This document shows, in pieces, positions 1 to 42,759 of a DNA stretch of 42,759 bases. The notes under the pieces are model-generated. The model saw nothing but the letters and a program-made list of their open reading frames with translations, was not told the DNA's origin and searched no databases. Within the stretch, counting starts at the first letter, position 1. The number at the start of each line of letters is the position of its first letter. The DNA is from an uncultured Deferribacteres bacterium. Its GTDB lineage: Bacteria > Zhuqueibacterota > JdFR-76 > DREG01. Both the position numbers and the translations under genes were made by a program. The stretch spans positions 1-42,759 of the forward strand of contig CAJVYQ010000042.1 of assembly GCA_913009825.1 (NCBI GenBank), in the 5' to 3' direction.

Positions 1-1
1 T

Positions 2-135
2 TAGTGTCTGAACGAAAAGTGGAAAACATGCATCTTGCTTGTTTTATAAACTGTTTAGTTTCCTTCTTTTCAATAAAATTATAATTCAAACAAGATGTTT
101 GATATACAATTTAGATACTTTTCGTTCAGGCACTA
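2..135. repeat. MITE-like inverted-repeat element
   Basis: A 19-bp arm at 2-20 (TAGTGTCTGAACGAAAAG...) is matched by its reverse complement at 117-135 with one mismatch. The AT-rich interior of about 95 bp has no open frame but carries a second nested pair (CATCTTG near 31, CAAGATG near 91). This is the layout of a miniature inverted-repeat transposable element. The right arm supplies the stop codon of the neighbouring HD gene. The first bases resemble the ends of elements at 18452 and 22831. Confidence 0.7.
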
Positions 136-666
136 TTTAACCAACTCAAAATCAATAAAATCCGCATGATGAAAAATAATTGCTTCCGGCGACCTTTTAA
201 ACCCTTCCCCTTCTTTGGAATGCACAGCGGCAATATGCATAACCTCTTCGGGAATATTGTGTTTGAAGCATAATCCCACGCTTGTGAAAGGATGCCGCAA
301 ATAGTTTCCATGCCGACTTTTTACAACGTGCCCGTCCTTTTTATTGTACTCAAACAGTTTTCCCACATCCGCCAACAATGCTCCGGCTATCAGATGATCC
401 CGGTTTACCGGCGTTTTTCGCTCACGATAAGCGGAAGATAACACATCGTCACAAGCGATGCAAATACGGCAAACCGTTCGCACATGCTCTAAAAAAGTAA
501 TCTTAACATGATCGGCCAATAGAGTAAAAGGAATCGACAGCAACTCTTCCGGCGTCCAGTTTCGGTAAGCCATCGCTTCCTGCCATACGGCTATGGCATT
601 CTTTCGCAACTCCTTGTTCTGAATTTCATTAAATTCCGGTATAATTTCAAGTATTTTTTCGATCAT
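133..666 (-). CDS. HD-domain protein, 177 aa
   Basis: Small soluble protein with an HD-superfamily metal phosphohydrolase signature. HLIAGALLADVGKLFEY carries the metal-binding H and D pair (as AD rather than HD), and RHPFTSVGLCFKHNIP and IAAVHSKEGEG supply the later histidines, ending in IIFHHADFIDFE. The start at 666 is preferred over a longer frame to 705 because AGAGGA lies five to six bases upstream of ATG 666, and the longer form would crowd the preceding gene. It is the last gene of the citryl-CoA operon, 50 bp after the lyase. The TAG stop lies inside the right arm of the MITE at 2-135, so the original C-terminus may have been longer. The substrate cannot be told. A nucleotide or metabolite phosphatase or a regulatory role is possible. 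Confidence 0.8.
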   Translation of the reverse strand: MIEKILEIIPEFNEIQNKELRKNAIAVWQEAMAYRNWTPEELLSIPFTLLADHVKITFLEHVRTVCRICIACDDVLSSAYRERKTPVNRDHLIAGALLADVGKLFEYNKKDGHVVKSRHGNYLRHPFTSVGLCFKHNIPEEVMHIAAVHSKEGEGFKRSPEAIIFHHADFIDFELVK

Positions 667-716
667 GATTTCCTCTTTTTTTACTTTTCTCACCGCTTTT
701 GGCAATGTTGTTAAAA

Positions 717-1496
717 CTACATCAGCTTTCTCTCCTCGGGACCATCGTATAAAGAATCCGTCGGGTGTATTTTTCGCATCGGTCTTTGCCGGGTCTGTTC
801 TTCTACAACATGCGCCACCAAACCGGGCACTCTTGCCATGATGAAGAATGCGTTGGCCAGCGCCGGCGGAAAATCCAATTCACATAGTATTGTGGCAATA
901 GCGCCATCCACATTGACAGGCAAAGATTTTCCCAAAACAGTTTGTAAGGATTCCTGGATAGAAAGGGAAATAGTCACAAAATCACGGGCAATACCGTATT
1001 CTTCCGCCAGAGAAAACAATTTTACACTGCGCGGGTCTTTTGTATGAAAGCGGTGACCGAACCCCGGCACTCTTTTCTTCTTTTCACGGTAATCGAGTAG
1101 TGCTTTCATAACCGCCTCACCGGTCGATAATCCGCCCTCATCCCGCACTTGTCTTATTTCCATCAGCACATTCATGCAGCCCTCAATGGCGCCGCCGTGA
1201 AATTTATTGATGGCCAGAATCCCGCTCGCCAAAGCGGCATTCAATGTGGAACCGGTGGAGGCAACCGTTATTGCAGCCAATGTGGACGGTGGTGTTGTAC
1301 CGTGATCGATAGAGGAAACCAACATGACATCCATCATTTTACCAATATTTTCCGAAGGTAATTCTCCCTTTAAAATGAGATAAATCGCCTGAGAAAAAGT
1401 AAGCTTGCCCATCATTTCATCAACCCGGTACCCTTTTACTATAATTTTATTGGGTTCAATTTTGGTTATCGCCGTTTTCCAGCTTAAATCACTCAT
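717..1496 (-). CDS. citryl-CoA lyase / citrate synthase-like protein
   Basis: 259-residue protein of the short citrate-synthase superfamily that includes citryl-CoA lyase. It should cleave citryl-CoA to acetyl-CoA and oxaloacetate. Citrate-synthase landmarks are in order: INKFHGGAIEG (substrate His), VPGFGHRFHTKDPR (second His and Arg), NVDGAIATIL (catalytic Asp) and MARVPGLVAHVVEEQ. It lacks the larger N-terminal domain of true citrate synthase, and its size fits stand-alone citryl-CoA lyases. It sits 16 bp after the CoA-ligase alpha gene, so the three proteins probably act as a split ATP-citrate lyase. A related C-C lyase acting on another acyl-CoA, such as a malyl- or methylcitryl-type substrate, cannot be excluded from sequence alone. 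Confidence 0.85.
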   Translation of the reverse strand: MSDLSWKTAITKIEPNKIIVKGYRVDEMMGKLTFSQAIYLILKGELPSENIGKMMDVMLVSSIDHGTTPPSTLAAITVASTGSTLNAALASGILAINKFHGGAIEGCMNVLMEIRQVRDEGGLSTGEAVMKALLDYREKKKRVPGFGHRFHTKDPRSVKLFSLAEEYGIARDFVTISLSIQESLQTVLGKSLPVNVDGAIATILCELDFPPALANAFFIMARVPGLVAHVVEEQTRQRPMRKIHPTDSLYDGPEERKLM

Positions 1497-1512
1497 TACT
1501 TCAATTCTTCCG

Positions 1513-2412
1513 TTAATCCATCCCTAAAACTTCTTTTGTTACAACAGATATATCGTTAAAGGCATCCACAACATGGGCGCCCACTTCTTTCAGTCGTTTC
1601 ACTTTTCCTTCATAAGTTCCCCTGCCTCCTTCGATGATGGCGCCGGCGTGGGAGAATCGCGTACCCTCTTTTGCCGCTTTGCCGCCGATGTAGGCAATCA
1701 GCGGTTTGGTAAATTCACCGTTTTCGATCAGGTCGGCAACCTGTTCCTCCTGGGATGTGCCGATTTCGCCGAACATGACCACTCCTTTAGTTTCCGGATC
1801 CGCTTCAAACATTTTCATCACATCCGGATGGGGCGTGCCGACGATTGCATCCCCACCGACATGCACAATAGAACTCAGGCCGACGCCGCTGCTGCTAAGA
1901 TAATAAGCGATAGATGAAGTAATTCCGCCGCTCCTTGAAGCTACGCCTACATTTCCCGGCTTGAACCATTCCCTTGCTGTTTCCGCACGTCCGCCAATCA
2001 TTCCCAACACAGCTTTTCCCGGACTGAGTAATCCCAACGTATTGGGACCGATAAAGCGGGCGTTGGTTTCCTTTGCTTTCCGGACAATTTCCATCACATC
2101 CCATATCGGCACCCGGTCCGGGATAATGACGACCAGATGAATGCCATGATCGAATGCTTCCAGCGCGGCATTTTTAACCAGCGGCGCCGGCACAAAAATA
2201 ACGCTCACATCAATATCACCAAAATTTTCCACGCATTCCGCAACTGTATCGTAAACCGGCACCTGCAAAACCTCTCCCCCGCCTTTCCCCGGAGTTACGC
2301 CGGCGATCACATTGGTTCCGTATCCCATCATCAATTTGGTGCGCGCCATTCCTTCACGACCGGTAATTCCCTGAATAATCACTTTTTTATTTTCATCTAT
2401 CAAAATGGCCAT
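1513..2412 (-). CDS. CoA ligase alpha subunit (SucD / citryl-CoA synthetase small subunit type)
   Basis: 299-residue CoA-binding subunit of an ADP- or ATP-forming acyl-CoA synthetase. The N-terminal Rossmann CoA domain begins VIIQGITGREG. GNVGVASRSGGIT and GGDAIVGTPHPDV mark the ligase domain. The phosphohistidine motif RFSHAGAIIEGG places the active His near residue 255. Start 2412 is chosen because GGAGGA sits three bases before the ATG; the upstream ATG at 2439 has no comparable site. The downstream lyase suggests the acyl acceptor is citrate rather than succinate, but the sequence would also fit a succinate- or malate-CoA ligase. It is translated with the beta subunit, whose stop is 57 bp upstream. 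Confidence 0.85.
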   Translation of the reverse strand: MAILIDENKKVIIQGITGREGMARTKLMMGYGTNVIAGVTPGKGGGEVLQVPVYDTVAECVENFGDIDVSVIFVPAPLVKNAALEAFDHGIHLVVIIPDRVPIWDVMEIVRKAKETNARFIGPNTLGLLSPGKAVLGMIGGRAETAREWFKPGNVGVASRSGGITSSIAYYLSSSGVGLSSIVHVGGDAIVGTPHPDVMKMFEADPETKGVVMFGEIGTSQEEQVADLIENGEFTKPLIAYIGGKAAKEGTRFSHAGAIIEGGRGTYEGKVKRLKEVGAHVVDAFNDISVVTKEVLGMD

Positions 2413-2469
2413 TTGTCCTCCGTGCATTGAAATAATCAATCTGAATCATCAAAGAGTAACAGTCCTCTC

Positions 2470-3996
2470 TCAATCAGTCAGTCCGGGAATGGGCAGGGAA
2501 ATAAACGTTGCTTTTTTTCCATGGAACTCACATTCCAGTTCGCAGGCAAGGCATTCCGTGCATTTCCCTTTGGCCGCTTCCTCCCGGGATATGGCCAGAA
2601 CCGGTTTTTCATCTTCCAAATTAAGTATTTGCGGCCCGCACGCGCTGATACACGCTTTTGTTTTGCAGCACAGGCAAGCAGCATGGTCAAAGGTAACTGT
2701 GCCGGTGAGTGTCGCAAATGTGTACGGTTCTTTGGGCAAGAATAGTTCTTGCTTTTTCTTCTGAACCGCGGCATTCTGATGTTTGTCTACCAGGATACGC
2801 AATCTCTCAGCGCAGAAATCGGCCGAATCATCTTTTTTGTAGCCTTCCACCGGCGCCGGTAAATCTTTGGTGTATTCCTGCAGAATATCAACCGCCAGGT
2901 CCTCCTGATTTCCACCCAGGCGGATCACAGCCGGGATGGAAAGATTTTGTTCCCGAAAAGCCTTCACCAATCCTCTTGCCGAATGGAACTGCTCCTGACT
3001 TGCCACACCGGAACCGGAGCCGAAATAGGCATCGATATTTTTCTGCGAAAGGATGATTTTTGCAGCACGATAAACTTTTGAAGCCGGGGGATTCCCGCTT
3101 GTGTCGGTAAAGTTAGCGATTTTGAATCCCTGTTTGATCACAGCATCCATGGACATCATAGAGCCGCCGCCGCCGGCGCCGTGAAAGCCCACGTAGCCTT
3201 CCCCCTTTTTAAATCCCTGCTCCATCTGAATGAAATAAAAAGTACCGCGATAGTCATTTTTTTCCACATTGTAGGCGATTTTGTCCAGTTCGGACGGCGG
3301 CCGGTCAAATTCCCGGGCAATCTCGATCCCTAATTCCGGGTGCCTGAAAACCGCATAATCCTCGATGGTTATTCGACAATCAGCCGCTATTATTTTCCCT
3401 TCCGATGTGAGAACCAATGGATTAATCTCCGCTGCACGCGTTTCATATTTCTTAGCGACGTCAAACAGTTTCACCAAAATATTACCCAATTGCAGTTGTA
3501 ATTTCCCGGAAATGCCGGTTTTGCGCACCATTTCACGCGCCTGGTAATCTTTTAAACCGGTTAACACATCGATATACCGTTTGGTAACTTTATCCGGACA
3601 TTCTTTGGCAATCTCCTCGATACCGCTGCCGCCCTTGCTGCTGAACAATAACACCGGTTGTTTCATGGAATCATCGATAATTAAACCGGTGTAGAATTCT
3701 GATTTAATTTCAATTTTTTCTTCCACCAAAACATTTTCAACCTTGAAATTGTGCACCATTTTACCGAACAGTGAGCTTGATTTTTCTCTGGCTTCTTCGG
3801 GCGTGTCGGCAAACTGAATACCGTCATATTGGGCACGTTTAGTACTCCAAACCTGTATTTTTAACACAACCGGTTTATTCAGCTCTGACGCGATCCGGTA
3901 AACATCTTCAGGCGTTGCAGCCAATTCCCCATTAGGAACCGGGATCTTAAATTTTTGCAACAATTCCTTGCCCTGATATTCATATAATCTTGCCAC
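2470..3996 (-). CDS. CoA ligase beta subunit with C-terminal ferredoxin-like Fe-S domain
   Basis: 508-residue protein, about 110 residues longer than ordinary SucC. The N-terminus (ARLYEYQGKELLQKF) and the AAEINPLVL motif are the ATP-grasp part. GGGGSMMSMDAV and FTDTSGNPPASKV are the CoA-ligase part. Residues about 428-508 are an extra domain with cysteines near 441, 443, 444, 449, 453 and a CxxCxxCxxxC run near 479-489, consistent with one or two [4Fe-4S] clusters. The start is GTG with GGGAGA upstream. It is the first gene of the operon and, with the alpha subunit and lyase, would activate and split citrate as in the reductive TCA cycle or its reverse. The Fe-S tail hints at coupling to, or sensing of, reduced ferredoxin. 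That is inference. Confidence 0.85.
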   Translation of the reverse strand: MARLYEYQGKELLQKFKIPVPNGELAATPEDVYRIASELNKPVVLKIQVWSTKRAQYDGIQFADTPEEAREKSSSLFGKMVHNFKVENVLVEEKIEIKSEFYTGLIIDDSMKQPVLLFSSKGGSGIEEIAKECPDKVTKRYIDVLTGLKDYQAREMVRKTGISGKLQLQLGNILVKLFDVAKKYETRAAEINPLVLTSEGKIIAADCRITIEDYAVFRHPELGIEIAREFDRPPSELDKIAYNVEKNDYRGTFYFIQMEQGFKKGEGYVGFHGAGGGGSMMSMDAVIKQGFKIANFTDTSGNPPASKVYRAAKIILSQKNIDAYFGSGSGVASQEQFHSARGLVKAFREQNLSIPAVIRLGGNQEDLAVDILQEYTKDLPAPVEGYKKDDSADFCAERLRILVDKHQNAAVQKKKQELFLPKEPYTFATLTGTVTFDHAACLCCKTKACISACGPQILNLEDEKPVLAISREEAAKGKCTECLACELECEFHGKKATFISLPIPGLTD

Positions 3997-4113
3997 AAAA
4001 TTCTCCCTTTAAAACCTTTTTTATCCAGTGCATAGTGTTCATGAAATATAATTTTTATTCTTTACAGAGTCAATAATTATCCGCATGTCAGATATATTTT
4101 GAAAATTTATGTA

Positions 4114-4225
4114 ACTATTCAGCCCACGCCTGTCTGCCACAGGCAGGAAACACACTAAATACACGAAAAGTAATAATAATTAGTAGCTGAACCTTCTTCT
4201 GTCATTCCCGCGAAAGCGGGAATCC
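4114..4225. repeat. short palindromic repeats upstream of the citryl-CoA operon
   Basis: The gene-free stretch 3997-4330 holds two palindromes. One at 4129-4147 is CCTGTCTG CCA CAGGCAGG followed by ACTAAATACACGAAAAG. The other at 4204-4223 is a perfect hairpin ATTCCCGC gaaa GCGGGAAT inside GTCATTCC...GGAATCC, the core of a dispersed REP-like family seen again at 17055 and 22831. I see no clear promoter between them. The rest of the stretch is AT-rich without recognisable content. Confidence 0.6.
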
Positions 4226-4331
4226 ATAACATTTTGTTTTCATTTTTTAATGTAAATACTGTTGGGAATTAAGCAAATCACATTCCCTTCTGCCCCTAAA
4301 ATGAATCTGCGAAACATTCACTACAGTACCA

Positions 4332-4474
4332 ATGCGGCCGGACTTGCACTTTGTCTTTTACATCGACTACAAACTCTCTCTCAGAGAAACCGTTCGCTGC
4401 CTGAACGAATTCTTCGATGTCGATTTATCTCACCAAACCCTGGTCAATTGGGTGCAATCTTTGGCCATCTTCTC
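4332..4474 (+). pseudogene. transposase N-terminal remnant
   Basis: One frame encodes about 46 residues with the segment DYKLSLRETVRCLNEFFD then VDLSHQTLVNWVQS. This looks like the helix-turn-helix region of a DDE transposase (the pattern L-S-L-R ... S-x-x-T-x-x-x-W-V). It has neither its beginning nor a catalytic domain, and it runs straight into the 3-prime end of the adjacent stress-protein gene. It is probably a relic of an insertion that may have trimmed that gene. The IS family cannot be named safely. Confidence 0.45.
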
Positions 4475-6385
4475 CTACTGCCGTTCCGATGGACGGTTTT
4501 CTGCCCTCACAATGAGCACCGGAATTTTAACGGCGTGCCGGACGCTGTCGACGGTCTGACCAAAAATGACGTCCTCCACGCCGCGGTGTCCATGGTAGCC
4601 AAGCACCAGGAGATCGAAATTCATTTCCCCGACAGACTTGACAATCTCCGCAATGGGATTGCCGTAAAGAAGCAGGGTTTCCACCGGGAAATCCCGTTCT
4701 TCAATTTCACGCGCAAGTTTTTCCAGGCAGGCTTGATCTTCCCGGCTGTGCAAGCTTTGGGCGTCTTTTCCATAAACCATGGAGCCGGGCGTTTCGACCA
4801 CATGGATAAGCGTTAATCGTGCTTTTTGCGACCGGGCCATGGAAATAGCGGCTGAAATCGCTTTTGCATCGACATTCGAATGTTCCAAAGCCGCGCCAAT
4901 CTGCTTAATAGTGAGCGGTTTGATTCGTTGAGCAATGTTTCTCCCTGCCGTTATAATACCGCTTTCCCAAACTCGCCGCGCGCCCGATAGCGGTCCGAAC
5001 GTTATATAAATCAAGGTTCCCAGTAATATCACAATTCCGGTAATGACGAAAACCAATAATAAGATGGAACCGCCGGCCGGCCAATTCTTCATTTCTTGCA
5101 CAACCAGCATGAGATTCAAGGCGAAAATAATGGAGGCTACGATCCAGGCGAGCGCCTGAATCCAAACGGCGCTGGAAAAGGCGCCCATTTTTTTACGATA
5201 CGATGTAAAATGAATCAGCGGGATAACGGCAAATGGAAGCTGCAAGCTCAAAATGACCTGAGACAATATGAGCAGCTTATAAGTGCCTTTGCTGCCCATG
5301 AAGACGATAACGATGACGGCAGGGATTAGTGCGATGCTGCGCGTGAGCGCACTTCGCAGCCAGGGACGCATTTTAATATTAAGAAAGCCTTCCATGACAA
5401 TCTGACCCGGATATGGTGCCGGTGAGAGTGGAGCTCTGTCCGGCGGCCAAAAGCGCCAATGCAAAAGCGACGGGCGCGACCCGCGTTCCTAAAATGGGCT
5501 CCAATAAATGGTAGGCCTGCTCTATCTCGGTGACCACGATGCCGCGGCTGTGAAAGTTTGCTGCGCTCATTACCAGGATGGCGGCGTTGACAAAAAAGGC
5601 CGCATTCAGGGCCACCGCGGAGTCAATTAAATTGAATTTGCACGCTTCTCTTTTTCCTGTGAATGTGTTGGAAACGGCTCTCGACTGCACCAGCGAAGAA
5701 TGCAGATAGAGGTTGTGCGGCATAACCGTAGCACCGATGATGCCGATGGCAATAAAAAGAGCGCCCGGCGGCAAATCGGGTATAAAGCCGGCAGCGACCC
5801 CGCTCCAATCGGGGGTGGCCAGAAATATTTCGATCAAAAAACTGATGCCGATTGTGCTGACCAGCATGACGATAAAGGCTTCCATTTTGCGCACGCCCAG
5901 GCGCTGGATGGCCAGCAGCAAAAATCGACGCAGCCCCATAAAAGCGGCAGACCCAATAAAAGGTTCAGACCGATTACTGTGCCCAATACTTCGGCCAGAT
6001 CAGTGGCGGCAATGGCGATTTCCGCAAGAATTCACAGCAAATATTTAACGGCTTTCGGGTATTCGCGGCGACAGCCCTGCGCCAGATCGTATCCTGCGAC
6101 GATGCCCAGACGGGCGGAAAGCGTTTGTAAAAGCACACCCCTGAGGTTGGACATCAGCAGCACCCAAATCAACGTGTAGCCAAAGCGGGCGCCGCCTTCC
6201 ATGTCTGTTGCCCAGTTGCCGGGGTCCATATAGCCGACGCTCACCAGATAAGCGGGGCCGACAAAGACAAACAGCCGCCGCAGCCATCCTCCTTTTTTTA
6301 CTGCGACCCGGCCTTCCATATTATCGAGTGTAACTTTGTTCATTGCTTTTTGTTTTTCCATCCTCTTCTCTTTCAGACAGTCCAA
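4475..6385 (-). pseudogene. broken Nramp (MntH-type) metal transporter fused to a UspA domain
   Basis: Three collinear pieces rebuild one Nramp proton-coupled Mn/Fe transporter followed by a universal-stress domain. Piece 1 (to 6032) has the metal-site DPGN motif in [10 protein letters not shown]. Piece 2 (5939-5379) has MPHNLYLHSSLVQSR. Piece 3 (from about 5415) continues GQIVMEGFLNIKMRPWLR, more helices, then a UspA domain ending LVLGYHGHRGVEDVIFG and VLIVRA. Lesions: a TGA at 6032-6034 where a Trp codon is expected, after which the same frame still reads [15 protein letters not shown]; a frameshift with probable small deletion near 5930; and one extra G in the run at 5406-5408. The start may be ATG 6361, since the frame to 6385 opens with TTG. 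Several independent lesions argue against a single sequencing error. Confidence 0.85.
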
Positions 6386-6479
6386 ATTTAACGGATTATA
6401 ATCTTGAATAATAATGATTCACTTTGCAAATCGCAAGCACTGAAAAAGATGAGGATGTTGCAGCCGTATTTTAAAATTC

Positions 6480-6605
6480 CAAATCGCAGGCTCCAAATCC
6501 CAGATAAATCTCAATCCCCAATCTCCAAACGATAACGAACAAATATGTCTGAACTTTTAAATTTGAAATTTGAAATTTGTTTGTTATTTGGGGATTGTCA
6601 TTTGG
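6480..6605. repeat. imperfect palindromic spacer element
   Basis: The gap between the Nramp pseudogene and the RND gene holds low-complexity words (CCAAATC, AAATTTGAAATTTG). CAATCCCCAA...ACAAAT near 6512-6544 is mirrored by ATTTGT...TTGGGGATTG near 6575-6600. It looks like a non-coding inverted-repeat element. No promoter or gene is evident. Confidence 0.4.
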
Positions 6606-6632
6606 TGCTTTAACCTTTCAGATAACATAATC

Positions 6633-9600
6633 TCAGTCCTTTAAGGCTTGTTCCTTCACCACTTTTCCCACCTGCGCATACAAAACCGGCAGGATGATTA
6701 GAACCATGGGCGTGGAGACCATCAGCCCGCCGATGAGCACGATGGCCATGGGCTGCTGAATTTCGGCGCCGGCGCCGATACCCAACGCCAGCGGCAGCAC
6801 CGCCAGAGACGCAGCCAGCGCTGTCATCAACACCGGGCGCATTCGGGTGCGACCCGCCTGAACGACCGCCTCATGCACACTCAGGCCTTGTCCGCGCAGG
6901 TCGTTGATGTATTCCATCAGAATCACTCCCTTTTGCACGGTCAGGCCGAAATGAGCAACAAAGCCGATCAACGACGACACATTGAAGGTGGTCAGGGTGA
7001 AGAACATCGCCCAGAGGCCGCCCATCAGAGCCAGCGGAATGGTCAGCAGAATGAGCACAGCCTGCCAGACCGAATGAAAGGCCAGCAACAGCAGCATGAA
7101 CACCACCAGCAGCAAAATAAAAATAATACGGATCATCAGGTGATTGAGTTCCTGCTGACGGGCATAGTTACCGCCGAAGGCGACCGAATAACCTTTCGGC
7201 AAACCCAATTGCGGGATGCGCGCCTGAATGTTTGACACAATGCCGTTGATATCGCCGCCGGAAACGTTGCAGGTGATCTGCACGCGGCGCTGCAGGTTTT
7301 CCCGCTCAATGAGCATGGGGCCGGTATCCTGCCATATTTGGGCGACCTGGGATAATTTAACTTGCTTCTCCCCGGGCGTTGAGATGAGGACGCCGCCCAC
7401 CTTTTCCGGCGAATCGCGGAAACGTTTCTGCAGGCGGACAAAGACGGCGAATTCTTTAACCCCCTGAAGAACAGTCGTGGCGGTTTTTCCTTCCAGCGCG
7501 GTTTCCACATCGTCGGCAATGTTTTCCGGGGTCAAGCCGTAACGTCCGGCTGCGTTGCGGTCGATCAAAATATTGATGAACGGCAGCCCGGCGGATTGAT
7601 TCATAAACAGATCGGTCACGCCGGGGATGTTCTGCATGATGTTTTCCAAGGCAGCGGCTTTGGCCATGAGGACGTCGTAATCCGGCCCGAATATTTTGAC
7701 CGCCAGTTGCCCGCGCGAGCCGGAGATGCTCTCCTCGATGCGGTCGTTAAGCGGCGTGTCAAAGGTAACAATGGCGCCCGGGTAACCAGCGATCTTTTCC
7801 CGAATCCAGTCTTCAATGTCCTCAATGGATTTGGTGCGCTGCTCCCGCGGCACGAGTTCCACATAGTTCTCCGAAAAATTGCTCATGCCTTCGGTTTCTT
7901 CGCCGCCCTCGGAGCGGCCAACTGCGGCGATGATATTTTGCACATCCGGCGCCTGAGCAGCAATGCCCAAAATTTGATTACTGACCCGTGCCGATTCGTC
8001 CAGACTGGTTCCCGGCGGCAAATAAATTTTAACCATAAAGGCGTTCTCGTCAAACGGCGGCAGCAGTTCCGTGCCTATGAAAGAAATCATGCCTGCAGAC
8101 AGAACAAGCATCAACAAAACAAAAAGAAGCGCCCGAAAAGGACGGTTGAGCGCAACCTTGATGAGCGGGTCGTAAATACGATAGAATGCGCGCGTCAGCC
8201 AGCTCTCTTTGGATGTGCCGGGCTTGCTGCTCAAAAAAGTGTAGCACAGCAGCGGCGTCAACGTGATGGAAAGAGTCAGACCCACCAGCATGGAAACGAT
8301 AATAGTAAAGGCAAAGGGCTTGAACAATTTTCCTTCAAACCCGGGCAAAAACATCAGGGGGACAAACACTACAATGATGATCGCCGTGGAATATTTGACC
8401 GGATTGAGCATCTCGACCGCCCCTTTGAGCGTCGCTAAATGCTTCTCCCCGGGATGATTCCTCAGCCAGCGGAAAATATTTTCCGTAACGACAATGGCGG
8501 CGTCGATCATAATCCCCAGACCCACGGCAATGCCGCCCAGCGACATGACATTGATGGTGACATGAAACAGATGCATGAAAATAAATGTCATGAAAACCGA
8601 AATGGGCAGTGTGATGCCGATGATCAGCGCGCTGCGCACATTCGATAAAAATAAAAGCACAATGAGCAGCACGGCAAAGCCGCCGATGAGCAGGGCGTCC
8701 CTCAGGTTGCGCACCGAAACCAGAATCAATTCCGCCTGATTAAAAAACGGACGCAGTTCGACCGATTTTGGCAAATACGGTTTAATCTCATTCATGGCTT
8801 TTGACAGGCCGTTGATCACCGGCTGGGTATCGCTGCCGTATTGTTTGGTAACCACGCCGCGCACCGCCTCTTTGCCGTTGACGTAAATGACGCCGCGGCG
8901 AAATTGCGGCGCTTCACGAATGGTTGCCAAATCCTTCAGATAAACAGGAAAACCGTTACGCGTAACCACAACCACCTGGTATAAATCCTTCAAACGGTAA
9001 AGCCTTCCCAGCCCGCGCACGGTGAATTCCACCGGTCCCTCGGTGACCACACTGCCGGAAAAATTCACATTGTTATCCTCTAACGCTGTCGTGATTTCAT
9101 CCAGTCCGATTTGGTAATACCGCAGTTTATCCTGATCCACCAGAATCTGGTATTGGCGCACTTCGCCGCCCATGTTGGCCACGCGGGCCACGCCGGGCAC
9201 GCTTTTCAATTTCAGGCGCACGTCATAGTCCGCCAACTCGCGCAAATCCATCAAGGAAAGGCTGTCGCTCTTCAGATAGTATTCGATCACTTCTCCCAAT
9301 CGCGAAGCGGCGTTGGACAGAAAGGGCGCGCGGGTACCGGCGGGAAGCTTGGGGATGACCTCGGCCAGGTTTTGCGAAATGAACTGCCGCGCCCAGTAAT
9401 AATCCGTGCCCCATTTAAACGTAACGGTCACGAGTGACAAACCGCTGGTTGACCGCGAGCGAATGTTCTCCACGTCGGGCAGACTTTGCAGGCTGTTTTC
9501 GATGGGGCGGGTGATCAGGTTCTCGACTTCGCTGGGTGCCAGTCCCGGCTTTTCGGTGATCACTGAGACGATGGGCGAACTCAAATCGGGCAGGAACTCG

Positions 9601-9707
9601 GTGGGCAAATTTTGCAGCGCATTCACGCCCAGGGCGATTAATGTGATGACGGAGAGAAAAACGACCAGACGGTTTTTGATGGAAAACTCGACTAATTTCT
9701 GAAACAT
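6633..9707 (-). CDS. RND efflux pump, CusA/CzcA-like heavy-metal type
   Basis: 1024-residue inner-membrane proton-driven transporter of the resistance-nodulation-division superfamily. It shows the duplicated plan: a first transmembrane helix near residues 12-30, a long periplasmic loop, a helix bundle, then the same again. The central helix motif GLGIMIDAAIVVTENI around residue 400 resembles the heavy-metal (HME) branch, whose canonical form carries D-x-x-x-D and an E-N pair. The late motif GFVAHFGLTVQKGVILMEYIND matches RND helix 10. It starts one base after the stop of the adaptor gene with GGAGGA ahead, so the two are co-translated. Substrate prediction (monovalent or divalent metal) is inference. 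A hydrophobe exporter is less likely. Confidence 0.9.
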   Translation of the reverse strand: MFQKLVEFSIKNRLVVFLSVITLIALGVNALQNLPTEFLPDLSSPIVSVITEKPGLAPSEVENLITRPIENSLQSLPDVENIRSRSTSGLSLVTVTFKWGTDYYWARQFISQNLAEVIPKLPAGTRAPFLSNAASRLGEVIEYYLKSDSLSLMDLRELADYDVRLKLKSVPGVARVANMGGEVRQYQILVDQDKLRYYQIGLDEITTALEDNNVNFSGSVVTEGPVEFTVRGLGRLYRLKDLYQVVVVTRNGFPVYLKDLATIREAPQFRRGVIYVNGKEAVRGVVTKQYGSDTQPVINGLSKAMNEIKPYLPKSVELRPFFNQAELILVSVRNLRDALLIGGFAVLLIVLLFLSNVRSALIIGITLPISVFMTFIFMHLFHVTINVMSLGGIAVGLGIMIDAAIVVTENIFRWLRNHPGEKHLATLKGAVEMLNPVKYSTAIIIVVFVPLMFLPGFEGKLFKPFAFTIIVSMLVGLTLSITLTPLLCYTFLSSKPGTSKESWLTRAFYRIYDPLIKVALNRPFRALLFVLLMLVLSAGMISFIGTELLPPFDENAFMVKIYLPPGTSLDESARVSNQILGIAAQAPDVQNIIAAVGRSEGGEETEGMSNFSENYVELVPREQRTKSIEDIEDWIREKIAGYPGAIVTFDTPLNDRIEESISGSRGQLAVKIFGPDYDVLMAKAAALENIMQNIPGVTDLFMNQSAGLPFINILIDRNAAGRYGLTPENIADDVETALEGKTATTVLQGVKEFAVFVRLQKRFRDSPEKVGGVLISTPGEKQVKLSQVAQIWQDTGPMLIERENLQRRVQITCNVSGGDINGIVSNIQARIPQLGLPKGYSVAFGGNYARQQELNHLMIRIIFILLLVVFMLLLLAFHSVWQAVLILLTIPLALMGGLWAMFFTLTTFNVSSLIGFVAHFGLTVQKGVILMEYINDLRGQGLSVHEAVVQAGRTRMRPVLMTALAASLAVLPLALGIGAGAEIQQPMAIVLIGGLMVSTPMVLIILPVLYAQVGKVVKEQALKD

Positions 9708-10670
9708 TTATTTTTCCTCCTCACTGGTTGGAGCGCTGGAAAAGGCCATGTTTTTCAATTGATAAGCGCCGCGCGTTACTACTTTTTCGTTTTCCGTTAC
9801 GCCGCTGACAATTTCTACCATTTTATTTGTTCGAATTCCTGTTTCCACCAGACGTTTCTCGAATTGTCCGCCTTTCCGGACGAACACGATGAAATGGTCT
9901 TCTTCGTGCAGCAAGGCGCTGTTCGGCACCACCAGGCCCGTTTTTTCGCCAATGGTAATTCTCGCGGTTATGGGCACATTGGCTTCGATCCGGCGATTGG
10001 CATTGGCAATATCAGCGCGCGCTTCGACACTTCCGGTCGAAGGGTCGGCAGTTGGAGAAATAAATTGAATGCGTCCTTTGGCGCTCCAGCCCTTTCGGAA
10101 AAACTCGACTTGTTGTCCAATCCGCACTTTGCTTTGTTCATCGGGATAAAGCTGCATAATGCCCTGCAATGCGCTGTAATCAATAATTTCCATCAACCCG
10201 GCGCCGTTTTCCACCCATTCGTTTTTATTAACCGGACGCTTGTTTACGACACCGCTGATAGGGGAACGCACCTGCAGCCGCTGTCCTAAATTCTGTGGAT
10301 TTTCAATAATGGCAACCACAGTATTTTCTTTGACCTCGCTGCCGGGATCAACCGCAAGTTCGCGAATCCAGCCCTGTATCGGCGCTTTAATGGAAACAAA
10401 ATGATTGGGATGAGGTCTGGTAACTGCCGGCACTTCTATGGCATCGGCAATTGGCTGCTTTTTAACCACCGTGGTTTCAAGATCGAGAAAGCGTCGATTT
10501 TGATCAGTCAACGTAAATTTATTCGTGTTCAGGGTGTCAGCTACCGGCGCAGTTTTTTCTTGTTCGCCTGTGATTTTTTCTGCCCGTTTCTCCCACCCTT
10601 GACGTTGCTTTTTCGTGCAACTTATAAATGCAACGCTGATTAACATGAGAAAAATTAATGTTGTTTTCAT
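9708..10670 (-). CDS. RND periplasmic adaptor lipoprotein
   Basis: 320-residue membrane-fusion protein. The first 18 residues are a lipoprotein signal ending in the lipobox FISC, so it should be anchored in a membrane facing the periplasm. The body has the biotinyl-lipoyl-like hairpin (IKAPIQGWIRELAVDPGSE, VRSPISGVVNKRPVNKNEW), a beta-barrel stretch and the membrane-proximal domain ending VVTRGAYQLKN, as in CusB/CzcB-type adaptors. The short hairpin is typical of heavy-metal systems. It directly precedes the RND gene at 6633-9707. GGAGG lies six bases upstream of the ATG. Confidence 0.88.
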   Translation of the reverse strand: MKTTLIFLMLISVAFISCTKKQRQGWEKRAEKITGEQEKTAPVADTLNTNKFTLTDQNRRFLDLETTVVKKQPIADAIEVPAVTRPHPNHFVSIKAPIQGWIRELAVDPGSEVKENTVVAIIENPQNLGQRLQVRSPISGVVNKRPVNKNEWVENGAGLMEIIDYSALQGIMQLYPDEQSKVRIGQQVEFFRKGWSAKGRIQFISPTADPSTGSVEARADIANANRRIEANVPITARITIGEKTGLVVPNSALLHEEDHFIVFVRKGGQFEKRLVETGIRTNKMVEIVSGVTENEKVVTRGAYQLKNMAFSSAPTSEEEK

Positions 10671-10693
10671 TTCATTCCTCCAGGAAAGTAATA

Positions 10694-11157
10694 CACCGCA
10701 AAGACGCAGAGAACGCCAAGATTCAATTTAGTTTAACTTTGTTTCATTATTTTTCTTATTCTTATTTTCTTTGCGTCCCTGGCGTCTCGGCGGTTAATTT
10801 AAACCACCGCAAAGACGCAGAGAACGCCGGGATTCAATTTAGTTTAACTTTGTTTCATTATTTTTCTTATTCTTATTTTCTTTGCGTCCCTGGCGTCTCG
10901 GCGGTTAATTTAAACCACCGCAAAGACGCGGAGAACGCCAAGATTCAATTTAGTTTAACTTTGTTTCATTATTTTTCTTATTCTTATTTTCTTTGCGTCC
11001 CTGGCGTCTCGGCGGTTAATTTAAACCACCGCAAAGACGCAGAGAACGCCAAGATTTAATTTAGTTTAACTTTGTTTCATTATTTTTCTTATTCTTATTT
11101 TCTTTGCATCCCTGGCGTCTCGGCGGTTAATTTAAACCACCGCAAAGAACGCAGAGT
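10694..11157. repeat. 111-bp tandem repeat array (CACCGCAAAGACGC type)
   Basis: Unit starts (CACCGCAAAGACGCAGAG) fall at 10694, 10805, 10916, 11027 and 11138, so the period is exactly 111 bp for four full units plus a partial fifth. Within each unit the left end CACCGCAAAGACGC is roughly complementary to the right end GCGTCTCGGCGGTTAA, so each unit is itself an inverted-repeat element. Units differ by only a few bases, implying recent amplification. Because 111 is divisible by three the array carries a long spurious frame of 37-residue repeats. The array borders the GxxExxY pseudogene. Confidence 0.9.
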
Positions 11158-11541
11158 TTAAAGATTATTGACCATTCGTTTTATGCCATCTTTTAGAATT
11201 GGAACATTAAAATTGATTAACATGCCTAATTTTAGATTTGACAATTTCAAATATGTTAAAAGTTGTGCCTGATGTATGGGAGTCATTTGTTCTACTGCTT
11301 TTAATTCCACAATTACCAGTTTTTCCACAACAATATCAAGTCAATAACCACAGTCCAATTTTACGCCTTTATAATTTATGGGAAGTGGCTTTTGCCTTTC
11401 AAAAGCAATTTTATTGATAGCTAATTCATGGCAAAGACATTCTTCATAAGCAGATTCAAGCAATCCCGGCCCTAAATGCCGATGGACTTCGATCGCCGAC
11501 CCAATAATTTTTTTCGATAATTCATTTTCTCGTTTATCCAT
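11158..11541 (-). pseudogene. GxxExxY protein with internal stop
   Basis: The frame reads a 127-codon GxxExxY-family protein (PD-(D/E)XK nuclease-like fold, function unknown). The hallmark GPGLLESAYEECLCHEL lies about residues 25-41, followed by KLDCGY, then a TGA at 11341-11343, then [17 protein letters not shown] and a normal C-terminus ending at TAA 11158-11160. Family members have Arg after the Tyr (Y-R-x-D), so a single CGA to TGA change explains the break. Everything else is intact, which points to recent inactivation or readthrough. The gene is bracketed by CACCGCAAAG repeats in opposite orientation (11138 and 11567-11593), as if it were cargo of the repeat. Confidence 0.85.
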
Positions 11542-11566
11542 GATTCCTCCCTTTATTATTTTTTCC

Positions 11567-11593
11567 CTTTGCGAACTTGGCGTCTTTGCGGTT
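11567..11593. repeat. inverted outer copy of the CACCGCAAAGACGC repeat end
   Basis: CTTTGCGAACTTGGCGTCTTTGCGGTT is the reverse-complement form of the unit end seen at 11138. Together the two ends enclose the GxxExxY frame in a roughly 455-bp inverted-repeat unit. Confidence 0.7.
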
Positions 11594-11602
11594 AAAATTA
11601 TT

Positions 11603-11707
11603 TAGGACAGAGAAATAAATAACTTGGTCAATTGACAAAGTTGATTATTTGATTTTTAATAACTTAACTATTGCTATATCTCCATTTTATTTATTTCACG
11701 TCCCTTA
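11603..11707. repeat. AT-rich inverted-repeat element
   Basis: TAGGACAGAGAAATAAATAA at 11603-11622 is mirrored with a few mismatches by TTATTTATTTCACGTCCC at 11687-11704. The interior is AT-rich and non-coding. The TTATTTATTTCAC word is shared with the element at 22678. It sits downstream of the TolC gene that ends at 11754. Confidence 0.5.
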
Positions 11708-11753
11708 GTAAAAATCACATATTTTACTGAGAACATGATAAAATATTTTTACG

Positions 11754-12959
11754 CTACCATTCCATTCCAATCGACCAGCGTAAATCAATTTCCGATAATC
11801 TCAATTGCTGCAGCGACTGTTCATATTCCGAAGCTGTTTCCAGGTAGGTGCGCTGGGCGTCGATTAAATCGAGAAAGCGAAAGCTGCTCGTTTCAAAAGC
11901 CTGCTGCGCTGTCTGAGCCGCGGATTTGGCCTCTTGTAAAATGGAATCCTGAAACAGTTTCACGGTTTGTTCGGCATTTTCATAGCCCTGATACGCTGCC
12001 GTCACTTGTTGTGCGATTTGCAGACGAATATTTTCACCTTCGTATTCAGTGCTTTTCTTAAGAAACAGAGCCTCAGATTTCGCGCCTTTTTTTCTGTCCC
12101 AGAGCGCCAACGGCATGCGTAATTCAAACTCGATTCTTGGTTCTTTATCATCCATTCCGCCTGTCAGACCAAAATTAAAATCGGGTTTAGTGGAGAGACG
12201 GGCAGCCCGTAAAGAAAGCTGCGCGCGCTGTAATTTGTGTCGCTGCGCCAACAGGATCGGATTTTTTCTATAAGCCAAATCCAGCAAAGAATCCAAACCG
12301 GCGCCGGGCGTAAACACGGTCTGCTCCAGGCTTCCTTTCAGAACGAGAGAATCATTCGCTGATTGCCTCAATAATAATTTCAATGCCGATTGCTTGTTTA
12401 ACAGTTCTTTTCGCGCCGTTAGCAGCAGCCGTCTGGCGCGCAATGCCTCAACCTTCCCTTTGATAACATCCAGTTTACTTCCGAATCCCCGGTCAAATTT
12501 TTCCTGTGCAGCATCTGAAAGTTTTAATGTGACTTGCAGGTTTTCCTGCAAAAGATTGCGATTTTTCTGCGCCCAGAGCAGGTCAATAAAGAGTGAAGCC
12601 GCATCGGCGCCAATCTGTAATTGATTCGCCTGCAAATATAACCCGGCGATTTCAAGTTCCTGCTGCGCTTGCTTTACCCGAACGTCTCGTTTGCCCGGAT
12701 ACTCCAATTGCTGATCCAGTGCCAGCATCAGCGAGCGATTGCCGGTAATCCCGCCGACTTCCGGGTTGGGGATGGCTGCCGCCTGTTGCACAGCGCCTTC
12801 CTTGGCTTTTACTGTATTTTGCAAGCTTTGCAGTTGAGGATTCACCTGAATCGCTGTTTGTATAACGTTTTGCAGTGTCCATTCCTGCGCCATTCCATTC
12901 ATTCCGGTAATGAACAAAAAGGCCGCCAGGAACAGGAGCGAAATCTGAAGTTTTTTCAT
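11754..12959 (-). CDS. TolC-family outer-membrane efflux protein
   Basis: 401-residue outer-membrane factor. A signal peptide at residues 1-24 ends MNGMAQEW. The body has the two TolC-type coiled-coil repeats, rich in Gln, Ala and Leu (AIQVNPQLQSLQNTVKAKEG at about 37; YRKNPILLAQRHKLQRAQLS in the second half), and the typical late segment RFLDLIDAQRTYLETASEYE. It begins 13 bp after the RND gene that ends at 12973, with AAGGAG ahead, making an adaptor-pump-TolC operon. It would form the exit duct for the pump at 12973-15996. Confidence 0.88.
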   Translation of the reverse strand: MKKLQISLLFLAAFLFITGMNGMAQEWTLQNVIQTAIQVNPQLQSLQNTVKAKEGAVQQAAAIPNPEVGGITGNRSLMLALDQQLEYPGKRDVRVKQAQQELEIAGLYLQANQLQIGADAASLFIDLLWAQKNRNLLQENLQVTLKLSDAAQEKFDRGFGSKLDVIKGKVEALRARRLLLTARKELLNKQSALKLLLRQSANDSLVLKGSLEQTVFTPGAGLDSLLDLAYRKNPILLAQRHKLQRAQLSLRAARLSTKPDFNFGLTGGMDDKEPRIEFELRMPLALWDRKKGAKSEALFLKKSTEYEGENIRLQIAQQVTAAYQGYENAEQTVKLFQDSILQEAKSAAQTAQQAFETSSFRFLDLIDAQRTYLETASEYEQSLQQLRLSEIDLRWSIGMEW

Positions 12960-12972
12960 ATATCATATCTCC

Positions 12973-15900
12973 TTATTTTTCAAACAAATCATACAGGATT
13001 GGAATCACAATCAATGAGAAAAACACAGAACCGGCCAGGCCGCTGATAACTGCCACGGCAAAGGGTTGCAGAATTTCGCCGCCGGTACCTAACTGAAACG
13101 CCAGCGGCAGGAATCCGGCAATTGTGGTGGTATTGGTCATCAGAATAGGGCGGATGCGAATTCTTCCTGCCAGTAACAAAGCTTCTTGTTTAGATTTACC
13201 CTCCAGCCGGTAGCGGGCGGTAAAATCCATTAGCAATATACCATTATTCACAACAATTCCCAATACTGTAATTGCTCCCATGAAGGAAGAAATGTCAAAA
13301 TTGGTGTTGGTAATCCATAGTCCCAGGATGACAAAAGTAAACGAAAAAATGGTGCCGGTAAAAATTGCCAAAGCAATTCGCAACCGGTTAAATTCGAAAA
13401 GCAGCACGACAAAAATCAGCAGGCCGGCCAGCACCAGCACAAAGAGCAATTGCCTGAATGAGCGCAACTGGCTTTCGTAATCGCCCCCCAGGGAAACGGA
13501 AACGCCGTAAGGAAGTTTGATTTGGTGCAGAACCTTTTGAATATCTTTCACCACACTGCCCAAATCACGACCGGAAATGTCCGAAATGACCCTGGCAACC
13601 AGGCTGCCGTTTTCATGGGTGATGGCTGCCTGCCCTTCCTGCACCCGAACAGCGGCAATTTGTTTCAGCGGTATCATAGAACCGTTGGGGGAGAGAAGGT
13701 TTAATTGTTGCAATGCGTCCAGATTTTGGCGGAACGATTCCGGGTAACGCAGACGCACGCCCACCAGGCGCATGCCCTGGGGAATATAAGTGGCAACCCG
13801 GCCCCAAAGTGCTGTCTCCATCAGTTTCTGCACATCGCCGGGGCGGAATCCCAACTGAGCGGCTTTTTCATGGTTAACCTGAATATCAAACTCCGGTTCC
13901 GCGGGCAATTCGCCGGGACGTAAACCCACCAGACCGGGTATCGGTTTAAGGCGCCGGTAAATCTCCTGCGCCGTTTTTTGCAGCGTTCCCGGATCATTGC
14001 CAAAGATTAAAACATCGATGGGTTTTTCTTCCCCGGCCAGATCCTTTAAGCGGTCGGGGAGAACCTGGACAAAATCAAGGTAGAGTCCGGGAATGTGAGC
14101 CGAGGCCTTTTTCGTCAGATCGTCCATAATCTGAAAAGTAGAGTGTTTCCGCTTTTCCCGAAGGCTGACGAGGTAATCTCCTTCATTTGCAGGATGCCGG
14201 TGGGCAATGCCCCTGCCGGTGCGACGGGAATAGGCTGCGATTGCCGGGTCTTTTTTCATGATGTCTTCCAATTGCACCAGCAGGCGGTTGGTCTCTTTCA
14301 GCGATGTCCCCGGCGGGGCTTTGTAATTCAGCACAAAAGCACCTTCATCCCATTCGGGCAAAAATCCGCTGTGCAGATGGGGAAACAGAAAAATAGTAAT
14401 GCCTAAAATCACAACTAAAAAAGCAACCACAATTCCTTTGCGCGGCAAAAGAAATTGCAGGGTTTTTGCATATCCGTTTCGAAGCGCCGAGAGGAAATCA
14501 TTTTGCCTGGGAGATAAATTTTCCGGTTTAATAAAAATATTGGTAAAAATCGGCGTTATGCTGATTGCCAGCAGCAGCGACAAAAAAACAGCGATGGCAA
14601 GTGTCAGCGCCATCGGTTTGAAAAAAATTCCGGTCAGGCCGGTCACGAAAATCAGGGGCACAAAAACAATCACCGTAGTGAGTGTGGCGCCAAACATAGG
14701 CGGCAGCACTTCTGCCGATCCCTTGACAACAGCCGTTTGCAGCGGCTGCCCCTCCGAGTGGTGACGAATGATATTCTCTACTACCACGGTGGCGTTATCC
14801 ACCAGTATGCCCAGTGCGGCGGCAATTCCTCCCAGCGTCATAATGTTAATAGAAAGTTGAAAAATGCGCATAAAAAAGAAGGACAAAATCATGACAATCG
14901 GCATGAAAAAGATAATTGGCCACGAAGCCCGAAAGTTCTGCAGAAAAAGCAGTACAATCAATGAAATGATCAGAATTCCCGCCAAAATATTTTCGCTTAC
15001 GCCGGTGATAGAATGTTTGACAAAAGCCTCCTGATCGTAAGTTTTTGCCAGTTGAATATCGGGTGGCAAAGTATTTTTCAGTTTGCCGATCAGGTCGTCG
15101 ATGGCATTGCCCACAGCCACACCATTGGCATTGGGTTGTTTCAGAACATCGATAAGAACGGCACGGTGCCAGTTGGCAGTGGTGATGATGTATTCTTCCT
15201 TGCCGGTCAGGGAAACAGAGGCCAGATCACTGATTTTAATGGGGACGCCGTTACGCGATTCCAGAACGGTATTTTCAATGTCGGCAACGGTTCGCAAAAG
15301 ATCATCCTGAAATCCCAGATGGATACGGTACTCATCGGGGACCTTGCCGAGAAATTTTACCCGGTTAATATTTGCCAGATCGTTCTCGATGGTCAATGGC
15401 GAAATTTTATAGAAGGCAAGTTTTTCCGGCTTGAGTTGTACCCAAAACTCGGGTCGTTCGCCGCCGACAATTTCAATCCGGTAAACGCCGTGGACGCCGG
15501 AAAGCAGCGGTCTGATGGTAAATTCCGCCAGATTTCGCAGTTGCCGCTGGCTGCGCACATCCGAATAGATGGCGTAACAGGACATCGGATAAGCGCTGGT
15601 GGTCATGCGTTTCACCAGAATTCCCGTGCCCGGCGGCAATTTACCGCGCACGTCGCTGATTTTTGCCTGCACTAACTGGTAAGCCTGCATCAGGTCAATA
15701 TTCCAGTCAAAATACAGTTCTATCTCGGAGTAGCCGCGGCTGGTTTTCGAACGCACGATGCGTACACCTTCCACATTTCGCAAGGCGTCTTCCAGCGGTT
15801 TGGTGGTGGTAATTTCCATGTCCTTTAATGGCGCATAGCCGCGCTCCATTTGCACTAAAATGCGGGGAAAAGTGGCATTGGGAAATACGCCTGCCGGCAT

Positions 15901-15996
15901 GGAAACCAAAAAAGCGAGGCTGCCTAAAAGCAGGATACCGAGAATGAACAGAATCGCCAGACGATAACGGAGAATTGAATGCAAAAGTTTTTCCAT
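12973..15996 (-). CDS. RND efflux transporter, second copy, CusA-like
   Basis: 1007-residue RND permease, distant from the pump at 6633-9707. It has helix 1 at about residues 12-30, a porter loop, and the helix motif LGILVDNATVVVENIIRHH near residue 400. This motif keeps the E-N pair but has D-N where the other pump has D-A. The late motif ITVLGIVVNNGILLMDF lacks acidic residues except the final Asp. Its start ATG shares one base with the stop of the adaptor gene (TGATG), so translation is coupled. Whether the substrate is metal or organic is open. The efflux neighbourhood makes metal or biocide export likely. Confidence 0.9.
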   Translation of the reverse strand: MEKLLHSILRYRLAILFILGILLLGSLAFLVSMPAGVFPNATFPRILVQMERGYAPLKDMEITTTKPLEDALRNVEGVRIVRSKTSRGYSEIELYFDWNIDLMQAYQLVQAKISDVRGKLPPGTGILVKRMTTSAYPMSCYAIYSDVRSQRQLRNLAEFTIRPLLSGVHGVYRIEIVGGERPEFWVQLKPEKLAFYKISPLTIENDLANINRVKFLGKVPDEYRIHLGFQDDLLRTVADIENTVLESRNGVPIKISDLASVSLTGKEEYIITTANWHRAVLIDVLKQPNANGVAVGNAIDDLIGKLKNTLPPDIQLAKTYDQEAFVKHSITGVSENILAGILIISLIVLLFLQNFRASWPIIFFMPIVMILSFFFMRIFQLSINIMTLGGIAAALGILVDNATVVVENIIRHHSEGQPLQTAVVKGSAEVLPPMFGATLTTVIVFVPLIFVTGLTGIFFKPMALTLAIAVFLSLLLAISITPIFTNIFIKPENLSPRQNDFLSALRNGYAKTLQFLLPRKGIVVAFLVVILGITIFLFPHLHSGFLPEWDEGAFVLNYKAPPGTSLKETNRLLVQLEDIMKKDPAIAAYSRRTGRGIAHRHPANEGDYLVSLREKRKHSTFQIMDDLTKKASAHIPGLYLDFVQVLPDRLKDLAGEEKPIDVLIFGNDPGTLQKTAQEIYRRLKPIPGLVGLRPGELPAEPEFDIQVNHEKAAQLGFRPGDVQKLMETALWGRVATYIPQGMRLVGVRLRYPESFRQNLDALQQLNLLSPNGSMIPLKQIAAVRVQEGQAAITHENGSLVARVISDISGRDLGSVVKDIQKVLHQIKLPYGVSVSLGGDYESQLRSFRQLLFVLVLAGLLIFVVLLFEFNRLRIALAIFTGTIFSFTFVILGLWITNTNFDISSFMGAITVLGIVVNNGILLMDFTARYRLEGKSKQEALLLAGRIRIRPILMTNTTTIAGFLPLAFQLGTGGEILQPFAVAVISGLAGSVFFSLIVIPILYDLFEK

Positions 15997-16949
15997 CAGT
16001 GCATAACTTCCACAGCCATGCCATCTTTTAATTCATAATTTCCCAACACAATTACACTGTCTCCCGGAGTTAGACCGGATTGTACGGCGAACATGTTGTT
16101 GCTTTTTAGCCCGATCCGAACCGGCTGAAGACGGGCGATGCCCTTCTGTTTGAGAAATACGAAAGAAGCGGCTTCTCCTGAAAGAACTGCATTGCGCGGC
16201 ACCAAAGTCGCCTGCTCAAGCGACTTCAAAATGATTTCAATTTTGGCGAATAAACCGGATTTGAGCAAATGCTTTGGATTTAGCAATAAAGTGCGAATTT
16301 GCACCGTTTGTGTTTTCCTGTCCACCGTACTGTTGATGGCGTCGATTTTTCCGTGAACGAAAACCTGCGGAAGATCGGGGAAAGCAATATTTAATTTTTG
16401 CCCGATGCGGATATCCGGCAAATAGACCGCGGGGAGCTGCCCCCACAAGTAGAAAACAGCGTCCTGCTGAATCTTTAAAATCGGCTCACTCGCAGCAACA
16501 ACATCGCCGGAAAAGTGAAATTTATTGGTCACGATACCGCTAAACGGCGCCCGGATGGAAATGGGCAGCAGCTCTTCGACGCGCGTTTGTGTCTGCGCTG
16601 GATTATTGCTTGCCGCCATTTGCAGCGCTTCCGCTTTCGGACTTTGGATCACGGCGACGACCTGCCCCTTTGCTACACGGTCACCTTCCGATAAAGACAG
16701 GTCCAAAATCCGGCCGGGAAATTGACTGCTTAGTAAAGTCTCTTGTTTTGGCGCCAGTTTTCCGTAAATAGTAATTTTTTCCTGAATCGCTCCCCGGCGG
16801 GCTGTAGTCACCTGAACCGGCACTTTGAATTCAGAGGCTTGTTCTTTTGCATGAACACGGGCGCCGATCTCTCCTGGATTTTGGCTCTTCCCTTTGCATG
16901 ATAAAAATAGCATTGGCGCTGCGATAAAAAGAATGACCCGGATTTTCAT
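15996..16949 (-). CDS. RND periplasmic adaptor lipoprotein, second copy
   Basis: 317-residue membrane-fusion protein with lipoprotein signal MKIRVILFIAAPMLFLSC. Lipoyl-hairpin halves (LLSSQFPGRILDLSLSEGD and ISIRAPFSGIVTNKFHFSGD), a barrel segment and the membrane-proximal domain ending VIVLGNYELKDGM follow in order. The start 16949 is chosen because AGGAAGGGA stands six bases before that ATG and the signal peptide begins there; the frame runs back to 17006 without a good site. It heads the adaptor-RND-TolC operon. Confidence 0.88.
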   Translation of the reverse strand: MKIRVILFIAAPMLFLSCKGKSQNPGEIGARVHAKEQASEFKVPVQVTTARRGAIQEKITIYGKLAPKQETLLSSQFPGRILDLSLSEGDRVAKGQVVAVIQSPKAEALQMAASNNPAQTQTRVEELLPISIRAPFSGIVTNKFHFSGDVVAASEPILKIQQDAVFYLWGQLPAVYLPDIRIGQKLNIAFPDLPQVFVHGKIDAINSTVDRKTQTVQIRTLLLNPKHLLKSGLFAKIEIILKSLEQATLVPRNAVLSGEAASFVFLKQKGIARLQPVRIGLKSNNMFAVQSGLTPGDSVIVLGNYELKDGMAVEVMH

Positions 16950-17054
16950 TGATGTTCCCTTCCTATGCGAATCATATTGTATAAATTTAATCATTTCAAC
17001 GCGCAAAGACGTCTGACTCTTAAAAGCTCACCCACGGGTGAAAACTTCATAGGG

Positions 17055-17151
17055 TGTCATTCCCGAATGCTTTTATCGGGAATCTAATTATGCAATAACA
17101 TGGATTCCCTGCCTGCAGCAGGCAGGCCGCTAAATACATGCGGGAATGACA
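17055..17151. repeat. REP-like element with a nested CCTGCC palindrome
   Basis: Outer arms TGTCATTCCCG (17055-17065) and CGGGAATGACA (17141-17151) are perfect complements, with inner CGGGAATC and GGATTCCC words. Within the right half lies a perfect palindrome CCTGCCTGC-A-GCAGGCAGG at 17108-17126, followed by CCGCTAAATACATG, interrupting what would otherwise be GGATTCCCGC. This looks like one small element inserted into another. It lies between the upstream TolC gene and the adaptor gene. Confidence 0.75.
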
Positions 17152-17187
17152 GAAATACATACCCATCAATGAGTCTTTCTCTAACTC

Positions 17188-18435
17188 TTACAATTTGCCG
17201 ATCAAATTTTCGATTTGCGCTTCAATTAAATAAAGCCTGAGAATGACCCGTTCCCGGGATACTTTCGCAGCAATCAATGCTTTTTGCGCCAGCAATACTT
17301 CCGTATTAGTAGCGATACCGGCCTGATAGTTCAATTCGGTATAGTCATAAGTTTTTTGCGCCTGCTGCATTGTTTCTTCTTTTAATGATACGAGTTTTCT
17401 AAAATGCTTCAGCCGGGAGACAAGCTGCTGCACATTTGTGCGGAGTTCAATAAAGAAGGCTTGTTTCGTCGCTTCCAGTGATTCGGACGCTAATTGAAAC
17501 GTCTGCGCCTTGTTTTTTCGTATCCCCCAATCGAGAATCGGCAACGACAGTCCGCCGGAAATTGTCGCATAATCCCCTCCGGATGTGGGATCATTATCCA
17601 GAATATATCCGCCGCTGACAAAAAGTTTGGGCAAACGACTGTTTCTCACCAATTTTTTTTGCAGATCGATTATTTTTATTTGCTGGTCCATGATGGAAAT
17701 TGCCGGGTTGTGGCGCAACGCGACGGAAAGAAGTGTGTCGGTAGAAAAATTTTGACTACTAGAAAGCCCGTCCAAAATCAAAGAATCGCCTGACGAAATT
17801 GTCAAGCCGGTGAGGTTTGCAAGCTGAATTTGCCAGGCATCGATTTCAGAGTTTGCCGCCAAAATCTTTTCGCGGGCAGCGGCTAATCCGGATTGGGTGA
17901 AATACAAATCCAGCCGGTCAATTTGACCCAGTTTGAATAGTTTTTGCGTCACTCCTAAATGATGGGAAAGATAAATTTCAGAGAGCCGGACAATGTTCAT
18001 TTCCTGCCGCGCAGAGACAAGATTAAAGTAAGCCTGCTTCACCCGGTAAAGCAACTTTAGTTTGTTTTGCCGGGCCTGAAGTTTGGCGATATACTCGGCT
18101 GTAATTCCTAATTTTTTAAGCTTGCTCAGCCATTTTCCCATGTCCCAGACAAGATTCAACCGGTTGGCCAAAGTATTGTATCGATAATCGCTGAAATGAT
18201 AATCGGCGCCCTGAAGGGCAAGATCAACTCCGGGATAAGCCTGTGCCTGAAGACTTTTGGCCGCTACAGCTTTACTTTCCTGCAATTTTTGAAAAGCCTG
18301 AACCGAAGGATGATTTTCCTGTGCGGCCATAATGCAGGATTTAAGTGATAATATTTTTGTGGTTTGTGCCGGTAAAGGTAAAATAAGAGCCACATTGAAT
18401 ATTAAAATAAAAGAAAATTTGAAAGACTTGTTCAA
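17188..18435 (-). CDS. TolC-family outer-membrane efflux protein, second copy
   Basis: 415-residue outer-membrane factor. A signal peptide ends near residue 23 (LPLPAQ), followed by the TolC pattern CIMAAQENHPSVQAFQKLQESK, a second repeat VALRHNPAISIMDQQIKIID and a late helix YQAGIATNTEVLLAQKALIAAK. The start is TTG at 18435 with AGGAG seven bases upstream. It lies upstream of the adaptor at 15996-16949 but is separated from it by about 240 bp containing a repeat, so it may be a separate transcript. With the other TolC, two RND pumps and two adaptors, the region could encode two complete tripartite exporters. Confidence 0.87.
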   Translation of the reverse strand: MNKSFKFSFILIFNVALILPLPAQTTKILSLKSCIMAAQENHPSVQAFQKLQESKAVAAKSLQAQAYPGVDLALQGADYHFSDYRYNTLANRLNLVWDMGKWLSKLKKLGITAEYIAKLQARQNKLKLLYRVKQAYFNLVSARQEMNIVRLSEIYLSHHLGVTQKLFKLGQIDRLDLYFTQSGLAAAREKILAANSEIDAWQIQLANLTGLTISSGDSLILDGLSSSQNFSTDTLLSVALRHNPAISIMDQQIKIIDLQKKLVRNSRLPKLFVSGGYILDNDPTSGGDYATISGGLSLPILDWGIRKNKAQTFQLASESLEATKQAFFIELRTNVQQLVSRLKHFRKLVSLKEETMQQAQKTYDYTELNYQAGIATNTEVLLAQKALIAAKVSRERVILRLYLIEAQIENLIGKL

Positions 18436-18451
18436 TGTCTTTGCTCCTGTT

Positions 18452-18582
18452 TAGTATGACCTGAATTGAGCGATTCTCTTGTTTTTGAGCTTGTTCCTGC
18501 TACTAAACGGATTTTCATTTTTTAATGTAAATTCGATTGGCGATTCAGCGAATCGCCCTACAATCGCTCAATTCAGGTACTA
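18452..18582. repeat. inverted-repeat element, GAGCGATT family, copy A
   Basis: Arms ACCTGAATTGAGCGATT (left, about 18459-18475) and AATCGCTCAATTCAGGT (right, 18562-18578) match fully, flanked by TTAGTA and TACTAA. The interior contains the hairpin GGCGATTCAGCGAATCGCC. Closely related copies lie at 28962-29082 and, more diverged, inside 22678-22835. No coding content. Confidence 0.75.
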
Positions 18583-18605
18583 ATAATTCATTCCCAATCG
18601 CATAC

Positions 18606-20759
18606 TCACCATCGATACAAATAATCCGCTTTGGCGACAAACACTTGATTTTCCGATAGCAACTGTCGATTTCCGGTTCCCCACAAATGATTGTAAACCA
18701 GGTAAAAATGGCTGCCCAGGCCGGGTATCCAATGCAGGCGAAAATTCAAATTCAATTCATGATCTTCGTTATTCCATTGAATAAAAGCGCGTGTATCCAG
18801 CCGGGTCGAGAACGCATAACCGATACGGCTGCCCCATTCCCTGGTCTGAAAAGAGCCGTCAGGCAAGCCGATATCATTATACCGAAAGTCGAGACCGGCA
18901 GATAAATGAGATGACAACTTCATTAAATTCTCCATGGCGAAAACGGTTCGTTTGCCGTTATAAAACTCACCCCAGTTCACAAAGAACCCGCCCGAGAGCA
19001 TTCGCCGCCGATTGGTCTCGAATTGAATTTCCGTATGATTGAACCAATAGTCGCCGGTGGGTATCACATAGTTGTCGTAAATATTAAAATTCTCATCCAG
19101 CCGTTCGAACGTCCGTTGCAGATTGAACTCAAAAAATTCCCCGCTTTGCGTCGTAAAGCCCAGGGGACGCCCCTCGTAGTCAATCGATTCTATACGACCG
19201 GAGATGTCGGTTGTATAATCCATATCTAGCGGTTTAAAAACCAGCTTGCGGATGCCCAGGATTCCGGGCCGCGGCGTATATCGAAAGGCGCCGCCGGTTT
19301 GGCGAATGTTTTTTCGGCGAACAAAGCCGACTTCCGGGTTAAAATTATCCTGCGTTTCAAAGGAATAAAAATAAGAATCGAAAAGGTCGTTTGGATAGTC
19401 GACGGATATTCGCCAGGTAATGTTATCGCCTTTCAGCCCGGGTGTTTGGGTGCCGGCGATGTAACCGTCGATAGCCAGGTTCTTATCGCCTAAAAAATGC
19501 GTGAAATACAAATTCAGGTCCGCTCCGAAGGCTCGATTTACATATCCCGTGCCGGGAACTAATTTTTGCGTGGCAATGAATCCAACTTTGGACTGCTGAA
19601 GAAAGTCCCGCTGGAAACGGGTGACCAAAAAGTTGGCTCCGGGCGTGTCGCCCTTGCTGTCCGTCTGCACATCCAGGACACCGATGGAATATTTCCCGGC
19701 CCGGCCGGTGAGGCGCGCTCCGCTGAGGATCGGTACTTGCTCCCCATCCTCCGACAAACCTATGCGCCGGCTGTAAAAAACCTGACCGGAATGAAATGAA
19801 CCGAAACGAAATATATCGGCGCCTTCGAGAAAGAACTCACGTTTTTCCGGATAGTAGAGATCGAAGCGGGTGAGGTTAATGCGCTCCTGGTCCGCCTCCA
19901 CCTGGGCAAAATCGGTATTGACCGTAAAATCGGCTGTCAATGTAGGTGTAACGCCATATTTTAAATTAAAACCGGTTTTCGTTATCGTGTCTTGCGATGG
20001 ATTGTCCGAGTCCTGTTTTTGCATGCCGAATTTGGCGTAAGGAAAAAGTTCGATCTGATGTCCGCGCTGAAGATCGACCAGTCCATGCAGCTCACCGGCA
20101 GACGCAAGATAGGCAATACCTTCGTTATAAGTGTAACCGGACCAGAGGTCTTCCTCGTTCTTCCTCTGGATGATGCGCTGGAAATTGATCCCCCACACTT
20201 GTTCTTTTCTGTTCCGAAAACGCAGCGTCTTGAAAGGAATGAGAATTTCAGCCTGCCACCCTTCAGGCGTGATTCTCGCCCGTACATCCCACACACCGTT
20301 CCAATTTTCATTTGGATCACGTTCGGGTGCAAACTGGAAAGCATCGAAACGAGCGCCGTTGGGGTTGACGGTAAAGACAAAGCCGGTGCGATGATCCAGG
20401 TAGGTATCGATGACAATGGTCACCTGATCATCCCCTTCCTGATTGCTGTCTCGTACCAAAGTATTGGCGATAATTTTATCCGGCTGCGAATCGAAGCACA
20501 AAACACCGATATAAAGATTCTCCCGGTCATAGATAATTCGAACTTCGGTGCGTTCTGTGGCCGGTTTGCCATTGTCCGGTTCGCGCTGCATAAAATGCGT
20601 TGCGGGGTCTGCCAATCGCCAGTCCTGCTCGTTCAGATAGCCGTCAAATTTAATCGCAGAACGAATACGCCGTGCTGTAATGACCGGTCTGTCATCCAAC
20701 GCAAAAACCTGTTGGGAAATCAACAGGCAAAAGATTAAAAAAATCATTCTGTTTTTCAT
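18606..20759 (-). CDS. DUF5916/CBM9-like outer-membrane protein
   Basis: 717-residue secreted protein with signal peptide (residues 1-21, ending VFALDD). Residues about 25-230 form a CBM9-like beta-sandwich (IKFDGYLNEQDWRLADPATHF, VWDVRARITPEGWQAEILIPF). The rest is the DUF5916 region, with the conserved YPEKREFFLEGADIFRFG and many alternating aromatic strands that end in an aromatic residue (YLYRW), as expected of an outer-membrane beta-barrel. No biochemical role is established for DUF5916; carbohydrate or surface-polymer handling has been suggested by the sandwich domain only. A paralog lies at 24398-26560. Confidence 0.85.
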   Translation of the reverse strand: MKNRMIFLIFCLLISQQVFALDDRPVITARRIRSAIKFDGYLNEQDWRLADPATHFMQREPDNGKPATERTEVRIIYDRENLYIGVLCFDSQPDKIIANTLVRDSNQEGDDQVTIVIDTYLDHRTGFVFTVNPNGARFDAFQFAPERDPNENWNGVWDVRARITPEGWQAEILIPFKTLRFRNRKEQVWGINFQRIIQRKNEEDLWSGYTYNEGIAYLASAGELHGLVDLQRGHQIELFPYAKFGMQKQDSDNPSQDTITKTGFNLKYGVTPTLTADFTVNTDFAQVEADQERINLTRFDLYYPEKREFFLEGADIFRFGSFHSGQVFYSRRIGLSEDGEQVPILSGARLTGRAGKYSIGVLDVQTDSKGDTPGANFLVTRFQRDFLQQSKVGFIATQKLVPGTGYVNRAFGADLNLYFTHFLGDKNLAIDGYIAGTQTPGLKGDNITWRISVDYPNDLFDSYFYSFETQDNFNPEVGFVRRKNIRQTGGAFRYTPRPGILGIRKLVFKPLDMDYTTDISGRIESIDYEGRPLGFTTQSGEFFEFNLQRTFERLDENFNIYDNYVIPTGDYWFNHTEIQFETNRRRMLSGGFFVNWGEFYNGKRTVFAMENLMKLSSHLSAGLDFRYNDIGLPDGSFQTREWGSRIGYAFSTRLDTRAFIQWNNEDHELNLNFRLHWIPGLGSHFYLVYNHLWGTGNRQLLSENQVFVAKADYLYRW

Positions 20760-20865
20760 AAACTCTGCTCCGAAGTCGCAAGTACGTAACTAAAGAAGAT
20801 TATAGCGCCTGAGCAGAAGTTCAGGCACCTCAGTCCACAAACACCCACAATGATTGAGATATTAA

Positions 20866-21049
20866 CACAAAATGGACTTTATCCTGCTTTTTACTCTCCA
20901 GCGGGGCGGTGCGGCAAATATAGTAATTGCCGGCATTCCGATAACGCCTCGCCGCCTTCTACCCTGAACTTCCTGTCCGCAACCGCCTTAAATTTTAGTT
21001 TTATTTCCGGATATGAGAAATCAGTTCGTTCCAGTTCGGCCACATTATG
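20866..21049 (-). pseudogene. decayed LamG-like (3-keto-disaccharide hydrolase-type) domain remnant
   Basis: Reading leftward from 21049 gives HNVAELERTDFSYPEIKLKF and, after a frameshift, RYRNAGNYYICRTAPLES. These align with FNVAVAEKTNFSNVEIELKF and RYQDADNYYVCRANPLES of the intact lipoprotein at 23369-24316. The stretch is about 60 codons with no start, no signal and at least one frame change. It is the remnant of a paralog of that lipoprotein domain. The rest of the gap 20760-21184 shows nothing else I can identify. Confidence 0.75.
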
Positions 21050-21184
21050 ATAAGTTTACGGCAGTCCGAACCGTTTTTATATTAAAATTTTCCATATCTC
21101 ATCATGTCGGGCGACGAAACTCGCCGCCCGATAAACCAACAAACCGGAATAACTTTACTAAAAAAACAAACTTTCAACGATTCT

Positions 21185-22492
21185 TTAATTACCAAATCTC
21201 GGATTCACTACATTGCTGTAAATCGATCCGAACGTAAATCTTAAACCGATACTGAATGAGTACTGATATTGCGTGGCAAGCTCCGTGCGCTGCAAAAGGA
21301 TCTCTTCCTCAGAAACATCTTTCTTGGGCAGAGATAATTGATCATGAATCATTGAGATATTTGTATCTCCGTAAAACGAGATTCCCTCAAAAACACGCCA
21401 GGAAAATTCCCATGACAATTGTAAGCTGTTTTTTGAAAAGTCATGAAAATAGTGCGCGCCTTCCAGTGTCGCGCTAACCGAGCCCCATTTTTCCTTGATC
21501 TCCAAACTAGCGGAAAGACTCTCATTAAACAAACTTTCTTTTACCTTATTATAAATTGTTTCCTGATTGTAGTAAATATTTGTATAGCCCAACCTGTAGA
21601 GAAAACGAAACTCTTTTCGGGTGGATTCCGAATAAGGAAAAAGGTCATATTCTAAGGCAGGAGCGCAACTAATGGAAATTTTTGTATTGCTGTATAGTGA
21701 TGAATTGGCAGATGCGTACCCTCCAACAGACCAGTGTTCATTTATGCTTTTCACCAACAGGCTCCTGAATCTTTGATATCTGGAAATACTGGTGATCGTA
21801 TGATTATTTACTTTGAAATTGTTTTCATAGTATTTACTGCTAAGATATAAACTAATTTTCCAATCCGGAGTAATTCGATAAGCGGACAAGGAACCACCTA
21901 TTTTAATTCTATTTTTGGATTCTTCGATATCAAAATCATTATCTGTACTAATCATGAAAACCCAATTGTTCCATTTATCCTCTACAGCAGCAGGATTCAC
22001 TTTTTTATTGTATCTGATTGAAATATATTCAGCAAACGGAGTTCTGGAAATATAACGAATGAGACCCATCTTCAGCGATTTCACCAAGCCGGCCCTGATC
22101 AATTCTACAGAATCCGTATTTTTAGCAACAAACTTTAACGTATCATTCACTCCATTGAAGTTTTGTTGACCAAGAAAAGTGATTGTGTATTCTCTACCTC
22201 TGCTCCCGGTTCGTTGTGACGTTAATAAAATATGAACCTGAGCCTCTTTTCTGTCCCTTACATAATTTATATAAGGGATTTCTCTTTTGATATGATCTTG
22301 ATATCTTCGTGAAATATCAAGAAAAACTTTGACAGCGCTTTGTTGAAGTGGAACGGAATCACGCGACGTTTGTTGCGCAGACAGGACGGTTGGCATAAAA
22401 AATTTAATCCCTAATAATAAAATGAAGAAATTCAACATGAAAGGAATTGAGGAAAACCTTAAACTGTTTTTAAATATTGGAAAACGATTCAT
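21185..22492 (-). CDS. uncharacterised outer-membrane beta-barrel protein
   Basis: 435-residue protein. Its N-terminal hydrophobic stretch ends near TVLSAQQ, consistent with a signal peptide or a longer leader starting at a later Met. Residues about 55-170 form a soluble domain with VFLDISRRYQDHIKREIPYI and NYVRDRKEAQVHILLTSQ, a pattern I associate with an unnamed outer-membrane protein family of Bacteroidota-like bacteria. From about 180 on, alternating aromatic strands (YKISLYLSS, WSVGGYASANSS, FRFLYRLGYTNIYY) and the ending FTFGSIYSNVVNPRFG suggest a 10- to 12-strand barrel. No ligand can be named. The start lacks a clear ribosome site. Confidence 0.7.
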   Translation of the reverse strand: MNRFPIFKNSLRFSSIPFMLNFFILLLGIKFFMPTVLSAQQTSRDSVPLQQSAVKVFLDISRRYQDHIKREIPYINYVRDRKEAQVHILLTSQRTGSRGREYTITFLGQQNFNGVNDTLKFVAKNTDSVELIRAGLVKSLKMGLIRYISRTPFAEYISIRYNKKVNPAAVEDKWNNWVFMISTDNDFDIEESKNRIKIGGSLSAYRITPDWKISLYLSSKYYENNFKVNNHTITSISRYQRFRSLLVKSINEHWSVGGYASANSSLYSNTKISISCAPALEYDLFPYSESTRKEFRFLYRLGYTNIYYNQETIYNKVKESLFNESLSASLEIKEKWGSVSATLEGAHYFHDFSKNSLQLSWEFSWRVFEGISFYGDTNISMIHDQLSLPKKDVSEEEILLQRTELATQYQYSFSIGLRFTFGSIYSNVVNPRFGN

Positions 22493-22677
22493 CAGTAATA
22501 CCCATGCTGCCTGTTATTTTTTAAAGAAACCTCTACCATCAAAATAAATAATTTGTCTCTTCACGAATATACTATTCCATTAGAACATACATTCATAAAC
22601 ATAGAGATACTTGATCCTGACCCATTCCTTCAACAAGTTAAGCATGGAATCTCATCCTGGGATCTTCAACTTTTATC

Positions 22678-22835
22678 AATTATTTATTTCACTTAAATTG
22701 AGCTATTCTTAGCTTAAAACAAGCATTCAAAGAGTTTTGTCATTCTAAAAAATCTTGTTAGTTCTATGCACTAAACCAACGGGATTCCTACGGAATGAGG
22801 GTTAGAATCGCTCAATTTAGGTGAAATAAATAATT
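22678..22835. repeat. long inverted-repeat element, GAGCGATT family, copy C
   Basis: AATTATTTATTTCAC at 22678-22692 is perfectly matched by GTGAAATAAATAATT at 22821-22835. Inside these, TAAATTGAGC and GCTCAATTTA extend the stem to about 32 bp with only two or three mismatches (22678-22709 with 22804-22835). The inner ends share the GAGC(G/T)ATTCT word of copies at 18452 and 28962. Its right end overlaps the next element by five bases. Confidence 0.75.
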
Positions 22836-23014
22836 AGTGTCTGTCCTAAAATTATGAGAAATAGCAAAAAACGTCATTCCTGCCGTGCCCAAGGCAGGCG
22901 GGCGAAAGCCATCTGCCCGTCCGCAGGCGGGGAATCTAAAGAAAACAAGATGTTATAGATTCCCGTTTTCACGGGAATGACAGAAAAGCAGGGTTTTCGG
23001 ACAGACACTAATTA
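22831..23014. repeat. inverted-repeat element with nested REP-like and CTGCC palindromes
   Basis: Perfect 16-bp arms TAATTAGTGTCTGTCC (22831-22846) and GGACAGACACTAATTA (22999-23014). The interior holds GTCATTCC...GGAATGAC (same family as 4201 and 17055), which is itself interrupted by two CTGCC/GGCAG palindromes (near 22887-22905 and 22912-22930). The order of nesting suggests three successive insertions. The outer tip TTAGTGTCTG is the same as that of the element at 2-135. Confidence 0.8.
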
Positions 23015-23180
23015 TGTTTGCCGCTTCGCTACTCTTGGGTATTTTACATTGATCCGTCTTAAAATAAACCATCAGGCTAAATAATGCATAAAAATTTAGT
23101 GCTAATTCAACTCTTTCCGCCTCACCTTCGATAAGCACAAGATAGGTTATTGCAAAAAGGAAGAATTTTCCTCCTCTATT

Positions 23181-23354
23181 CGGGCAGGAGTTGAACTCCT
23201 GCCCGAGCGTGCATGGGTGACGAAATTTATTAAAGAACCAAAGTGTTGCAATATTGCAAACACCATGAATAGCACTAAATCTGAAATATGCTGTTTTTTT
23301 TTATGCCCCGATTTTAGGTAGCAAAGCGGGTGCAGGAGTTGCACTCCTGCACCC
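23181..23354. repeat. paired GCAGGAGTTG hairpins
   Basis: Two strong hairpins share the core GCAGGAGTTG(A/C)ACTCCTGC. One at 23181-23205 has 12-bp arms (CGGGCAGGAGTT), the other at 23328-23354 has 12-bp arms (GGGTGCAGGAGT). A partial third copy lies at 34854-34871. Neither hairpin is followed by a T-run on either strand, so a simple terminator role is not supported. The sequence 23015-23180 shows nothing recognisable. Confidence 0.6.
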
Positions 23355-23368
23355 CAATTCCACTTCAG

Positions 23369-24316
23369 CTATTCCTTCTCCGCTTTCTCTACTTTGAAAT
23401 CATCAAACCAGGTCACAGCGTCCGCTTTGGTCCAAAGGCCGACTTTCCCGGATTTGAACGTATCATCGAGGGTATCCAGATAGAGTTTGCCGTCGTACCA
23501 GCACTGAATGTGATTGCCAACATTTTTCACCTTCAGCGAATGCCAGACTTTACTGGGGATCTCCACCCTTACCGTGGCCAACTGTTTCCGGTTGCCGTTC
23601 ACTACTTTGTAAAAACGGTAATTGCTTTCCAGCGGATTGGCACGGCAGACATAGTAATTATCGGCATCCTGATAACGCCAAACAGGCCCGCCGCCCTGGT
23701 CTTCCTGGCCGTCGATTGCTTTGAATTTCAATTCGATTTCCACATTGGAAAAATTGGTTTTTTCTGCGACTGCTACATTAAAATGGTAGCCGGGATTTTC
23801 TTTGCTGGTCTGCGCCAGCACATTAGGCTTGCTGGGCGCCGTGGGATCGGCCATAACGACCCATTTGCCGAGACCGCCCTTACCGGTTTTCCGGTTGCTC
23901 CAGCCCGGAGGGAGTTGGCCAACTGCACCGGTATCGAAATTAAAGACAGTCTCATTCTCATTTTCCTCTTCCCTCTCTTCCTGTTCTCCTTCCTTTTTTT
24001 CACCACCTTCAACACCACTTTCTTCTTTTTCCTCTCCCGACATCTCTTCCCGGTTAACGATTTTACCAACAGCAGTTACATCCACTTCATAAGTTTTTTC
24101 TCCGGACTTCACTACCACTTCAAACAGTTCTTTGCCTTCTTCATTTTCTTTTTTAACCTTAGTAATCACTCCGCCGGGAAACGCTTTCGTGATAGCCTGC
24201 TTTGCTTTGGCAGGCAATTTCAACTGTGACTTTTTTTGCTGGCTGCACGCCGTAAACACCACCGAAACGGATAGTACAGCCAAAACGATGAACATAAAAA
24301 ACTTTTTGTTAATCAT
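23369..24316 (-). CDS. lipoprotein with PepSY-like domain, acidic linker and LamG-like domain
   Basis: 315-residue lipoprotein; the signal ends in the lipobox VFTAC near residue 24. Residues about 35-90 resemble a PepSY-type domain (AKQAITKAFPGGVITKVKKE, FEVVVKSGEKTYEVDVTAVG). About 92-123 is a linker made mostly of Glu, Gly and Lys. About 125-312 is a jelly-roll domain of the 3-keto-disaccharide hydrolase/LamG type (VEIELKFKAIDG, ADNYYVCRANPLESNYRFY, GKVGLWTKADAVTWFDDFKV). Start ATG 24316 has AGGAGG six bases upstream; the GTG one codon earlier is less likely. It probably binds a glycan or surface ligand. No catalytic residues are evident. Confidence 0.8.
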   Translation of the reverse strand: MINKKFFMFIVLAVLSVSVVFTACSQQKKSQLKLPAKAKQAITKAFPGGVITKVKKENEEGKELFEVVVKSGEKTYEVDVTAVGKIVNREEMSGEEKEESGVEGGEKKEGEQEEREEENENETVFNFDTGAVGQLPPGWSNRKTGKGGLGKWVVMADPTAPSKPNVLAQTSKENPGYHFNVAVAEKTNFSNVEIELKFKAIDGQEDQGGGPVWRYQDADNYYVCRANPLESNYRFYKVVNGNRKQLATVRVEIPSKVWHSLKVKNVGNHIQCWYDGKLYLDTLDDTFKSGKVGLWTKADAVTWFDDFKVEKAEKE

Positions 24317-24356
24317 CACACACCTCCTGTGTTGGGGTTAGTAGGTTAATTCATTA

Positions 24357-24389
24357 AAACCTCAAAGGTTTTTAAAACCTTTGAGGTTT
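24357..24389 (-). terminator. palindromic hairpin, probable terminator of the DUF5916 gene
   Basis: AAACCTCAAAGGTTTT and its complement form a nearly perfect stem of about 15 bp with a minimal loop. On the minus strand the stem is followed by TTTTAAT. It begins nine bases after the stop of the gene at 24398-26560 and lies before the lipoprotein gene, fitting a rho-independent terminator. The same word is common as a dispersed repeat, so either role is possible. Confidence 0.6.
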
Positions 24390-24397
24390 GTGAAATA

Positions 24398-26560
24398 TTA
24401 TAACGTAAACCGCCAAATCAACTTTGAAAGAATTGTAGTATTCTCCAGTTTGAATCCGCCGTCACCGGTATCATAGAGCTGATTAACGGCCAAATAAAAA
24501 TCGCTGCCGATGACCGGGATCCAGTTGACGCGAAAATTGAACAAAATTTTATCATCTTCGTTATTCCATTGACCGAAGAAAGAGCTGTACAATTTTGTCG
24601 TAAAGGCATATTCCGCACGGCCACCGATTTCGTGCGTGGCAAAATCGCCCTGTGGAAAGCGGAGCCGATTGTAACTGTAATCGGTGCGCAGATTAAAATG
24701 CTTGTTGACTTTCACTTTTGCCTGAATTTCTAATTCGGTGCGTCTGCCTGTGTAATAATCACCCCAACTGGTTCCCACATCAAAAGAAAGTTTTCTCCCG
24801 CTGTACGTACTCGCCTGAATTTCATTCCGATTGTACCAATAACCGCCGGTTGGCAAAATCACACCATCATGAATTTCGAAATCTTCATCCAGCCGGTCGT
24901 AAAACCGTTGTATATTATATTCGAACCTTTCGCCGCTTTTGGTGCCGAAGCCAAACGGCCGCCATTCCCAGCCGACGCTTTCCAATTCATTTGTATCATC
25001 ACTAAAATAGGCGTCCACATCGATCGGCTTCACTTCCATTTGCCGTACCCAGGGCAGAAAAGACGGCCGGGGATTGAATTGGAGTTCGGTGTAAAGCAGC
25101 TTATAATTTTTACGACGCAAAAACCCCATTTGCGGATCAAAATCCTTGCCCACCCGGGCGAACACAAAATCATACTCAACTTTGTCGTTATGACTGGTTA
25201 GATAGGTCTGGTAGGCAATGTCGCCGCTTTTTTCATCATTCTTTGTGGAAGAGCGGGTGATGGCGCCGCCGACAGAAAGATTTTTATCGCCAAAAAGATG
25301 GGAGGTTACATAATTTGCATCCACGCCGTAAACATAGTTGCTTACATCGGCGGAATTTTTGGCAGTCATAATTATACCGATATTGGACTGTCCTCCTATA
25401 TCCTGTTTGAGACGCAGCACCGAATAATTAGTGGTTGGTTCATCGCCCTCCGCCTGCGTCTGGATAGACAGGGCGCCAATGTTGGTTGAGCCGGTCTTAC
25501 CGATCAGACGTCCGCCGCCGATGATAGGGATCTGTCCGCCCTGTTTAATTCCGATTCTTCGGGTATAAAAAATGGACGGCAGTCCCTTTCTGGCACCAAA
25601 ACTGAAGGCATCCCGGCCTTCCAGGAAGAAACCTCTCTTTTCCGGATAGCGGATGGAAAAACGGGTCAGATTAATAATCGCCCGGTCGGATTCAACCTGA
25701 GCAAAATCAGTGTGTGTGGTCACATTCAATTTTAAATTGGAAGTAACCAGATAATTCAGATCGCCGCCGGCGCGAAAGATACCTTCTCCGGATTGCTGCC
25801 ATTGCTTTCTCAAACCGGCAGTTAGATAAGGCATCAATTCAACAAGATGACCGCTGGAAATATTTTTAAGTCCCAGCAGTGTACCCGCGTGTGAAACCTG
25901 TTCCAGATGATAGTTTCGGCTCCAGCCTTGCCACAAAACTTGCTCATGTTTGCGGCTGATGTTGCGTTCAAAATTGATGCCCCACACTTGCTCGGGTGTA
26001 TTGGGAAACTTCAGTGTGGAAAAAGGGATTTCCATTTCGGCAAACCAACCTGCCGGAGTAATTTTTGCCCGCACATCCCATACGCCGTTCCAGTCATCAT
26101 TTCTGCCTCGTCCTTCATCGGTGACCAACTCATCACGCCGTGCCCCGTTTGGATTGATAACAAAATGATACGAATTGCGTCGAGCGTGATAAGTATCGAT
26201 CACGATTTCCATGTTGTCTTCCCCCCTGCTGTAAAAGTCGCGTTTCATCTCTTTTGCAACAATTTTGTCAGGCTCACTGTCGTAACACCAGAATCCCAAA
26301 TACAGGGATTTGCCGGTGAAAACCACAGCCACTTCCGTTTTTTCCGAAGCCGGCTCTCCCTCGTTCAATTCACGCTGCGTAAAATTGGCTATCTTTTCTG
26401 CCTGCTGCCAGCAAAGTTCATCCAGCCTGCCGTCCAATTTGATTTTTTCATGTGTCCGCAATGCATGCAGTACGCTCGGTTCGGAAACCTGGGCAATGGA
26501 CTGTCCGGAAATAAAGAATACAAGTGAAATCATTCCGATGAAAAAAGAATGCCGCCTCAT
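24398..26560 (-). CDS. DUF5916/CBM9-like outer-membrane protein, paralog
   Basis: 720-residue secreted protein; the signal peptide ends SGQSIAQV near residue 24. The order of parts matches the protein at 18606-20759: CBM9-like sandwich (IKLDGRLDELCWQQAEKIANF; VWDVRAKITPAGWFAEMEIPF), then DUF5916 with YPEKRGFFLEGRDAFSFGAR and a C-terminal aromatic barrel ending IWRFTL. The two share much of their length but have clearly diverged, so the duplication is old. AGGA lies five bases upstream of the ATG. The role is unknown; surface location is inferred from signal and barrel. Confidence 0.85.
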   Translation of the reverse strand: MRRHSFFIGMISLVFFISGQSIAQVSEPSVLHALRTHEKIKLDGRLDELCWQQAEKIANFTQRELNEGEPASEKTEVAVVFTGKSLYLGFWCYDSEPDKIVAKEMKRDFYSRGEDNMEIVIDTYHARRNSYHFVINPNGARRDELVTDEGRGRNDDWNGVWDVRAKITPAGWFAEMEIPFSTLKFPNTPEQVWGINFERNISRKHEQVLWQGWSRNYHLEQVSHAGTLLGLKNISSGHLVELMPYLTAGLRKQWQQSGEGIFRAGGDLNYLVTSNLKLNVTTHTDFAQVESDRAIINLTRFSIRYPEKRGFFLEGRDAFSFGARKGLPSIFYTRRIGIKQGGQIPIIGGGRLIGKTGSTNIGALSIQTQAEGDEPTTNYSVLRLKQDIGGQSNIGIIMTAKNSADVSNYVYGVDANYVTSHLFGDKNLSVGGAITRSSTKNDEKSGDIAYQTYLTSHNDKVEYDFVFARVGKDFDPQMGFLRRKNYKLLYTELQFNPRPSFLPWVRQMEVKPIDVDAYFSDDTNELESVGWEWRPFGFGTKSGERFEYNIQRFYDRLDEDFEIHDGVILPTGGYWYNRNEIQASTYSGRKLSFDVGTSWGDYYTGRRTELEIQAKVKVNKHFNLRTDYSYNRLRFPQGDFATHEIGGRAEYAFTTKLYSSFFGQWNNEDDKILFNFRVNWIPVIGSDFYLAVNQLYDTGDGGFKLENTTILSKLIWRFTL

Positions 26561-26918
26561 GTTTTTCCTAATCGATTCTGTTGTAAATCCCAGTAGTTAC
26601 CGGGTAGGTTTTTGCTGTAATGCCGTCCCGTTATGTTCTGCAGTGCGAACTTCGTAAATTACAGGGAAGCAAAAATCTAACCGAAAATTACCTGGTAAAT
26701 TCATATTTTTTTGTGCGACTCGCATGAATTTTATTAAGATAACATGGAAAGATTAAAATCAGATTAAAAATTTGAAGATATTTCTATAAACCCAGCGTTC
26801 TTTGAAAATTTATTTACATTACAGCATTTTTTGTTCCATAAATTAAAGAATGATGTAAGTATCCACTTTTCAACCGGTATAACTTGTGATTTCTGCCGGA
26901 ACAGGAGTCCAGAGATTT
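26561..26918. other. non-coding gap with a weak inverted repeat
   Basis: GTTACCGGGTAGGTTTTTGC near 26596-26615 is partly mirrored by GCAAAAATCTAACCG...TTACCTGGTAA near 26669-26697. It could be a regulatory fold ahead of the DUF5916 gene or another small repeat. The remainder (26700-26918) is AT-rich with nothing I can identify. Confidence 0.3.
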
Positions 26919-27269
26919 TCAGCTAATTAGTGCCGGATTTAGTTCTTCATAGGTATACTGCTCCCCATGTCGAATGAAACGCTTCACATTGCAGGCAAGT
27001 ACCGCAAAGATTAATTGCAGTTTTGTGTGCTTCAGTTTTCTATAACGAGACCTTCCGGCGTAATGAGCACGGGTTAACTCCGATGCCGCCTCTTCAACTC
27101 CTGCCCTGATAGCGCATTGTTTACGATAACCGGTATCGCTCATGTATCTTTGATAACGAATGGTTCCGGCATATTCTGACTTATCGACAGTACCGGTCGC
27201 AACCCGCTTACAGATTTTTACCTGTCCGCACAGGCGGGCCGGACAACGATTTCTAAAAGGACAAGCGCT
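26919..27269 (-). pseudogene. IS1182-type transposase, C-terminal remnant
   Basis: An open 117-codon stretch begins after a TGA at 27270 with SACPFRNRCP, a Cys pattern typical of IS1182 transposases ahead of the last catalytic part. It continues to KQCAIRAGVEEAASELTRAH, YAGRSRYRKLKHTKLQLIF and AVLACNVKRF, the family's closing motif R-x-G-x-E ... R-x-R-Y ... A-x-N-x-K-R. The first two thirds of the enzyme are missing. A short imperfect palindrome (27221-27238, CCTGTCCGCACAGGCGGG) sits in frame between two Cys, adding about seven codons. Confidence 0.75.
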
Positions 27270-27628
27270 TCAGGAGATCATCATCGAAGACAATGGTAAA
27301 ACGTTAGCGATCAAAAGTGAATATGTTGGAATATGCGGTAAAATCTTTCCCGCCTGCTACGGGCAGGAAAACGGTAAGTGTTGCTTTACTACCTCTATCT
27401 CTATGTTTGTAAATGAAATAGATTTTACAACTGTTAAACTTGAGCTAAGGAATGAAAAGCAAATTTCCGCTTAAAGATGAATTGCCAATATTTGGCACAA
27501 AATTTATAGGTCAGAGTAATAGTATTTTTCAAATTATATTTGCAATTTAACGAATCGTCAAAAAATTGAACAATTCAAACGTCATCCGCATTCTCTCGAG
27601 AATCATTTCCTTTATCAGATAACCGTAT

Positions 27629-28858
27629 TCATACCACTAATTTTCTCAAATTAATCTTTTTCAGATCATTGGTGCCAAGACCTTTTTGAGCACACGCTGC
27701 AATGTGTGTGGAGATGTTTTTAATCGATGTAAAACCCTGTTCCCGCCTTTTCTTGTCCAGAATGTCAAGTCCGATTCTGTCCATGGCCACCGGATCTTTA
27801 CTGAAGAACAGGCGGTTGTCAAAGGCCAATTGCGCGCCCAGAACACTTTTGGTTGAAATTTTTGCCGCTTCGCCGATATGCAACACCATTTTGTCTTTGA
27901 TACAGGAAAAATTGAGAATTTCGGAAATGGCCCGGGCACAATAATCTAAATGAAACCGGACTTTGTTGGTTGTAACGCCCAGAGCGATGTTTTTTGCTGC
28001 CCAGGTTAATCCACTGTCTTCATTATGCTTCAGAACGGCAATATTGATGAGTTTAGTAATATCCTTCGTCACAATTTCTGAAAAGAAAGACTTTTCTTCA
28101 TCTGCGATCGTTACATCATTAAACTGACCGGCGACTTCTTCTGCAATCCGCCTAATCCCTTCAGTGTCACTGTAATCCATGTATAACCTGCGAATTTCCT
28201 TGCTGTATTTTTGCGCTTTTGGGTTACCCTGCTTGATCAGCATCCACAGCCAGGCGACTGAATTGAATATCTCCCGGTGCGTTCCGTTAGCGGTAAAATT
28301 ATGTTTCATCAATTCGCGAAACCGCTTCAGCGTGCCGTATTCCAGAGAAAGATACACCTCCCGGTCGTAACCTTTCGCCCACGGCACAATGGAAGCGGAT
28401 TGATCCGATGTGCCCCGAACTCTTACTCCCGTTTTACTTTTGTTTATTTTCAGGCCGGTTTTTCGGAAAACCTGATCACGATGATCCCAAATGATAATAT
28501 TATTTTCTTTCACGCCGGCGCTCTTCAGACCTGCGGCGGCTTCCCGGATTGAAGCCAAAGATGAGGAAATTTTTGGCGCTCCCAGACAATTTATTTTGAT
28601 GCCCACAACATCATCGGGAGAAAACATGGACGACCAGGCATTCCGCAGACTGCTTTCACCGGTTACTTCCTGCAATCCCGCGGAAAAAGCGCGATGAACA
28701 GCTTTGGGATTGTAGCGTTTATTGATCAGCATGTCTGTTGCCGCAACGGAAACAACCACACTTTTTGAATTTGTATTCGCCATCAATGGATGATGAAGCA
28801 GCGCTGCCCCGCTCATCGTCACAGCCGACTTTTTAATGAATTCTCTTCTCGTTGTCAT
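27629..28858 (-). CDS. Tat-exported DUF362 protein
   Basis: 409-residue protein beginning with a twin-arginine signal (TTRREFIKKSAVTMSGAALL), so it should be folded before export, which usually means a cofactor. The DUF362 region runs from about residue 75 (DDVVGIKINCLGAPKISSSL) to the end (LAFDNRLFFSKDPVAMDRIG). DUF362 proteins are often paired with ferredoxin domains, but no CxxCxxC cluster is present here. It stands alone between two repeat-rich gaps. AAAGGA precedes the ATG. The function is unknown. Confidence 0.8.
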   Translation of the reverse strand: MTTRREFIKKSAVTMSGAALLHHPLMANTNSKSVVVSVAATDMLINKRYNPKAVHRAFSAGLQEVTGESSLRNAWSSMFSPDDVVGIKINCLGAPKISSSLASIREAAAGLKSAGVKENNIIIWDHRDQVFRKTGLKINKSKTGVRVRGTSDQSASIVPWAKGYDREVYLSLEYGTLKRFRELMKHNFTANGTHREIFNSVAWLWMLIKQGNPKAQKYSKEIRRLYMDYSDTEGIRRIAEEVAGQFNDVTIADEEKSFFSEIVTKDITKLINIAVLKHNEDSGLTWAAKNIALGVTTNKVRFHLDYCARAISEILNFSCIKDKMVLHIGEAAKISTKSVLGAQLAFDNRLFFSKDPVAMDRIGLDILDKKRREQGFTSIKNISTHIAACAQKGLGTNDLKKINLRKLVV

Positions 28859-28961
28859 GGAGATGTTCCTTTTTTTAGTGAGCTTGTCGGATTAAACTAC
28901 GGAATTGAAAGCCACAGTAAAATCGGCAATTTCAAAAGAATCACAATATAAGCTGTATTAA

Positions 28962-29082
28962 AAACTAAATTTAGCGATTCTTTTGTTTTTAAGTTTGTTA
29001 CTGTTACCAAACAGGTTTATGGTTTTAGTGTAAATTCTATTGGCGATTCAGCGAATCGCCCTACAATCGCTCAATTTAGTTA
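28962..29082. repeat. inverted-repeat element, GAGCGATT family, copy B
   Basis: Arms AACTAAATTTAGCGATT (about 28963-28979) and AATCGCTCAATTTAGTT (29065-29081) with one mismatch enclose the same interior as copy A: TTGTTTTTAAGTTTGTTACTG, TGTAAATTC and the hairpin GGCGATTCAGCGAATCGCC at 29042-29060. The rest of the gap 28859-29187 shows no gene. Confidence 0.75.
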
Positions 29083-29187
29083 AAAATTAAATATCTGATT
29101 CGTTACCGCATTTTTACTTCATTTTTGTATTGAATTATTTCTGTGGCAACGAATATATCAAAAAACCGGCGATAAACTTTTTTCCTT

Positions 29188-30351
29188 TCAGTTAAAATAC
29201 AAACTACCCTTTTTCGCTTCGTTCGGATTATGGAAATAGTGTCCGACGCCGTTTTTTACCAAATCAGCATAATGAGGTGCATTGCTAACCAGGATTGCAC
29301 GGTCCGGGTTTTTCATGGAGTACTGGTGCATAATTTCCAATACGACCGAGCAATGCTGACCGACCCGTTTTTCCATGGGCCAACCGGATTTATCATAAGG
29401 GACAAATAGTTTCTTCTGCTTAGAAAGGCTCAAAATGAAAGGATCTTTTCCTTTAAGCAGAAGATCCACTGTTTTGGGACCGGTCGGCTGATCCAAAAAC
29501 GGTGTGGGCGCTTCCAGTAAAAACGGCAGGGTGTCTGAATAATCGCCAATTTCCCGGTGCGAAAGTCCGCGAAACCCCTTTGGCGAAGGTTCTACATGAT
29601 TCTCAAATCCTTCCATTGCCGTCACCGTCATGGATGCGATGGTAGCGATGCGCATGGATTTATCCGGCGCAACGATACAATTGGTTACCGGAAACATGGT
29701 TTCCGCCCCGTGAATATCGATGGCCAGATCCACATGCTCTTCCCTCAGCAACTGCATGGCGGCATACGTCACTTTTTCCATCAATGGCCCATCGGAGCGC
29801 CCCGGCCAGGTACGGTTGGTATTCCTCACATCCAGATAAGAAAGGAGCTGGCGCTCCGGATAATGAACATAAACATCGGGATCCGGCCACTGATCCAGCG
29901 GTGAGGCGTTCCGGTTGCCCATGCGGAATTTTTTACTACCCCACCCGGTCGGCACATCAAAGAAAAGCGGATAGCCGTCACCCGGTTTGGTATTCCGGCT
30001 GCCGCTGTTGTTAAATTGAGGAATAATAATCACCGTACCCTTTTCCACCCGGGCATTTTCTATCATAACGAGGGCGGAAAGGATTGCAACGGGTTCATTG
30101 GAATGGGTGTTGGCAATGATCAATATTTTGCCGCCTTCTTCTTTCCCCTGGAGGAAAAACACATGGGTGTCTGCCATGGTGCCTTTCAAGCCTGCGCAAT
30201 AGTCGCTCAATTTTACAACTTTTGTCACACCCGGCCCGGCTACAATGGGCAGTTGATAATGCCGGTGTTGGTAAAATTGTATTCCCGACCAGGTGGTGAG
30301 TACGGCAAAAATAATAACCGAAACTGTTTTTATCATGGAATTCCGAGACAT
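29188..30351 (-). CDS. M14-type succinylglutamate desuccinylase/aspartoacylase-like hydrolase
   Basis: 387-residue zinc hydrolase with an N-terminal membrane anchor or signal (residues 7-24, VSVIIFAVLTTWSGIQF). Zinc ligands are visible as H83 and E86 in NTHSNEP and H214 in DIHGAE. NNSGSRNTKPGDGYPLF and RNTNRTWPG fit the AstE/AspA branch, which removes an acyl group from an N-acyl amino acid. The N-terminal segment implies periplasmic action. It lies 15 bp after the small membrane protein gene, in a run with the DctM-like permease and C69 dipeptidase, so it probably trims peptides or acyl-amino acids brought in or made by that locus. GGAGAGA precedes the ATG. Confidence 0.82.
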   Translation of the reverse strand: MSRNSMIKTVSVIIFAVLTTWSGIQFYQHRHYQLPIVAGPGVTKVVKLSDYCAGLKGTMADTHVFFLQGKEEGGKILIIANTHSNEPVAILSALVMIENARVEKGTVIIIPQFNNSGSRNTKPGDGYPLFFDVPTGWGSKKFRMGNRNASPLDQWPDPDVYVHYPERQLLSYLDVRNTNRTWPGRSDGPLMEKVTYAAMQLLREEHVDLAIDIHGAETMFPVTNCIVAPDKSMRIATIASMTVTAMEGFENHVEPSPKGFRGLSHREIGDYSDTLPFLLEAPTPFLDQPTGPKTVDLLLKGKDPFILSLSKQKKLFVPYDKSGWPMEKRVGQHCSVVLEIMHQYSMKNPDRAILVSNAPHYADLVKNGVGHYFHNPNEAKKGSLYFN

Positions 30352-30366
30352 GTCTCTCTCCGTTTT

Positions 30367-30522
30367 TTATCGTATGTGAAATATTCTTAATACAAGCGGC
30401 ACCAGCACAATCAGATAAAGCAGCATCTGCTGCATATCTTTTTTCTCGCGCACAAAATTCCAGATAAGCATACCGGCTATGTACGCGCTGATGAAATAAT
30501 AGATGATCATGACAATGAACAT
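30367..30522 (-). CDS. 51-residue membrane protein
   Basis: A small frame runs from ATG 30522 to TAA 30367 with GGAGAG six bases upstream. It encodes two hydrophobic segments, MFIVMIIYYFISAYIAGMLI and LLYLIVLVPLVLRIF, joined by a charged turn (REKKDMQQ). It sits between the permease (55 bp upstream) and the M14 hydrolase (15 bp downstream). The position suggests an accessory subunit of the permease, much shorter than a DctQ subunit. No known family is recognised. Confidence 0.7.
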   Translation of the reverse strand: MFIVMIIYYFISAYIAGMLIWNFVREKKDMQQMLLYLIVLVPLVLRIFHIR

Positions 30523-30576
30523 AATAATCTCTCCGTATATTTAGATAGTTCAAATTTAAATGCGCTTTAAATCATT

Positions 30577-31890
30577 TCACATACTCCATCGCACCAGAAA
30601 AGCCAGTTTGGCGCTGAAGATGATCATCAGGATTCCCACAATTGTGATAACAATCCAGGGTATCCAGGTCGCTTTTAAGAAAGACCAGTACGAACCTTTG
30701 TAATCGGCCATCATAACGCTGAGCCGGCCAATGAGCGCCGTTGGCGGCAATCCGTCGCCCAGCGGCCACAGAAGACTCAAACCGGCAATGACAACCGTGG
30801 CGTGGAGTCCGATAGAGTCCAGCATCCAAACCAGCGGAATGCCGATGATGGCTGCGCCGCCGTAAGTCAGAATTCCTTCCGAAAACGGAATGATGATGAT
30901 CAGGAGGAAATACAACAAAATCAACGGCATGCTGATCACTGCATAAGAAATCATTCCCCGTACGCCGGTGGCGGTCATGATTTGTTGCAGCGAGCCCACA
31001 ACAGCCATGGTAGCCAGCAGCGGTAGCAGCAATTTCACCGTATCCCGGGATAGAATCAAAATATTTATTTTTTTCGGACTAACCAGCAGGGCGATAATAC
31101 CGGCAATGGTAAATTCCAGCGGTAAACCCAAAATCGGAAAAGAAAACGGCCGGATTCTGGCAACGATGATAAGACCGAAAAAAACCAAAAAAGGCAGAAG
31201 AACGCGCCACCAGGTCATTTTATCCGGCACTTCCGGCATCTCTTTCAATATCTCTTCAAGTTCCTTCTTCTCTTCTCTCTTCCAGCCTAATACCAGCATG
31301 GAAAATGTGCCGAGAACAATAACGGGAATACCCAGCGGTAATTCAAAACCTACATAAGGAATGGCGGTGCCGGCGGACACAATCATAGCCCAGATATTAA
31401 CCGGCGGCGCTGCGGCGCTTAAACCGGCAATAATAAAAAGAATGGCGGTTACCTTTTTCTTTGATATGCCAAGATATCCCAATGCCAGCGCGCTTGGCGC
31501 CCCTACCGTCAAAATGGAGACGCTTCCCGCTCCGGTTAACGCGCCGGGAATAAGAATCACAACCATCAGAAGCAGTAAGGCGATGATCCTTTTTCTATAA
31601 AATGCTTTGATGATTCCCCGCACTACATAATTCACGCCGCCGGATTCGGCGACAATGGCAATGAAGATAGTAGCTGTGGTAAAGACCAGAATAACATCCA
31701 GATAAGTAAACGTGCCTTCGATGAGGTGTCTGGCCAGTGCACCGATCGGAGGTGTCTTTATAAAAGCTCCCGCAAGTCCGCCGGCAACAGCAGAAGCAAG
31801 CATGCAAAGCTCGACCGAAAGCTTTTTCCAACCAGCCCAGGCGTAGGCCAGAATCATTATCGCTAAGATGATTCCAATGTGAAGTACCAT
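30577..31890 (-). CDS. TRAP DctM-like large permease
   Basis: 437-residue integral membrane protein with about 12 helices. Ion-transporter superfamily landmarks are IPGALTGAGSVSILTVGAPS in the first half, APPVNIWAMIVSAGTAIPYVG after it, and PFSEGILTYGGAAIIGIPLVW and LWPLGDGLPPTALIGRLS in the second inverted half. This is closest to the large permease of TRAP transporters. No DctQ or DctP gene is adjacent; a 51-residue protein follows and a DUF6305 secreted protein precedes. The cargo is probably a carboxylate, peptide or N-acyl amino acid. That is inference from the flanking hydrolases. Confidence 0.82.
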   Translation of the reverse strand: MVLHIGIILAIMILAYAWAGWKKLSVELCMLASAVAGGLAGAFIKTPPIGALARHLIEGTFTYLDVILVFTTATIFIAIVAESGGVNYVVRGIIKAFYRKRIIALLLLMVVILIPGALTGAGSVSILTVGAPSALALGYLGISKKKVTAILFIIAGLSAAAPPVNIWAMIVSAGTAIPYVGFELPLGIPVIVLGTFSMLVLGWKREEKKELEEILKEMPEVPDKMTWWRVLLPFLVFFGLIIVARIRPFSFPILGLPLEFTIAGIIALLVSPKKINILILSRDTVKLLLPLLATMAVVGSLQQIMTATGVRGMISYAVISMPLILLYFLLIIIIPFSEGILTYGGAAIIGIPLVWMLDSIGLHATVVIAGLSLLWPLGDGLPPTALIGRLSVMMADYKGSYWSFLKATWIPWIVITIVGILMIIFSAKLAFLVRWSM

Positions 31891-31941
31891 TTCACCTTCT
31901 TTTTTTTGTCTGTATGTATTTGCTTGTCACTAAACTCTATA

Positions 31942-32017
31942 AACCGTGAATTTCGCGAATTTAAATTGACTTAACTTACTAAAAATCAATTGGCGTTAAT
32001 TGGCTAAATTCGCGGTT
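31942..32017. repeat. inverted-repeat element in the DUF6305-permease gap
   Basis: AACCGTGAATTT (31942-31953) is matched by AAATTCGCGGTT (32006-32017) with one mismatch, and inner AATTTAAATTGAC and CAATTGGCGTTAATT words extend the symmetry. It occupies most of the 152-bp spacer. It could be a mobile palindrome or an attenuating stem ahead of the permease. Confidence 0.55.
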
Positions 32018-32042
32018 CGATCCTTTTAGGCCGGATTCATAC

Positions 32043-32708
32043 TTATTTGAACAGATCTCCCATCAATTTTACAATTCCCAGCGCATATTTCACTTCGGAT
32101 AACGGAACGTCCTTTTCTTTGGCAATTTTGGTAAACCTGCCGTCTTTGTTGCTGTCTTTTACGGCAATGATGTAATCGGCGTACGGTGCAATGGCATCGA
32201 TCATTTTTTCGTTGTCGCTTCCTGCCGCGCCTCTTTTCGATTCACCGCCGGCATGGACGGCAACAATGAAAATTTTATTTTTCTTACAATAATTAACAAG
32301 ACTCTTCAACCTTTTCAGTTCATCATTTATTGTCAGGCCGGATGCACCCATTCCTTTTAAGCTGGCGCCAACGGCAAAAATAACGGTTTTGTAGGGAGTG
32401 CCTTTCTTAAATTTGGTCAGATCCGTGTGAATCTCAACATGGAAACCTTCCCCGGATTTTTTACCACCCAGTCCCACGCCGCTTTTCAGCATATCCACGG
32501 TCGGCACATCGCAATAATCATAGCCGATCTGCGCCTGCTCCATGATCACATTCAACGTGTTCACATCCGCGCTTTGGCCGGCCGAAGTGGTCAGAACCGG
32601 TAGTTGGGCTTTGGCAGTCTGATCTTGTGCGGCGCTTACATCTGTCAACGAGGCAAACAAAGCAATCGTCAAGACAAATGTTGCACAAAGTTGCCCTAAT
32701 TTTCTCAT
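32043..32708 (-). CDS. DUF6305-like secreted protein
   Basis: 221-residue protein with a signal peptide ending near VSAAQD (residue 27). The mature part opens LPVLTTSAGQSADVNTLNVI and has TVIFAVGASLKGMGASGLT, FIVAVHAGGESKRGAAGSDNE and YADYIIAVKDSNKDGRFT, a pattern I associate with DUF6305. Start 32708 is favoured by AAGGAGG placed nine bases before the ATG and by the signal peptide. The longer frame to 32780 would nearly touch the previous gene. It follows the C69 dipeptidase by 77 bp and precedes the permease. A substrate-binding role for the permease is possible but unproven. Confidence 0.75.
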   Translation of the reverse strand: MRKLGQLCATFVLTIALFASLTDVSAAQDQTAKAQLPVLTTSAGQSADVNTLNVIMEQAQIGYDYCDVPTVDMLKSGVGLGGKKSGEGFHVEIHTDLTKFKKGTPYKTVIFAVGASLKGMGASGLTINDELKRLKSLVNYCKKNKIFIVAVHAGGESKRGAAGSDNEKMIDAIAPYADYIIAVKDSNKDGRFTKIAKEKDVPLSEVKYALGIVKLMGDLFK

Positions 32709-32784
32709 TTTTTTTATCCTCCTTTTGTAACAAAAATGAAGAACGGGAAGCCCGCAATTGGTATTTCCCGTTCTTTTCAATCTA

Positions 32785-34542
32785 TTACTTTTTTTCCTGA
32801 ACCGGTTTCAAATTGTTGTATTTAACCAACTCTTCCAGCCACCATTGGGGATATTCCAGCGCTTTGCGTTTTCTGGTTTTCACCTCATATTCCCAGAGAT
32901 GATTGTATTTCACCAGCAGAAAATCACCCAGTTTCCACCAGGCATCCAAAACCAGATTGGCATTGTTGTTACAATAATCCGTAAGATAATCTCTTGCCAG
33001 TTCCGGTGATTTTTTATATAGTTTCATAGCATGCGCGTCAATTTCCGGCGTGCGTTTAATGGCGCCTCCCTCCCATTTTTCCTGGGCTTTTCGCACATCC
33101 TTTATGGCATGAGAATAAACTACCTGGGTATGAAAATCGACATAATCGAAAGCCCATCTGGCCGATTTGCGGTCGAATTCCCAATGATCACCGAATTCAA
33201 AGGATTTTGGTATCTTACGCACACCCTCGTAAAACGGCATAAAACAATCGGTATCCTGAGCGCCTAGTCCGATCCAGACAATTCCACCGACGGGATTGGG
33301 CAGCCAGTCTCTGCATTGGGTTACGGTGATGTATTCGGCCCGGTTCACTCCGATGCATCTCGGCGTGTTGTATCGCTTGCCATTCAATTTGAACCCGTAT
33401 GGCAAATGGTTGGGATTTTTAAACGGGCCGCCCTGGATCCCTTTGGCCGCATCTATTTCCGTTCCATCATAATGATCTCTTAAAATGTGAATCACGTCGC
33501 TCACGGAAAGTTTCTTTTCCGGTTTGATCGAAAACGGGAAATCCATGTTGGGAGTATCGATGAGGAATTTCTTCGAGGGCGCCACCAGATCGTAAAAACG
33601 CCACATTCTTCCTCTCGAACCGTTGGAACTTTTCGCGCTTACTTCATTGGGAGAATATGCTCTTTTCCAGCTGAACGGTTTGCCGCTTTTGGCATCGTAA
33701 TAGCCATGTTCCATGGCATAAGATTTAACATTGGGCGAAGCCATAAAGTAGTCTTTATTGCTCAAGTCGATTTCACCGATCCTGGATTCATTGGCGCAAA
33801 TACTAACCTCGTCATCGGGCACACGTTGTGCGCACCAGATAGCGCCGGGTTGACCGGTTTCCGGAGTCCAAAGCGGACCCACCGGCATGATTTCAAACAG
33901 CCAGATTTCGTTGGGATCGGAAATGGCCAGCATCTCTCCGGAATCCGTATTGCCGTAGCCGTATTTTTCGGCCAGAGACCCAATAATTCTGATGGCATCT
34001 CTCGCTGTTTTTCCCCGTTCCATAGCAATGAGCGTAAGTGTGGTGATATCAAATTTTGGCGTTGGCGTGTGGTTGTTCATTTCACGCCGGCACCCGATAG
34101 TGGATTCACCAATCGCGACCTGGTTATCATTCATGTAACCAAACATGCCGTGCAGATAGCCAAAAGTATGTTTGATTTGCGGTATTTCCAGCCCGCTATA
34201 TTTATCCTCCAGCGTATCCCATCTCAGCCCTTTGGCGGGCGGTTTGGTAATAAATTGAGGGATGTAATAGATCCGCCGCATGGCGCCTTCCTCGTGGTCT
34301 GCGGCAGGAACAGAACGCCAGGTCCAGTCACAAACGCCGCAATCGCAAGTATGCGTGGACATCACCGACCCGTCCGTCGATGCTTTCTTGCCAATCAGGA
34401 GAACCGTGCAGGCATCGGATTGATAATCTGTTGAATCTGTGCCGCAAATGTTACAGGTTTGGGAATGCAGCGGTGAAAGGTTCATAAAACTGAAAACACC
34501 CCACAACAAGGTAACCATGAAGATAATCCGTTTTGTTCTCAT
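32785..34542 (-). CDS. C69-family (U34) dipeptidase
   Basis: 585-residue Ntn-type peptidase of the C69/U34 dipeptidase family. The signal peptide ends near residue 27 (SPLHSQ). Residues 28-44 form a Cys-bearing propeptide-like segment, and the catalytic Cys is expected at residue 45 in SDACTVLLIGKKASTDGSV. Further family marks are NDNQVAIGESTIGCRRE, MLAISDPNEIWLFEI, TPRCIGVNRAEY and WIGLGAQDTDCFMPFY. It should hydrolyse dipeptides outside the cytoplasm. It is first in a run with the DUF6305 protein, DctM-like permease and M14 hydrolase. GAGGAGG lies upstream of the ATG. Confidence 0.88.
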   Translation of the reverse strand: MRTKRIIFMVTLLWGVFSFMNLSPLHSQTCNICGTDSTDYQSDACTVLLIGKKASTDGSVMSTHTCDCGVCDWTWRSVPAADHEEGAMRRIYYIPQFITKPPAKGLRWDTLEDKYSGLEIPQIKHTFGYLHGMFGYMNDNQVAIGESTIGCRREMNNHTPTPKFDITTLTLIAMERGKTARDAIRIIGSLAEKYGYGNTDSGEMLAISDPNEIWLFEIMPVGPLWTPETGQPGAIWCAQRVPDDEVSICANESRIGEIDLSNKDYFMASPNVKSYAMEHGYYDAKSGKPFSWKRAYSPNEVSAKSSNGSRGRMWRFYDLVAPSKKFLIDTPNMDFPFSIKPEKKLSVSDVIHILRDHYDGTEIDAAKGIQGGPFKNPNHLPYGFKLNGKRYNTPRCIGVNRAEYITVTQCRDWLPNPVGGIVWIGLGAQDTDCFMPFYEGVRKIPKSFEFGDHWEFDRKSARWAFDYVDFHTQVVYSHAIKDVRKAQEKWEGGAIKRTPEIDAHAMKLYKKSPELARDYLTDYCNNNANLVLDAWWKLGDFLLVKYNHLWEYEVKTRKRKALEYPQWWLEELVKYNNLKPVQEKK

Positions 34543-34780
34543 AAAATCCTCCTCTTACCGGTTAGAAAAGTAGTGTGAAATAGACATAATATTTTAAAGA
34601 TTTATGATGGTAAAGTCAAGGTATAAATGGGTGGGTTTTCAGTACAGAGTTTTTTTAGTTTGTGAAAAGCAAGGATAAGGGAGATGGGGTTAAAATTGGA
34701 AATTTTAAAATCGAAATCAATGGAATACAATATGTGGTAATCCTGATTTCTAATTTTTTAAATTTGTGAATGATGCAGGT

Positions 34781-34840
34781 TTGACCGGATGAACAGGATT
34801 CACCGGATTTTTATCCTGTAAATCCTGTTCATCCGGTCAA
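34781..34840. repeat. perfect 20-bp inverted repeat
   Basis: TTGACCGGATGAACAGGATT at 34781-34800 is perfectly complementary to 34821-34840, separated by 20 bp that contain another ATCCTG/CGGATT word. It is a widespread type of intergenic palindrome in environmental genomes and could also end transcription between the serine-hydrolase remnant and the C69 gene. The surrounding gap 34543-34909 holds only this and a partial GCAGGAGTTG repeat at 34854. Confidence 0.75.
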
Positions 34841-34909
34841 AAAAGTCAATTTAGCAGGAGTTGAACTCCCACCTTAGCTTTTTAAATCAGTTCATTTTCA
34901 CATTGAGAA

Positions 34910-35452
34910 TCAGCTTAACCGGCGTGCCGAAATTCTCCTTGGAAATTTTGTGCGGATACCGGTATTGGCGTCATGAACAATGACCATATCAATATCCGGG
35001 ATAATAAGAATGTAGTGTCCACCTGCGCCACGGGTGGAATAGGTTCCTTCCGCTAGTTTCACAGTAGGCAAATGGGAAAATTTGTTGAAGTTCCGGGCAA
35101 CTCACCGGAGATAGCCATAACCGGAATTCAGCGTTGTATCGGAATGGTCGCGTGTGCTTTCTTTTACCCAATCGGCGGGAATCACCTGGTTTATCTCGCT
35201 ACTTTCCTTTTGTCCGCTTTGCAAGCGCAGCACCTGGCCGAGATAGATGTTATCAAGATTTTGAACCGCATCGTCCGGCGCCGCGGTCAATCCGATCTCG
35301 ATGTCCGCAGCAAAATCACTACCGGCGGGTTTTTGTTCCCGGCCGTCGCATCGTGCCGACAGGAACAGGGAGGAACCGCCCACAAGGGCAGCCGAGCCAA
35401 TGATGCTCGATTGCAGAAATCTGCGTCGATTAATATTATCTGATTTTTTCAT
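34910..35452 (-). pseudogene. Tat-signal serine hydrolase (beta-lactamase class C type), decayed
   Basis: The frame opens with a twin-arginine signal (NINRRRFLQSSIIGSAAL). After about 60 residues it jumps to the C-terminal part of a penicillin-binding-protein-like serine hydrolase: QVIPADWVKESTRDHSD, then GYGYL followed by CGG-TGA where family members have Trp-Trp. The same frame then continues to STRGAGGHYILIIPDIDMVI before a final TGA at 34910. The central catalytic part with S-x-x-K and Y-x-N is absent, so both an internal deletion and a nonsense change have occurred. It starts 12 bp after the second methyltransferase gene and may be transcribed with it. Confidence 0.78.
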
Positions 35453-35464
35453 TATGGTTTATCC

Positions 35465-36169
35465 TTAAATATGTTCGTCGTTCAGTTCAACTTTTACCTT
35501 TTTTCTCAATGTTACCCGGAATAGTTTACGGGGCAGCCCGCCTTCTTCAAATTTATCGATTGCAATAATCTCGTAACCTGTGGCCAGATGTTTTACTTTT
35601 TCTTCATCAAAAAAATGCACGATATAGCCGCCCGTTTCGTACATGTCCTCGCCACGATGGATGCCCTGTCGAAAGTGGGCATCTCCCTTGTGGCGAACAG
35701 TATAAACATTCAGCCCGCCCGGTTTCAGCATGCGGCGGACCTGGGCCGACAGGAATTCCAGTTCCGATGTGCTCAGCGCCATGCAATAAAGCATGTGCGA
35801 ATAGCAGTCGTCAAAGGTTTCGTCGGCAAAAGGAAACCTCTGCCGCACATCGTGGCACATCGGGTGAACTAGATCGACGAGGCCGTTCTTTTCAGCTTTT
35901 TCGGAAATGGCAAGGACGCCGCTCTCGCAATAGTCCAGCACCGTTACCTCGAATCCGCTGCGGGCGAAGAACAGCGTGTCGCGTCCCTGGCCGCCGCCCA
36001 GTTCCAGGATATTTTTCACCCCGTTATTTTTAAAAATTTCGACCGCCTTTCGCGCCGGTTCGCTGGCATCAGCGCCAAACATATCTTTTCTTTTCGTGAA
36101 AGATTTTTCCCACTGTTTAGTCTGTTCGTTTAATACCTTAATATCAAGTAAAGATTTTTCTTTTTCCAT
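35465..36169 (-). CDS. SAM-dependent methyltransferase, cassette copy 2
   Basis: 234-residue class I methyltransferase. Motif I is NILELGGGQGRDTLFFA (about residues 53-69), followed by acidic motif FEVTVLDYCESG, then PFADETFDDCYSHMLYCMAL, LKPGGLNVYTVRHKGDAHFR and the C-terminal block EEGGLPRKLFRVTL. Cys residues in LDYC, PMCHD and DCYSHMLYC are shared with copy 1. TehB- or thiopurine-type enzymes that methylate metalloid or thiol compounds have this general fold and size, so a metal, metalloid or thiol acceptor is a reasonable guess given MerTP upstream. The ATG follows directly on the SHOCT stop codon. Confidence 0.88.
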   Translation of the reverse strand: MEKEKSLLDIKVLNEQTKQWEKSFTKRKDMFGADASEPARKAVEIFKNNGVKNILELGGGQGRDTLFFARSGFEVTVLDYCESGVLAISEKAEKNGLVDLVHPMCHDVRQRFPFADETFDDCYSHMLYCMALSTSELEFLSAQVRRMLKPGGLNVYTVRHKGDAHFRQGIHRGEDMYETGGYIVHFFDEEKVKHLATGYEIIAIDKFEEGGLPRKLFRVTLRKKVKVELNDEHI

Positions 36170-36415
36170 TTATTGCAAATCCCCTTTCATCTGTTCAAAT
36201 TCTTCCTTGTTAATTTCTCCCTTGGCATACCTTTGTTTTAAAATATCCAAAGCTTTGTCGGAAGAATCCTCTCTGTGATAATGGCTATTATTGTAATGCC
36301 AAGGCGGTGCTATTCTATCTCTTCCAAAAATTAAGTAAATAACTACAAGCATAACAATTAACATTATTATCGGGAATATCCACATTCCGCCTCCCCCAAA
36401 ATATTCAGGACCCAT
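36170..36415 (-). CDS. SHOCT-domain membrane protein, cassette copy 2 (shortened)
   Basis: 81-residue protein with one transmembrane helix (WIFPIIMLIVMLVVIYLIFG) and a C-terminal SHOCT motif (ALDILKQRYAKGEINKEEFE), a short helical module found at protein ends. Start 36415 is chosen because AGGAG lies eight bases upstream; an ATG at 36433 overlaps that site. Compared with copy 1 it lacks about 45 N-terminal residues, including the first helix and both cysteines. Confidence 0.8.
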   Translation of the reverse strand: MGPEYFGGGGMWIFPIIMLIVMLVVIYLIFGRDRIAPPWHYNNSHYHREDSSDKALDILKQRYAKGEINKEEFEQMKGDLQ

Positions 36416-36511
36416 ACTGTTAACTCCTTTCATTATTTATTTTTTCGCAACGAATAACCCAATTTTTCAATATCGTTTTATTCACAATAAAAAATATTTT
36501 CTAAATTTACT

Positions 36512-36781
36512 TTATTTTTCAGCCTCTGTATCCGATTTGAGCTGTCCTTCAAATATAGACATCATTGTGGTAATCATCTCTCTTGCCAGATTCTGTTTTG
36601 CATCTGAATCTAATTCGGAAAAAATCATATTTAAACATTTAGGCATCATGGCGCCGACGAAAGCCATTCGATCATCTGCGGACATTTGACCTAACATTTT
36701 TTCCATCATTGTGTCCATCATTTGCGGCATATCTTCGGGCTTCATCATTCCCGACATCATTTTTTCCATCATTTTGTTCAT
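36512..36781 (-). CDS. Met-rich small protein, cassette copy 2
   Basis: 89-residue protein with 21 methionines, most in the first 52 residues, where pairs recur every three to four positions (MMEKMMSGMMKPEDMPQMM). One conserved Cys lies in MMPKCLNMIF at residue 49. No signal peptide or transmembrane helix is seen; the rest is charged and helical. Met pairs of this kind are known soft-metal ligands in other proteins, so binding of Cu(I), Ag(I) or Hg(II) is a fair hypothesis. The ATG overlaps the stop of methyltransferase copy 1 (ATGA). I recognise no named family. Confidence 0.8.
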   Translation of the reverse strand: MNKMMEKMMSGMMKPEDMPQMMDTMMEKMLGQMSADDRMAFVGAMMPKCLNMIFSELDSDAKQNLAREMITTMMSIFEGQLKSDTEAEK

Positions 36782-37464
36782 TGCGTATTTCTTTTCTTTT
36801 TTAAAGTTACTATAAATAATTTTCGGGACAACCCGCCTTCTTCAAATTTATCGATTGCAACAATCTCATCACCCTGAGCCAAGTGCCGCACTTTATCTTC
36901 ATCAAAAAAATGCACGATATAACCGCCCATTTCGTACATGTCCTCGCCACGATGGATGCCCTGTTGGAAATGGGCGTCTCCTTTATGGCGAACAGTGTAA
37001 ACATTCAGTCCGCCCGGTTTCAGCACGCGGCGGACCTGCGCCGACAGGAATTCCAGTTCCGATGTTGTCAGCGCCATGCAGTAAAGCATGTGCGAATAGC
37101 AGGCGTCGAATGTTTCGTCGGCAAAAGGAAACCTCTCCCGCACATCGTGACACATTGGGTGAATCAAATCGGCCAGTCTGCTTTTTTCGGCCTTTTCAGA
37201 AATAGCAAGTACGCCGCTGTGGCAATAGTCCAGCACTGTTACCTCGAATCCGCTGCGGGCGAAGAACAATGTGTCGCAGCCCTGGCCGCCGCCCAGTTCC
37301 AAAATATTCTTTAGGCCGTTCTTTTTAAAAAGTTCAGCAGCTTTCTGTGCGGCTTGGCTGGCATCGACGCCGAACATGTCGGAGCGCCTTGAGAAAGATT
37401 TTTCCCAATGATGCGTCTGTTCGTTCAATACTTTATGATCAAGTGAAGATATTCTTGTTTTCAT
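36778..37464 (-). CDS. SAM-dependent methyltransferase, cassette copy 1
   Basis: 228-residue class I methyltransferase, the closer-to-promoter copy. Motif I is NILELGGGQGCDTLFFA, with an extra Cys where copy 2 has Arg. It is followed by FEVTVLDYCHSG, PMCHDVRERFPFADETFD, ACYSHMLYCMALTTSE and KPGGLNVYTVRHKGDAHF. It is collinear and mostly identical with copy 2, so the duplication is recent. The ATG abuts the SHOCT stop (TAAATG) and its own stop overlaps the next Met-rich start. The substrate is unknown. Confidence 0.88.
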   Translation of the reverse strand: MKTRISSLDHKVLNEQTHHWEKSFSRRSDMFGVDASQAAQKAAELFKKNGLKNILELGGGQGCDTLFFARSGFEVTVLDYCHSGVLAISEKAEKSRLADLIHPMCHDVRERFPFADETFDACYSHMLYCMALTTSELEFLSAQVRRVLKPGGLNVYTVRHKGDAHFQQGIHRGEDMYEMGGYIVHFFDEDKVRHLAQGDEIVAIDKFEEGGLSRKLFIVTLKKKRNTQ

Positions 37465-37836
37465 TTATTGTAAATCCCTTTTCATCTGTTCAAATTCTTC
37501 TCTGGAAACTTCTCCTCTTGCATAGCGTTTTCTGAGAATATCCAGGGCGTTATCTGATTCACGGCCGGAGTACGGAGGTTGACCGGAGTCCTGCCACGGC
37601 GGGCGAAGATTTCCCCCGCCAAAAATCAGATAAATAAAAGCCAACATGGCTACAAGCATAATTACGGGAAAAATAAACATACCGCCTCCAAAAAAGTAAT
37701 CCGGACACGCGAAACTGCCGCAAAAAGAAAATGGGCTGTTCGCGTAATGCCCCGGCATAAATACAGGGCCCACGACGCTGATACCAATTAAAATCACCAA
37801 TACCATTAATACGATCCACAAAATTGATTTCTTCAT
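37465..37836 (-). CDS. SHOCT-domain membrane protein, cassette copy 1
   Basis: 123-residue protein with two transmembrane helices (about residues 5-25, ILWIVLMVLVILIGISVVGP, and 52-72, FIFPVIMLVAMLAFIYLIF). A short outside loop carries Cys residues in FSFCGSFACPDYF, and a C-terminal SHOCT module has ALDILRKRYARGEVSREEFE. The loop cysteines facing the periplasm could bind metal. It lies 7 bp after the Met-rich gene. No function is known for SHOCT proteins of this layout. Confidence 0.85.
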   Translation of the reverse strand: MKKSILWIVLMVLVILIGISVVGPVFMPGHYANSPFSFCGSFACPDYFFGGGMFIFPVIMLVAMLAFIYLIFGGGNLRPPWQDSGQPPYSGRESDNALDILRKRYARGEVSREEFEQMKRDLQ

Positions 37837-37843
37837 ACTCGCC

Positions 37844-38098
37844 TCACTTTTCTCCCGCCAGATTTGAGAAAATGCCCATCATTTTTTCCATCATTTCCCG
37901 GGCAAGCTTTTCTTTGGATTCGGAATCCAATTCGGAAAAAATCATATTTAAACATTTCGGCATCATGGCGCCGACGAAAGCCATCCGGTCTTCTGCCGAC
38001 ATTTGACCGAACATTTTTTCCATCATCGTGTCCATCATTTGCGGCATATCTTCGGGCTTCATCATTCCCGACATCATTTTTTCCATTAATTTGTTCAT
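37844..38098 (-). CDS. Met-rich small protein, cassette copy 1
   Basis: 84-residue Met-rich protein nearly identical to copy 2 over the first 59 residues (differences at positions 4, 30 and 36), then diverging (KEKLAREMMEKMMGIFSNLA). It has the same single Cys in MMPKCLNM. It starts 18 bp after the MerTP stop. No signal peptide is seen, so it is expected in the cytoplasm. It could be a cytoplasmic metal buffer receiving ions from MerTP, which is inference from position and composition. Confidence 0.8.
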   Translation of the reverse strand: MNKLMEKMMSGMMKPEDMPQMMDTMMEKMFGQMSAEDRMAFVGAMMPKCLNMIFSELDSESKEKLAREMMEKMMGIFSNLAGEK

Positions 38099-38116
38099 TT
38101 TAAAATCTCCATTGTT

Positions 38117-38758
38117 TTATTGTAAATCTTTGTTAAATTCTTCTTTAATTTTCTTATGGCTGGAGACATTATAGCCGGTTTCATCAACTGCTTTTATTAT
38201 GTCTTCAATTTTAGTCTTTGTTGTATCAAAAAGGACGATGCTCTCTTTATGCTTGTATGATGTTTCAACATTCAACACGCCTTCAAGCGCTGCAATCTTG
38301 TGATTTATTTGTCCTTCGCAAGCAGAGCAAGTCATATCATTAATTGTGAATTGCATTTTGACCAGATTTTTCTCGTTGACGATTATTATTTCTTTGGTAT
38401 CCTGTTTAGGAACAAAAATATGAGAGTAATAAGGAAAGGCAAGTAATGTCACCGTGATTATTGTTATTAAAAGCAGAAAAGCTTTTGAGTTAATAAACCT
38501 GCCTTTTTCTGCTTCACAATCACAATCTATCTCGGAACTTTTTGGTTTTAGCGTTTTATACCAGGCAACAGCAAGAAATATAATTGTCAGAGCTATCAAG
38601 TATGGGCGGAGAGGTTCCAACCATGAAAAAGCAGAGGCGATTCCACCTACCCCGGCAAATATTGCCAAAATTGGTGTAATGCAACATAATGAAGTTGATA
38701 TAGCAGCTAAGATGCTTGCACCAAGCCATTTTTTATTTGTTTTTTTTATGTTATTCAT
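38117..38758 (-). CDS. MerT-MerP fusion metal importer (MerTP-like)
   Basis: 213-residue protein. The N-terminal part has a MerT-type first helix with the vicinal pair STSLCCITPI (residues 25-26), two more helices and a cytoplasmic CDC segment (EIDCDCEAEKG). The C-terminal part (from about residue 135) is a heavy-metal-associated domain with NDMTCSACEGQINHKI (Cys 144 and 147) and AVDETGYNV. This is the layout of mercuric transport fusions in several phyla. Its start overlaps the stop of the preceding gene (ATGA). No MerA reductase or MerR regulator lies in the window, so mercury is the default but not the proven substrate. Confidence 0.85.
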   Translation of the reverse strand: MNNIKKTNKKWLGASILAAISTSLCCITPILAIFAGVGGIASAFSWLEPLRPYLIALTIIFLAVAWYKTLKPKSSEIDCDCEAEKGRFINSKAFLLLITIITVTLLAFPYYSHIFVPKQDTKEIIIVNEKNLVKMQFTINDMTCSACEGQINHKIAALEGVLNVETSYKHKESIVLFDTTKTKIEDIIKAVDETGYNVSSHKKIKEEFNKDLQ

Positions 38759-39159
38759 TTGTCTATTACTCCTAATGATTTGATGTATTTGTCATAGTTT
38801 TCTCTAAATTGGAAGTATAAAACACCTTTTTCTTTGTTTGGGTCTGGTGCGATGTAAGCAGTTGCTTTATCTACTTTTTCTCCGGAAAATGGATCGGTAG
38901 AAAAACGAGTTGTACTGTCTGTTCTTAATTGCTCAGAAGTAAATTCGCAACAACCATTATAGGTTTTTCCATTAACAATAACCGGCTCAGTAGGAGTGTC
39001 AATTATTTCGTTGTAATACATAGAAACATATTCCCTTTTGATTGAGGGATCTTGTTTTGCTTCTGTTTTTGATTTTTCTATTTTACCAGTGGTTAATAGT
39101 GTAACTACTATAGTAATAGTGAATATGCTTAACACTATTATAGTAATTAATCTTTTCAT
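38755..39159 (-). CDS. secreted CC-containing putative metal-site protein
   Basis: 134-residue protein with an N-terminal signal or anchor (ITIIVLSIFTITIVVTLLTT, residues 4-23). The outer part contains VIVNGKTYNGCCEFTSEQLR and TDPFSGEKVDKATAYIA, resembling small YHS/TRASH-like metal-site proteins that accompany mercury and copper genes, but I cannot assign a family firmly. The vicinal Cys pair is the likely ligand. AAAGGGA lies five bases before the ATG. It is the first gene of the block that continues through MerTP, so it may hand periplasmic ions to MerTP. Confidence 0.7.
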   Translation of the reverse strand: MKRLITIIVLSIFTITIVVTLLTTGKIEKSKTEAKQDPSIKREYVSMYYNEIIDTPTEPVIVNGKTYNGCCEFTSEQLRTDSTTRFSTDPFSGEKVDKATAYIAPDPNKEKGVLYFQFRENYDKYIKSLGVIDK

Positions 39160-39458
39160 TTTTATCCCTTTAATGTTTTGTGTTCTGTCAAATTTAAGTC
39201 TATTTTTTAATTTAACTCGGTGATATATTTACATTTAAAAACTCCACCCTATAGAAGGTTTACAATATATGAATATCATTGACAAACAATCCTTAACTCA
39301 ATTTTATCATAAATAAGCTCAAACCAACAGATAAACCCTTCAGGATGCAGTAAAAAAATCTTACATTAATTTCTATATCTTTTCCCTTTTGCTCCCATTT
39401 TTTACTTCCGTTTATTCATAGATTTTACAGTATCATGTTTTGATGAATTTTAAATAAT
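39160..39458 (-). promoter_or_regulatory. 300-bp AT-rich leader with possible promoter and operator
   Basis: No gene is present. On the minus strand TTGTTTGTCAATGATATTC and CATATATTGT near 39258-39290, and TTTGACAG near 39182, could serve as promoter parts for the MerTP block. On the plus strand an imperfect dyad ATGA-ATA-TCAT lies near 39271-39281. These are weak AT-rich matches. Alternatively the regulator genes upstream are cotranscribed with the block. Confidence 0.35.
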
Positions 39459-39857
39459 TTACCATCTTCTCCATGGTGGACCGCAAAATCCAGGCTCATT
39501 ACCCCATGATCCTCTAAAATTTGGTCCGTCCCCAAACATCTGACTCATTATTTCCCAAGGATAAAAACCTGACATTTCACGAAAAAATTGCCAGGGTGTA
39601 AATTGATAAGCACTATACTTATTTTGAGCGGTATTTACAGTTCCTCCAAAATGACTAAATCCAAAAGACGGTTGGCTGCCCTTTTGAGAAAACTGGGTAA
39701 ACATATCTGCCAGGAAGTCAATTTTTTCACTGTCAGACATTGAATCTTGATTAAATCGCTCACCCATTTTTTCAGAGAAAAATAAACTCATTCTGGAAAA
39801 GAGTTCCAATTTCTCTTGATCGTTTAATGAATTGAACATTGAATTAAAGCCAGACAT
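39459..39857 (-). CDS. 132-residue protein with Trp/Gly-rich tail, function unknown
   Basis: Start 39857 is chosen for the strong site AAAGGAGAT eight bases upstream. The N-terminal half is helical and acidic (FNSLNDQEKLELFSRMSLFF; SDSEKIDFLADMFTQFSQ) and faintly recalls the Met-rich cassette proteins (SADDRMAFVGAMM). The C-terminal half is aromatic and Gly-rich (YQFTPWQFFREMSGFYPWEI; FRGSWGNEPGFCGPPWRRW) with one Cys. No signal peptide or transmembrane helix. It probably belongs with the ArsR gene and its partner. Confidence 0.65.
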   Translation of the reverse strand: MSGFNSMFNSLNDQEKLELFSRMSLFFSEKMGERFNQDSMSDSEKIDFLADMFTQFSQKGSQPSFGFSHFGGTVNTAQNKYSAYQFTPWQFFREMSGFYPWEIMSQMFGDGPNFRGSWGNEPGFCGPPWRRW

Positions 39858-39956
39858 TTTAAATCTCCTTTCTTTAATTTGTTGTTTTTTTGCCATCAGG
39901 GAAAAGGTTGGCCGGAACATTTTTCCCTTAATCGAATATATTTCCTTTTTTCGATT

Positions 39957-40289
39957 TTATCTGAATTCTGGCTTAATTTTTCCCGAAGCAGCAAGGTGAT
40001 TCAGGAAAAATTGAGCAGCAGATTCGGATATTTTAAACCTGCCGGCGATTTTTTGCAAATTAATTTCACCTTCGATACGGATATAATCAAAGATTTCATC
40101 CTCCACGCTTTCCAGCCATTCTTCAAACATGGAGCGAATTTCCGGCGTGGCATAAAAGGACATCTCTGAAGCTTTGGCAACGGAAGACGCCATCTCTTTG
40201 CACATTTCCATGGGATTGAAATCTTCAGCGCTTTCCATCATCTTCCGCATCATGCCCATCATCGGCATTTCGCCTTTTGGACCCATCAT
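39957..40289 (-). CDS. Met-rich protein with C-terminal winged-helix-like region
   Basis: 110-residue protein. The first 33 residues contain 12 methionines (MGPKGEMPMMGMMRKMMESA) and a Cys in PMEMCKEM. The last 50 (DYIRIEGEINLQKIAGRFKI, SESAAQFFLNHLAASGKIK) read as a winged-helix DNA-binding fold. It starts one base after the ArsR stop (TAA-A-ATG), so the two are co-translated. It could be a metal-sensing co-regulator. Confidence 0.7.
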   Translation of the reverse strand: MMGPKGEMPMMGMMRKMMESAEDFNPMEMCKEMASSVAKASEMSFYATPEIRSMFEEWLESVEDEIFDYIRIEGEINLQKIAGRFKISESAAQFFLNHLAASGKIKPEFR

Positions 40290-40290
40290 T

Positions 40291-40677
40291 TTAGGACTCC
40301 TTCTGTTGATTCATCATTTCAAACATTTTTCCCATCATTGCCGAAAAAGGAAATTGGGGGCTGCTTGCCTGGGTGGAAAAGATGTTTCCCTTTTCGCTTA
40401 ATTCGACCACCAACTGATTGGTTAAATTGATCAGCGCAATGATGGCGGGCTCGGTAAGCTGGTAGAAAACGAAAGACCCTTCGCGCTCCGTGGTCACGAT
40501 ATGATTGTGTTTTAATTCCTTCAAATGATGCGAAACCAACGGCTGCGACAGCCCGGTCTCCTCAACAATTTTTGAAACCGATTTTTTACCATCAGCAAGA
40601 TTGAAAATAATTCCTAAACGATTTTCATCGGCCAGTGATTTAAAAAGCCCGGCAATCTGTTTGTAGTAAATTTTCAT
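40291..40677 (-). CDS. ArsR/SmtB-family regulator without cysteines
   Basis: 128-residue winged-helix repressor. YKQIAGLFKSLADENRLGI opens the ArsR fold, the recognition helix is SQPLVSHHLKELKHNHIV, and the wing is EREGSFVFYQLT. The family's thiolate metal sites (for example the ELCVCD motif of ArsR) are absent; there is no Cys anywhere. The tail FSAMMGKMFEMMNQQ is Met-rich. ATG 40677 is chosen; the frame extends to a TTG at 40686. It is the first gene after a promoter with overlapping palindromes, so it is probably autoregulated. The inducer is unknown. Confidence 0.88.
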   Translation of the reverse strand: MKIYYKQIAGLFKSLADENRLGIIFNLADGKKSVSKIVEETGLSQPLVSHHLKELKHNHIVTTEREGSFVFYQLTEPAIIALINLTNQLVVELSEKGNIFSTQASSPQFPFSAMMGKMFEMMNQQKES

Positions 40678-40693
40678 GATGCGCAACCATTAT

Positions 40694-40750
40694 ATTAACA
40701 TATTAATGCTTATCTATATATTAATATAAAATAAAATCTATCTTTGTCAA
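40694..40750 (-). promoter_or_regulatory. promoter and candidate ArsR operators
   Basis: On the minus strand a -35 TTGACA (40750-40745) and a -10 TATATT (40728-40723) are 16 bp apart. The -10 lies inside a perfect 12-bp palindrome TATATTAATATA (40717-40728). A second dyad ATTAA-CATA-TTAAT follows at 40694-40707, 17 bp before the ArsR start codon. This is what a self-repressing ArsR-type promoter should look like. Confidence 0.6.
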
Positions 40751-40880
40751 GCCTTTTTTCAAATGTATCCAAAGTACGGCAATTAGGTGTGGTTAAACAA
40801 GATTTAGGGGCAAACGTGGAATGATAAAGTGCACCTGCAAAATGCACTGCTTTACAGTTGCAATTCGTTTCTTTTTGTAA

Positions 40881-41420
40881 TTACCACACCGCCTTGTATT
40901 TTTCCGACGCCAGATTCCATTTTATTCCATAAACATGAACCCGTAAAGAGTCGCCGTCGGGTGCGGCAAAGATCTGCCCTGCATGGCTCCAGGCCAGCAC
41001 GCCGCCTATCAGGTTGTAGGCGTCCAGCCTCTTTTTGCGCATCCTGACCACCTGTTTGCCGCTGCGATAGCCAATGGTGCAATAAACGATAATTTTGCGC
41101 TGTTTGTATCGGTCAATGTTTTTCTCAAATTCTTTTTGGGAGATAGCATTGGGAATTATCGAGACACGGCGTTCTTTGGGCGAGCGGACATCCACAAGGA
41201 TGACAGAGTCCCGCTTTTGCCATTGCAAAAGTTCTTTAACTGTCACATCCGGAGCAGTGGAAAAGGCATGCTTTTTATAAGACTGATACACCGTATGGAT
41301 TTTTTCCAGCTTCTTTTGATCCGTGGGTGATGGGCCGACTACCGCAGCTTGCTGGGAAAAGGCAAACGATCCCGCCAGCACGAGCAAAATGACGATGAAC
41401 GCTAAAGAGTTTTTTCGCAT
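40881..41420 (-). CDS. secreted rhodanese-domain protein
   Basis: 179-residue protein with a signal peptide (residues 1-22, ending SFAFSQ). A single rhodanese domain spans about 55-160: VTVKELLQWQ, VILVDVRSPKERRVSIIPNA, active-site loop VYCTIGYRSG with Cys 114, and LIGGVLAWSHAG. It should act on sulfane sulfur or a related thiol in the periplasm. A weak stem AGTGCA/TGCACT at 40828-40848 beyond the stop could end the transcript. It is divergent from the ATPase gene across tandem palindromes. Its link with the metal locus to its left is by position only. Confidence 0.87.
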   Translation of the reverse strand: MRKNSLAFIVILLVLAGSFAFSQQAAVVGPSPTDQKKLEKIHTVYQSYKKHAFSTAPDVTVKELLQWQKRDSVILVDVRSPKERRVSIIPNAISQKEFEKNIDRYKQRKIIVYCTIGYRSGKQVVRMRKKRLDAYNLIGGVLAWSHAGQIFAAPDGDSLRVHVYGIKWNLASEKYKAVW

Positions 41421-41462
41421 TGTTTATTTCCAAAATAAATATTGCTTTTAAATTAAAAATGT

Positions 41463-41517
41463 ATTAAAATAGTAATACTATTTCACTATGCTATCATTAA
41501 AATAGTAATACTATTTC
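41463..41517. promoter_or_regulatory. two direct copies of a palindromic operator-like site
   Basis: The 22-bp word ATTAAAATAGTAATACTATTTC occurs exactly twice (41463-41484 and 41496-41517), 33 bp apart, about three helical turns. Each copy contains the dyad AAATAGT-AAT-ACTATTT. The pair fills the short space between the divergent rhodanese and ATPase genes. Confidence 0.65.
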
Positions 41518-41526
41518 TATAATATT

Positions 41527-41730
41527 ATGAACATTATCGAGACATTTAACTATCAAAATCCCTGGCGAACGAATTCGCAGTTTCAAATCCAGCCTTATTT
41601 CGAAAGAGCTGTTACGCTGGAAATTGCCAAGTGGCTGCATGAGCCGGAAATTATTGTTATAACCGGACCGCGCCAAAGCGGGAAGACAACTATTCTTTTC
41701 AAGTTAACCCTACAACGTCAGTTAGTGTAA
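41527..41730 (+). pseudogene. AAA ATPase (DUF4143-type), truncated after the Walker A motif
   Basis: The frame gives about 60 family-like residues: FERAVTLEIAKWLHEPEIIV then the P-loop ITGPRQSGKTTILFKL, followed by an unrelated tail and stop. Such ATPases are normally 380-450 residues with a DUF4143 C-terminal domain. Walker B and everything after are missing, and an IS701-type element begins just downstream, so insertion is the likely cause. The other half may lie beyond the window. Confidence 0.75.
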
Positions 41731-42759
41731 TCGTGGTATATTTTGAATTCTTTTCTTTCGATGTGAGAGATAGGCCTTGTGGTTTTTTATCTGAACCCAC
41801 ATTACTAAAGATATAGCTTCATTAATATCGTAAATTTTCAATGGTAAAATAACCTCCAGCAAAATTCTAAGCTGCGACAGAGTAATAGACGGAGCTTTTT
41901 TTCCCCAACCTGATTTTAAGGTGCCAAAGGAAAAAATGAGATAACATACAAGTTAAAATATGATGATTCCAGCCCGTATATTTCCGAACCTCATATTGAT
42001 CCATACCTAACTCACTTTTTGTCTCTTCAAAACATTGCTCTATTGCCCATCTAAGACCACTTAACCAGACAAAGGTTTTAAGTTTTGTATCTTCAGGAGC
42101 ATTGCTTATGAAATATTTATATGTAGGGTTGCATCCTATTGTTCGTTTGATGATAAGCCAAACCGTTTTTTCAGGCAGGCCATTTCTTGCCAGAACAACA
42201 CGTTTTATTGCAAATTCATACTCAATGGGCCCTTTTGTTCCTTCTGATACTTTGCGCCGGTACCAGAAGTAATTGTTAATATTCATAGCCAGTGTTTCGA
42301 AAGATATGGGTTTCTTTTCTCCTTTTTCAAGGATAACTCTGGTACGCCTCTCGCTTTTATAGTTGTATTCCTTTTCCATTGTTTTGGGTCTTTCCAACCA
42401 ACACAACGTATCTGACGGAATGCTGACAAAATAATGTAGTTCCGAATGTTCTTCTATAGCGTCAATAAACTCCGGGCTGTTTCCATAAAGAGAGTCAGCC
42501 AAAATATATTTATATGGTAATATTTTTCGTTCTTGCAGTTCATGAAACATTTCAATGGCCAACTGGGGTTTTGTCTTAAATTCAACATCTTCGGGAATTT
42601 TACATTTTTCCCTTCTTATCGCGTATTCGTCAGTAAACCATTTCTCAGGAATAAATAACCGTTTATCCAATAAAGCATAGCCCGAAGGAGAAGCATAAGC
42701 AGCAAATACACCAACCTGGCAATTTTCTACCTTGCCCAAATTGCCACAATACTGTTTAG
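41709..42759 (-). mobile_element. IS701-family insertion sequence, running off the window
   Basis: From about 41709, where the ATPase similarity stops, to the window end the sequence is accounted for by an IS701-type transposase and about 150 bp of left-end non-coding DNA. The exact end is unresolved. TTAGTGTAATCG near 41722 resembles the tips of the MITEs at 2 and 22831. The right end and any target duplication are outside the window. Confidence 0.6.
41867..42759 (-). CDS. IS701-family transposase, 5-prime partial
   Basis: The frame stays open to the window edge and reads KQYCGNLGKVENCQVGVFAA, the conserved block that in IS701 transposases includes the first catalytic region. A second block is YKYILADSLYGNSPEF (the family's A-D-x-x-Y-G). 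WLSGLRWAIEQCFEETKSEL (the final catalytic Glu) and GWNHHILTCMLSHFFLWHL follow. The full enzyme is about 400 residues, so roughly the first 100 are missing here. No internal stop is seen, so this copy may be functional. Confidence 0.85.
   Translation of the reverse strand, partial: KQYCGNLGKVENCQVGVFAAYASPSGYALLDKRLFIPEKWFTDEYAIRREKCKIPEDVEFKTKPQLAIEMFHELQERKILPYKYILADSLYGNSPEFIDAIEEHSELHYFVSIPSDTLCWLERPKTMEKEYNYKSERRTRVILEKGEKKPISFETLAMNINNYFWYRRKVSEGTKGPIEYEFAIKRVVLARNGLPEKTVWLIIKRTIGCNPTYKYFISNAPEDTKLKTFVWLSGLRWAIEQCFEETKSELGMDQYEVRKYTGWNHHILTCMLSHFFLWHLKIRLGKKSSVYYSVAA

Follow-up and report, generated by a model that had tools for sequence, protein, structure and literature searches.

The TCA cycle is commonly considered to lose its reversibility at citrate synthase, and Moeller reportedly provided in 1987 a precedent for the ATP-forming use of ATP-citrate lyase (ACL). 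The closest described relatives of the locus presented here are the citryl-CoA synthetase (CCS) CcsA/CcsB with the citryl-CoA lyase Ccl of Hydrogenobacter thermophilus (PDB codes 6hxq and 6hxp), the ATP-citrate lyases of types I and II, and the succinyl-CoA synthetase (SCS) SucCD. Outside Aquificota, split ccsA, ccsB and ccl-like genes are described for the Planctomycetes OTU-14 in the consulted portion of PMC5459899. PMC9802188 counts CCS/CCL genomes, its consulted parts making no mention of an Fe-S-tailed ligase, and PMC10278575, to the extent of its consulted text, was a false lead to such a ligase. No description of an Fe-S tail or of an HD partner was found in the literature searched, which mostly excluded subscription journals, and the Fe-S-tailed ligase cluster, widespread among bacteria, is apparently unstudied.

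The window, that is, the whole stretch of 42,759 nucleotides that was analysed, carries at 133–3996 four closely spaced minus-strand open reading frames in its ORF list, which encode a CoA-ligase β-subunit, a CoA-ligase α-subunit, a citryl-CoA lyase and an HD-domain protein. Pfam recognizes ATP-grasp_2 and Citrate_bind in the β-subunit, CoA_binding and Ligase_CoA in the α-subunit, Citrate_synt in the lyase and HD in the fourth frame. The four genes probably constitute a two-step, reversible, ATP-coupled system for the synthesis or cleavage of citrate, or of a very close homologue, with a ligase of a new subfamily. This reading is based on sequence, namely on gene order, protein families, conserved catalytic residues, cysteines and a separate clade, from which we also infer the substrate and the direction of the module.

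The β-subunit (508 amino acids; 2470–3996, minus strand) contains an ATP-grasp part, a citrate-type substrate domain and an Fe-S tail. It scores 28.1 bits against Pfam Citrate_bind (cut-off 26.8) and has no Pfam match to Ligase_CoA, which the ordinary SucC of the same genome does match. At E≤0.01, all 43 aligned β members match Citrate_bind and one of the 43 matches Ligase_CoA; the Citrate_bind score lies under the cut-off for the β-subunits of loci L041 and L117. The α-subunit (1513–2439, minus strand) likely starts at the ATG at 2412, since its relatives begin there. Both subunits stay below the NCBIfam cut-offs of the succinyl-CoA synthetase families, with 258 against 375.55 for β (sucCoAbeta) and 301.3 against 353.2 for α. 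In the trees, which have long branches, β and α each form a clade of their own (SH-aLRT 100 and 99, correspondingly), outside the SucC and SucD rows and apart from citryl-CoA synthetase and the ATP-citrate lyases. A place within ordinary succinyl-CoA synthetases, which the sequence-only reading had named as the outcome that would speak against it, is not what these trees give, and an ordinary SucCD is ruled out by the trees together with the family cut-offs. These marks set the ligase apart as a new subfamily, next to SCS, CCS and ACL.

The alignment of β comprises 75 rows, 74 loci and the window, with the deepest member, L177, outside the set. Its GGGGS and SGNP (SGNPP) motifs, present in 75/75 rows, and the SRSGG motif of α, present in 50/50 rows, are CCS/ACL-like and unlike SucC and SucD, correspondingly. 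His264 of the α-subunit, within SHAGAI, aligns with the phospho-histidine and is kept in all 50 rows. The substrate loop of β reads ASQEQ in every one of the 75 rows, while it is A(N/S)NT in the CcsA rows and AN(F/N)T in the ACL rows, and Arg359 is followed by Leu in 74/75 rows, where CCS and ACL have a second Arg (RR or GR pair). Rows L129–L132 are, by their architecture, presumably the type I and II ATP-citrate lyases, and we take N346, T348 and R379 to be the citrate residues of ACLY. According to the consulted part of PMC10115795, Phe347 sits in the ACLY citrate loop. Two other ligases, L180 and L181, have GGGGAS, GGNPS and SRSGG and match Citrate_bind too, so that citrate-type motifs and this domain are no proof of citrate. 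L181 adjoins an SdhA-like gene, as read by eye.

The AlphaFold model of β has a mean pLDDT of 90.6. VIA-align 2, in a comparison that covers mainly residues 1–406, aligns these residues with the SCS chain 3ufx_I (Z 33.1, rmsd 2.7, 370 aligned) and the β-subunit with the CCS chain 6hxq_B (Z 28.0, rmsd 4.2, 386 aligned).

The lyase (259 amino acids; 717–1496, minus strand) exceeds the cut-offs of the NCBIfam families NF004866, ‘citryl-CoA lyase’ (258 against 245), and NF004869 (255.8 against 212), and its top PDB match is the citryl-CoA lyase 6hxp (1.5e-57). When it is aligned with the genome’s own citrate synthase and two Aquificota-like lyases, the protein lacks the N-terminal half and retains the residues that match the His/His/Asp and the Arg of citrate synthase, which we take to be catalytic and oxaloacetate-binding, correspondingly; the C-terminal YDG..ER of Aquificota-like lyases is kept as well. 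In the lyase tree the end branches of citrate synthase and type I ACL reach 10 and 5.6 and are unplaced, and this tree was not used. The third gene is by its scores and residues a citryl-CoA lyase, and cleavage of citryl-CoA is predicted.

Linkage was counted over 85 distinct loci carrying this Fe-S-tailed β-subunit. In 73 of 80 testable loci the α gene follows β in the same orientation and at a distance of at most 1.5 kb; the lyase comes after α in 62 of 64 and is itself followed by the HD gene in 52 of 60. The complete order is found again in at least eight named phyla. In the survey of loci, the module is widespread in Aminicenantes and Chloroflexota. The cluster is not a product of chance, because eight cysteines of β are invariant (75/75) and the gene order recurs across phyla. 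A search of the genome of L049, in which β is present, gave no lyase match. The split ACL-like set of ligase β, ligase α and citryl-CoA lyase that the sequence-only reading had proposed is borne out, and the HD partner it had pointed out proves real and conserved.

The C-terminal Fe-S domain of β (residues 431–495; 2512–2706, minus strand) contains two four-cysteine sets, CxxCx4CxxxC (Cys441, 444, 449 and 453) and CxxCxxCxxxC (Cys479, 482, 485 and 489), and these account for the eight invariant positions. The two sets seen earlier in the letters are real, but the spacing then given, CxxCxxCxxxC, is found in the second set only. The window tail has no Pfam Fer4 match; Fer4_9 is matched at E≤0.01 by 21 of the 43 aligned β members. 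Judging from the cysteines, a pair of [4Fe-4S] clusters most likely sits in the tail, where it would make the ligase respond to the redox state or to oxygen, or would dock a ferredoxin partner. A putative role of the tail in tying the reaction to the ferredoxin redox state is plausible. There is a lesser but real chance that the tail serves a purely structural purpose, or stabilises some larger complex, with no redox role: ligase chemistry needs no redox reaction, and L177 lacks the first cysteine set yet keeps the ASQEQ core, while retention of all eight cysteines in the aligned rows from many phyla argues against it.

The HD protein (133–705, minus strand; likely start ATG at 666) scores 24.1 bits against Pfam HD (gathering cut-off 22), and its model is helical with a pLDDT of 93.6. 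The His-Asp dyad is not intact in the window protein, which has Ala112-Asp113; at the His position, 46 HD rows contain His (22), Ala (19), Arg (3) or Cys (2), and His74, Asp113, His138, His157, His162 and Asp182 are present in 46/46. The only match below 0.001 in the fold search of the model is YhaM (9h3f_A, 8.3e-5, TMq 0.67), which is too general for a function. Probably it acts as a dedicated partner in regulation or assembly.

An inverted-repeat element of ~135 bp (2–135, no strand assigned), with 19-bp inverted ends at 2–20 and 117–135, shares bases with the HD stop codon and lies at the contig break. Positions 1–127 of the window are identical to the 127 bases that end contig C57, and this contig probably carries the continuation of the module across the element. 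In many loci, the module continues with an aconitase-family hydratase and/or an MmgE/PrpD protein and an isocitrate-type dehydrogenase, and many modules contain two hydratases. At L174, an Aquificota-like ccsA-ccsB-ccl operon has an isocitrate dehydrogenase-like gene in front.

These downstream genes allow the reading that homocitryl-CoA (acetyl-CoA and 2-oxoglutarate) is what the ligase and lyase form or cleave, a HacA-like hydratase and an AksF-like dehydrogenase leading on to 2-oxoadipate, which we judge unlikely. The best NCBIfam match of the module dehydrogenase is the AksF2 homoisocitrate dehydrogenase, the hydratase is above the hacA_fam cut-off, and the dehydrogenase has SPIV in place of the SLNV of two isocitrate dehydrogenases (L174 and L130); the paired hydratases and the altered citrate site of the ligase point the same way. 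The window genome, moreover, already has a full canonical set from citrate to 2-oxoglutarate, a Si-type citrate synthase, an AcnA-size aconitase and a monomeric isocitrate dehydrogenase (IDH), which is an oxidative set. The dehydrogenase scores, however, are all below cut-off and the lyase retains the citryl-CoA lyase pattern. Also against homocitrate, no other citrate synthase, no AcnA-size aconitase and no other IDH were found in several Chloroflexota with this β-subunit; in three of them, LeuB-like matches aside, the sole Iso_dh match lies either on the contig of the module or next to a HacA-like gene, and a search of these three found no monomeric IDH. Of 50 other genomes with this β-subunit, 16 gave no full-length citrate synthase (Re-citrate synthase being outside the search and genome completeness not given), including 11 of the 15 from Chloroflexota and G430, a chromosome in a single record.

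The same gene sets bear on the idea, which goes back to the sequence-only reading and which we consider rather improbable, that the module serves an autotrophic reductive TCA cycle as its dedicated enzyme for citrate cleavage, with a link to the ferredoxin redox state. Candidates for the oxidoreductases it called for are there: KorABC-like 2-oxoacid:ferredoxin oxidoreductase genes, read by eye beside an ordinary sucCD, and a single-chain PFOR-like protein. Since citrate synthase is already present for the opposite direction, cleavage would be a natural job for a second system. Alongside these genes, however, stand those for citrate synthase, aconitase and isocitrate dehydrogenase, so that the gene content does not demonstrate a reductive cycle; no CO2-fixation set is demonstrated in it, and 32 of the 50 other genomes also contain a full-length citrate synthase. 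The module is moreover widespread in Aminicenantes and Chloroflexota, which are mostly described as heterotrophs or fermenters. One Aminicenantes bin is so described in the consulted portion of PMC5459899.

That the ligase is a paralogous succinyl-CoA synthetase with a chance lyase neighbour is very improbable: succinyl-CoA synthetases are its highest-ranking PDB matches overall, but the trees, the sucCoAbeta score, the missing Ligase_CoA match of β, the linkage of the lyase and the ordinary sucCD elsewhere in the genome are all against it. A leucine-type use is set aside because LeuB-like and LeuC-like matches lie together on contig C27 of the window genome and the lyase keeps the Arg-aligned residues, and 2-methylcitrate because the dehydrogenase would have no role on 2-methylisocitrate.

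In the citrate reading, the ligase would couple the acid to CoA at the expense of ATP, via a phospho-histidine on α, and the lyase would cleave the citryl-CoA, releasing oxaloacetate and acetyl-CoA. Run backwards, the pair would make citrate and ATP from acetyl-CoA and oxaloacetate, so that the thioester energy wasted by citrate synthase would be kept. With the downstream hydratase and/or MmgE/PrpD protein and the dehydrogenase, oxaloacetate and acetyl-CoA could be joined to 2-oxoglutarate. We count for this reading the lyase marks, Citrate_bind, the motifs, the clades, the hydratase and dehydrogenase context and the genomes without citrate synthase, and against it the ASQEQ loop, the Leu in place of the second Arg, the shared marks of L180 and L181, the citrate synthase of the window genome and of the 32 others, SPIV and AksF2, L049 and L177; on balance we think it probable. 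A bolder version, speculative and in our view doubtful, is that the ligase represents a fourth type within the SCS/ACL superfamily, with two [4Fe-4S] clusters and a dedicated HD partner as its gate. In Chloroflexota and further anaerobes that have no citrate synthase, it would stand in for that enzyme in vivo, reversibly and with a yield of ATP, redox state setting the direction of carbon flow. A widespread operon that replaces or doubles citrate synthase by a reversible pair that conserves ATP, its ligase bearing an Fe-S domain, would alter how the metabolism of many uncultured phyla is reconstructed, and would offer a testable case of redox control over the direction of central carbon flow. 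In those phyla, plain homology may label the ligase genes succinyl-CoA synthetase.

Compared with SucCD, the window ligase is alike in the fold of β residues 1–406 and in the HAGAI context of the active His, but β has no Ligase_CoA match, a separate clade and other substrate motifs. With ATP-citrate lyases of both types it shares the Citrate_bind domain and GGG.S-like and GNP motifs, whereas the citrate loop and the second Arg differ, the lyase is a separate ORF, not fused to α, and only the window system has the Fe-S tail. The ccs-ccl genes of OTU-14 are alike in being split, and the consulted portion of PMC5459899 mentions neither an Fe-S tail nor an HD protein. CcsA/CcsB and Ccl are alike in their separate β, α and lyase genes, the GGGGS, ANFTD.(G/S)GNPP and SGG motifs and the lyase catalytic residues; Citrate_bind instead of Ligase_CoA in β is also common to both, a trait not specific to them (L180, L181). 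The window ligase differs from CcsA/CcsB by its own clade, the missing A(N/S)NT loop and RR pair, and an α-subunit of ~300 amino acids in the Fe-S-tailed system compared with 337, and to the CcsA/CcsB and Ccl plan the window system adds the Fe-S tail and the HD gene.

The module, four minus-strand genes of the window and their putative downstream partners, is genuine and conserved, a variant of the ligase/lyase systems that cleave citrate; no description of this tailed-ligase/HD variant was found in the literature searched. By Pfam and NCBIfam, the ORFs encode the beta subunit of an ATP-grasp/citrate-binding CoA ligase (2470-3996), a CoA ligase alpha subunit (1513-2439), a citryl-CoA lyase (717-1496) and an HD-domain protein (133-705), separated, as called, by 30, 16 and 11 bp. 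The window is the entire contig C42, one of 123 in an assembly of 5.1 Mb whose relatives include Calditrichota and KSB1 among the records with names. An Nramp transporter gene with a C-terminal universal stress protein domain (Pfam; 4475-6385, minus strand) is split over three ORFs (4475-5464, 5379-5939 and 6032-6385) and is therefore frameshifted or a pseudogene.

Scanning named genome contigs with two beta core peptides, both outside the tail, gave 359 relatives, of which the best 80 were retained; in all 80 the beta match extends to residue 503 or beyond. By title or lineage, these 80 comprise Chloroflexota (27), Aminicenantes (24), Fidelibacterota, KSB1 and Zixibacteria (4 each), Calditrichota (3), Gemmatimonadota, Acidobacteriota and Thermodesulfobacteriota (2 each) and single representatives of others. 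Among 85 loci (80 named and 5 unnamed, after dropping five repeats), alpha comes after beta in 73 of the 80 that allow the test; the corresponding count for the lyase after alpha is 62 of 64, and for the HD gene after the lyase 52 of 60. The complete order occurs in Chloroflexota, Aminicenantes, Fidelibacterota, KSB1, Zixibacteria, Calditrichota, Gemmatimonadota and Acidobacteriota. A tailed beta of at least 60% identity is found in 11 of 99 genomes, the window's own included, while 92 of the same 99 have some SucC-like match. The Cloacimonetes locus L049 has an Fe-S beta, with no alpha detected beside it; its genome contains a citrate synthase and gave no lyase match.

All eight cysteines of the C-terminal tail, predicted to hold two [4Fe-4S] clusters, are kept without exception in the 75 aligned rows. 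The tail is modelled confidently, block means for residues 421-500 being 92-96 pLDDT. A deeper member outside this set (L177:5366-6931, minus strand; 50% identity) keeps the core and tail and has lost the first cysteine set. As roles of the tail, a switch that responds to redox state or oxygen, or the docking of a ferredoxin, seem likeliest.

The lyase exceeds the cut-off for citryl-CoA lyase, has 6hxp as its best PDB match, and retains the YDG..ER end of Aquificota-like lyases and the positions aligned with the catalytic His, His and Asp and the substrate Arg of citrate synthase. His264 of alpha, aligned with the phospho-histidine, is kept in 50 of 50 rows. The phospho-histidine ligase and the lyase would most likely form a reversible pair, saving one ATP relative to citrate synthase in the synthetic direction; reversibility and this saving are well known for enzymes of these families. 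All 46 aligned HD proteins retain H74, D113, H138, H157, H162 and D182; the dyad His is replaced in 24 of the 46 (by Ala in the window), so that catalysis is uncertain.

The sequence-only reading proposed a two-step ATP-citrate lyase, a hallmark of some reductive TCA cycles, and a possible tie to ferredoxin redox state. Its ligase/lyase chemistry is probably correct; the reductive cycle and the ferredoxin link stay hypothetical. The genome has candidate 2-oxoacid:ferredoxin oxidoreductases, namely KorABC-like genes (named by eye) adjoining a normal sucCD, and a single-chain PFOR-like protein, but also a Si-type citrate synthase, a 909-aa aconitase frame and a monomeric isocitrate dehydrogenase (IDH), and the module is therefore a second route here. 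Among 50 other beta-carrying genomes, citrate synthase is full-length in 32, broken or partial in 2 and without a match in 16, the last including 11 of 15 Chloroflexota and the single-record chromosome of a Coatesbacteria (G430). In three such Chloroflexota (G405, G413 and G429) no monomeric IDH was found, and, apart from a LeuB-like one in two of them, the sole Iso_dh match is either carried by the module contig or has a HacA-like gene as neighbour. These missing matches could partly reflect MAG incompleteness or a Re-citrate synthase.

Positions 1-127 of the window, which fall within an inverted-repeat (MITE-like) element, are identical to the final 127 bases of contig C57. The element (window 1-135 and L143:1888-2014; its 19-bp inverted ends occupy 2-20 and 117-135) breaks the assembly, parting the HD gene from what is probably the remainder of the module. 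Such a shared end is the expected assembly-graph outcome at a repeat, which makes adjacency of C57 and C42 likely, short of proof. Inward from this end, on the strand expected if the operon continues, C57 encodes an aconitase-family large subunit and an isocitrate/isopropylmalate-type dehydrogenase, then a SnoaL-like protein and MmgE/PrpD, and lastly another HD protein. At L140:9435-10037 (minus strand) and L044:12882-13433 (plus strand), the gene after MmgE/PrpD in the operon continuation encodes an HD-domain protein different from the first. The order beta-alpha-lyase-HD-dehydrogenase-MmgE/PrpD is unbroken in relatives including loci L036 and L043. In Aminicenantes and many sufficiently long Chloroflexota loci a LeuC/LeuD-type hydratase comes next, often followed by the dehydrogenase. 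Homocitrate is a live rival substrate for the module, since the dehydrogenase scores best, below cut-off, with the homoisocitrate dehydrogenase AksF2 and has SPIV rather than the SLNV of two IDHs.

Trees built without the tail compared 26 beta and 20 alpha rows with 14 SucC and 13 SucD (succinyl-CoA synthetase) rows, two Aquificota-like citryl-CoA synthetase (CcsA/CcsB) references, which share 77-80% identity with the H. thermophilus stretch, and ATP-citrate lyase (ACL) rows. Beta and alpha each form a single clade (SH-aLRT 100 and 99) outside SucC/SucD, which speaks against an ordinary succinyl-CoA synthetase, and apart from the CcsA/CcsB and ACL rows. Because branches are long and support is SH-aLRT alone, the clades are called separate, with no sister group named. 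L180:4305-5573 and L181:3767-4945 (both minus strand) are another SCS-like type with GGGGAS, GGNPS and SRSGG, which counts against a simple citrate reading; that of L181 matches Pfam Citrate_bind and adjoins an SdhA-like gene (called by eye). L125 and L126, from the window's phylum, carry an alpha, fused in L125 to a lyase domain, and a different beta, present in L126. A LeuC-like gene lies next to them in both and a LeuD-like one in L126; they may encode a further ligase/lyase for citrate or a similar acid.

Compared with known systems, the loop A(N/S)NT of CcsA is ASQEQ in the module beta without exception, and the second Arg of the CCS/ACL arginine pair is Leu in 74 of 75 module betas; both count against a simple citrate reading. 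However, all 43 beta members match Citrate_bind and 1 of the 43 matches Ligase_CoA (E<=0.01), whereas the genome's own SucC carries a Ligase_CoA match. The aligned beta has GGGGS and SGNP and alpha has SRSGG, where SucC/SucD have NGAGL, GG without NP, and SRSGT; the H. thermophilus stretch reads GGGGS...ANFTDIGGNPPAEK and the window beta GGGGS...ANFTDTSGNPPASK. On these motifs, the ligase leans toward the citrate enzymes.

What the first reader, a model, noticed from the sequence alone, without database searches (positions are those of the whole stretch)
29188..34542. Dipeptidase, DUF6305, DctM-like permease, 51-residue membrane protein and M14 deacylase in one run
The transporter has a TRAP-type large subunit but no DctP or DctQ neighbour. 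A DUF6305 secreted protein and a tiny two-helix protein occupy those positions. This may be a distinct transporter type for peptides or N-acyl amino acids, with hydrolases at both ends of the gene run.
Basis: partly seen in the sequence, partly recalled or inferred. Interest (0 to 1): 0.6.

Follow-up and report, generated by a model that had tools for sequence, protein, structure and literature searches.

The report
Split-off half of a polyglutamate operon
The five genes are real, but they are most likely the break-down-and-transport half of a poly-gamma-glutamate (a nylon-like bacterial polymer) system rather than a new dipeptide transporter; in related genomes and in a fusobacterium the same genes sit beside the polymer-making genes pgsB, pgsC and pgsW, which gives roles to several unnamed families.

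Summary
The five genes are confirmed: C69 hydrolase, DUF6305, permease, 51-residue two-helix protein and M14 hydrolase, on the minus strand with short gaps. The genome's only DctP and DctQ genes lie in two complete TRAP sets elsewhere, so the missing-partner observation holds. The window permease does not match Pfam DctM by sequence, but its fold is that of the TRAP/DASS/ArsB elevator superfamily and relatives do match DctM.

The peptide/N-acyl-amino-acid reading is not the best one. DUF6305 and PgsW (TIGR04332, poly-gamma-glutamate system) co-occur almost perfectly: 14 and 14, both in 13, of 82 genomes of the window's phylum; 25 and 24, both in 23, of 297 genomes of a second. In 17 stretches, including a Cetobacterium plasmid, the genes lie beside pgsB/pgsC, in at least six arrangements, for example PgsB-PgsC-PgsW-C69-DUF6305-permease-small-M14. 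A gamma-glutamyltransferase replaces C69 in one branch. In this genome pgsBCW lies on another contig.

Best explanation: the run is the turnover and transport arm of a PgsA-less poly-gamma-glutamate system. Secreted hydrolases cut the polymer and the permease moves glutamate or short gamma-glutamyl pieces, probably inward. Membership is well supported (about 0.85); direction, substrate and the roles of DUF6305 and the small protein are inferred.

The parts
32785..34542 (-). Secreted C69-family Ntn hydrolase ('dipeptidase'), 585 aa, signal peptide, nucleophile Cys at residue 45; the equivalent position is held by gamma-glutamyltransferase in other loci
   Evidence: PF03577 6e-65; below NCBIfam C69 equivalog cut-off 191 vs 250 bits; Cys-Thr start of mature chain aligned to solved dipeptidase 5iau/5imh
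32043..32708 (-). DUF6305 protein, 221 aa with signal peptide; Rossmann-like alpha/beta domain
   Evidence: PF19823 2e-43; start and ribosome site; model pLDDT 87; only weak fold matches, best Z 8.9
30577..31890 (-). Permease of the ion-transporter (TRAP-M/DASS/ArsB) elevator superfamily, 437 aa
   Evidence: No Pfam match itself; relatives match PF06808 above cut-off; model matches ArsB 10tp Z 22.4, rmsd 4.4, 392 aligned; SiaQM 7qha Z 20.3, rmsd 5.0, 398 aligned; tree
30367..30522 (-). 51-residue two-helix membrane protein with conserved C-terminal P-L/F-x-LR-x-x-x-K/R motif
   Evidence: Homologues of 47-54 aa between permease and M14 gene; GGAG ribosome site
29188..30351 (-). Membrane-anchored M14 (AstE/aspartoacylase-like) zinc hydrolase, 387 aa
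   Evidence: PF24827 at cut-off; invariant HxxE, RNxNRxxPG, DxH and a later Glu in 18 relatives; solved relatives 2qj8, 6twm (DoeB), weakly 4wcm

Best explanation
The five genes are the periplasmic-processing and transport half of a poly-gamma-glutamate (or closely related gamma-linked glutamyl polymer) system whose synthesis half, PgsB-PgsC-PgsW, lies elsewhere in this genome (contig C66). PgsB/PgsC make the chain from glutamate and it leaves the cytoplasm; PgsW, a membrane-anchored outer-face protein, stands where PgsA stands in bacilli (inferred). Outside the inner membrane the secreted Ntn hydrolase (C69 here, gamma-glutamyltransferase in other lineages) cuts the chain or transfers its ends, and the membrane-anchored M14 zinc hydrolase, of a family whose known members remove acyl groups from amino acids, releases glutamate from short gamma-glutamyl pieces. 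The elevator-type permease with its small two-helix partner carries glutamate or short oligomers across the inner membrane, most likely back in; DUF6305 is a secreted accessory, perhaps a ligand-binding or handling protein. Shown: gene identities, conserved order, co-occurrence and linkage with PgsBCW, GGT/C69 alternation, absence of orphan DctP/DctQ, permease fold. Inferred: the polymer, the cleavage specificities, the direction of transport, and the roles of DUF6305 and the small protein. Membership in the system: about 0.85. Retrieval rather than export: about 0.55.
For: Co-occurrence: in 82 genomes of the window's phylum DUF6305 is in 14, PgsW in 14, both in 13; in 297 genomes of a second phylum 25 and 24, both 23; Fisher p 4e-13 and 6e-31 (genomes are related, so these are not strict probabilities). 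In 27 of 32 further MAGs carrying the cassette PgsW is found. Linkage: 17 stretches hold DUF6305 with pgsB/pgsC within 20 kb, in at least six arrangements, in two phyla plus a Cetobacterium plasmid. The window's own permease branch includes G063, G074 and G076, which are linked to pgs (tree support 100/100). PgsB/PgsC: own copies and most tested linked copies exceed NCBIfam equivalog cut-offs. GGT, a known poly-gamma-glutamate enzyme type, holds the C69 position in one branch. Family knowledge: Fusobacterium nucleatum makes polyglutamate, CapD and PgdS are cleavage enzymes beside pgs/cap genes (PMC3815933), PghP is a zinc carboxypeptidase-like polyglutamate hydrolase (PMC4497714).
Against: In this genome the run is not linked to pgsBCW, and it is unlinked (within about 8 kb or the contig) in all 32 Aminicenantes-type loci, most of which instead carry one to three C69 genes; there the cassette could have taken on another peptide substrate. 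C69 enzymes are known for dipeptides, not gamma-glutamyl bonds. A second cassette on C2 could be the one that serves PgsBCW. Five of 32 carrier MAGs lack PgsW (they may be incomplete). One linked PgsB (L070) scores 208, under the 222.7 cut-off. Nothing shows direction or substrate, and no polymer has been measured.
Confidence: 0.62

Rival explanations
1. Same system, opposite direction: permease, small protein and DUF6305 form the export path of the polymer or set its length, replacing the PgsA/PgsE part of the bacillus synthase, while the hydrolases trim or anchor the exported chain.
For: No PgsA (PF09587) over cut-off in G000, G074 or G076, and where present it is on other contigs than pgsBCW; permease nearly always travels with pgs; ArsB, an exporter, is among the best fold matches; small proteins such as PgsE stimulate synthesis in bacilli (PMC3815933).
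Against: Bacilli export the polymer without any such permease; fold relatives are mostly uptake carriers of small anions; two hydrolases beside the permease suggest release and uptake of small pieces; PgsW already occupies the PgsA position.
Confidence: 0.22
2. One reading: in this branch the cassette is an uptake system for dipeptides or N-acyl amino acids freed by secreted C69 and M14 hydrolases, and its link to pgs genes is ancestral only.
For: Unlinked from pgs in the window and in 32 Aminicenantes-type loci, where C69 is repeated up to three times; own genome has a second cassette; M14 relatives deacylate N-acyl amino acids.
Against: Closest relatives of the window permease (G063, G074, G076) are in one run with pgsBCW; the genomes in which only this cassette type was found still carry pgsBCW; almost no genome has DUF6305 without PgsW.
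Confidence: 0.13
3. A tripartite (TRAP) transporter with diverged partners: DUF6305 is the substrate-binding protein and the 51-residue protein the reduced small subunit. (This concerns parts, and could hold together with the best explanation.)
For: Fold of the permease matches SiaQM M domain (Z 20.3); some relatives pass PF06808; gene positions resemble dctPQM.
Against: DUF6305 (one Rossmann-like domain after the signal peptide) has no match to PF03480, and the 51-residue protein none to PF04290; DctQ has four helices and about 160 residues; the permease fold fits ArsB and NaS1 as well as TRAP.
Confidence: 0.15

Closest known systems
PgsBCA(E)/CapBCA poly-gamma-glutamate synthesis operons of bacilli
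   Same: PgsB and PgsC equivalogs; secreted cleavage enzyme (GGT type) in the operon; a tiny membrane-associated protein in the operon
   Different: PgsW instead of PgsA; dedicated elevator permease, DUF6305 and M14 hydrolase added; C69 in place of GGT in one branch; whether the small protein is related to PgsE was not tested
Fusobacterial PgsB-PgsC-PgsW system (Cetobacterium somerae plasmid NZ_CP143320; F. nucleatum polyglutamate, PMC3815933)
   Same: GGT, DUF6305, permease, 47-residue protein, M14 and PgsBCW in one unbroken run
   Different: Window set has C69 instead of GGT, a 34% identical permease, and is separated from pgsBCW
TRAP transporters (DctPQM, SiaPQM)
   Same: Fold of the large permease; some relatives match PF06808
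   Different: No DctP, no DctQ; window copy has no PF06808 match
AstE / aspartoacylase / DoeB M14 deacylases
   Same: HxxE...DxH zinc motif and NR...PG motif
   Different: Membrane-anchored, outer-face enzyme linked to pgs genes; barely at the Pfam cut-off

Membership tests
Poly-gamma-glutamate (Pgs/Cap) system | PgsB and PgsC equivalogs encoded in the same genome | tested here: met
   C66: PgsB 255.1 vs 222.7 bits, PgsC 106.2 vs 96.45 bits
Poly-gamma-glutamate (Pgs/Cap) system | Genes of the run linked to pgsB/pgsC in the window genome | tested here: not met
   Window run on C42, pgsBCW on C66, second cassette on C2
Poly-gamma-glutamate (Pgs/Cap) system | Orthologous genes linked to pgsB/pgsC in relatives | tested here: met
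   17 stretches, three phyla; window-type permease in L068, L069, L071
Poly-gamma-glutamate (Pgs/Cap) system | PgsA/CapA (PF09587) component | tested here: not met
   Own genome best 21.4 bits, cut-off 27; none in G074, G076; PgsW present instead
Poly-gamma-glutamate (Pgs/Cap) system | Production of the polymer | not testable with these tools
   Needs culture and chemistry
TRAP transporter (TC 2.A.56) | Large subunit matches DctM PF06808 | tested here: not met
   Window copy: no match at E<=1 and not among own-genome PF06808 matches; GGT-linked relatives do match
TRAP transporter (TC 2.A.56) | DctP (PF03480) partner | tested here: not met
   Only two DctP in genome, both in complete TRAP operons
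TRAP transporter (TC 2.A.56) | DctQ (PF04290) partner | tested here: not met
   Only two DctQ in genome, both in complete TRAP operons
Ion-transporter elevator superfamily (TRAP-M, DASS, ArsB) | Fold of the permease over its whole length | tested here: met
   Z 22.4 ArsB 10tp_A, 21.5 NaS1, 20.3 SiaQM, 17.6 VcINDY; 390-404 residues aligned; model pLDDT 74.7, so detail is unsure
C69 dipeptidase | Pfam C69 domain and N-terminal nucleophile Cys | tested here: met
   PF03577 220 bits, Cys-Thr aligned with 5iau
C69 dipeptidase | NCBIfam C69_fam_dipept equivalog cut-off | tested here: not met
   191.3 vs 250 bits; linked copy L069 195.7
M14 AstE/aspartoacylase | Catalytic domain and zinc ligands | tested here: met
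   PF24827 25.2 vs 25 bits; invariant His83, Glu86, His214 and Glu280

The most novel reading that the evidence does not exclude
A membrane transporter dedicated to poly-gamma-glutamate, made of a new branch of the elevator superfamily, a roughly 50-residue two-helix subunit and the secreted DUF6305 protein, by which diderm bacteria move the polymer or its fragments across the inner membrane and so re-use an exported glutamate polymer; one branch has swapped gamma-glutamyltransferase for a C69 hydrolase.
Probability: 0.5. Interest if true: 0.75.

Novelty: new variant of a known kind. Interest (0 to 1): 0.6.

Why it matters
It gives a testable role to DUF6305 (no paper in the library mentions it), to an unnamed permease branch, to a family of about 50-residue membrane proteins and to a branch of M14 hydrolases, by tying them to poly-gamma-glutamate made without PgsA. 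How diderm bacteria export, trim and recover this polymer is poorly understood, and a culturable carrier (Cetobacterium) has all the genes in one run. It also suggests that fusobacteria and uncultured bacteria of other phyla share a polyglutamate turnover system.

Tried and rejected
I first took the window organism for an Aminicenantes member because the contig search returned mostly those; the permease tree puts the window with its own phylum's sequences, apart from Aminicenantes, so I leave the phylum unnamed. PDB sequence search with the permease and its profile gave nothing useful. DUF6305: no solved relative by sequence; fold search gave only Rossmann-like proteins at Z 8.9 or less, which I do not interpret. 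DUF6305 and PgsW are not detectably related (hhalign probability 0.9%). DUF362 downstream of the run was considered as a sixth member and dropped: no copy near the other cassettes; a 26% relative lies near own pgsBCW. No Rfam or tRNA feature in the window. Literature: no paper found linking pgs genes with TRAP-like permeases; many subscription papers are not held.
Full report
Observation. The five ORFs exist as described on the minus strand: C69 hydrolase 34542-32785, DUF6305 ending at 32043, permease 31890-30577, 51-residue protein 30522-30367, M14 hydrolase 30351-29188. Gaps are 76, 152, 54 and 15 bp, with ribosome sites before DUF6305, the small gene and the M14 gene. DUF6305 most likely starts at ATG 32708, giving 221 aa. 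Family matches: PF03577 (6e-65), PF19823 (2e-43), PF24827 (25.2 bits, cut-off 25); no Pfam or NCBIfam match for the permease, and only sub-cut-off matches for the small protein. A GC-rich hairpin lies between C69 and DUF6305; whether it stops transcription is unknown.

No orphan TRAP partners. The genome (G000, 5.1 Mb, 96% complete) has exactly two DctM, two DctP and two DctQ matches, in two complete operons on C84 and C18. The genome has a second cassette on C2 (DUF6305, permease 51% identical, small protein, M14).

The key clue came from a Cetobacterium somerae plasmid: gamma-glutamyltransferase, DUF6305, 'TRAP large permease', 47-residue protein, 'succinylglutamate desuccinylase', PgsB, PgsC, PgsW in one unbroken run. 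PgsBCW is also in the window genome, near the end of contig C66; PgsB and PgsC pass NCBIfam equivalog cut-offs.

Co-occurrence. In 82 genomes of the window's phylum DUF6305 is in 14 and PgsW in 14, both in 13. Of the two exceptions, G059 has pgsB and pgsC next to C69 and DUF6305 on a short contig, and the PgsW match of G058 runs to a contig end. In 297 genomes of the phylum that holds G086 (an Aminicenantes MAG), DUF6305 over cut-off is in 25, PgsW in 24, both in 23. One-sided Fisher p is 4e-13 and 6e-31; shared ancestry inflates such values. Of 32 MAGs found through the permease, 27 have PgsW.

Linkage. One search lists gene order (P permease, t small protein, M M14, D DUF6305, B/C/W the pgs genes). 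Permease, small protein and M14 follow each other in every stretch that holds them; in L067 the small ORF missed by BLAST is present by translation (...VLRILQIK), and L182 is cut at a contig end. Seventeen stretches hold DUF6305 with pgsB/pgsC, all but one also with pgsW: one fusobacterial, seven from the window's phylum, nine from the second phylum. At least six arrangements occur: GGT-D-P-t-M-B-C-W; B-C-W-C69-D-P-t-M; C69-B-C-W-D-P-t-M (C69 once or twice); P-t-M-D-GGT-B-C-W; B-C-C69-D-P-t-M-W; and D-P-t-M facing W-C-B. Repeated rearrangement with linkage kept argues for shared function. Linked PgsB proteins score 244-298 bits (cut-off 222.7) except L070 at 208.

Which cassette is ours. A maximum-likelihood permease tree has three branches: a GGT-linked one, branch A (own C2 copy, many pgs-linked) and branch B (window). 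Within B the window groups with G063, G074, G076, G015 and G016 (100/100); the first three are in one run with pgsBCW. The remaining B members, from Aminicenantes-type genomes, are not near pgs and often have two or three C69 genes. So the window set belongs to a pgs-linked lineage but is itself unlinked, which leaves room for a shift of substrate.

Parts and mechanism. The permease model (pLDDT 74.7, pTM 0.74) matches ArsB (Z 22.4, rmsd 4.4, 392 aligned), NaS1 (21.5), SiaQM (20.3) and VcINDY (17.6) over its whole length: an elevator-type carrier, most fold relatives moving small anions or dicarboxylates. The M14 protein has an N-terminal anchor and keeps the zinc motif, a late Glu and RNxNRxxPG in 18 diverse relatives; nearest solved relatives are AstE/DoeB-type deacylases, with a weak match to 4wcm, a secreted protein that I take from general knowledge to be a cell-shape carboxypeptidase (M99) that cuts a gamma-D-glutamyl bond in peptidoglycan (Pfam M99 also appears weakly). 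N-succinyl-glutamate and gamma-glutamyl-glutamate are chemically alike, which makes gamma-glutamyl dimers a reasonable substrate (inference). C69 keeps its N-terminal Cys. C69 and GGT are both Ntn hydrolases (general knowledge) and hold equivalent positions in different branches. DUF6305 has a signal peptide and a Rossmann-like domain, with invariant Lys, Arg, His and Gln residues across branches (a cationic site suits an anionic ligand, inference); its fold search was not informative and it is not detectably related to PgsW. The small protein keeps a C-terminal LR...K/R motif.

Known systems. Bacilli use PgsBCA(E) with CapD (GGT type) or PgdS as cleavage enzymes; F. nucleatum is reported to make polyglutamate and to lack pgdS (PMC3815933). 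PghP is a zinc-dependent polyglutamate hydrolase related to carboxypeptidase A (PMC4497714). PgsA (PF09587) is below cut-off in G000 and absent in G074 and G076. No held paper mentions DUF6305 or was found to describe this combination.

Verdict. Observation confirmed; interpretation partly supported. The run is best read as the turnover and transport half of a PgsA-less poly-gamma-glutamate system. Membership is well supported (about 0.85); direction, substrate and the roles of DUF6305 and the small protein remain inferences.

Noticed in passing
window 35465-38099: Tandem duplication with a unit of about 1.3 kb: methyltransferase (related to NCBIfam MduS, NF045649, but below cut-off), SHOCT-domain membrane protein, and Met-rich 84-89 aa protein; DNA copies 86-88% identical. 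Reading TGA as Sec does not extend the methyltransferase sensibly, so these look like selenium-free relatives.
   Followed up: partly
window 27629-28858 and L039 5009-6220: Tat-signal DUF362 proteins lie both just downstream of the cassette and about 3 kb from own pgsBCW on C66 (26% identical); not conserved near other cassettes.
   Followed up: partly
window 18606-20759 and 24398-26560: Two large outer-membrane-type proteins close together, apparently paralogues; the second matches CBM9 and DUF5916.
   Followed up: no
L063 11009-11863, L066 13506-14333: GGT-type loci carry a second, shorter AstE/M99-like M14 gene (276-285 aa) near the GGT gene.
   Followed up: partly
L167 8810-11775 (also L165, L166, L168, L170, L174, L175): In Aminicenantes-type pgs loci a stretch of about 1.5-3 kb separates DUF6305 from the permease; in L167 it holds a peptidase-like ORF on the opposite strand and a 190-aa protein.
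   Followed up: no
window 6633-18435: Two consecutive RND efflux sets (pump, membrane fusion protein, TolC-like), judged by reading the ORFs.
   Followed up: no
window 41867-42739: Transposase-like ORF at the contig end.
   Followed up: no

Follow-up and report, generated by a model that had tools for sequence, protein, structure and literature searches.

Selenoprotein gene neighbourhoods are the closest described relatives of the locus reported here. True MduS proteins combine a methyltransferase with an AhpD-like CxxU domain and a tail that bears selenocysteine (Sec), and there are nine matches with in-frame TGAs in 8 of 395 genomes. At true Tso loci, TsoR is found directly upstream of TsoA. 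These related neighbourhoods are already catalogued, and what is new here is a Sec-free variant that bears a gene for a small Met-rich protein (MET). Gene content and profile matches make the operon that carries this gene a sister, free of Sec, to the neighbourhoods of TsoR/TsoA and MduS.

The operon is located in a 42,759-nucleotide stretch of DNA from an uncultured Deferribacteres bacterium, which we call the window. It ends in two copies of a block that encodes MET, a small SHOCT membrane protein and a methyltransferase (MT). From the gene context, we estimate a probability of about 0.5 that these blocks form the end of a soft metal(loid) resistance operon under ArsR control, wherein MT would methylate a soft nucleophile, such as an arsenite-like metalloid, and MET would bind a soft metal.

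Architecture and age of the duplicated blocks

The operon runs on the minus strand in the order ArsR, TsoA-like, GFC, a 134-aa protein, MerTP, MET2-SHOCT2-MT2 and MET1-SHOCT1-MT1, down to position 35465. The genes and the remnant that follows them are listed below.

40291..40686, minus strand: ArsR/SmtB regulator, near TsoR (NF045707, 107.7 bits; cut-off 115) and above the cut-off of the generic metalloregulator model NF033788
39957..40289, minus strand: TsoA-like small protein (NF045695, E 1.6e-15, model positions 63-141, below cut-off; PF09012 FeoC)
39459..39920, minus strand: GFC, a small protein with the C-terminal end NEPGFCGPPWRRW
38755..39159, minus strand: 134-aa protein that has a CC motif and, at its N-terminus, a hydrophobic stretch; ATGA couples its gene to that of MerTP
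38117..38758, minus strand: MerTP fusion, soft-metal import (NF033556, 256.3 bits; curated cut-off 180)
37844..38098, minus strand: MET2, 84-aa Met-rich (25% Met) helical protein with conserved MMxxM...MMxxC
37465..37836, minus strand: SHOCT2, small membrane protein with a SHOCT C-terminus (PF09851, E 1.2e-9) and a copy-specific N-terminal extension
36778..37464, minus strand: MT2, class I SAM methyltransferase with an MduS-type core (NF045649, E 3.4e-84) and the motif C122-x2-H125-M126-x2-C129-M130
36512..36781, minus strand: MET1, second Met-rich copy (81% amino acid identity to MET2)
36170..36433, minus strand: SHOCT1 (PF09851, E 1.1e-9); homologues suggest a start at about 36415 (MGPEYF)
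35465..36169, minus strand: MT1, second methyltransferase copy (81% amino acid identity to MT2; NF045649, E 1.2e-87)
35102..35452, minus strand: multicopper oxidase remnant, a Tat leader plus fragments (51% over 147 aa, with gaps, to the oxidase of genome G039)

The six ORFs from 35465 to 38098 form two MET-SHOCT-MT blocks in tandem, as a sequence-only reading of this DNA had proposed. Its finer points of layout also hold, because the SHOCT/MT joint is CAATAAATG in both blocks, MT2 and MET1 overlap by ATGA, and the Met-rich copies differ at 3 of their first 59 residues. When the blocks are aligned at the nucleotide level, direct repeats of 300 and 223 nt with 86-88% identity and a spacing of 1295-1317 nt are obtained, which excludes chance as the source of their likeness. 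SHOCT1 and SHOCT2 are only 57% identical, and the 36-residue N-terminal extension of SHOCT2 corresponds to block 1 DNA that is mostly intergenic. The gaps between MET and SHOCT also differ between the blocks (7 and 78 bp).

The same reading had taken the tandem for a recent amplification, and this is ruled out by synonymous divergence. The dS/dN values are 0.68/0.11 for the MT copies and 0.88/0.11 for the MET copies, and the synonymous sites of the SHOCT copies are saturated, and therefore the duplication is old. The proposal of selection for dosage falls with it at a dS of 0.7-0.9. Both cassette copies are under purifying selection, with dN/dS at ~0.12-0.16 for the MT and MET pairs. Identity between MT1 and MT2 is uneven, ranging from 0.68 to 0.95 in 60-nt windows, and so occasional gene conversion between them is possible.

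Within its own phylum, MT is found in the window genome and in G039 alone, the latter belonging to a different family within this small phylum. The three proteins form one clade (support 100/96). By identity the G039 protein is nearer MT1, whereas the tree pairs MT1 with MT2 at 99/68. In G039, the gene that comes straight after MT encodes an intact 530-aa multicopper oxidase with Pfam Cu-oxidase matches, and the 88% DNA match between this region and the window crosses the MT/oxidase joint. Thus, the ancestral operon was probably terminated by a multicopper oxidase gene that has been lost in the window genome.

At the head of the operon, the ArsR protein has no Cys and carries a Met-rich C-terminal tail. 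The TsoA-like protein is Sec-free, with a Met-rich N-terminus that includes MEMCKEM and a FeoC-like winged helix. A GFC homologue adjoins MT in a Thermoplasmata archaeon (L063:2452-2721). The assignment of GFC as TsoC is ruled out by the lack of similarity between the two, and the window rhodanese does not match TsoB. No family match was found for the 134-aa protein in Pfam/NCBIfam-type profile searches.

Protein families and their genomic company

Profile matches place MT close to the selenoprotein MduS, from which it differs in lacking both Sec and the AhpD-like domain. Residues H125, M126, C129 and M130 are invariant in 81/81 homologues found by pattern and C122 is retained in 78, where the sample was partly selected for this motif because one search pattern covered it. 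The motif is also present in 22/22 homologues found by HMM, with minor substitutions (Y to F, S to A, L to V), and the exact string is missing in two divergent relatives on Streptomyces plasmids. The predicted structure of MT is of class I (pLDDT 92.8), and the nearest folds include TehB, a methyltransferase that detoxifies metalloids, and METTL6. On this model, the motif is expected to lie at the end of strand beta-4, which is the substrate-binding place of class I enzymes.

The MET proteins have 84-89 residues, of which 24-25% are Met, together with one Cys and no His. Among nine homologues, M21, M22, M25, M45, M46 and C49 are invariant. Four helices are predicted (pLDDT 83), and if H2 and H3 pair as an antiparallel hairpin, the conserved residues could lie opposite each other. 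A search with this four-helix model gave no convincing PDB match, and weak similarities to coronavirus nsp8 (E 0.02) and MgtE_N were set aside as chance or unproven. Both SHOCT proteins exceed the PF09851 gathering score of 27 bits (38.2 and 38.1 bits).

We collected 80 loci with MT relatives at first and later 104, of which 28 follow the SAR11 pattern, wherein MT adjoins a 1-Cys peroxiredoxin gene. Within 2.5 kb of MT at the other 76 loci, there are genes for ArsR at 21, SHOCT at 17 and MET at 8, wherein the counts include the window and the SHOCT count includes a shorter Alicyclobacillus type. Seven of the 33 MT genomes have MET, which in every case lies at the MT locus; given that the loci were gathered by means of MT, these counts show that MET accompanies MT and not how frequently MT has MET. 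Beyond the known MT genomes, there was no strong MET match in sets of 82, 395 and 396 genomes from three phyla, and a plasmid search that recovered three Streptomyces MTs gave no MET.

The sequence-only reading had suggested that the three families should be sought together in other genomes, and they do recur in several lineages in shuffled order, once as an integron cassette. The arrangements include SHOCT-MT-MET (L008), MT-MET (L002), ArsR-SHOCT-MET-x-MT-DUF2284 (L005), SHOCT-MT-AhpD-MET-MerT (L012), MT-AhpD-MET (L015) and, in the Thermoplasmata archaeon, MT-GFC-ArsR-MET (L063). Such reordering across distant phyla favours a functional link over a single inherited block.

The cassette is found in a Thiomicrorhabdus metagenome-assembled genome (L008), where SHOCT-MT-MET is bounded on one side by GTTAGGTGC and on the other by an attC with GCACCTAAC as its R'' box. 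These ends are complementary, the attC folds with a z of -4.2, and a tyrosine integrase gene (candidate IntI) is located just upstream, as is characteristic of integron cassettes. Another locus (L009) has the same cassette start with a truncated MET. Integron cassettes usually bear self-sufficient functions, and so the SHOCT-MT-MET trio can probably work as a unit.

A separate observation concerns the ArsR genes upstream of MT at four loci (L005, L010, L017 and L022, the last from Sulfoacidibacillus thermotolerans), all of which have TGA in frame at the same codon. The sequence after this TGA is conserved, including a Cys, and the ArsR of L030 has Cys at the TGA codon position. All four genomes have a tRNA-Sec above its gathering score, and the genome of L030 does not. 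A hairpin begins 15 nt past the UGA in 4/4 genes, with two pairs altered on both sides; a shuffle control gave 83/500 and is weak with a set of only four sequences. These regulators therefore appear to contain selenocysteine, which would make such a candidate Sec-ArsR a metalloregulator based on selenium. ArsR is not mentioned in a 2026 review on the selenoproteins of prokaryotes (PMC13188914). In the window, ArsR has Gln at this position, and the genome has no tRNA-Sec above cut-off.

Proposed metalloid methylation and the alternatives

The case for metalloid methylation is built on sister operons in which MT is exchanged for an arsenite methyltransferase. At two loci (L133 and L195) there are ArsR-TsoA-like-SHOCT-MT operons, with TsoA-like genes that are short and Sec-free. 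At three others (L194, L203 and L204; genomes G1179 and G1137) ArsR-TsoA-like-SHOCT is followed instead by an ArsM/DUF2284 selenoprotein with an in-frame TGA at the joint, an assignment that for L194 derives from NF041537 (E 2.5e-94), NF041536 (E 1.2e-91) and NF008823 (E 2.8e-52). SHOCT1 shares 51% identity with the SHOCT protein of L194, and the DUF2284 of this locus shares 65-71% with those encoded directly after MT at L005 and L010. This common frame and the close DUF2284 relatives suggest that MT and ArsM have been interchanged and have partners in common. AhpD likewise recurs, being encoded directly after MT at L012 and L015 and fused to it, as AhpD(CxxU), in MduS. In addition, MT lies within an ars operon on the Streptomyces plasmid pFRL5. 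Together, the exchange, the shared partners and the plasmid operon make metalloid methylation by MT the best single reading of the gene context.

These findings bear on the sequence-only reading as a whole, of which the recent amplification and its dosage selection were lost and the co-occurrence, the soft-metal setting and a plausible methyltransferase remain. Its MerTP-like neighbour clears the curated cut-off, and ArsR, multicopper oxidase, CopA, CopZ and ars genes are likewise found around MT. Methyl transfer to a metal, metalloid or thiol, which it had offered as one model, is plausible because an arsenite methyltransferase occupies the MT slot in the sister operons.

One possible mechanism begins with ArsR, which would release the operon upon binding a soft ion. 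MerTP, whose homology is clear, may import this ion to the cytosol or scavenge it at the membrane. The cytosolic, helical MET protein might then hold the ion through its conserved MMxxM and MMxxC. With C122, H125 and C129 expected after strand beta-4, MT would take a methyl group from SAM and pass it to an arsenite-like metalloid or some other soft nucleophile; this reaction is suggested by the presence of ArsM in the same operon slot and by the AhpD and DUF2284 partners common with ArsM selenoproteins. Finally, the tight gene coupling suggests that the SHOCT protein anchors MT to the membrane.

Some evidence stands against this reading. No arsenite methyltransferase model passes its cut-off with MT (best 26 bits versus 240), and among the window operon ORFs an arsenite efflux gene, ArsC, AhpD and DUF2284 are all absent. 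Moreover, many MT neighbours indicate copper (multicopper oxidase, CopA, CopZ) or mercury (MerTP, MerA). The SAR11 MT adjoins a 1-Cys peroxiredoxin in the absence of metal genes, and so part of the family may serve general thiol chemistry. The role may be broad within the soft metals, or the substrate may vary with the host.

The alternative that survives best, while still unlikely, is copper or silver homoeostasis, wherein MET would buffer Cu(I), a periplasmic multicopper oxidase would oxidize it, and MT would modify a thiol ligand or carrier. Binding of Cu(I) is common among Met-rich proteins, and copper genes are frequent company: the oxidase follows MT in G039, multicopper oxidase, CusAB and CopA surround SHOCT-MT at L003, CopA lies beside MT at L007, and CopZ adjoins MT in four Alicyclobacillus genomes. 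However, the oxidase gene is broken in the window, yet both MT copies remain under selection. Useful methylation of copper itself is impossible, and sister operons have ArsM in the MT slot. We found no paper that links SHOCT with multicopper oxidase or that treats MduS beyond a listing.

Mercury is a more doubtful candidate, wherein MerTP would pass Hg(II) to MET and MT would alkylate a thiol or chalcogenide ligand, trapping or releasing Hg(II). In its favour are the MerTP of the operon, MerT/MerP-like genes near MT at L012 and L131, and a full canonical mer operon, including merA, elsewhere in the same genome. A MerA above cut-off is found in 5/7 MET genomes versus 1/14 controls, but this may merely mirror habitat. 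Neither merA nor merR is present among the window operon ORFs, and mer genes are missing at most MT loci. SAM donates CH3+ and HgcA uses a corrinoid, such that Hg(II) is not easily methylated by SAM and the reaction is chemically unlikely. Single-element readings are thus weakened for mercury by the missing merA, as for copper by the broken oxidase.

Least probable is a thiol or sulfide S-methyltransferase that detoxifies H2S, MeSH or low-molecular-weight thiols and to which the metal genes would be incidental. This would suit the MT core without metal genes in SAR11, other marine bacteria and methanogens and the recurrent redox partners (Prx, AhpD, thioredoxin-like), but it conflicts with ArsM in the same slot (L194, L203, L204) and with metalloregulators near 21/76 MT loci. 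The proposed counterpart, MddH, is like MddM a UbiE/UbiG-type SAM methyltransferase (PMC12904073).

Returning to metalloid methylation, a widespread MT family that extends to SAR11 and methanogens is tied to metal(loid) resistance by three independent genomic signals: replacement by ArsM in the operon slot, redox partners in common, and packaging as an integron cassette. We tentatively consider, as a bolder and rather doubtful proposal, that these genes constitute a resistance system, both modular and mobile, which combines a metalloid methyltransferase of a new family with a cytosolic Met/Cys-rich metal binder of another new family and a small membrane anchor, under a regulator that in some bacteria senses the toxicant via selenocysteine. 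If true, there would be a second, unrecognized family of arsenic-type methylation enzymes that extends from SAR11 to archaea. Because the Sec-free version is easier to express, the substrate of the selenoprotein neighbourhoods becomes testable in ordinary hosts.

Comparison with described systems

The operon shares with mer operons a MerTP above cut-off and differs from them in the absence of merA and merR, the canonical set being on contig C3. MT resembles TehB in its class I fold (TM-score ~0.63-0.79; Pfam TehB E 1e-8 for MT1), whereas its scores are 28-35 bits against curated cut-offs of 218-303. With ArsM fused to AhpD or DUF2284 (NF041537, NF041536), MT has in common the operon slot and the DUF2284 partner, whereas MT2 is 31% identical to ArsM over 106 residues only, with no ArsM model above cut-off.

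As at Tso loci, the window ArsR, which is narrowly under the TsoR cut-off, is directly followed by a TsoA-like gene. The latter scores 57.7 bits against a TsoA cut-off of 170, matches over the C-terminal half only, and has neither a TGA nor the LULAXC Sec motif. The window also differs in having no Sec, TsoB or TsoC, and in the additional MerTP, MET, SHOCT and MT genes.

MT1 and MT2 match the first 216-219 positions of the MduS model NF045649, with a shared core over 213-215 residues and the same C/H/M motif. Their scores, 294.0 and 282.7 bits, are below the cut-off of 380, and unlike MduS they end after the methyltransferase domain, without an AhpD-like CxxU domain, Sec tail or in-frame TGA. 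The MduS locus L129 resembles the window in its order of ArsR, SHOCT, a Met-rich protein and MduS.

ArsR genes with an in-frame TGA

Among the loci around relatives of the methyltransferase (MT), four have, upstream of MT, an ArsR gene that contains a TGA in frame, in each case at one common codon:

L005:4365-4670
L010:4754-5056
L017:5687-5968
L022:5576 onward

A fifth ArsR homologue (L030) has Cys at this codon. A tRNA-Sec is found in all four genomes with TGA-bearing ArsR genes, and none was found in the genome that hosts the Cys-type homologue. We consider the four proteins candidate selenocysteine-containing regulators; a 2026 review of prokaryotic selenoproteins (PMC13188914) makes no mention of an ArsR with selenocysteine.

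Surroundings of the operon

DDE transposase, where the contig ends (window 41867-42739)
gene for a multicopper oxidase, broken (window 35102-35452)
inverted repeat of 29 nt, with a 4-nt spacer and 93% complementary (window 34780-34841)

The transposase adjoins the operon and G+C varies strongly along it (31-51%): the region is a mosaic and was probably acquired horizontally. The inverted repeat, located downstream of the operon, is possibly a terminator or REP-like element. In a same-phylum genome, the oxidase gene is intact and follows MT (L091:6172-7764).

Other gene arrangements

L008:5730-7040, SHOCT-MT-MET integron gene cassette
L009:5730-6680, the same, MET (Met-rich protein) truncated
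L197 (G000:C3:101000-112000), second, canonical mer operon of the window's genome (ArsR, MerA, MerTP, MerR)
L129:5039-7126, operon of ArsR, SHOCT, a protein with a Met-rich N-terminus and MduS

Both cassettes come from marine MAGs (n=2). In 28 loci (L041, L045-L080; SAR11 plus one Bacteroidetes MAG), a 1-Cys peroxiredoxin gene is directly followed by an MT homologue, and carriers of this pair are abundant in the ocean. The L129 locus, which encodes the MT-related selenoprotein MduS, shares the plan of the window operon.
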